28,482 nucleotides of DNA from a virus. Shown here one piece after another: positions 1 through 28,482 of the stretch. Each line of letters begins with the position of its first letter. Positions within the stretch are counted from its first letter, which is position 1. Below the pieces are notes generated by a model, which searched no databases, was not told the origin of the DNA, and worked only from the letters and a program-made list of their open reading frames with translations. A program made the position numbers and the translations under genes. The stretch covers positions 1 through 28,482 of the IMG/VR virus record IMGVR_UViG_3300043787_000031; one strand, given 5' to 3'.

Positions 1-32
1 GGGCCTAAAAAGTGTTTGCACTTTTTAGGCCC
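1..32. repeat. Perfect 14-bp hairpin at the left edge
   Basis: GGGCCTAAAAAGTG (1-14) is the exact reverse complement of CACTTTTTAGGCCC (19-32), with a TTTG loop. No T-tract follows on the plus strand. On the minus strand, anything that follows lies outside the window. It could be a second terminator, an operator overlapping the leftward promoter at 22-50, or a structured end where an assembly stopped. Confidence 0.85.
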
Positions 33-50
33 AGGACAGCCTCTTGTCAA
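22..50 (-). promoter_or_regulatory. Candidate leftward sigma70-type promoter
   Basis: On the minus strand TTGACA (50-45) is a perfect -35 box. It is followed by a 17-nt spacer and TAAAAA (27-22), a 4/6 match to the -10 box. The -10 lies inside the edge hairpin, so transcription would start near the left edge and serve genes beyond it. It sits after the late-operon terminator (149-187), a sensible place for the next unit to begin. Inferred from sequence only. Confidence 0.4.
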
Positions 51-72
51 TCCCCCTTCGTGGGAGTGTTTA

Positions 73-86
73 CCTGACACGTCAGG
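73..86. promoter_or_regulatory. Operator-like palindrome CCTGAC-AC-GTCAGG
   Basis: A 6-bp inverted repeat with a 2-nt centre lies about 23 bp upstream of the candidate -35 box at 45-50. CTGACAG and GACAG words are repeated just after it (94-115). The position suits a regulator site for the leftward promoter, but no cognate regulator is visible. Confidence 0.3.
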
Positions 87-148
87 ATTTCCCTGACAGC
101 CGACAGCGACAGCGTGCCGCACCGGGCACAAGGAGTAACCGTCTTGAC

Positions 149-187
149 AAAATAAAAACCGCCTGTCCCAGCCAAGGGACGCGGCGG
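149..187 (-). terminator. Intrinsic terminator of the late operon
   Basis: Read on the minus strand, a GC-rich stem is formed by CCGCC+GTCCC and GGGAC+GGCGG around a 6-nt TTGGCT loop, with a small bulge. The 3' arm is followed directly by TTTTTATTTT (158-149). This is a textbook rho-independent terminator. It lies downstream of the last gene (stop at 315) and is correctly oriented to end the whole leftward operon. Confidence 0.85.
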
Positions 188-256
188 CTCTTTGTTTGAT
201 GTTTGTTAGATCGAGCTCTTTATTTGTTTGATGTTTGTTTGTTGTTTGTTAGATCG
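188..256. repeat. TTTG-rich imperfect direct repeat
   Basis: TTTGTTTGATGTTTGTT occurs at 191-207 and again at 223-239. TGTTTGTTAGATCG occurs at 200-213 and 243-256, and CTCTTT precedes both copies. The second copy is longer by TTTG-type slippage units. It lies between the last gene and its terminator, so it is transcribed as 3' untranslated RNA. Otherwise I see no gene in 1-314: the stretch holds only this repeat, the terminator, the palindrome, the promoter candidate and the edge hairpin. Confidence 0.7.
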
Positions 257-314
257 CTTCGAGGGGCGCTGATGTCGTACACCTGGCGGGTAACGTGATG
301 GACGGCATGGGGCA

Positions 315-734
315 TTAGCCACGATGCCACTCTAGCGCTGTTACAATCAACGAGATAATACCTGCCGCGCCTATGATATACGCGCCGACCACCGCGAAAT
401 CCTTACGACCCATTTCCGACACGCGGTCTTTCAGATCGTCAATCTTTTCGTCCAGGCTTTCAATTTGTTTGGTAAATCCCTCGCTCATCTTATCGTTGGC
501 GAGCGTGTTGCTATCGTTCTGCTGTTTCACCAATTCCTGCGCTGCTTTCAACGCCGCCGCGAGCGCCAGATCGCGGCCCGCAAACTTTTCGGTGATAACT
601 GCTACTTCCCCGCTTAGCTTTGTGTTGAAGAGTTTTTCAATATCTACCTTCGCAGCCTCGACCGCATCGGTAGTGAGCTTGGTCGGATCGGGGACCGGCA
701 CCGACCCCTCACGCTCGAGTCTATCGATCGCCAT
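315..734 (-). CDS. Coiled-coil protein with C-terminal membrane anchor (XhlA-like layout)
   Basis: A 139-aa product and the last gene of the operon. Residues about 85-110 are heptad-like and charged (ESLDEKIDDLKDRVSEMG). One hydrophobic helix follows at about 115-133 (VVGAYIIGAAGIISLIVTAL), then a short basic tail. A coiled coil followed by a single C-terminal membrane helix is the layout of haemolysin XhlA-type and some holin-accessory proteins. Its place after the endolysin and holin-like genes suits a lysis role, but that is inference from layout. The ATG at 734 has only a weak upstream purine stretch. The operon terminator follows. Confidence 0.7.
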   Translation of the reverse strand: MAIDRLEREGSVPVPDPTKLTTDAVEAAKVDIEKLFNTKLSGEVAVITEKFAGRDLALAAALKAAQELVKQQNDSNTLANDKMSEGFTKQIESLDEKIDDLKDRVSEMGRKDFAVVGAYIIGAAGIISLIVTALEWHRG

Positions 735-858
735 GCCTCAGCATCCGTTGCAGATTGAAGGCGTCGTCATCCGATCGGGAGGGATGGCCGGCACTTGGCT
801 CTCCATCACTTCGCACCCGCGCATGCCGCGACAATCGGGGACGCCCGTTCCCGTCGCG

Positions 859-1053
859 TCAGTGAAAGGGAGAGCCGCGGCCGCCCTGCAGGATGAAACC
901 GAATTCTGCCCAACCCAAAAGGAAGAGCAACACCATCACGAGCAGCATATTGCCGCCCCAGCCATAGGCCCAGCCAGCGCCATTGCGCCACCAAACACCG
1001 CCGAAGATGATCCAGAGCAGGAACAAGACCCAAAACAAAAGACCGATTGGCAT
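859..1053 (-). CDS. Small two-helix membrane protein
   Basis: 64 aa, almost entirely membrane: helix one at about residues 3-20 (GLLFWVLFLLWIIFGGVW) and helix two at about 34-54 (NMLLVMVLLFLLGWAEFGFIL), joined by an aromatic Gly/Trp-rich loop. The ATG at 1053 is fixed by an excellent ribosome site, AAAGGAG, 6-7 nt upstream. Products of this size and look are common near lysis genes of rhizobial phages, but I know no assigned function. It might be a holin or antiholin. The longer ORF at 806-1069 in another frame is Arg-rich and lacks such a site. Confidence 0.75.
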   Translation of the reverse strand: MPIGLLFWVLFLLWIIFGGVWWRNGAGWAYGWGGNMLLVMVLLFLLGWAEFGFILQGGRGSPFH

Positions 1054-1123
1054 GGCTTTCTCCTTTCATGACCCCGCCGCGCCTTGTCCAGCGCGACGGG
1101 TACTCGTTGAACTCAACCCGACA

Positions 1124-1861
1124 CTAGAAAATGAAACTCGCGCCGGCAACGACTTGCTGCCCGACCGCGCCGCACGCATTGGAGATCGGCCCGACGCACA
1201 CGCTCTTGTCGGACGGGAAGATCGTCTTGACGTAGGTTCGCAGCGCCAGCCCGTTACTGAGCTGCTCCATGCTGACAAGACCGACCATCGGCGCAACCCG
1301 CCATTCCTTGTTGGCGGCGAGGCCGGGGAAATTCGGCGAGATATCGTTCTCGTGAATTCCCGCCATGATGCCGAGCTGCAGGTTGCTGGCCGTCACGCCA
1401 GGCTGTAGCGGCAGGAACGGCGGCACTTGGTTCGTCAAGCTCGCCAGCCACGGGATCTGACTGACGATCGAGGACAACGGCGTGAACGCCACGACGCGCT
1501 GCTCGAACGATGCCGGGCCGGTGAGACTGAAACCGGCGCTGTTGCCGTTGAAGTTATTGAAGCCGAAGTCCCCTTCGAGCGAGATCGCGTAGGGGACGTT
1601 CCTCTGGCCCCACACGTAGCCAACGGTGCCGCCGACGCCGGCCTGCGTTTCGGTGAGGCTGGCAGAGCCAACACCCGGTACGGAGCCCGTCACCGAGCCG
1701 CCGCCGCCTTCGGTGTAGATGCCGACGATGAAGCCCGAGCTGCCGTAGGGGTAGCCGTTCAAGAAACTGATCGGTGGGGTGGCCTTGACCGGCATATCGG
1801 CCGCGAACGCATGACCCGACAGCGCAACAAGCGCCGCGGTGATCAGAAACATCTTGCGCAT
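1124..1861 (-). CDS. Phage-encoded outer-membrane beta-barrel protein
   Basis: A 245-aa product with a clear Sec signal peptide (MRKMFLITAALVALSGHAFA), cleavage predicted after residue 20. The mature start ADMPVKA is typical of Omp25/Omp31-like proteins of Bradyrhizobium-type bacteria. The body has Gly/aromatic beta-strand patterning, for example VGGTVGYVWGQ and ISLEGDFGFNNF. The last strand ends GASFIF with a terminal Phe, the classic outer-membrane insertion signal. Two Cys (VCVGPISNACGA) could form a disulphide. AAGGAG lies 7 nt upstream of the ATG at 1861, so the 24 upstream in-frame residues are not used. Family membership is well supported. Its role in a phage, such as blocking superinfection or altering the envelope, is inference. 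Confidence 0.88.
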   Translation of the reverse strand: MRKMFLITAALVALSGHAFAADMPVKATPPISFLNGYPYGSSGFIVGIYTEGGGGSVTGSVPGVGSASLTETQAGVGGTVGYVWGQRNVPYAISLEGDFGFNNFNGNSAGFSLTGPASFEQRVVAFTPLSSIVSQIPWLASLTNQVPPFLPLQPGVTASNLQLGIMAGIHENDISPNFPGLAANKEWRVAPMVGLVSMEQLSNGLALRTYVKTIFPSDKSVCVGPISNACGAVGQQVVAGASFIF

Positions 1862-1947
1862 GTCAATCTCCTTTGTTCGGGCGATTCGCCCATACGCTGA
1901 TGTTGCATCCAGTGGGTGTGGCGTGCGTGTCACACCACAGGTTTCTT

Positions 1948-2118
1948 TCAGCCGTGCTGTGCCGGCGCCTGAGACTTCGCTAGCAACGGCCCGAGCTCTT
2001 CCACAAGCTTGATGATGTCTTGAACGCCGGGGTCTTTTTCCAGACGCTCGATCGTTTGAGCCGCAGCCGCGAGGCGCGAGGCGTAGGGCATGAATTGGAA
2101 GATGGTTGAGAGGTCCAT
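1948..2118 (-). CDS. Small alpha-helical protein in the lysis block
   Basis: 56 aa, starting MDLSTIFQFMPYASRLAAA. It is mainly amphipathic helix (QTIERLEKDPGVQDIIKLVEEL) with no signal peptide or long membrane segment. The ATG at 2118 lies one nucleotide after the holin-like gene's stop, with GGGAG about 9 nt upstream, so the longer in-frame extension to 2181 is unlikely. Tight linkage suggests co-translation with the holin-like gene. The family is not recognised; an antiholin or accessory lysis protein is possible. Confidence 0.7.
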   Translation of the reverse strand: MDLSTIFQFMPYASRLAAAAQTIERLEKDPGVQDIIKLVEELGPLLAKSQAPAQHG

Positions 2119-2119
2119 T

Positions 2120-2485
2120 TTAATGCGCTCCCGTCGCCACAGGCGGCCCGACGATCTTGTCGCTATTCGTTGCGTCCGCAAGGGCCTGAGTCGTCACAAT
2201 CGATTTCACTTCGGAGTTGTTCGAAGCGAGGCTGTCCAATTTTTGCTGCAACGGGACCTGTTGCACGTTCGCCAATCGCCCGGCATTGGTCATGTTCGAT
2301 CCGGCAACATAGGTCATCACACCGTTGCCTAGAACCGAAACGATCAGGCACCATTTCACAAGGGGTGGGATGATGTCTGCCGGAAGCGCACCAGCAAAGA
2401 ATCCAGTCCCGGCCGCGGCTATAAGACCCGCGACAAAAACCACGAGGCCAAACCAAAAAGAAACTTTCGGGTCGATGTTAGGCAC
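2120..2485 (-). CDS. Putative holin (two-helix membrane protein)
   Basis: A 121-aa product with a short polar N-terminus (MPNIDPKVSF), membrane helices at about residues 10-33 and 41-63, and a soluble tail ending VKSIVTTQALADATNSDKIVG. This tail is typical of a common holin-like family in rhizobial phages. The start is GTG at 2485, chosen because AGGAG lies 6 nt upstream inside the end of the endolysin gene. The two genes overlap by 8 nt. The endolysin neighbour supports a role in inner-membrane permeabilisation. Confidence 0.75.
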   Translation of the reverse strand: MPNIDPKVSFWFGLVVFVAGLIAAAGTGFFAGALPADIIPPLVKWCLIVSVLGNGVMTYVAGSNMTNAGRLANVQQVPLQQKLDSLASNNSEVKSIVTTQALADATNSDKIVGPPVATGAH

Positions 2486-3059
2486 TTGTTGCTCCTGCCA
2501 TTTTTAGTGCTTCCGCGCCAATTTCCTGCGAGCGCCTAATCCAGTCGCGGCCGAAATATTGGAAGCCCCGGAGCGCGCGATAGTACGCCTCTCGATTGTT
2601 CGTAAAGGCGTTGATCGTGGCGGGGACATTGGTGATGCCCTTGACCGCAGCATCCGTCGCCGGTCCCCACACGCGGTCACTCGTAATTCCGAGCGCGCGT
2701 TGCAGGATCAGCGTGGCCGCGCCGGGGCCGGCGTTCACGGCCTCATCAAAAAACTGCATGTCGAGGCCCGCCGGGAGCTTGGGGCATTCCGGCAACCAAT
2801 AGGAATTGTAGTAGATGTCGGCACCCTCATCGCGGCTGATCTTGCTCACGTCTTGGAGCGGGAGGCCGTTGCTCTTTCGGTAAATGTCGTACTCGCGCTG
2901 AATGATGCCGCACATTGTCTCCCCGCCGGGGTCGTGCGCGTCGTTGGAAAAGTTTCGCCGGTTGCTCCAATCGTTCGGCAGCGGGCATTCCTGAATCAGC
3001 GTGAAGGGCCAGCAAGCGGCAAAACGAGGATCGGCCAGGGCGGTTGCTGCGTCAGTCAT
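2478..3059 (-). CDS. Endolysin, GH108-type N-acetylmuramidase
   Basis: A 193-aa peptidoglycan hydrolase. NDAHDPGGETMCGIIQREYD (about 39-58) matches the core DPGG-x-T-x-x-GI signature of glycoside hydrolase family 108. The C-terminal half (MQFFDEAVNAGPGAATLILQ, then ITSDRVWGPATDAAV) resembles the peptidoglycan-binding region that usually follows. In typical members the catalytic Glu sits in an EGGY-type motif close before DPGG. Here the best candidate is Glu24 in LIQECPLPND, with a longer linker to DPGG. No signal peptide is visible, so a holin should be needed. The start overlaps the upstream 27-codon gene (ATGA). Confidence 0.88.
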   Translation of the reverse strand: MTDAATALADPRFAACWPFTLIQECPLPNDWSNRRNFSNDAHDPGGETMCGIIQREYDIYRKSNGLPLQDVSKISRDEGADIYYNSYWLPECPKLPAGLDMQFFDEAVNAGPGAATLILQRALGITSDRVWGPATDAAVKGITNVPATINAFTNNREAYYRALRGFQYFGRDWIRRSQEIGAEALKMAGATSA

Positions 3060-3139
3060 CGCATCGCGTTCCTTGTGATAATCACGGCTGCGCTCGCGAC
3101 AAGCGCCAGAAAGACCGCAGCGAGGATAGGGTCACCCAT
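3056..3139 (-). CDS. 27-aa membrane miniprotein coupled to the endolysin
   Basis: Reads MGDPILAAVFLALVASAAVI followed by ITRNAMR: one hydrophobic helix (residues 4-21) and a basic tail, as expected for an inner-membrane protein with its C-terminus in the cytoplasm. Its TGA overlaps the endolysin ATG as ATGA, the same coupling used through this operon. The AAGGA serving the endolysin is inside its 3' end. Its own ribosome site is weak. It fills most of an otherwise empty 120-nt gap. It could be a minimal holin or pinholin-like peptide; function not established. Confidence 0.5.
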   Translation of the reverse strand: MGDPILAAVFLALVASAAVIITRNAMR

Positions 3140-3181
3140 GCCTGACACAATGCCTGAGTCGCCGGGCCGCCACAACGCAAC

Positions 3182-5311
3182 TCAGAGTATTCCGTAGATG
3201 ATGATCGAGCCGGACGTGATGTTGCCGGAGTCCATCTGGACCTGAAAACCATCGACAACGCCGGCCGTGCTCCACGCGCCAGAGAATGACCCTACCACCT
3301 GCCACCCAGATCCGCCGCCGCCGAAATAGCCGAACTGGCCATTGACGTTCATGATCGCGCTGGCGGACGGATTGGTCAAAATGATCTGCCCGCTATATCC
3401 GGGAGCGCTGTTGCTGATCGATTGGTTCGTCCCGGCGGTTACGTGCGTCAGTGGAATGTAGGCGGCGGCATTGCTATTTGACGAACCGACCGCACTGTTT
3501 GCGGCGAGAATATTTATTGAGTTGTATCCTGACGACTGGAACGAGCCGCCGGAATGGACCTGAAACTCCATAATTCTTTCTGTCGTGGCCGGCACAAGGT
3601 TCTGAAAGACCAACAGATAAGATTTGTAGGTGCTGGTTATATGCGTGGTGTCGCTCAAGGATGCCGAGCTGCTCGCCGTGAGCGTCGCCAAATTGACCAT
3701 CGCTCCGGCGACGTTGGTGCCGCACGTCGGATCAGCACTCGCCCCGCCGCCGACGATCACTTGATTGGTCGCGCACGGCCCTACAGCGGCTTGTGCGCTT
3801 GTGCCTTCGCTGACGGGGATTGAATGGGCGGCTGCGGTGGCATTGCCGGTGCCGCCGTTGGCGACGGGGATGGTGCCGCCGCATTGCGGGTCGGTGGATG
3901 CACCTTGGCCAGTGATCGGCACGTTGCTGTTGCACGGCCCTACAGATGCTTGCGCGCCTGTGCCTTCACCGACGGGAACCGAGTGCGCCGTAGCCGTGGC
4001 ATTACCAGTCCCACCTTCGGCCACCATGAGCGGATTAACTAACGCCAGAGCATTGCAGTTGAACGTCGTCGTATTACCGCCGATGTTGCAGACGTTCGCT
4101 CCGTTACGATTCTCAAGGGTTACGTCGTTGGTGCCGTTTCCAGTCAGAATTAGGCCCAAAGTAGAATTGGCGCCGATAAATCCTTGTCCACTCGTTGGGG
4201 CCGGCGGGGTGCCGCCGAAAAGTTGGTTTAGCAACGTCATTGGTATGCCGTTGACGTTGCCGGGCAGGATCGTGTTCGGGTCACTGGCACTATTAATGTA
4301 GCCGGTGTAATCCGAATATAAATATTTTGTCGCGGTCACGCCTGAAAAGCCCGTGAACGTCATTCCTGTCAGATCGATATATCCAGTGCTCGCCACACGC
4401 GCAGAGTCCCCATAGGTTAGGCTTGAGGCCCCGTTAATCGTCACCGCGCCGTTACCGGCAATCTCCCCGCCATTATTTACCGCCAAGAGAACTTCATTGC
4501 TGGCAGTTGCGAGTATCTGAAGGGTGCCTTGAATCGTGACTATACCACCAGCATTTTCCCCCTGCATTGCGAGAGCGCAAACTCCAAAATTGGTGCCGGT
4601 CTCGACGTAAAAGTTCGCACTATTAGCGACGACGCATTGATGATTGCCGCCAACACTTTCTACTTCAAGATTGGAAGTACCCCAGCGAGACGCGATATTG
4701 CGAGCGATGATCGTGCCTTGGGTGGTGCAATTAATAATGACATTGGTGTTCGCGGAGGGATTCCCTAGGATCGTAACAATCTGATTGAGGGAAAAGCTCG
4801 CAAAATAATCCGGCAGAACAAGACATTCATTGTACGTGCCATCGGCAACCTGCAAGGCGACGGTATACGCGCTGAAATCGTACTGGTTTGCCATCGCCGC
4901 AATGGCATAAACCAGCGATTGGCAAGGCGTCGTGATGGTGAGTCCGCACGTACTGACATTCACGCCGGGGCTGCATGTCTGTGTGCCACACGTCGCGGAT
5001 GTCGCGTTGTTGTTCACATAAAACGTAGTGTTGGCTGTCAATCTAATTCGCGGCGGGTATCCCGCATCCGCCAATTGATTGCCGGTCGCATTGCCCCAAA
5101 TTACTGTGTCACCAACAACAGATGTGTTTGGACCAAAAACAACCGGACCCGATGCTCCATTGCAGGAAAAACCCGCGTCTTTCAGAATCGTGTTGGAATT
5201 GAACAGCGCGCAATCCCCCGGCGTAATTGGCCCAATAACCGTCACGGGTTGCGCCCATACGGGCCATACCGCGAGCACCAGCAACAGCAATGCGAGGGAG
5301 AGGCGTTTCAT
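3182..5311 (-). CDS. Fibre/spike-like protein with Sec signal peptide
   Basis: 709 aa. MKRLSLALLLLVLAVWPVWA is a strong signal peptide (cleavage about residue 20). Residues about 100-370 look like a parallel beta-helix, with short strand repeats and many N/G/T. Two 53-residue tandem repeats carrying the GGTGNAT motif, common in phage fibres, lie at about 430-535. The C-terminal domain ends SGNITSGSIIIYGIL, a fold seen at fibre tips. The mature protein has 16 Cys, unusual for a cytoplasmically assembled fibre. The ATG at 5311 forms ATGA with the previous stop. The 153 in-frame upstream codons overlap the neighbouring gene and are rejected. Receptor binding or glycan cleavage is likely; why it would be exported is unknown. 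Confidence 0.8.
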   Translation of the reverse strand: MKRLSLALLLLVLAVWPVWAQPVTVIGPITPGDCALFNSNTILKDAGFSCNGASGPVVFGPNTSVVGDTVIWGNATGNQLADAGYPPRIRLTANTTFYVNNNATSATCGTQTCSPGVNVSTCGLTITTPCQSLVYAIAAMANQYDFSAYTVALQVADGTYNECLVLPDYFASFSLNQIVTILGNPSANTNVIINCTTQGTIIARNIASRWGTSNLEVESVGGNHQCVVANSANFYVETGTNFGVCALAMQGENAGGIVTIQGTLQILATASNEVLLAVNNGGEIAGNGAVTINGASSLTYGDSARVASTGYIDLTGMTFTGFSGVTATKYLYSDYTGYINSASDPNTILPGNVNGIPMTLLNQLFGGTPPAPTSGQGFIGANSTLGLILTGNGTNDVTLENRNGANVCNIGGNTTTFNCNALALVNPLMVAEGGTGNATATAHSVPVGEGTGAQASVGPCNSNVPITGQGASTDPQCGGTIPVANGGTGNATAAAHSIPVSEGTSAQAAVGPCATNQVIVGGGASADPTCGTNVAGAMVNLATLTASSSASLSDTTHITSTYKSYLLVFQNLVPATTERIMEFQVHSGGSFQSSGYNSINILAANSAVGSSNSNAAAYIPLTHVTAGTNQSISNSAPGYSGQIILTNPSASAIMNVNGQFGYFGGGGSGWQVVGSFSGAWSTAGVVDGFQVQMDSGNITSGSIIIYGIL
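3707..4024 (-). repeat. Two tandem 159-nt coding repeats in the fibre gene
   Basis: Copies begin at 4024 (VAEGGTGNATATAHSVPVGE) and 3865 (VANGGTGNATAAAHSIPVSE), exactly 53 codons apart, and each ends near a DPxCG motif. The copies differ at many codons, so the duplication is not recent. GGTG-type modules are familiar as fibre-shaft units that can expand or contract. Confidence 0.8.
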
Positions 5312-5625
5312 TGATAGAATTCCAGAATCACGATGACATTCGCGCCCGCCTGAGAGGCTATCGCGGCCATCCCATTTGTCCAGACTGGCGTGTTCGGCGG
5401 CCCGAACATCTGCCCTTGCTGCGGCTGAATATTTATTGATCCCGCGCCGCTCGCAACCGCCGTAGTGCCCAATGGCGATACCGACAACGTGACCGTCGCC
5501 GACGGATTGAACACGTACAGCCCCGCCCTCTGCGGATTCGGCTGCGCCACAACCACACTCGCATTGCTCACCGTTGGCGTGGTGAGGGCGTTGGGGCTGG
5601 GTTGGGTGGTGCTGCCGGAGCCCAT
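5308..5625 (-). CDS. Small beta-domain protein, non-exported paralogue
   Basis: A 105-aa product with no signal peptide. It reads as a compact beta domain: PNPQRAGLYVFNPSATVTLS, then TTAVASGAGSINIQP, a Trp-containing segment (VWTNGMAAIAS) and a final VIVILEF strand. It aligns with the exported product at 17581-17949 (AAVASGGGTINIAG; GIASGASSVLTIWEY) and more loosely with 7978-8376, so the phage carries a small family of this fold. The ATG at 5625 shares one base with the previous stop (TAATG), and its own stop overlaps the fibre start as ATGA. It is probably virion-associated, given its place beside the fibre gene. Confidence 0.75.
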   Translation of the reverse strand: MGSGSTTQPSPNALTTPTVSNASVVVAQPNPQRAGLYVFNPSATVTLSVSPLGTTAVASGAGSINIQPQQGQMFGPPNTPVWTNGMAAIASQAGANVIVILEFYQ

Positions 5626-5837
5626 TATTTTTTCTTATCGTCTGGTTTAATGGCCTTTGCGTCATCACAGGCGGCGATTTGCTTTTGCTGCGCCTCGATA
5701 GTCTGCGCCCACTGATTGATGACGTTATCGATCTGCAATGCGGTTTGAGCCGGCGTTGGCTGTTGTGCACGCGCGGGCAGCATTAGCGCAAACACCAACA
5801 TATTCACCAAAATCCAGATCTTAATAATGGTTAACAT
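5625..5837 (-). CDS. Small exported coiled-coil protein
   Basis: A 70-aa product. MLTIIKIWILVNMLVFALML followed by PARA|QQ is a signal peptide with predicted cleavage after about residue 24. The mature part is a short helix (ALQIDNVINQWAQTIEAQQK) and a Lys-rich tail ending DDKKK. One Cys is present and no lipobox is seen. ATG 5837 is 7 nt after the preceding stop; the 39 upstream codons in the same frame are Arg-rich shadow sequence of the neighbour. Function unknown; a periplasmic chaperone-like or spanin-like role cannot be told apart by eye. Confidence 0.65.
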   Translation of the reverse strand: MLTIIKIWILVNMLVFALMLPARAQQPTPAQTALQIDNVINQWAQTIEAQQKQIAACDDAKAIKPDDKKK

Positions 5838-5844
5838 TTTGAGC

Positions 5845-6159
5845 CTATTGCGCTGGCGTGATCGTGATCGGCGCCACAGCCTTTGCGGCCGTCGCCCCCT
5901 GCCAATTCTGCACCTGAGCCGCCAACTGCGCGAACACGGAGTCTGACCAAGCATTCCAAGCGGCTTGCCCGGTAGGGTTTCCTGGAAAATATGCCGTGAC
6001 CCATGCGCTGTACGTTGCCGCGTCGGCGTCGCTGATTGTTGACGTAGCCGTTTCCGTTACCGTCCCGGCCGTGTTCTTGTAGGTGATGGTGATAGAGCCG
6101 GCGAGCGCTGGAAGCGGCGCGGCGAGCAAGGCAATCGCGAGAATGATTGAACGGGTCAT
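5845..6159 (-). CDS. Exported small protein in the fibre cluster
   Basis: A 104-aa product with signal peptide MTRSIILAIALLAAPLPALA (cleavage after residue 20). The mature part begins with a beta hairpin (GSITITYKNTAGTVTETATS) and continues as a Trp-containing helical segment (AWNAWSDSVFAQLAAQVQNW). It has no Cys. The start at 6159 overlaps the previous stop (ATGA), which rules out the 9-codon extension. Not recognised; its position between two fibre-like genes suggests a tail or surface role. Confidence 0.7.
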   Translation of the reverse strand: MTRSIILAIALLAAPLPALAGSITITYKNTAGTVTETATSTISDADAATYSAWVTAYFPGNPTGQAAWNAWSDSVFAQLAAQVQNWQGATAAKAVAPITITPAQ

Positions 6160-6497
6160 TGCACGATCCAGTTTGTTCCATTGCACGTTACACCAATCGA
6201 GACTGCGCCGCCACCAACGGCCGTCGCGATTGCAACAGGGGTCAAAGCATCGGTCACTATGTACATCGCGCCTTTTGTTCCAGAATTACATGTCGGCAAC
6301 TGACTGCCTCCCGCTCCGATTGTTGCTAGAGGCCGTGTTGGCGGTGCGCAAGTCAATGTCGATCCGTTGTATTGAACAACCTGTCCGGCCGTCGTGCATC
6401 CCATATCTGCATTTACTGAGGGCACAAGACCGGCAGCGAACGCAGAGCGCGATAACAGCGCAAAGGCAATTCCAAAAGCAACAGAGGGCGTTTTCAT
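6156..6497 (-). CDS. Exported four-cysteine small protein
   Basis: 113 aa from ATG 6497. Signal peptide MKTPSVAFGIAFALLSRSAFA, then a mature beta-rich domain with Cys in GCTTAG, LTCAPP, PTCNSG and VTCNG, which could form two disulphides. TTAGQVVQYNGSTLTCA and ending GVTCNGTNWIVQ resemble short C-terminal fibre domains. A second ATG at 6506 adds three residues. GGGA lies 8 nt before 6497 and AGG lies 6 nt before 6506, so the start is uncertain by three codons. It follows the 493-aa fibre gene by 2 nt. Confidence 0.7.
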   Translation of the reverse strand: MKTPSVAFGIAFALLSRSAFAAGLVPSVNADMGCTTAGQVVQYNGSTLTCAPPTRPLATIGAGGSQLPTCNSGTKGAMYIVTDALTPVAIATAVGGGAVSIGVTCNGTNWIVQ

Positions 6498-6499
6498 GA

Positions 6500-7981
6500 T
6501 CAGCATCCCGAGCCTACCGTGCTGGCAATCGTAACTGGCGTGGCGCTAGTTCCGGCATACGCGATTAAATTGCATGATGTGCCAGAACCAGCAACCCATT
6601 TGAGAACAGCGTAGCCCGCTCCCGGAGCGGCAGCGGCGTCGGTTTCTTTGATTTGAGCAAGGTCGCCACCTTGACCGGCGGCAGGAGTTGACGAGCCAAG
6701 GGTAGCGGCTTTAGCAAAAGCCGCAAATTGTGTGCCGCCAATGAGCGTCAATGCCGCAAGCGCCGTATTCTGCGTGCCTGACGCCGCCGTGCTTTGTGTG
6801 GTCGCTAGAACGATATTGCCGCCAGCGCCAGAGCCGTTGCTCAGAGAACCTTGAAGTGTCCAAGTCACGCCTGCGGTATTGGCGTTGCCTGCGGCGACGC
6901 TTTGTGTCTGCAAGGTCTGTGCGACGGGGGAAGCGCCATCCAGAAGTCCGAGTTGGAGAATGTTTGAGCCGGCAACGGTTAGATTTGTAGTAGTCCCCGC
7001 AGTCGACTCAATAGACAATTCAGTATTAGCCGGCGATGCCAATTTTGTTCTTGAAGCAAATTGAATTAGCGAAGCGCCTGGAATTGTGAGCGTCGATGCA
7101 GTCGTTATTCCGTAGTCGAGTACGACCGCACCGTTGACTGCCAATCCCAACCCCGTCGTGGACACCGAGTAGAGGCCGGTCGTGGAGTTGCCGACGACAA
7201 GCGAAGGCGCGGCCGCAGTACCCGCACTTGATGTCCTAATAATCCCCGTCGCCGTTATCGCGGCGACCCCAACCGTCCCCGTAAAAGTTGGACTAGCCGT
7301 CATCGCCACGACAGTCCCGGTGCCGCTGATCGTGTACTCCCCGAGCACGCCAGCGTTGTTGTATTCGATGTTGGTGGTTGAGCCGCCTGAGATTGTCGTG
7401 GTGCCGACAGTGATGGCCGCCGCCGAGCCGCCTTGGAGCGCAAACCCGCCAGCGCCCCCCGCTGTATTTCCCAAAGCTGTTGCGACGCCTGTTCCAAGCC
7501 CGGTGATCGAACCAACCGCAGGCGTGATCGTCGCTGAACTAACCGCCGTAAGCTGCCCCGCCGCATTGTATGTGATGATCGGAGCGACGGTTGCCGAACC
7601 TGTCGGGCCGCCCGCAGTAATGACGCCGCCTTGTGCGCAAGTACCCGAAGCCGTACCGAAAGCCGAGCATGGCGCCGCCGCTGCAAAAGCGCCGGTCCCT
7701 AACACGCCGCCTGGCCCACTGGACGTGATTGCCGACCCCGCACCAATCGCCACTGACGACGGCGTGATCGCCCCGAGCGTCAATGTGATTGCCGGCGTCG
7801 TTGTCGGATTGGCAACCGAACCTGAAATGCCGTTTGCCGTGACGACGGAAACCGATGTGACGGTGCCCGAACCGCCACCGCCGCCCGAAGTCGTCGGGTT
7901 GTTAAGCCCGCTCCCCATATCTTGCGCGGACGCGGCAGCGAGCGCACCAAACAAAAACAGCGCTGCAAGCCGGAATTTCAT
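6500..7981 (-). CDS. Fibre-shaft-like protein with Sec signal peptide
   Basis: A 493-aa product. MKFRLAALFLFGALAAASA is the signal peptide, followed by a Gly-rich linker with GTVTSVSVVTANGISGS, typical of trimeric phage fibre collars. The body is Ala/Gly/Thr/Ser-rich beta repeats, for example TASPTFTGTVGVAAITATGI and NSTTGLYSVSTTGLGLAVNG, as in triple-beta-spiral or adhesin-like stalks. Four Cys in total, two of them in the last 40 residues, which form a distinct C-terminal tip. ATG 7981 overlaps the previous stop (ATGA), so the 33-residue upstream extension is not used. Probably a second fibre or adhesin. Confidence 0.75.
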   Translation of the reverse strand: MKFRLAALFLFGALAAASAQDMGSGLNNPTTSGGGGGSGTVTSVSVVTANGISGSVANPTTTPAITLTLGAITPSSVAIGAGSAITSSGPGGVLGTGAFAAAAPCSAFGTASGTCAQGGVITAGGPTGSATVAPIITYNAAGQLTAVSSATITPAVGSITGLGTGVATALGNTAGGAGGFALQGGSAAAITVGTTTISGGSTTNIEYNNAGVLGEYTISGTGTVVAMTASPTFTGTVGVAAITATGIIRTSSAGTAAAPSLVVGNSTTGLYSVSTTGLGLAVNGAVVLDYGITTASTLTIPGASLIQFASRTKLASPANTELSIESTAGTTTNLTVAGSNILQLGLLDGASPVAQTLQTQSVAAGNANTAGVTWTLQGSLSNGSGAGGNIVLATTQSTAASGTQNTALAALTLIGGTQFAAFAKAATLGSSTPAAGQGGDLAQIKETDAAAAPGAGYAVLKWVAGSGTSCNLIAYAGTSATPVTIASTVGSGC

Positions 7982-8376
7982 TGCGTTTGCCACGCCGCGA
8001 ATTGGTGCGCGGTCGTAGCACCGAGAATATAAACCGTCTGTCTCGTCATGTAGCTTCCGGTAAAGACCTGACTGCCGCACGCGGCGAGCTCAAACGCGCC
8101 AAGGCTTGGGCCAGATGCCGTCGTGGGCGCCGCCGTATTCGGCGGGAGGAAATAAACAAAGACGCTTTCCGCAGTCACGATGCCCTGCGTTGTCGCCGAA
8201 CAATAATTCTCAATCCAGAGCGTCTTGCGGTTATCGTTGGCAGCGAACAGAACTTGCCACGTGCCGCCGGTGGTGACTGCGAGCGTTGCTGCGGGACTTA
8301 TCGGACCTACGGCTTGCGCGAGCGCGGCGCCGGCCCACAACACCGCTGCGAAGATAAGGGCTCCAAGGCGCTTCAT
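7978..8376 (-). CDS. Exported small beta-domain protein
   Basis: A 132-aa product with signal peptide MKRLGALIFAAVLWAGAALA (cleavage after residue 20). The mature core LAVTTGGTWQVLFAANDNRK followed by TLWIENYCSATTQ resembles the NPQRAGLYVFNPS and ARHGVTFYNQSSN segments of the paralogues at 5308-5625 and 17581-17949. Two Cys (NYCSA, AACGS) could pair. It opens the exported cluster and is coupled by ATGA to the fibre-shaft gene. The longer frame to 8445 is shadow sequence of the preceding gene. Confidence 0.7.
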   Translation of the reverse strand: MKRLGALIFAAVLWAGAALAQAVGPISPAATLAVTTGGTWQVLFAANDNRKTLWIENYCSATTQGIVTAESVFVYFLPPNTAAPTTASGPSLGAFELAACGSQVFTGSYMTRQTVYILGATTAHQFAAWQTQ

Positions 8377-8380
8377 GGTT

Positions 8381-8578
8381 TCAGCTCTTCTCGAAACGGG
8401 ACGGAAGCCCGATCGCCGAGCGGTTCGTGACGCTCTTCTCGACACTGCCGGCGTTGCCCTGATTCATCTTCGGGCCGCGTCGCGACAAACCGTGAGAGGT
8501 CGTCTGCGGAAATTGATGCGACAGACGCGGGTCTATCGAGCCATCGTTGCTGCGTTCCGTGTTTGAAAGTTTGCTCAT
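8381..8578 (-). CDS. Small hydrophilic protein, unknown function
   Basis: A 65-aa Ser/Asn/Arg-rich product starting MSKLSNTERSNDGSIDPRLS, with no hydrophobic segment. The reading MNQGNAGSVEKSVTNRSA suggests a flexible virion or DNA-associated protein. ATG 8578 has GAGG about 6 nt upstream and lies 7 nt after the stop of the membrane protein gene. Family not recognised. Confidence 0.6.
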   Translation of the reverse strand: MSKLSNTERSNDGSIDPRLSHQFPQTTSHGLSRRGPKMNQGNAGSVEKSVTNRSAIGLPSRFEKS

Positions 8579-8585
8579 CCGCGCC

Positions 8586-8846
8586 TCAGCCTTTCCGATG
8601 ATAAAGGGTTGCGAGCGGCCCCACGAAAACAACAGAGAAAGCGACCGCGGCATAGAGCCGGTCCCGCGTCGGGTCCCAGATGGTATAGCCCCAGATTGCC
8701 GCTCCGGTGATCACCGCGATCATCAAGAGCATTCGCGTTGCGCAGATTGATGCGATGGAGCGGGCCGTATCGACAAAGCCCCGGTCCACGTCGTCTGCAC
8801 TTGGCCCCGGCTGAGTTTCCTGAAAGAGTTTTGTTGGTTCTGTCAT
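8586..8846 (-). CDS. Two-helix membrane protein
   Basis: An 86-aa product with a hydrophilic N-terminal 30 residues (MTEPTKLFQETQPGPSADDV). Membrane helices lie at about 38-54 (MLLMIAVITGAAIWGYTIW) and 64-80 (LYAAVAFSVVFVGPLATLY), followed by a short basic end. The start overlaps the previous stop as ATGA. It stands between ejection-type proteins and fibre genes; a membrane role during DNA entry or lysis is possible but unproven. Confidence 0.7.
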   Translation of the reverse strand: MTEPTKLFQETQPGPSADDVDRGFVDTARSIASICATRMLLMIAVITGAAIWGYTIWDPTRDRLYAAVAFSVVFVGPLATLYHRKG

Positions 8847-9037
8847 TGTTCAAAGAACCCTTTTTCCCCTTCCGGGGATATGCGATGCCGGATCAACGCA
8901 ACTTTCACACCGGCGTTGATCGCGGCAACGCGGTCACTCGACTCGCTCGATTTATCCTTGAGCACGTCCTTAACCCCCTGCTCTAAAATATCGAGGAACG
9001 CATTCGTTTCGGCTTTGTGATCCTTCGGCGCGGCCAT
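8843..9037 (-). CDS. Small acidic/basic helical phage protein
   Basis: A 64-aa product, MAAPKDHKAETNAFLDILEQ onward, predicted all-helical, ending with a basic patch (VALIRHRISPEGEKGFFEQ). ATG 9037 is 10 nt downstream of the 492-aa gene's stop. The ten-codon extension to 9067 would overlap that gene. Similar short proteins are common next to internal virion protein genes in podoviruses; their function is not known to me. Confidence 0.65.
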   Translation of the reverse strand: MAAPKDHKAETNAFLDILEQGVKDVLKDKSSESSDRVAAINAGVKVALIRHRISPEGEKGFFEQ

Positions 9038-9047
9038 GATTCTATTC

Positions 9048-10526
9048 TCACGGGCCGATTTGGGCAAGCGGGGATTGGGAGCTTTGCGAGAATGCCGACG
9101 TGGCGCCGCCTGCCCCTCCGCGCGCTGCGCTACTCGTAATCAGCCCCGGCGTCGGCGTGACCGCCGCACCCTGTCCGACCGGAGATTCGGCGCGAATGAT
9201 ATCCTCGAGCTCGCGCAATTGTCGCTTCGTCAGATACTCGCCGAGATAGCGCGCGATCAAGCCGCCGCCGGCAACCGCCGTGCCGACGCCTGGCCCGGCC
9301 GCTTCGCCGGCCAACAGGCCAAAGCCGGTCGAGATAACGCCGCTCGGCGCAAACTGACTTGCCCAACGCGAGCTATTGGTCGCCCATGTGCCGAGCACGA
9401 TGCGTTCCATTTGCTCTTTGGCTGCGCTCGAAAAGCCGCGCGACTTGGTATCGCTATCTAAAATCTTTCTGATGTTTTGTCGGACGGCGTTAATTTTAGT
9501 AGGGCCACCGGCAGAGGAAGCGGCGCGATGTTCGGCCTCGTCGCCAATTCGCTCCAACAATTCCAATTCTTTGTAGGATCGCCAACTGGCGCGAGCGCCC
9601 TGCAACATCGCCGAAGTAAATTTCGGATCGCCAGCCGTGACGCTTGCCGGATCAAGCTTTTCGATAAATTCGTCTATCGCATTTCGCACGTGCGCGGCGG
9701 CGGCGTAATCGGTGCCCTCCATAGGTTTGATGTTGCCGAGTTTTTGCCGCACCGACATGAGCTGCGCCACGTCGCCGCGCGTCGTTTCATTTTTCAGTTG
9801 CTCCAAGGCGCGGTACGTGCGCGGTGCACTGGCCGGCACGATCAAATCAGCATCAAGAGAATTCTCAATATCCGAATAGAGCGCATCCACGGATTCTTTA
9901 GTGGTCCACAGCCGAGCACTCGCAACCGCCTTGTAGGCATCCTGCGCCGATTGTTTGATTGCCTCGGTGGACGGCAGCGCGGCGGAAATTCGTGCGGACT
10001 GTCGCTCGGCGCCGACAACGCCAGCCGCGCCGCCACCGGCAGCGGCGCCAGCAATTCGCGCGAAGGGCTCGGCCTTTGTCCCTTCCGTCAATTCGCCGGC
10101 GCCTTCCGAAGCGAGTGCGCTCGCGGCCATACCGCCGACTTTGAGCGCAGCCGAGCCCGGTCCTAAATAGCTCGCCGGATTGGCGGCGAACTCGCCAAGC
10201 GTTTCACCAAATCGACCGGCGCGGCCTTCCGGTTGATGGAGGCCAAGTGCCGGCGCTACTTTGTCACCCGTTGGGATCTCCGGCCCCGCGTCCGGTTTGT
10301 CGGTGAATGCCAGGGCGCGCTGTTCGGATTCTATTTGCTCGCCGCGCGCAAAGTCGGCTGCGGTGCGCGCCATCCCGGTCGGGATGGATTTCACGAAATC
10401 GCCGGTCGCAGACGATTTTTGTGGACCGGCCGCGTATTGCTTCATCGCGCGATCAACAACGTCTTGCTGCGTTCCGTCAGGAAATTCGTGCACCACGCCG
10501 TCTGCACTCCGGGCTTGTATGGGCAT
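9048..10526 (-). CDS. Putative internal virion (ejection) protein
   Basis: A 492-aa product. The N-terminus ADGVVHEFPDGTQQDVVDRA is a short module often found at the start of phage virion and ejection proteins. The body is helical, with Gly/Ala-rich flexible stretches at about 160-172 and 405-425 (GLLAGEAAGPGVGTAVAGGG), features expected of a protein that unfolds to pass the portal and insert into the membrane. No enzymatic motif is seen. It abuts the 562-aa gene without a gap (stop at 10527, ATG at 10526). Role inferred from layout and neighbours. Confidence 0.7.
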   Translation of the reverse strand: MPIQARSADGVVHEFPDGTQQDVVDRAMKQYAAGPQKSSATGDFVKSIPTGMARTAADFARGEQIESEQRALAFTDKPDAGPEIPTGDKVAPALGLHQPEGRAGRFGETLGEFAANPASYLGPGSAALKVGGMAASALASEGAGELTEGTKAEPFARIAGAAAGGGAAGVVGAERQSARISAALPSTEAIKQSAQDAYKAVASARLWTTKESVDALYSDIENSLDADLIVPASAPRTYRALEQLKNETTRGDVAQLMSVRQKLGNIKPMEGTDYAAAAHVRNAIDEFIEKLDPASVTAGDPKFTSAMLQGARASWRSYKELELLERIGDEAEHRAASSAGGPTKINAVRQNIRKILDSDTKSRGFSSAAKEQMERIVLGTWATNSSRWASQFAPSGVISTGFGLLAGEAAGPGVGTAVAGGGLIARYLGEYLTKRQLRELEDIIRAESPVGQGAAVTPTPGLITSSAARGGAGGATSAFSQSSQSPLAQIGP

Positions 10527-12215
10527 CTACTGCACCCGGTTGCCCTGTGCGTCGTATTTGATCACGGCACCCGAAGCGGGACCGCCCGCACCACCGCCCG
10601 CACTCTCAGAAGTCGGGTATCTCTTGAATATTCCCAGCGCCTCGTCCGTCATCTTGGCTTGCTCAAAGTCAGTTAAGCCGGTGGTCGTTTCATATTGTTT
10701 TTTGAGGCCACGGAACTGCCCAGCAAGCAACCGCTCGGCGGTGTTGATCGCGCCACCTAACGCCTGCGGCGACATTGCCCGATCAAAGGCGAACCGCAGT
10801 TCGTCGCGTTCACTCTGGCCGCCGCCGCCGGCAACGAGAGCTTTCATTATTTCGCCGCCGACAATCTGTTTCGCGGTGTCAAAATTCGTCGGCGCGGAAC
10901 TACCCGTCTGCGCGGCCCAGTTTTGGGCAAGCTTATTGAATGCGGTGATATCGCCGTTTTGTAATGCCGCACCCAACTCGCGCAATGTCTCGACATGAGA
11001 GATCGCGACATTTAGAGAGTTCACCATTTGGCCTTGCTTACCCGTACTAAAATCTTTTTCGGCTTTCTGCACCACAGAATAATGCCCGGCAAACTGCGTG
11101 ATTTGCTCGGACGTAGCGTTGGGATTTTCCTCGATAAATTTTTGCAATGTCATGGCAGGCGCCGAGCGCACAGTCGTCATGCTCTGCAAAAATCGCTTTT
11201 CTTCATCTGGCGATGGCGCGCGTCCATTTTGCTGCGTATAATTGGTTTTCCAATCAGAAAATATCTGGTTGCGCGCTCCGCTGCCGCTCGCGCCTGTCGA
11301 AGATAGCTGCGGCGCCCCGGACCCGTACACTTTCAGGAAGCCTTGAAGCTTCATCTGACTGGCCGGATCGAGCCCTTGCATCCACGCTTGGCCTTCCGGC
11401 GTTTCGAGTTGCTTGGCCTTGGCCTGATTCTGTTCCGTCTCATGAAACTTATCGCCCGATAATTTCAGGAACGACTCGACCGCTTTGTCCTGTGCGGCCG
11501 TTTGCTTGTCGTGGAGCTGCGCGAACATCGTGTAGTTGCCGGCGTCGAGTGCATCGAATGCGATCTTGTCCTGATATTCGGCGGCGATCAGTTTGGCCGC
11601 CATCATCTGCTCATCAATGTTGAGCGACTTGTTTTCCAGGACCGCCTTGTACTTTTCCAGCACCATTTTATTATTTTCGAGCATTTGTTTGGTGGTCTGT
11701 TCCCACTCTTTGCTCTTTTGCTCGTAGGCTTCGAGGTTGCCGGTCTGCCAGCCTTTCATCGCTCCGGCGAATGCGTTATTCGCCGCCTCGCCTGACTGTC
11801 TGGTGAACCTACCGGCCAATGCGCCCAGCGCGGCCATCGCACCAAGAAACGCCAGCGCGTTTTGTTGATAGCGCTGCGGGTCCATCGACGGCGGCGCCGG
11901 CAAGCGTTGCTGTTCGGGCGGCGGCGGATTTCCCGCCAGCAATTCCTTGCGCAGTTTTTCTTCAACCGGCGTCCACAGAGCTTGCCGTTTTTCCCATGCT
12001 GCCTTGTCGTCCGCCGCCTTGCGAGCGTAAGCCGCGGACTCATCCTGATACGGTTGCGGCACGGTGGATTGAGCGAATGGCGATTGCGGGGCCAGCGGAG
12101 ATTGCCCTTTGGCAATTCCCGCGTTCGGCGTCACGTCCTGGGCCGGCTGGACGTCGGGGCCGGGCGGTGGCGCTCCGGGCGGCGGCGTGAGCGTCTGTGG
12201 GTTTGTTTGATCCAT
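10527..12215 (-). CDS. Large coiled-coil virion protein, probable ejection protein
   Basis: A 562-aa product. The first about 75 residues are Pro/Gln-rich and disordered. A short hydrophobic Ala/Gly segment (NALAFLGAMAALGALAGRFT, about 121-140) precedes a long charged coiled coil (about 160-280). The C-terminal half is helical and ends in a Gly-rich tail. This resembles internal core proteins of podoviruses. ATG 12215 follows the previous stop by one nucleotide. The 26 extra codons to 12293 are Arg-rich shadow. No lytic transglycosylase motif is visible. Confidence 0.7.
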   Translation of the reverse strand: MDQTNPQTLTPPPGAPPPGPDVQPAQDVTPNAGIAKGQSPLAPQSPFAQSTVPQPYQDESAAYARKAADDKAAWEKRQALWTPVEEKLRKELLAGNPPPPEQQRLPAPPSMDPQRYQQNALAFLGAMAALGALAGRFTRQSGEAANNAFAGAMKGWQTGNLEAYEQKSKEWEQTTKQMLENNKMVLEKYKAVLENKSLNIDEQMMAAKLIAAEYQDKIAFDALDAGNYTMFAQLHDKQTAAQDKAVESFLKLSGDKFHETEQNQAKAKQLETPEGQAWMQGLDPASQMKLQGFLKVYGSGAPQLSSTGASGSGARNQIFSDWKTNYTQQNGRAPSPDEEKRFLQSMTTVRSAPAMTLQKFIEENPNATSEQITQFAGHYSVVQKAEKDFSTGKQGQMVNSLNVAISHVETLRELGAALQNGDITAFNKLAQNWAAQTGSSAPTNFDTAKQIVGGEIMKALVAGGGGQSERDELRFAFDRAMSPQALGGAINTAERLLAGQFRGLKKQYETTTGLTDFEQAKMTDEALGIFKRYPTSESAGGGAGGPASGAVIKYDAQGNRVQ

Positions 12216-12216
12216 A

Positions 12217-12924
12217 TCAGAGCGCCTTGCCGATGTTCGCGCCCGCGACCGCTCCGGCCGGCCCCCCGGCTGCAGCTCCGGCGACGCCACCAAAGATTTG
12301 CCCGATCGCGCTGAATGCGCTGGTCAAGGAATTGGAATAATTCGTATCGGCCGTCATTGTCAGTTGCGCCGCCTGCAGCAACGCGGTGTTGGCCGCGCTC
12401 AAATCGGTAGAGCCCTGGCCCGTTAAAGAAGCGCCGGTCGTAATTTCCTGGAATGCGCTGGCGATGTTGGTTTGCACGAACGTATTTGCCGCGGCCATGA
12501 GCTTTGTGTTGATATCCGTCGTTGTCGAGATACCGGACGTGTCCTGATTTATATTGCGTCCCATACTCGCAAATGTTTGGTCCGCGACATTGTTGGCGCT
12601 TTGTCGTTCGACGGTGAGTGTCGCTTGTTGCTCCGGGGTCAATGTGCCGGCCATCGCCGGCCCAAGCGCCGACTCGCCGCCCGCGATCAATGCATTGCCC
12701 GATGAGTAGAGCGTGCTGGCTTCGTTCTCGAGGCCGGTGGCATTGGTGTCGACCTCTCCGACCTGTGGCGGGATATTCGGGCCGCCGCCGCTTGCGAGCA
12801 ACGCCGCCAACCCGCCGCCGCCCGCCGCGAGTGGCCCCAAGGTGCTGAGGCTGAAGGGCGACGACCCGCCGCCGGTGCTGCCGGAGCCGACCGTGGTTCC
12901 TCCTGTGTAGGGTACGTCGCTCAT
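12217..12924 (-). CDS. Gly/Ala-rich virion protein, possible internal protein
   Basis: A 235-aa product. The N-terminal third is Gly/Ser-rich (GGTTVGSGSTGGGSSPFS). The centre is helical and Gln/Asn/Thr-rich (LTPEQQATLTVERQSANNVA). The last about 30 residues are a Gly/Ala hydrophobic stretch (IFGGVAGAAAGGPAGAVAGA) like those in phage ejection proteins. Start ATG 12924 overlaps the preceding stop (ATGA). It lies between the nozzle gene and two large internal-type proteins, in line with an ejection or internal core role. Confidence 0.65.
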   Translation of the reverse strand: MSDVPYTGGTTVGSGSTGGGSSPFSLSTLGPLAAGGGGLAALLASGGGPNIPPQVGEVDTNATGLENEASTLYSSGNALIAGGESALGPAMAGTLTPEQQATLTVERQSANNVADQTFASMGRNINQDTSGISTTTDINTKLMAAANTFVQTNIASAFQEITTGASLTGQGSTDLSAANTALLQAAQLTMTADTNYSNSLTSAFSAIGQIFGGVAGAAAGGPAGAVAGANIGKAL

Positions 12925-13274
12925 GAGAGCGGGCTCCCGAATGCGCTACCGACGCCAGCGGCGGGGGCTGGCGCGGCCGGGGCGGGTGCCGGAGTGCCGC
13001 CTTGGGCAAACGGGCTCCCCAGCGGGCTCGGCTGGGGCGTGGCGGGTGCATTTGGCGCCGGGGGAGCCTGTGGCGCGGCGACCGGCTGCACGTTGTTGCC
13101 GCCGCCGGGCGGCGCCGGCCCCGGCCCGCCGGGTTGGGGTGGGGCCGTACCGGACGGTTGCGACCCGATTAACGGGGTTTGCGGAGCATTTTGGCCGAAT
13201 AGGCCGCCTTGAGGGTCCAAGCTGTCCCAAGGGAAGGCGTTGAGGCCGAAGTTTTCCATGAATGAGCCGAACAT
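12921..13274 (-). CDS. Proline-rich low-complexity protein
   Basis: A 117-aa product. A short folded-looking N-terminus (MFGSFMENFGLNAFPWDSLD) is followed by about 90 residues dominated by Pro, Gly and Ala (for example PPQPGGPGPAPPGGG). It starts exactly at the base next to the preceding stop and ends in an ATGA overlap, so it is a true member of the operon despite its low complexity. Such proteins may be flexible linkers inside virions. Function unknown. Confidence 0.65.
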   Translation of the reverse strand: MFGSFMENFGLNAFPWDSLDPQGGLFGQNAPQTPLIGSQPSGTAPPQPGGPGPAPPGGGNNVQPVAAPQAPPAPNAPATPQPSPLGSPFAQGGTPAPAPAAPAPAAGVGSAFGSPLS

Positions 13275-13625
13275 TCACACGATCCCCAATGCTTGCCGAA
13301 TCGCCGCGTGCTCGGTGGCGTGATACCCCGTAAAATTATAGAAGTCGTCCGCATTCGACAAATCAAATTGCGAGTAATCGACGCCGCCGACGCCGGTGAT
13401 CTGCCGCAACAGCGCGTGCGCCTGGTTATGCGTCTCGACAATCGAGCCGCGCGCCGGGCCGGCGGTGAGCATTTGCAGAAAATCGAAATTCGGGATGAGC
13501 ACGGCCGGCGTCTGCCCTGCCAATGCTTCGACAAATTGTTGGTGCTCGCGGTGATGGTTGTCATCCCATACGCCGAGGCCGGGCACGTCGCCGAACGTCA
13601 CTTGATCGGGTGAGAATTGCGGCAT
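13275..13625 (-). CDS. Hypothetical virion-region protein, His-rich
   Basis: A 116-aa product with a patterned, clearly protein-like sequence: MPQFSPDQVTFGDVPGLGVW, then a His-rich DDNHHREHQQF. Later segments are NQAHALLRQITGVGG and YNFTGYHATEHAAIRQAL. The clustered His and Asp could bind metal, but no named family is recognised. ATG 13625 shares a base with the nozzle gene's stop (TGATG) and has AAGG 6 nt upstream. Confidence 0.65.
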   Translation of the reverse strand: MPQFSPDQVTFGDVPGLGVWDDNHHREHQQFVEALAGQTPAVLIPNFDFLQMLTAGPARGSIVETHNQAHALLRQITGVGGVDYSQFDLSNADDFYNFTGYHATEHAAIRQALGIV

Positions 13626-16126
13626 CACGCGCCTTTCCACAATCCGGTCTCTTGGTACTCGATAAGCATATTCGTTGCCGTGAATCCCTGAAAATTTCCG
13701 GTCAATGTGATCCCAAGATAGACGCCGGCCGCACCGATCGGACTGTTGTTCGCGTCATTCATTCCGCCGGTGACGGCAAATCCGGCCGTAACGTTCAACT
13801 CATAATTTGCGCTACTCCCGGCCTCTGTGTCCACCGTCATTACGGCCTGATTGGAGCCGAAAGACAGGCCGTAGGAAAATCCCGCGCGGATAGCTTTCTT
13901 TCCCTGCACGGCGTTGCCATGGTGCGTGAGCGCGCTCTGTATTTTCCAGTTGACGGCGGCGCCGCGCGCAACTAACTGCGTTACGTCCGGGCCGGAGCTT
14001 CCATAAAGAGAATTCTGCCCGGTCGCCAGCGACGCCGACGTGGCGATGGCTGTGAGAGAATTGCCCTGCGACAACACCCACCATCGCTTGCCGTCGAATG
14101 TCAGCATGATTGAGCGCGTGGTAGAGAGCGGGTCTTTGTAGCGAACTAAAAACACTGCATTGTGGATAGCGTTAATGTCCGCGAGCGCGCCTTGCGGCAC
14201 CTGAGTAAAATCAACCAGCTTCCAAATACCATCCATGTCGCCGGACAATTTCTGCACGCTCGAACCGAATACGCCATAGATGCCGTTCGAGTTGGCGAAC
14301 ATGAACACGCGATTGTAGCTGATACAGGACTTCGGATAGATCGTGCCTTGGTCCGATGACAGAGTGAGGATTGTGAACAGCGTCACGTCGCCAGCCGAGT
14401 TGAGCGAGATATTTCCGATCTGCTTCACCGACTGATCGCCCATGATGAACAAATAATTGTTGAGCGAGCGCAGCGCCGTAATCGCGTGGATCAAATCCGC
14501 ATCTGAAATAATGAGCGACCCGGAAGCGTCGGCCGCCAAAAAATCATCGTAGCCGACATTGCCGTAGCTCGCGCCGGTGCCGGTCCATGTGAGCAATGGG
14601 CCACCGCCAAGCCACACGCGACCTTGAAACACCGCAACCGTCGTGAACGCATAAGCCGCGATGCTCGAATTGATGAAGGGCCAGACGTGCGCCTCTGCGG
14701 CCGCACCCGATCCCGAACCAATAACAACCGCGGGCGTTAGATCGTAGCCGGCACCTTGCGAGGCCGTGAACGCTTGCAGCGTCGGATTTGTCGAGAACGT
14801 GGCGCCGACAACGGCCACAGTCGGCGCCGTGGTGTAATTGGTTCCGCCGCTTGTCAGGTTCAAGGAAATCACACCGACAGAGGTTGTGCCGCTATCGTTG
14901 GTGTAGTTGCCGATGGTTGCCGTGCCCGTGGCGCCGGACCCGCCGCCGCCCGTGAAGCTCAAAGCAAAGGTGCCGGGCGTCGATGAAATCCCTTGGAAGG
15001 CGATGAAAAGATTTACAACCGCCGAGGGGTTGAGCGCAATCGACGTAACCGCGCCGCCCGATTCAGTCGTCGTTGCCGCCGCGCCAGATCCATTGCCGTC
15101 GCTGGGCACGATGGCGGCGGCGGGGGGTGCGGTGTACGCACTACCGCCGGCGTCGAGCACGATTGTTGCAACGCTTTCGGTTCCTAAAAACACAGCAAAT
15201 ACTGGTTGATTGGGTCCCGCAGTGGTCAGCGTACAGGTTGGTGGACTGGTGTAGCCGCTACCGGGCGAGGTCAGCGTGACCGATGCAACTGTGCGGCCCA
15301 AACCAGAATTTATAACTGTTGCGTACCCGCGCGCGCCCGTGCCGCCGCCGCCGCTAAACGCCAGAGTATGGATACCCGCGACCGGGGACGAAAACCCGCC
15401 AGGATTGACAATGCCAATTCCCGTGGCCGGAAATCCCGTCATCGTCACATGAGCAGCCGCACCCGAGCCGGGACTCGTGCCGAACGTCACCGTCAATGTA
15501 TCGGTCGCCTGATAGCCGTGTCCGGGATTGTCGAGAACAACAGAGGTTACCGAACCATTCGTGACAACCGCATGGGCGGTAGCGCCCGACCCGGAGCCGC
15601 CGCTGATCGTGACAGACGGCGCCGAGCCATAGCCGCTCCCGCCGTCCGTCACGGCGATATTTGGCGACACGCCGCCTTGGCTCACATAAAGCGTGCCGTC
15701 GAACGTCGTGTAGCCCGCTTTTGAATCAGCAATGAGCAGCCGCGATGCCTGCCACGTCGTCACGTCGGGCTGTGAACTGAAAGTCCCGTCTGGTGCAAAT
15801 TGCCCCACCGCTCCCGTCGCAATATTGACCAGATACCCACTGCCCGCGGTCGTGAACGCCACAAAATAATCCACGCCCATAAGCGCGGCGTAGAACATCG
15901 TGGAAATGTTTTCGCTGATGGTCGCGAGCGCGGCGGCGGCCGGTGCCGGAACGACGGTCAAATTGTTGCCGGCAATCGGTTGCAGGTTTTCGAGCCACGC
16001 CAATTCTTTTTCCGACAACGATTGCCGGATAGACTGCGTGTTCATCTTCTCGAAATTCTCGAAAACGATGAACTTTGTCTGCGAGCGTTGTTCGCCGCCG
16101 GGTTGCCCGAGCTGCTGACCAGCCAT
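13625..16126 (-). CDS. Tail nozzle/tube protein with large beta-repeat insertion
   Basis: An 833-aa product. The ends look like a podoviral nozzle (T7 gp12/P22 gp10-like): an N-terminal core (about 25-150) and a C-terminal core (about 480-833) with propeller-like segments such as VFQGRVWLGGG, ISDADLIHAITALRSLNN and FDGKRWWVLS. Between them, about residues 155-480 hold six degenerate repeats of the form GGSGYxSAPxVTI followed by GSGSGATA and a VTSVVL strand. The same repeat occurs in the adaptor (16129-17124) and the protein at 18975-19892. ATG 16126 has GAGG 5 nt upstream and follows the adaptor stop by 2 nt. The nozzle call rests on layout, position and remembered family features. Confidence 0.72.
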   Translation of the reverse strand: MAGQQLGQPGGEQRSQTKFIVFENFEKMNTQSIRQSLSEKELAWLENLQPIAGNNLTVVPAPAAAALATISENISTMFYAALMGVDYFVAFTTAGSGYLVNIATGAVGQFAPDGTFSSQPDVTTWQASRLLIADSKAGYTTFDGTLYVSQGGVSPNIAVTDGGSGYGSAPSVTISGGSGSGATAHAVVTNGSVTSVVLDNPGHGYQATDTLTVTFGTSPGSGAAAHVTMTGFPATGIGIVNPGGFSSPVAGIHTLAFSGGGGTGARGYATVINSGLGRTVASVTLTSPGSGYTSPPTCTLTTAGPNQPVFAVFLGTESVATIVLDAGGSAYTAPPAAAIVPSDGNGSGAAATTTESGGAVTSIALNPSAVVNLFIAFQGISSTPGTFALSFTGGGGSGATGTATIGNYTNDSGTTSVGVISLNLTSGGTNYTTAPTVAVVGATFSTNPTLQAFTASQGAGYDLTPAVVIGSGSGAAAEAHVWPFINSSIAAYAFTTVAVFQGRVWLGGGPLLTWTGTGASYGNVGYDDFLAADASGSLIISDADLIHAITALRSLNNYLFIMGDQSVKQIGNISLNSAGDVTLFTILTLSSDQGTIYPKSCISYNRVFMFANSNGIYGVFGSSVQKLSGDMDGIWKLVDFTQVPQGALADINAIHNAVFLVRYKDPLSTTRSIMLTFDGKRWWVLSQGNSLTAIATSASLATGQNSLYGSSGPDVTQLVARGAAVNWKIQSALTHHGNAVQGKKAIRAGFSYGLSFGSNQAVMTVDTEAGSSANYELNVTAGFAVTGGMNDANNSPIGAAGVYLGITLTGNFQGFTATNMLIEYQETGLWKGA

Positions 16127-16128
16127 GG

Positions 16129-17124
16129 CTACCTCGATACGCGGCGCTGAAAAGTTTTGTTGTAAGGATTGGGAATTCGTACGCCGCCTTTGCCGATGAT
16201 GATCTTCGGCACTCGCGCGCTGTAGAGCTTGAGCATGAATTCTGCTTGATTGAAGTTCTGCAATTTGTTCAAACAATAATGCGCGGCGTAATACTGCACC
16301 GCGTCATTGGCGGGCGGCAAAATCTGTGTCTCGTAGTCTGTCGTTTGCGTGAGCGGCTGCGGCGTGCAAACCGTATCCCATTCTGTTTGATAGGGCTGAT
16401 CGGGCGGCGGTTGGATCAGAACGAACCCCTGCTCTTGTTGAATCGTCGTCACCAAGCCGCGTTGCGTGAAAAACAGTTGTGAGCGCATATACGCTTGGAA
16501 CAACGTGAAGCCACGCCACGCCAGCATGTAGCGTTGATTGCCCCAAATATAAGAGATCGAGATCACGTTAAACACATTGTTGAACATCACGGCAGTTGCG
16601 CTCGCGCCGCTGCCGCCGCCCGTATCGGCAATCGTCACACTCGGCAGATTGGCGAATGTGGACGTGCCGCGCACCGCCGGCAGATAGCCGTTGCCCCACT
16701 GGGTCATGTTGATGGCGGAAATGACGCCGCTCGATATGACCGGCACGCCGGTTGCCTGGATGCTTCCCGATGGCCCGGCGCCGAACGTCACCGTTGTTGC
16801 CGATGAATAGTTGGCGCCGCCGGCCGTAACCGCGGCGCCGACGACAACACCGCCGTTTGCCACGGCCGCGCCAGTGACGCCGCTCGATTCATTCTGAATG
16901 TAGTAGAGCTCTTGGTTGGTGATGACGCCGACAGGATTATAGTTGCCGGCATTCGCCACCGCGTTCGGCGGCGTCAAATAAGTGACGCGCACGCATTGAA
17001 AATCGAGCGCGACGACCGTGCGCGCCTGATTGATCGCGTTTATCAGTTCCGCTTGCGAGAAATCAGCGTTGCTCTGATCGTGCAACAGGAATTGCAACTG
17101 CGTGATGTAATCCGACAGTTGCAT
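16129..17124 (-). CDS. Head-tail adaptor (T7 gp11-like) with inserted beta repeat
   Basis: A 331-aa product. The N-terminal helices MQLSDYITQLQFLLHDQSNA and ELINAINQARTVVALD, and the C-terminal part (ISISYIWGNQRYMLAWRGF; DAVQYYAAHYCLNKLQNFNQ), are characteristic of podoviral tail tubular protein A/adaptors. Residues about 88-182 (VTAGGANYSSATTVTF and later GGGSGASATAV) carry the GGxxY beta repeat found in the nozzle, interrupting the adaptor fold. The nozzle gene follows 2 nt downstream, the same order as gp11-gp12 in T7. Confidence 0.78.
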   Translation of the reverse strand: MQLSDYITQLQFLLHDQSNADFSQAELINAINQARTVVALDFQCVRVTYLTPPNAVANAGNYNPVGVITNQELYYIQNESSGVTGAAVANGGVVVGAAVTAGGANYSSATTVTFGAGPSGSIQATGVPVISSGVISAINMTQWGNGYLPAVRGTSTFANLPSVTIADTGGGSGASATAVMFNNVFNVISISYIWGNQRYMLAWRGFTLFQAYMRSQLFFTQRGLVTTIQQEQGFVLIQPPPDQPYQTEWDTVCTPQPLTQTTDYETQILPPANDAVQYYAAHYCLNKLQNFNQAEFMLKLYSARVPKIIIGKGGVRIPNPYNKTFQRRVSR

Positions 17125-17137
17125 TCATCGTGCTCGC

Positions 17138-17578
17138 TCACGCTGTCTTTTGTTTCGTCGAAGCGCGCCGACTTTTCGGGTCACCGACGACTCCCTCGCT
17201 CACGTTTTCCGGCACTTCGGGATCGGCGGGGATCGGCTCGCGCGGGTCGATATCTTCGACGGGGGTGAGTTTGTAGATCACCCGGTCGATCTTGAGCGCA
17301 TCGAAATATTCCTGCGCCTTGTTCTTGCCGGTGGCCTCATTGACCTTCACGAATTCCGGCGTGTTCCAACCCTGGCGCTTCGCCATGTGGCGCATCATCG
17401 CGGCCGGGTCGGGATCGTAACCAAAGAAATGCGCCGCGACCTCGGCCGGAAGATTTTCCGACTTGCCGGGCGCGACCGTGAACGGCACGCCGTCGTACCG
17501 ATCGGTGAAGGCGAACGGCAGATTGTTGGTCAAGCGGACGTATTCGATCCGCGTGTTGATCAGATCGTCTGTGTCCAT
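17138..17578 (-). CDS. Head/connector-region protein, unknown function
   Basis: A 146-aa product. The first half is a small beta domain (NNLPFAFTDRYDGVPFTVAP, then GKSENLPAEVAAHFFGYDPD), a pattern often met in phage virion-region proteins. The second half is acidic, Pro-rich and ends with a basic tail. ATG 17578 is 2 nt beyond the stop of the exported protein; the upstream 29 codons in frame are rejected because they overlap that gene. Its position just before the adaptor suggests a connector or head-completion role. Confidence 0.65.
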   Translation of the reverse strand: MDTDDLINTRIEYVRLTNNLPFAFTDRYDGVPFTVAPGKSENLPAEVAAHFFGYDPDPAAMMRHMAKRQGWNTPEFVKVNEATGKNKAQEYFDALKIDRVIYKLTPVEDIDPREPIPADPEVPENVSEGVVGDPKSRRASTKQKTA

Positions 17579-17580
17579 GA

Positions 17581-17949
17581 TCAATATTCCCAAATCGTCA
17601 GAACCGAGCTCGCGCCCGACGCGATGCCCTGCCAAGCGTTGCCGCACGGATACGTGGTCGAGCAAGTGACGACGAGCATTCCGCCGCTACCGGCGATGTT
17701 GATGGTGCCGCCGCCGCTCGCGACCGCAGCCGCGGTGCCCGGTGTGACGGAAATCACGTTGGATGATTGATTGTAGAACGTGACGCCATGCCGCGCGCCG
17801 TTGGCGGCGAGCAACGACACTGAGGTTGTGCCCACCGTGACGGTGGAGGCGACGGGCGATGCCGAGCCGAGCTGTGCGAGCGCTGGTGCGGCGAACCACG
17901 CGACGGCGCCGAGGAACGCAGCAACGAGGATTGATATCTTGATTTTCAT
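17581..17949 (-). CDS. Exported small beta-domain protein
   Basis: A 122-aa product with Sec signal peptide MKIKISILVAAFLGAVAWFA plus APALA (cleavage after about 25). The mature domain (SVSLLAANGARHGVTFYNQS; AAVASGGGTINIAGSGGML; GIASGASSVLTIWEY) aligns with the non-exported protein at 5308-5625. The two Cys (TCSTTYPC) are close enough to pair. AAGGAGG lies 5 nt before ATG 17949. It stands among head-tail connector genes, an unexpected place for an exported protein. Confidence 0.75.
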   Translation of the reverse strand: MKIKISILVAAFLGAVAWFAAPALAQLGSASPVASTVTVGTTSVSLLAANGARHGVTFYNQSSNVISVTPGTAAAVASGGGTINIAGSGGMLVVTCSTTYPCGNAWQGIASGASSVLTIWEY

Positions 17950-17959
17950 CGTCGCCTCC

Positions 17960-18439
17960 TTAGCCGCCGCTCTGCGCAACGCAGACGTACTGCAATTTGT
18001 TGTTGGACGTCGATGTTTGCGTGGTGGTGATCGAAGCCGCCGCCGTCACGTAGCTTTGCGAGGCCAGCGGGGTTGCAATCCACGACACCACGCAGAAGGG
18101 CGTGGCCGTGTAAGCCACGTTGAACGTGATAACGCAGCCTGTCGCGGTCGTGCCCATCGTGACGATGCCGGCGGTGTCGGTGCCGGTGATTGATGGCGTG
18201 GTGCCGCAAGACGTAAGCGCAGGCGCCGTGGTCTGCCCGGACGCAATATGCGTCGGCGCGCCGGTGCCCGAACCGAATTGCTGCAGCGCGCCGGTAAAGG
18301 TGTTGTTGCCGGTGTAAGTGTTGTTTGATCCGAGGCCGGCGCCCGGAATAGTCAGCGTCATGTTGTCGGCGAACGCCGCCGCGACGCATAGAGCGAGCGC
18401 GAGCGCCAGCACCGCTACGATCTGTCGAAGGTGTTTCAT
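17960..18439 (-). CDS. Exported fibre-tip-like protein
   Basis: A 159-aa product with signal peptide MKHLRQIVAVLALALALCVA plus AAFA (cleavage about residue 24). The mature protein has a short GNNTFTGALQQFGSG linker. It then has a domain with SCGTTPSITGTDTAGIVTMG, a type I associate with C-terminal domains of phage fibre proteins. Four mature Cys (SCG, GCV, FCV, VCV) could form two disulphides. The start overlaps the previous stop as ATGA. It may be a free-standing fibre tip or decoration domain. Confidence 0.72.
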   Translation of the reverse strand: MKHLRQIVAVLALALALCVAAAFADNMTLTIPGAGLGSNNTYTGNNTFTGALQQFGSGTGAPTHIASGQTTAPALTSCGTTPSITGTDTAGIVTMGTTATGCVITFNVAYTATPFCVVSWIATPLASQSYVTAAASITTTQTSTSNNKLQYVCVAQSGG

Positions 18440-18693
18440 ATCGTTCCACTCTTGGGTAGGAGGGCACGCGACTGCGCCAATTCGCTCGGCAGCGCGTCGG
18501 GTTGCGGCGCCGAGCCGGGCAACGATAGCCCGTCGTTGTTGATTTGCTCAACGAGCGCCCGCGCGCCGATCAGCATCATCGCCGACACCGCGCGCTCCAT
18601 CATCGGGCGCGACGTATCGGTAACGTTGGCCTGCAATTGCTTGGTCAGGCCGCCGTCGATTTGCTGGAATTTTTCCGGCGCTTGCTCTGCCAT
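18436..18693 (-). CDS. Small helical head-region protein
   Basis: An 85-aa product, MAEQAPEKFQQIDGGLTKQL onward, mostly helical and ending in a flexible Pro/Ser tail. No ribosome site is evident before ATG 18693, which lies 7 nt after the preceding stop at 18701, so it may depend on upstream translation. The 43 extra in-frame codons up to 18822 are Arg-rich shadow of the neighbouring gene. Function not recognised. Confidence 0.6.
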   Translation of the reverse strand: MAEQAPEKFQQIDGGLTKQLQANVTDTSRPMMERAVSAMMLIGARALVEQINNDGLSLPGSAPQPDALPSELAQSRALLPKSGTI

Positions 18694-18700
18694 CGGCGCG

Positions 18701-18964
18701 TTATTTCGTTTTGTCGGGAGCGTCGCTTTTGGGCGGGGCCGGCGGCGGCGCCGCGCTCGGCACGGCACCGAGCCCCTGCGGCTGCGAGCCCGCGAGAACC
18801 GCTGCGTGCTCGACATCGGCAAAGGTCACAGGGCGCAATTTGCCATCGAAAAGCTGATAGAGCTTCTCTTCGGTGGCAACGTACACGTTGCCATTCTTCA
18901 ACTCGGTCATCGCGACGATTTTTGCCGGCGCAGCCGTTACGTCAACTTCTGGCTTATCCGCCAT
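18701..18964 (-). CDS. Small head-region protein, unknown function
   Basis: An 87-aa product. A compact beta domain (KIVAMTELKNGNVYVATEEK followed by LYQLFDGKLRPVTF) precedes a disordered Pro/Ala/Lys tail. ATG 18964 has AGGAG 7 nt upstream. The folded part resembles a minor virion or decoration protein, but I cannot name a family. Confidence 0.65.
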   Translation of the reverse strand: MADKPEVDVTAAPAKIVAMTELKNGNVYVATEEKLYQLFDGKLRPVTFADVEHAAVLAGSQPQGLGAVPSAAPPPAPPKSDAPDKTK

Positions 18965-18974
18965 TGGAATTCTC

Positions 18975-19892
18975 CTATTGGACGCGCGGCTGCAGAATGG
19001 CAACGCCGCGGACATTGGTGTTGTTCGTGACGGTAACAGTCGCCGCGATGCTGGCGCCGCCGCCGGTAAAGGTCACGGCCGGGCTGGCGGTCGTGTAGCC
19101 GCCGCCGGCTTCGACAATGACAAGACCGGTCAAGGTGCCGGAACCGGTCAACGCCACGGATGTGAGCTGCGCGCCGGTCGGCGACGTGTTCTGATTTCCC
19201 GCCGCCGCATTGCCCGGATAGACCAAGCCAAGCGGCGGATAAGCGCCGGGGCCGGCTCCGAGCGACGGGCCGCCCTGATAGATGCCGGCCTGCGGAAGAA
19301 TCCAAAAGTTCGGCGACGCCGCGTAGCCGCCGCCGACATTGACCATCGTCACTGACGCGATCCCGGAGCCGCCCGCCGCAGTCAGCACCGCATAAGCGGT
19401 TGCCTGAATGCCGCCCGGCGGCGGCGGATCGATGACGATCAGCGGCGGAACGATGAAACCGGAGCCAGCCTGAGTGATCGTGGGCGCGGCAACCGAGCCG
19501 CCAATGATCGGCTGTAGCGTAATGGTCGGATAACCGGTCGTGTCCGACGCAGCCACGGCCGCCGAAACACCCGTTGCAACCGAGCCGATGCCGTTGGTCG
19601 CGGTCGCGGCGCCGGCATTGCTGATCGTCGTGAGCGATGCCGCGCCATAGTTATTGCGGATGCGGAAATTGAAACCGTCCGCACTCAGAAATCCGCCGGT
19701 ACTGACGGGATACAGGATTTGCCAGCTTTGCGACTGGCCGTCGAAAAACTCGACCTGAGTGTGAGTGTCGTTCAACACCAGATATTCGCCGGCCGGCGGA
19801 TAGAACTTTGCCCCGGATGCCAGTTCAATCCTAGTGCCGCCTTCCTGGACCTGTGCCAGCGGAAGGGGAAATGCGCCGCCTATGCGAGCCAT
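18975..19892 (-). CDS. Virion protein with beta repeats, possible decoration protein
   Basis: A 305-aa product. A unique N-terminal domain of about 80 residues (GTRIELASGAKFYPPAGEYL; VEFFDGQSQSWQILYPVSTG) is followed by beta repeats at about 136-200 and 250-298: AGSGFIVPPLIVI, GGGYAASPNFWIL and AGGGYTTASPAVTFTGGG. These are relatives of the GGSGY repeats in the nozzle and adaptor. GAGGA lies 8 nt before ATG 19892. It directly follows the major capsid gene, the usual place for a capsid decoration or head-fibre protein; this is inference. Confidence 0.68.
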   Translation of the reverse strand: MARIGGAFPLPLAQVQEGGTRIELASGAKFYPPAGEYLVLNDTHTQVEFFDGQSQSWQILYPVSTGGFLSADGFNFRIRNNYGAASLTTISNAGAATATNGIGSVATGVSAAVAASDTTGYPTITLQPIIGGSVAAPTITQAGSGFIVPPLIVIDPPPPGGIQATAYAVLTAAGGSGIASVTMVNVGGGYAASPNFWILPQAGIYQGGPSLGAGPGAYPPLGLVYPGNAAAGNQNTSPTGAQLTSVALTGSGTLTGLVIVEAGGGYTTASPAVTFTGGGASIAATVTVTNNTNVRGVAILQPRVQ

Positions 19893-19902
19893 GATCCGGT
19901 CC

Positions 19903-20913
19903 TCAGATGTTCAAGTACGCGAGCCCGTCGAACTTGCCGTGCGCTTTGCACTTCACATCGACAAGCTCGGAAAGCGTCAGGATGGCGCCGACGTAGCCGA
20001 GCTGATTGTTCGGCAGCGTCGATTCAAATCCGGTGAAAGAGAATGCCGCTCGTTCGTGAAGATAGAGCGACAGATAGTTGGTGTTGACCAGATAGAGCGT
20101 GCCTTCCGGGCAATACGGATCGGCATAGAACGGCACGCCGGCGACGTCGAGCGCGCGGAACAAAGATTCGATCTTCTTGTCGGCGCCGAAACCGCCGCCG
20201 GGCGTGATGTTGTAGCGCTCTTGCGACGTGAAGTCCTGCGCGAGCAAGGTCCAGGTGCCAAAACCCATGATGCCTATCGAAGGCATTTCGCCGGTGGTCT
20301 TTGACACCTGCGAAATGTACTGCAGCATCAAGTTGCGCGTCGGCGTGACGTTGCCGTTGCCGTGAACGTAAGTGGATTTCCAGAACGTGTTGTTGGCGCG
20401 AATGATGCCGCCATACGATGCCGAGAACGTGCCGTCATCGATTGCGGCCGGAAGGCCGATCATCTGTTGGACGTTGGCGACGTTGTTGTAGAGCGAATTC
20501 GACAGCGTATCGATGGTGACATTGGTGGAGTCGTTCATGCGCGCTTCGATCAGCGGCACGACGGAGTAATCGAGCTGCACCAAACCTTCAAAGCCGAGGA
20601 AGGGGATGGTGGAGATAAACGCCTTCAAATTGAATTCGGCGTTCTGAATTCCGGGCTGCACACCGGGTTGCGCGAATGAGCCGGAGTAATCGACCCATTG
20701 GCCGGTCACCATCGGGTTGCCCTGCAACGGCGCGGTGATCGGCGACAAGCCGCCGGTGGCGACCTGTGCTGAGGATAACAGCGCCGCGATCAGCGGTGCC
20801 GATTTCCAGATTTGGACGTAAAAACGGGGCATGAAGCCCCGGCGCACGGTGGCGCCGAGCTCGTTGGCAATTGCGCCGGCTGCCGGGATGATGCCGCTAC
20901 CTAGCTGTGGCAC
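19903..20913 (-). CDS. Major capsid protein
   Basis: A 336-aa product, the size of a typical HK97-fold capsid protein. It has a hydrophobic N-terminal helix region and an acidic/aromatic central part. Segments such as SKTTGEMPSIGIMGFGTWTL, DVAGVPFYADPYCPEGTLYL and NYLSLYLHERAAFSF match the late strands of phage capsid subunits. The order scaffold-like, capsid, accessory supports the call. The start is GTG at 20913, chosen for the near-perfect TAGGAGG 6 nt upstream, which fits a highly expressed protein. No protease gene is recognised nearby. Confidence 0.82.
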   Translation of the reverse strand: MPQLGSGIIPAAGAIANELGATVRRGFMPRFYVQIWKSAPLIAALLSSAQVATGGLSPITAPLQGNPMVTGQWVDYSGSFAQPGVQPGIQNAEFNLKAFISTIPFLGFEGLVQLDYSVVPLIEARMNDSTNVTIDTLSNSLYNNVANVQQMIGLPAAIDDGTFSASYGGIIRANNTFWKSTYVHGNGNVTPTRNLMLQYISQVSKTTGEMPSIGIMGFGTWTLLAQDFTSQERYNITPGGGFGADKKIESLFRALDVAGVPFYADPYCPEGTLYLVNTNYLSLYLHERAAFSFTGFESTLPNNQLGYVGAILTLSELVDVKCKAHGKFDGLAYLNI

Positions 20914-20929
20914 GTAAACCTCCTAGCGC

Positions 20930-21469
20930 TCAGGCGCGCTTTTTCTGGCGAAATTCCTTGATGACGCCATACGCGACATTACGCGCGGCGCCGTCAGGAT
21001 CGTCCTTGAACTTTTCGAAGTCGGGAATCGTCCAGCGGTCGCCGTGCATGTTCGGCGGCGGATCGTTGTCCGGCGGCGACAGCGGCGGATTCTCGTTGGC
21101 GTAGAGCACGGCACCATGCGCGTAATTGGTGATGCCGTTTTCTTCCATGAATTTTTCGATCTTCTTGACTTCATCCTCGGCGTATTTCGGGCCCTTGCCG
21201 TCCGCGCCGCCGGTCAGAAGATTTTGCCGCTGGCGATTCATGTTCGCGAGGTAGGCTTGCTGTTGCGCTTCCAATTCTTTTTTGGCCTGCTTTTCCTCGA
21301 ACGCGGCGAACTTATCTTCGAGGTCCACATCGGCGAAGGCGCGAGCGTGAGGCGAATCCGGCTTCGCGGTTTTGACCAGCTTGCCGAATTCCTTGCGCGT
21401 CTTAGGATCGTGGCCGAGCTCGTAAGCAAGCTGGCCGAGATCGGCGGCGACTGCGGGATCGAGCGGCAT
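20930..21469 (-). CDS. Putative scaffolding protein
   Basis: A 179-aa highly charged, helical product. A Lys/Glu/Gln-rich coiled coil (FAAFEEKQAKKELEAQQQAY) lies in the middle and a basic end (FRQKKRA) at the C-terminus. It is directly upstream of the capsid gene. Helical, charged proteins with a basic C-terminus in this place are usually scaffolds. ATG 21469 has GAGG 7 nt upstream; a GTG one codon earlier is less well spaced. Confidence 0.68.
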   Translation of the reverse strand: MPLDPAVAADLGQLAYELGHDPKTRKEFGKLVKTAKPDSPHARAFADVDLEDKFAAFEEKQAKKELEAQQQAYLANMNRQRQNLLTGGADGKGPKYAEDEVKKIEKFMEENGITNYAHGAVLYANENPPLSPPDNDPPPNMHGDRWTIPDFEKFKDDPDGAARNVAYGVIKEFRQKKRA

Positions 21470-21488
21470 CACGCGACCTCAGGCGGGT

Positions 21489-21701
21489 TCATATCGGTTT
21501 GCCTTTTTGCGACGACGGCCCGCCCTTTTCGAGCGACGGCGCGCCGATCTTGTTGCGCTGCCCGCTCGGATCGGTGAACTTGCTCGCGCCAGTGAAACCA
21601 CCGAGCGCAGTGTAGAGCGGCGGATTGCGGACGATGCCGTTTTCCATGGTGCGCGTCGAAAGATTTCCGACCTTCACCTTGGGGCGAAGATAATCGGTCA
21701 T
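21489..21701 (-). CDS. Small basic head-region protein
   Basis: A 70-aa product, MTDYLRPKVKVGNLSTRTME followed by NGIVRNPPLYTALGGFTGA, with a Lys/Gly/Ser-rich end. ATG 21701 has GGAGG 5 nt upstream and overlaps the previous stop (ATGA). The ORF at 21469-21717 in another frame lacks these supports and is rejected. Function unknown; position suggests a head assembly or minor virion protein. Confidence 0.65.
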   Translation of the reverse strand: MTDYLRPKVKVGNLSTRTMENGIVRNPPLYTALGGFTGASKFTDPSGQRNKIGAPSLEKGGPSSQKGKPI

Positions 21702-22159
21702 GCGGCCTCCGATTCACCGCCCATGGGCGGCATTGGCATATCAGGCGGTGGTTTGTTGGTGGTCATCAGGCTCGGCGGCGGGGCCGCGGTGAGCGGACCC
21801 TTTTTACCTTGCGCCATGAGCGCTGAAAGGGCCGCCGGAACCATATTTGGACTGTTGTTGTCTGCCTTACCAAACACCGGCGTCAATGCGCGATAGGCAT
21901 TGATGATCGCCTGATTCTCTTTGGTGCCAGGTTCAAATGAGGTAGCGGCTTCAAGCAGCGGTCCCAAAAATCCTTTGATACGCGCGTGCGCAGCGGCTTT
22001 GTTGCCGGCGCCACTACCAGGCGAAAGCATTGGCGAACCGCCCGGTCCACCTGGCCCGCCGACTGGCGACTTCGGCAACATCGGCGGTCCACCGCCGGGC
22101 GCACCACCGCCGCCGGGCGGCGGCATGACGGGCGAATCAGGTTGCTGTCCGAGTGCCAT
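21698..22159 (-). CDS. Pro/Gly-rich head-region protein
   Basis: A 153-aa product. Both ends are low-complexity Pro/Gly/Met (PPPGGGGAPGGGPPML at the start, PPPDMPMPPMGGE at the end). A helical core lies between, at about 55-115 (HARIKGFLGPLLEAATSFEP; AIINAYRALTPVFG). No ribosome site is seen before ATG 22159. It is the first gene after an internal terminator and may be read from a nearby promoter on a short-leader transcript. Function not recognised. Confidence 0.65.
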   Translation of the reverse strand: MALGQQPDSPVMPPPGGGGAPGGGPPMLPKSPVGGPGGPGGSPMLSPGSGAGNKAAAHARIKGFLGPLLEAATSFEPGTKENQAIINAYRALTPVFGKADNNSPNMVPAALSALMAQGKKGPLTAAPPPSLMTTNKPPPDMPMPPMGGESEAA

Positions 22160-22164
22160 GGGGC

Positions 22165-22206
22165 GAGAGTCGTATTCCTAAGAATATGTTTCCGTCAATA
22201 GTCAAG
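22165..22206 (-). promoter_or_regulatory. Possible promoter for the head genes
   Basis: On the minus strand, CTTGAC (22206-22201) and ATTGAC (22199-22194) are good alphaproteobacterial -35 boxes. At 17-nt spacing only weak -10 candidates appear (TCTTAG, AATACG). The site lies between the terminator at 22208-22235 and the ATG at 22159, where a new promoter would be expected. Weak evidence; a phage-specific promoter cannot be excluded. Confidence 0.28.
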
Positions 22207-22207
22207 C

Positions 22208-22235
22208 AAAAAGCCCGCCGATGAGGGCGGGCTTT
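22208..22235 (-). terminator. Intrinsic terminator after the portal/minigene unit
   Basis: AAAGCCCGCC (22235-22226 on the minus strand) pairs perfectly with GGCGGGCTTT (22219-22210) around a 6-nt loop. The 3' arm runs into a TTTTT tract. It lies about 40 nt after the Arg/Lys minigene stop and splits packaging/portal genes from capsid genes. Partial read-through would set their ratio. Confidence 0.8.
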
Positions 22236-22273
22236 AAGGGGCGAAGAAGAGGACATCTCGTAGCGAAAAACAG

Positions 22274-22321
22274 TTACTTCCGTCGACCGCGCCGACGGCC
22301 GCGTTTATGCTTACGCTTCAT
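22274..22321 (-). CDS. Arg/Lys-rich 15-residue minigene
   Basis: ATG 22321 to TAA 22274 encodes MKRKHKRGRRRGRRK: 12 of 15 residues are Arg or Lys, or 13 counting His. The ribosome site AAAGGAGGAG, 4-6 nt upstream, is one of the best in the window, so translation is likely although the product is tiny. It stands alone between the portal gene and a terminator. Protamine-like DNA binding, an RNA-binding peptide or a translation-coupled leader are all possible. There is no domain to judge by. Confidence 0.6.
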   Translation of the reverse strand: MKRKHKRGRRRGRRK

Positions 22322-22375
22322 AGGCTCCTCCTTTCGGTTAGGCGGGCGGTTTTAATCGCCCATGATTAAGCCAGA

Positions 22376-22393
22376 ACTGACAGCGGAGTCAGT
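22376..22393 (-). repeat. Hairpin ACTGAC-6 nt-GTCAGT downstream of the portal gene
   Basis: A perfect 6-bp inverted repeat around a 6-nt loop lies 28 nt after the portal stop, before the Arg/Lys minigene. No T-tract follows it, so it is not a standard terminator. A second weak stem (GGGCG/CGCCC, about 22343-22360) lies between it and the minigene. These may form RNA structure in the minigene leader. Confidence 0.4.
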
Positions 22394-22420
22394 GTGCGCG
22401 CGGACTTTTAGTTTGTCAAA

Positions 22421-24187
22421 TCAGGGATGCGCGTGGCCGTTTTTGGGTTTCGGCTTCGCGCCGTCCGGCGGCAGTCCCATTTGCGCTCGCGCCGCTGCGG
22501 CTTGCGCCGCTTTTTTCTTATTCGCCCGCAATGCGTGAATGAGATTATTCCGCCCCGGCGGTGAAAGCATTCGCAGCAAGCCTTCCTGATCGATGGCCTG
22601 TGCTTTGAACAGCGCCGTCGCCATTTCTTTGGAGTCGTCGGCGAACAGCGGCGAATGAGAGTGGCCGAAAATGCGGAGCGAATAATCTCCGACAAGGTTG
22701 TGATAATAAAACGGATCGCCCGGCTTACCGTCCTCTTTCGGGTCCGGGTGAATTGGATCGGCATTGTTGCGCATGTTCAACCGCAAGATCAGATCGCCCA
22801 TGCGGACAAGCGGCGCCTCCAATCGGGTTGCGGCTTTTTTAATTCTGCCGGCGCCGGTCGATTGCAGCGCCTTGGCGTGGCCGCGCGAGCGCACGCCGGC
22901 TTCGCCCTTGCCTTGGATAGTTTCCGTGAGGCCCGATGCTTCGACCATCAACGCGCCGATTTGCTGAAACTCCGCAAAAATATCGTCGGGCATTTGCGGG
23001 TAAAGTTCTTTGATTGCGGCCTGCGGCAGTTGGTCCATGACCCATGCATCGGCGCCGCCCATGGCTTCCATTTTGTCGTCGGTCAATCCCATGAAGCCCG
23101 AACCGACGCGCGACGGGTGCGCCTGCCGATCTAAAATATCGGATATTTGTTCAAGCCGCGTGTTGGACCACTCCTGCAACGGAATGAGAGACTCGATATG
23201 CGCCTTGCCCCAAAAAAACTTATTCATCTGATACGGCCGCACTTGGATGTAGGGATGATCCTTTGGCAAAAACGGATTGCATTCGGTGTCGTAGAATTGT
23301 TTTTGTTGGTCGCGAATTTCTTTCGGAACAAGTCCTTTGCTTTCTTTCAGCGCGTCAATGGTCGCCTTGCTGTCGCTGATAAAAATGCCCGGATCGGCGG
23401 CGAAAAACACCCGGTAATCTTGGCATTCATCGTCCCACACCGTCAGTTCATGGAACATGACCAAAGGCCGATCAACTTCGGCTCTGTAGGTTGGACGCGA
23501 AATGTAAGTGGGGTTTGCCGACCCGGTGATATTGCCGGCAAGATTTTCGCCGGAGGTCGACGAAATAATCAGCCGCGTCACCAAGTCCGGGAACGGCGAC
23601 TCGAACGGCGTATTGACCACCGCGAGCTTGTCGATCTTGTCGCTCATGCCGGCGCGGATCAGGCGTTGGCAGGCGTTGTCGTAATCGATGTGGTAGGAGT
23701 GGACGAACGCTTGCTGATCTTCCAGGTTCTCTTTTTCTTCGGCGAACACGCCGAACTCTCCCGGCTCGATCAGCTCGCAAGTTTCTTCCTCGCGCAAGTC
23801 CGACCAGCCGACTTTTGCGATCATGGAATCAAATACGAGTGACCAGATCAACAAGTCCGCAAAGTTATCAAATAAACCGGCATCGCGAAAATCGTTGTTG
23901 AAGGCGTCTTGCGCCGCCATGAACTGTTTCACTTCGGCGTCGTCGGCATTGGCTGGCGCGGAGAGCTCGAATTCGGCGCGGTCGGGCGAATAGAGAAAAG
24001 ACGCCACCAAATCCATATGGGATTCGAGGCGATTGTATTTGATCTCTTCATCGCCGCCGGTGCCGTAGAGAAAAAACTGCCGGCGGCGCTCGTACAATTC
24101 CTTGCGGGTGCGGCGCGACGCGGTACAGGTATCAAGAATCCATTTTAGATATTGGTCCCGCAGTTTTGGATTGTCGGGAATAATCAC
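22421..24187 (-). CDS. Portal protein
   Basis: A 588-aa product, right for a podoviral portal. The N-terminal part has a helical, charged opening (NPKLRDQYLKWILDTCTASR) and FLYGTGGDEEIKYNRLESHM. The middle shows typical portal segments such as NKFFWGKAHIESLIPLQEWS, which abut the conserved NTRLEQISDILDRQAHPSRV. The C-terminal stem is helical and ends Ala/Lys/Pro-rich. The start is GTG 24187, chosen because GAGGA lies 6 nt upstream and because it overlaps the preceding ORF's stop (GTGA). The upstream 45 in-frame codons do not look like portal sequence. It forms the dodecameric head vertex through which TerL packages DNA. Confidence 0.85.
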   Translation of the reverse strand: MIIPDNPKLRDQYLKWILDTCTASRRTRKELYERRRQFFLYGTGGDEEIKYNRLESHMDLVASFLYSPDRAEFELSAPANADDAEVKQFMAAQDAFNNDFRDAGLFDNFADLLIWSLVFDSMIAKVGWSDLREEETCELIEPGEFGVFAEEKENLEDQQAFVHSYHIDYDNACQRLIRAGMSDKIDKLAVVNTPFESPFPDLVTRLIISSTSGENLAGNITGSANPTYISRPTYRAEVDRPLVMFHELTVWDDECQDYRVFFAADPGIFISDSKATIDALKESKGLVPKEIRDQQKQFYDTECNPFLPKDHPYIQVRPYQMNKFFWGKAHIESLIPLQEWSNTRLEQISDILDRQAHPSRVGSGFMGLTDDKMEAMGGADAWVMDQLPQAAIKELYPQMPDDIFAEFQQIGALMVEASGLTETIQGKGEAGVRSRGHAKALQSTGAGRIKKAATRLEAPLVRMGDLILRLNMRNNADPIHPDPKEDGKPGDPFYYHNLVGDYSLRIFGHSHSPLFADDSKEMATALFKAQAIDQEGLLRMLSPPGRNNLIHALRANKKKAAQAAAARAQMGLPPDGAKPKPKNGHAHP

Positions 24188-24366
24188 GGTAAATCCTCTT
24201 CGACAGAGAATTGAAACGGCCCGATGACCGCACCGAAAGACCGCCCGCAAATATGCGGGTAGGGAGCAGGGACTAAATGGCACCGCCAATTGAACGGCGC
24301 GAGCATGAAATGAACACCCCACCGCCTAGTGCCGAGCAAAACAAAAAATTGAAAGCAGACTCTCAT
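24184..24366 (-). CDS. Possible 60-aa coupled ORF between zinc-ribbon and portal genes
   Basis: Starts at ATG 24366 in an ATGA overlap with the preceding stop and ends at TGA 24184 in a GTGA overlap with the portal start, filling the gap exactly. The sequence is aromatic and hydrophobic (MRVCFQFFVLLGTRRWGVHF; FGAVIGPFQFSVEEDLP) with no clear family. It contains a CCCGCA-AATA-TGCGGG hairpin (24244-24259). The double overlap argues for coding. The composition is less convincing. Confidence 0.45.
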   Translation of the reverse strand: MRVCFQFFVLLGTRRWGVHFMLAPFNWRCHLVPAPYPHICGRSFGAVIGPFQFSVEEDLP

Positions 24367-24839
24367 TTGCCACTGTGCCGCGCTTCAATGACGGTATTGC
24401 TCGGCAGTGCCGGATAACTTTTTGATGCCGGCAGGGGAGAGCCCGCCGTTTTCACTTTGTAGTTTATATTATTGGCCGCCGGCTGACACGTCGCATGGAT
24501 CTGACCGTCGCTCCCGACCGCGTAGGGTTGCGGCGTGACAAAACCACCGAACGACATGGCGTTGTTTCCGGCCGGCGCCGCCGTTGCCGGCAACGGCGGC
24601 TTGGCGCGCCCGCCTTTCTGTCCGTGCCGCGTCGAGGTCAAGTCCGTCAATCCGAACGTATCGGCGAGCGAGCGTATATCGGCATCGGCTCCCGGCGCGG
24701 TGCTCATGACATGCCCGCCGCCCGGCACCCATGACACCTTGACGTTTTTGCAGCCTGGACAGCTTGGGTAATCGTCCCATGAATCAAAGACTCTCGCGCA
24801 TTTGCGATTGTGGCATTGCCAAGTGCGGAGGATTCCCAT
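24363..24839 (-). CDS. Zinc-ribbon protein
   Basis: 158 aa from ATG 24839. A zinc ribbon lies at the N-terminus: Cys9 and Cys14 (WQCHNRKC), then Cys27 and Cys30 (CPGC). Next comes VSWVPGGGHVMS and a helical segment, ADIRSLADTFGLTDLTS. The rest is low complexity. This layout recurs next to packaging genes in rhizobial phages as an uncharacterised family. A GTG at 24887 would add 16 residues and overlap the upstream gene; neither start has a strong ribosome site. It may bind nucleic acid or a packaging partner. Confidence 0.7.
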   Translation of the reverse strand: MGILRTWQCHNRKCARVFDSWDDYPSCPGCKNVKVSWVPGGGHVMSTAPGADADIRSLADTFGLTDLTSTRHGQKGGRAKPPLPATAAPAGNNAMSFGGFVTPQPYAVGSDGQIHATCQPAANNINYKVKTAGSPLPASKSYPALPSNTVIEARHSGK

Positions 24840-24873
24840 GGGCGGGGAACATAGGAGCGCCGTGGCCGTACAG

Positions 24874-25158
24874 TCAAGCACCGGCACTCAAAAGTCCCGC
24901 ACTCAAACCGGCATTTTGAGGCAAGCGCGGAAATATTTTCCGACGTTCTCGCCTGGGCGAGCAAAGTCCGCGATGGCGCGCGGGACGGCCACAAGCGCAT
25001 AGCCTTTGATGCAGAGGGCGGCGAAAAAAGAACTGTCGGTAGTAGCGCTCAACCGTGCCACGATGAACGCCCAGGTCACGAGCGCATTCGCGCACGCCCA
25101 TTCCAGCGCGATAGTTTCGCGCTAAAGCATCAACGATTTCCAGTTCGAGAACATTCAT
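24874..25158 (-). CDS. Helix-turn-helix protein with Cys-His cluster
   Basis: A 94-aa product. MGVRECARDLGVHRGTVERY (about 19-38) is a clear helix-turn-helix of the resolvase/HTH_23 type. A likely zinc-binding motif, CACGRPARHRGLC, follows at about 54-66. The C-terminus is basic. ATG 25158 overlaps the TerL stop (ATGA), so the two are co-translated. It could regulate late transcription or help in site recognition for packaging. It is not placed or built like a standard terminase small subunit. Confidence 0.7.
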   Translation of the reverse strand: MNVLELEIVDALARNYRAGMGVRECARDLGVHRGTVERYYRQFFFRRPLHQRLCACGRPARHRGLCSPRRERRKIFPRLPQNAGLSAGLLSAGA

Positions 25159-27029
25159 GCTGGCACCTTGATATTCTGTTTCTTCAAAAAATTCACGATG
25201 AGCCGATCAAGCGGCCCCGGCCCGCCGACTTCATCAATCGTAGCGGCTCGCTTCATTGTCAGGTTCATGGCTTTAAGTTTCGGCTGGCACCAACTCGACC
25301 ATGCTTGATAAGCGAGTGCAGCGCCGATAACGCGATCATCTTTAGCGCGGCCTTCGCCGCCGATATGGCCTTCGTCGTTGACGATGCGCCGCATTTCTTC
25401 GAGCAGCGGTATCGAGCGCGGCACCACGCGGCCGAGCTCGACGCCATTCTTAAACGAATTCATCATGCGCTGTTTTAGTTCTTCCGATGAGCGCCATTGA
25501 TAAACCAAGCTGGCACCGAGCGTGTCGATACGGCGGTACATATAGTGCTTCATGTTGGAGAGAATATTTCGGATAGCCGGTGCCGGATCATCTTCGGTCG
25601 GCCTGATTTCGGCGGCGAGCCGGCGCACTTTCTCCAACTCATCAAACACCGATTGACCGGGGCCGGTGATTTCCAGGATCGGCATCAACCAACATTGCCC
25701 GTAGTATCCGGCCAGGTGCGCGAGGACCCATGCGGCCTGATAGGTTGACGGTTCGGGCGAACAAAATTCCGCGACCTGCACCATGCAATCGGCGTAGCAG
25801 CGCCATACTGACATCACCGTGCGGTCGGCTTCATCGGATGATCCATAAGCCGGATCGCAGCCCATGACGTAGTAGCCGAATTTCGATGCTTCCTGCCACA
25901 CGCGCAGCGGCGCCCGCGTGTCGGTTGTTTGCTGTAGCGCGGTTTCCTCGAAGCGCATTCCGAGCTTGTATCTGTAGACCTTGAATGGATATTTTTTTGC
26001 TTCGCGCGTGCATCCGGTCAATGCTTCCGCGGTGAAAAACTTAGAGCCCGTCGCCTGGAATGCATCATCTTCGGTCCAGGGAAATTCCTGGTCCATCAAT
26101 GTTTGATCGCCTTCCTTTTCGCTTTCCAGATGCCAGCGATACCATGCGACTTGTTGGAGCGAAACTTCGAAGCCGTAAACCTCGCGCACTTCGCGGATGC
26201 GCTTGCGTTCCAATGGCGAGAGTTTCGTCTTGACGCCATCCGGCATGTACTTCGGAAAGAACGGATGATCAAGCGGCAGTTGATTGCGCTCATCACGCCA
26301 CCATCCAACAAAAATGCACCGCTTGGTCGGGTCTTTGCGCGCGAGCTCCCAAAAATCCCAGAACCAATTAAAGCCGTTCGCCGTCGTCTCGTAGATTTGC
26401 AGCCGGTGGGCGTAGAGGCTTGAAACCTGCGAGCGGAATTCGTTCACGTCATCGCCGTTGCCGTAGAACGCGGTTTCGGTCGAGTGAACGTAATTCGCGG
26501 CGCCAGATCGGCCGAGGCCGCCCTTCCGGCCTTCCGACGTGCCGGCGACCAAATAACGGAATTTCGAGCCGTTCTTTAGCACAAGCATGTTGCGGTTGTG
26601 GTGGGTGTATTTGACCAAAAAACCCTTGGGCGTCTCTGAGAAAAAAACATCGATCGCCGTTCTAAAATCTTCGCGCGAGCCCTCTTGGTGCGTCAGAAAA
26701 ACGCCCAGCATTCCCGGATGTTCGAATGCCCAAAATAAATCGAGCAACAAAAAAAACGTCGAACTGCCGAGCTGGCGCGCTTTGAGGATGACAAAAACCG
26801 TGATGCCCTCGGCCAGGCCGGCGCATAGCTCATCCAAAATGTAGAGTTGCGAGCCCAGCATTTTGAACGGCATCAAGCCGTAGTCTTTGGACTGCACTTT
26901 AATTTTAGAACAGAATTTCAAAAACCGCGCACGCGGGAACGGCGCCACCTTCTCAAATTTCAGAACGAACCTATCCGGTTCCTCGGTAATCACCGGCTTT
27001 GCTGAGAGGGGGACGAAAGAGTCAGGCAT
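25155..27029 (-). CDS. terL: Terminase large subunit
   Basis: A 624-aa ATP-driven packaging motor with endonuclease. Walker A-like KARQLGSS lies at about residues 83-90. The Walker B/catalytic Glu candidate is YVHSTETAFY (180-189), and the coupling-type motif is YETTANGF (213-220). The RNase H-like nuclease has Asp392 (MGCDPAYG), Glu453 (PILEITGPG) and Asp564/Asp565 (RAKDDRVIGAAL). ATG 27029 has AGGA 7 nt upstream and overlaps the previous ORF by 8 nt. It works with the portal encoded about 1 kb downstream. Confidence 0.95.
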   Translation of the reverse strand: MPDSFVPLSAKPVITEEPDRFVLKFEKVAPFPRARFLKFCSKIKVQSKDYGLMPFKMLGSQLYILDELCAGLAEGITVFVILKARQLGSSTFFLLLDLFWAFEHPGMLGVFLTHQEGSREDFRTAIDVFFSETPKGFLVKYTHHNRNMLVLKNGSKFRYLVAGTSEGRKGGLGRSGAANYVHSTETAFYGNGDDVNEFRSQVSSLYAHRLQIYETTANGFNWFWDFWELARKDPTKRCIFVGWWRDERNQLPLDHPFFPKYMPDGVKTKLSPLERKRIREVREVYGFEVSLQQVAWYRWHLESEKEGDQTLMDQEFPWTEDDAFQATGSKFFTAEALTGCTREAKKYPFKVYRYKLGMRFEETALQQTTDTRAPLRVWQEASKFGYYVMGCDPAYGSSDEADRTVMSVWRCYADCMVQVAEFCSPEPSTYQAAWVLAHLAGYYGQCWLMPILEITGPGQSVFDELEKVRRLAAEIRPTEDDPAPAIRNILSNMKHYMYRRIDTLGASLVYQWRSSEELKQRMMNSFKNGVELGRVVPRSIPLLEEMRRIVNDEGHIGGEGRAKDDRVIGAALAYQAWSSWCQPKLKAMNLTMKRAATIDEVGGPGPLDRLIVNFLKKQNIKVPA

Positions 27030-27249
27030 CGGTGCGTCCTGGCCGCGCGCCGCGCGGGTCGCGGCAGATTTCGATAGTCGCCGCTAGGATACTGAGACAG
27101 TCGGCGAGATAGCAATCGGCTTCATCGAGCCGGCTTTTCAATTCGGCGTTCTCTTTGTCGTCGATCTCGTCTTTGACGCCCGCGATCTTGCGCTTGGCTG
27201 CATCGAGACGTTGACGCCAACTTCTCAATTTGGTGCCGGCGAGTGCCAT
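27022..27249 (-). CDS. Small coiled-coil protein upstream of terL
   Basis: A 75-aa product. A charged coiled coil covers most of it (RQRLDAAKRKIAGVKDEIDD; ENAELKSRLDEADCYLADCL). It ends in an 8-nt overlap with terL. Upstream of ATG 27249 the frame soon meets a stop and has no other start. Its position is that of a terminase small subunit, but it is short and has no DNA-binding domain, so that role is only a guess. It overlaps the preceding ORF by 128 nt. Confidence 0.6.
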   Translation of the reverse strand: MALAGTKLRSWRQRLDAAKRKIAGVKDEIDDKENAELKSRLDEADCYLADCLSILAATIEICRDPRGARPGRTDA

Positions 27250-27466
27250 GTCGTTCGAGCCTCGTTGCGCCTTGATGTATTCGGCATCGCTTGTGCAAGA
27301 TTATTTTGCCTTTGTGCCGCCGCCACGAAAACCGATACTCATGTGTAAGCCCGCAATCGCAGCAAGTGATAAACCAGAATTGCGGGACGGTTGTCCATTG
27401 GGAAAAATGCCGCGACGATATCTGCACGGATTTTCTTTTTTTGATGTGCCCGTAGCGGAAAGCCAT
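27122..27466 (-). CDS. Cys-containing basic protein, possibly with eroded C-terminus
   Basis: 114 aa from ATG 27466 (a GTG one codon earlier is possible). The first about 70 residues look genuine: VPQFWFITCCDCGLTHEYRF followed by SWRRHKGKIILHKR, with a CCDC cluster and basic residues. The last about 45 residues are Arg/Gln-rich and run out of frame over the 75-aa gene, so they may not be natural. Either the genes truly overlap or a frameshift has replaced the original end. Function unknown; nucleic acid binding is plausible. Confidence 0.5.
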   Translation of the reverse strand: MAFRYGHIKKRKSVQISSRHFSQWTTVPQFWFITCCDCGLTHEYRFSWRRHKGKIILHKRCRIHQGATRLERHGTRRHQIEKLASTSRCSQAQDRGRQRRDRRQRERRIEKPAR

Positions 27467-27499
27467 CACCGCACCCGATAGAATGTCCCGGTCAAGTGG

Positions 27500-27799
27500 T
27501 CAATGTATGGGTTCTGGGCTGATATAGCAGACCGATGATGCCGTTGAGGTCGCTGAGGTCGTTGTGACGGCGTTCGATCCGAGCACCGTGTATGTCGTGA
27601 CGCCAGGAGGACCGACGCTGCAAAAGCTTGCCTGCCCTGCCGGTATGACGATAACCGCCGTCGAGAAACCGACTTCGCTTCCGCGCCACGCCTCCTGCTG
27701 AGCCGATATCGGCGGCGTGGGGGATGCAAGCCAAAGCATTGCGACGATTGCGCTGATGCCAGAGCCGGCAATCCAGTTTTCTTTGAAAATTCGGCGCAT
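27500..27799 (-). CDS. Small exported protein upstream of the terminase
   Basis: A 99-aa product. The N-terminus MRRIFKENWIAGSGISAIVA plus MLWLASPTPPISA is a signal peptide with predicted cleavage near residue 33. The mature part is a small beta domain (VGFSTAVIVIPAGQASFCSV) with two Cys. ATG 27799 has AAGGA 7 nt upstream; a TTG at 27826 would also be in frame but has no such site. It stands outside the fibre cluster, close to the TGAGACT array. Family not recognised. Confidence 0.68.
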   Translation of the reverse strand: MRRIFKENWIAGSGISAIVAMLWLASPTPPISAQQEAWRGSEVGFSTAVIVIPAGQASFCSVGPPGVTTYTVLGSNAVTTTSATSTASSVCYISPEPIH

Positions 27800-27832
27800 G
27801 ACCCGTTCCTTTCCGGTTAAGCCCAAAACAAT

Positions 27833-28406
27833 AGTCTCAAAAAAGTCTCAACCCCAAACCCATTTTTTATTTTTGGGGGGAGGTGTACTGGGCGCACCTT
27901 TTCGGGACTGACGAACCCCAACGGTTGGTGCGCTCGCCCGCGCGCGGCGGCTGGGGCCTGGCCGGGGGAGAGGGGGGGGGGTGAGACTCATTGAGACTCC
28001 GGGGGTGAGACTGTTTGAGACTCATGTGGTAATGGTCTCACGGCTTTGGCGGCCAGTCGCGGACAATAAACGGCTGCGGCCACAGCACGGCGCCCATGGC
28101 GTCAAGAACGAGCTGGAAGCGGCCGTCCGCATTGGAGGCCAGGAGCGCACCATAACCGATCAGGGCGGCGCCACGGAAGCTTTCTGCTCGCTGGCGCTCC
28201 ATTTGGGCGCTATCGATGCTTTCGATCGGCGGACTTTGCCACATGGGCCACTCGCGTTCTTCGCTCATTGCTGAGACTCTTCCGGTGGGGTGAGACCGTT
28301 TGTGGAGGGAGTCAGGATGAAGGTGTGGAGATCCTCGAGCTGCTCGATCCTGAGCTCGGAGCCGAACTTCTCGACCAGCCATTTTCTCAGATTCATGTTT
28401 GAGACT
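27833..28406. repeat. Array of TGAGACT heptamers
   Basis: TGAGACT occurs in plus orientation at 27982, 27992, 28006, 28016, 28272 and 28400. Its complement AGTCTCA occurs at 27833 and 27844. Near copies (TGAGACC) lie at 28034 (complement) and 28291. Four copies form two pairs with 10-bp spacing, one helical turn. About 0.07 exact copies would be expected by chance on both strands. The core lies in the non-coding 27827-28037, which also has a ten-G run (27972-27981) and an imperfect CCCCAAA/TTTGGGG stem (27853-27879). Candidates are terminase-binding (cos/pac), regulator or replication sites. Confidence 0.7.
28038..28268 (-). CDS. Small protein, unknown function
   Basis: A 76-aa product starting MSEEREWPMWQSPPIESIDS, with a helical middle (AQMERQRAESFRGAALIGYG) and Pro/Trp-rich end (VLWPQPFIVRDWPPKP). 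ATG 28268 overlaps the preceding stop as ATGA. The same frame stays open upstream to the window edge but reads as unlikely Arg/Ser/His-rich sequence overlapping the next gene, so the ATG is preferred. Family not recognised. Confidence 0.6.
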   Translation of the reverse strand: MSEEREWPMWQSPPIESIDSAQMERQRAESFRGAALIGYGALLASNADGRFQLVLDAMGAVLWPQPFIVRDWPPKP

Positions 28407-28482
28407 ATTTGAGATAGTTGGGATTGGTAGTGGGTGTGGAGAGCGGCGAGCTGGGGGGAGGTGAGGGGTGGGAGGTGAGGGG
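28265..28482 (-). CDS. Gene cut by the right edge of the window
   Basis: From 28480 the frame is open to TGA 28265, giving 71 visible residues: SPQLAALHTHYQSQLSQIVS, then MNLRKWLVEKFG and LRIEQLEDLHTFIL. The helical, amphipathic character favours this frame over the other two. It ends in an ATGA overlap with the next gene. An internal ATG at 28396 would give only 43 aa and has no ribosome site, so the gene probably begins beyond the edge. Confidence 0.5.
   Translation of the reverse strand, partial: PHLPPLTSPQLAALHTHYQSQLSQIVSNMNLRKWLVEKFGSELRIEQLEDLHTFILTPSTNGLTPPEESQQ

Follow-up and report, generated by a model that had tools for sequence, protein, structure and literature searches.

Predicted Sec export of a tail-fibre-like protein and its neighbours encoded in the late operon of a soil phage lineage

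Introduction

Phage lambda encodes a known exported protein, Lom, within its tail-gene region. Podoviral fibres of the T7 gp17 type carry no signal peptide and fold in the cytoplasm, and we know of no tailed phage that assembles with exported fibres added at lysis. Phage proteins that are placed in the periplasm have been described as receptor blockers, as in the case of T5 Llp and Rtp45 (PMC9586334, PMC12685063). Our search of the open-licence literature found no paper describing phage tail fibres with export signals, in agreement with a first-pass annotation of the DNA analysed here, which had stated that no such system was described. Herein, we analyse a 28,482-base IMG/VR virus record (the window, i.e., the whole stretch of DNA under study), the minus strand of which is a phage late operon, and we focus on the gene cluster at positions 8376-3182, six of whose seven products, a fibre-like protein included, are predicted to be exported.

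Materials and Methods

Sec signal peptides were scored with a home-made scorer that evaluates the n-, h- and c-regions and the A-x-A cleavage site. Relatives of the phage (68) were found by searching with its major capsid protein, and the late regions of approximately 30 of them were analysed; gene calling in them relied on a simple codon model, and the mature sequences were clustered into families. Genomes and contigs of relatives are denoted by G or L and a number.

Results

The genes whose window coordinates are given in this work belong to the minus-strand late operon, which runs from the terminase (25155-27029) through the portal (22421-24214), the capsid and tail/ejection-type genes down to 8381, and then through the 8376-3182 cluster to a glycosyl hydrolase 108 endolysin (2478-3059; PF05838, E 1e-16; phrog_315) located immediately 3' of the fibre gene, a holin-like gene and an outer-membrane protein. 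The major capsid protein (19903-20913; phrog_9953, E 2e-25) is not exported. The portal and terminase matches to the SU10 portal and T7 head-tail adaptor families are weak, and a short-tailed morphology would fit them. Since longer related contigs mostly measure 41-45 kb, the window is probably a fragment of a larger phage genome. The lineage is one of soil phages, and viral scans showed that the families of the fibre and of the first cluster gene are confined almost wholly to it. The tail genes at 13625-17124 and 18975-19892 have in common GGSGYxxxPxVxxxGGxGxGAxAxA repeats and match virion structural, tail-fibre and baseplate-wedge PHROGs; one BLAST cluster takes in three genes of a single operon. 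The early half of some relatives encodes proteins consisting mostly of GYGSGYGDGYGS repeats (L134:477-1079, L135:1472-2008). The only GTDB contig among the relatives, the 42.6-kb L072 (JANXPR010000126.1), was binned in an Acidobacteriaceae MAG; it is probably a phage contig, and the host link is uncertain.

Seven genes, designated A to G, make up the 8376-3182 cluster. Gene A (7978-8376) encodes a 132-aa protein with two cysteines, a jelly-roll-like AANxNRxxLxIxN motif and a signal, MKRLGALIFAAVLWAGAALA, followed by Q at the predicted mature start, while the product of B (6500-7981) is a fibre-like protein of 493 aa, rich in Gly, Ser and Thr, with four cysteines (MKFRLAALFLFGALAAASA, then Q). 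The next three products are smaller: C (6156-6497, with an alternative start at 6506; 113 aa) has four cysteines in its mature part and a C-terminal CNGTNW motif, D (5845-6159; 104 aa; MTRSIILAIALLAAPLPALA, then G) gave no relative by BLAST, and E (5625-5837; 70 aa; MLTIIKIWILVNMLVFALMLPARA, then Q) bears a weaker Sec signal. L092 encodes homologues of B, also with a signal peptide, and of E. F (5308-5625) is a 105-aa jelly-roll protein devoid of both signal peptide and cysteines, and a near-invariant partner 5' of the fibre gene. The fibre-like protein itself, G (3182-5311; 709 aa), combines a Sec signal (MKRLSLALLLLVLAVWPVWA, then Q) with a conserved mature N-terminus (QPVTVIGPITPGDC...KDAGFSCNG), GGTG-type repeats and a swapped C-terminal domain (phrog_14820). 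From A to G the scores were 9.0, 9.2, 6.1, 7.3, 3.4 (the weakest of the cluster), none and 11.5. The first-pass annotation, which had reported signal peptides for five of six genes and for the fibre, was borne out for six genes, the fibre among them, and needs correction in the gene count, which is seven; it rightly singled out F as the sole member without a signal. The tight coupling that it described (ATGA, TAATG or 2-7 nt) is likewise seen in the junctions, with ATGA at A/B, C/D and F/G, TAATG at E/F, a 7-nt gap at D/E and either 3 nt or an overlap at B/C.

Beyond the genes listed in that annotation, the same virion operon carries further signals. The gene at 17960-18439 encodes a 159-aa protein with four cysteines in the mature part (score 11.5), whose homologue in L082 also has a signal peptide; its neighbour at 17581-17949 (score 9.8; MKIKISILVAAFLGAVAWFAAPALA, then Q) encodes an exported jelly-roll protein with two cysteines, a paralogue of F; and the outer-membrane beta-barrel-type protein (OmpX/Ail/Lom-like), located 3' of the lysis genes (1124-1861), scored 9.6. 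A possible additional small exported protein with two cysteines is encoded 5' of the terminase (27500-27799; weak score of 2.0). Pfam gave no match for any exported protein of the window.

Each positive protein has an n-h-c signal peptide whose A-x-A type site has Ala as its last residue, and all non-secretory window genes scored -9 or lower. In the calibration sets, the genes scoring above 3 among 45 from E. coli K-12 all encode known exported proteins (ompA, appA, csgI, ycbF, gfcA-D), and the one positive among 53 annotated T7 genes is a small membrane protein. In MW202825 and MW202753, the two nearest phage records, no gene scored above 3, and the scorer was nearly silent on a Bradyrhizobium prophage. 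Among open reading frames of at least 100 aa, only one of 512 in 14 control phages scored above 5, compared with 41 of 531 in this lineage (Fisher p = 1e-11), and the sole control positive is lambda Lom.

Several other explanations of the N-termini were rejected. The cleavage sites of the exported window proteins are of the signal peptidase I type with no Cys at +1, and the lack of a lipobox rules out lipoproteins; spurious starts are ruled out by family conservation. Holins or spanins would differ in size and would have a transmembrane segment besides the leader. An internal restart yielding a cytoplasmic form of the fibre was also discarded, as GTG codons occur close to the start of the mature part in only some members and no conserved site was seen.

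Families of mature sequences are nearly always composed either of signal-bearing or of signal-less members only. The fibre family has a signal in 15 of 15 members (16 with L127; about 14 phages), the family of A in 4/4, and those of the 17960 protein, B and the outer-membrane protein in 2/2 each, compared with none of the 243 members of seven core virion families. In family A (six pairs), identity is 39% in the signal peptides vs 81% in the mature part; in family G, leaders share 33% identity vs 55% for the first 38 mature residues (48/55 pairs). Thus, in both families the conserved sequence begins at the predicted cleavage site. This pattern is, as read from the alignments, that of an evolving cleaved leader and not of a virion-anchoring N-terminus, and the predicted export signal is conserved as a property rather than as a sequence. 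The 17960 and outer-membrane protein families, with a single pair each, gave no difference between leader and mature identity. Ochrobactrum phage ZX86 encodes a homologue of A with neither a signal peptide nor cysteines.

The cysteine content follows the same division. Among cysteine-containing proteins, the count is even in 88% for the 86 mature exported proteins vs 38% for the 253 non-exported ones, and cysteine density is four times higher in the former. Because related sequences are not independent, we repeated the comparison with one protein per family, which gave even-to-odd ratios of 22:5 for exported and 30:34 for non-exported proteins (p = 0.003). The two N-terminal cysteines of the fibre are either both present (11 members) or both absent (2 members) and never occur singly (13/13). 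Likewise, a domain of the type SAASTNST...KATAPTxGTDTP...GIGxx is exported in L083, L085, L086 and L090, with cysteines at APTC and GIGxC (in the L085 copy the first one is at another position), whereas its homologues in the Caulobacter phages KSC, S2B and Cr30, an Octadecabacter virus, Xanthomonas phage PBR31 and two cyanophages have neither the signal nor that cysteine pair, most of these unexported homologues having V or A at the two sites. The jelly-roll family of the window itself shows the same split, with the 17581 protein exported and containing two cysteines and F unexported and containing none. Taken together, the signals and the cysteine pattern make it very probable that the exported proteins are disulfide-bonded, i.e., that Sec export, cleavage by signal peptidase I and disulfide formation all take place.

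The C-terminus of G matched only phrog_14820 (E 2e-11), a family of unknown function and a weak lead that was not found in the relatives, and searching 50,697 phages by tblastn, with the whole fibre as well as with its C-terminus, returned nothing. Across the family, C-termini are swapped between phages and the N-terminus is kept. The member from L087 contains Peptidase_S74 (8e-12) and matches the tail fibre phrog_1980 (6e-20), a signal-bearing protein of L108 matches the tail fibre phrog_4492 (5e-15), other exported distal proteins match tail-fibre or virion PHROGs, and L105 combines Laminin_G with Gly-rich domains. F lies directly 5' of the fibre gene in about 13 phages. In L097 (4630-6993) and L109 (4634-5770; both in reverse-complement coordinates), F and the exported fibre are relocated as a two-gene cassette, which is found between tail genes, behind a tail gene, and not before the lysis genes; L112 encodes a fusion of an F-type domain with a fibre-like protein. 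Elsewhere in three near-complete relatives, we saw no further fibre-like gene. We consider that the exported fibre is probably the receptor-binding fibre of the phage. In G008 and L088/L089 it need not be the sole receptor binder, since these encode additional unexported fibre-like genes. The AF2 model of the 17581 jelly roll (pLDDT 92) resembles many small uncharacterised phage proteins, and its PDB matches are weak, including a disulfide-linked Bacillus endospore appendage subunit (E ~0.01).

The outer-membrane protein (1124-1861) was modelled with low confidence (AF2 pLDDT 63), so that only its class is used here; the model has eight long strands, and its best PDB matches, which are weak, are OmpX/Ail. 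PF13505 was detected only in its L082 counterpart. An exported barrel-type gene after the lysis genes, analogous to lambda Lom, recurs with strongly divergent sequences in L082, L085, L090, L092 and L127. The mature N-terminus of the window protein has what we take to be a rhizobial appearance, and a plasmid search for this protein was empty; for the relatives, an alphaproteobacterial host is probable. About ten relatives carry in the late operon a multi-TM gene of the Wzy_C superfamily, which comprises O-antigen ligases and protein O-oligosaccharyltransferases (L083:12036-13061, L086:880-2010, L090:9048-10082, L092 ~8591-9742 and L095 ~13837-14892; also L012, L020/L085, L024, L025, L030 and L071). 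It adjoins an exported jelly-roll gene with the cysteine pair in four relatives and lies a few hundred bases off in four more; no such gene was found in the window. NCBIfam returned TfpM for it at E 0.012, far below the cut-off, which does not discriminate between the two kinds of enzyme. Possibly, the system has a third element, in which glycans are transferred onto its exported proteins.

Discussion

The first-pass annotation had offered two readings of the signal peptides, in which the fibres either complete their maturation in the periplasm and are added to virions at lysis or act with their neighbours on the host envelope before lysis. Export is well supported by the conservation of the signals, the cysteine pairing, the boundary at which conservation begins and the controls; of the two readings, we favour the former, and the latter has gained some support as well. 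In the favoured reading, fibre G (3182-5311) and several small jelly-roll and fibre-like proteins would be made late in infection as Sec precursors, translocated by the host and cut by signal peptidase I after A-x-A, and their disulfides would form in the periplasm. Capsid, tail tube, ejection proteins and the putative adaptor F (5308) would stay in the cytoplasm until holin and endolysin breach the envelope, whereupon F-bearing virions would meet mature, oxidised fibres, which would use their conserved N-terminus (QPVTVIGPITPGDC...) to dock on F. The sequences themselves show the signals, their conservation, the cysteine signature of disulfides and, in some members, fibre-type domains; the inferred steps of this scheme are that the real host exports and cleaves the precursors, that the fibre binds F and that the particle is assembled at lysis.

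The maturation of the fibre and the small jelly-roll proteins in the periplasm followed by joining at lysis is favoured because of the fibre domain content, the conserved association with a cytoplasmic protein and the failure to see any other fibre gene, and we regard it as about evenly balanced between right and wrong. Dilution of exported fibres at lysis would count against it, as do the exported outer-membrane protein of the window and the O-antigen-ligase-like gene of relatives, both of which point to envelope modification. The same two features speak for the chief alternative, in which the exported proteins would remain part of the infected cell's envelope and, in the manner of T5 Llp, Cor and Rtp45 or of lambda Lom, would mask or block receptors from the inner side or alter the surface. 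Superinfecting phages and progeny would thereby be kept off the cell and its debris, and the fibre would be a receptor-binding domain that is secreted and has been turned into a blocker. The predicted barrel is Lom/OmpX-like and shares the operon, and in many relatives the ligase-like gene stands beside or near an exported jelly-roll gene. A precedent is provided by T5 Llp, a periplasmic phage protein with a disulfide, whose gene lies beside the receptor-binding gene (PMC9586334). However, the exported set resembles fibre and virion domains and reaches a large size (1257 aa in one relative), its fibre is paired with the cytoplasmic jelly roll F, no other fibre gene turned up in the relatives checked and the window proteins have no lipobox; on balance, we consider retention in the envelope somewhat unlikely.

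We find it improbable that the exported fibres, rather than being parts of the virion, are released for the surface of the host or its neighbours as adhesins or decoys, whether by lysogenic conversion or by late secretion; secreted bacterial proteins with tail-fibre domains exist and the Laminin_G and Gly-rich domains of L105 would suit such a role, but the location in a structural operon next to the lysis genes, the ATGA coupling and the pairing with F argue against it. Quite improbable, too, is that the N-terminal hydrophobic segments remain uncleaved and serve the virion, e.g., by membrane insertion at DNA ejection, their likeness to signal peptides being secondary. Some jelly-roll members do have long hydrophobic leaders (L107, L110); however, the A-x-A sites with Q at +1, the variable leaders preceding a conserved mature start and the paired cysteines are at odds with this notion. 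Finally, GC-rich, alanine-rich coding sequence can mimic signal peptides, but given one positive among 512 control frames against 41 of 531 in the lineage, and the conservation across families, chance or misread gene starts have a practically negligible probability.

More broadly, we tentatively propose an assembly in two compartments, in which a periplasmic, disulfide-bonded fibre and capsid/tail-type jelly rolls would be added to otherwise complete particles at lysis, in some relatives perhaps after glycosylation by the Wzy_C protein; this sequence-based proposal strikes us as somewhat more likely to fail than to hold. If the exported fibres end up on virions, assembly of tailed phages extends beyond the cytoplasm, and the fibres would gain periplasmic folding, with disulfides and possibly glycans, that is barred to cytoplasmic assembly. 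If they stay in the envelope, they would represent a new and elaborate class of superinfection or receptor-masking systems built from fibre genes. Annotation pipelines that exclude virion proteins by the presence of a signal peptide would miss any exported fibres that join the particle.

Compared with known systems, the window protein at 1124-1861 is, in predicted fold class and in position, like lambda Lom, which is Sec-exported and encoded within the tail-gene region; Lom, however, is one moron gene, whereas in this operon export is predicted for most members of a coupled fibre cluster, proteins with fibre domains included. The superinfection-exclusion lipoproteins T5 Llp, Cor and Rtp45 are also small exported phage proteins, with a disulfide in Llp and a gene beside the receptor-binding gene (PMC9586334, PMC12685063), but they are small (Rtp45, ~6 kDa), whereas the proteins described here have no lipobox, reach 709 aa in the window, and carry fibre repeats, joined in one relative by an S74 chaperone. 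With fibres of the T7 gp17 and S74 types, the G family shares the position as the last structural gene before lysis, the conserved N-terminus, the swapped C-terminus and, in L087, the S74 chaperone; it differs in that all 15 members and L127 carry a signal peptide, which T7 gp17 and the other control fibres lack. Lastly, the small phage jelly-roll proteins with the RxGLxIxN motif and the SAATTNATxxK...KATAPTVGT domain contain the same domains by sequence or fold; elsewhere these occur with neither signal peptide nor cysteine pair, whereas here exported paralogues are encoded alongside the unexported F.
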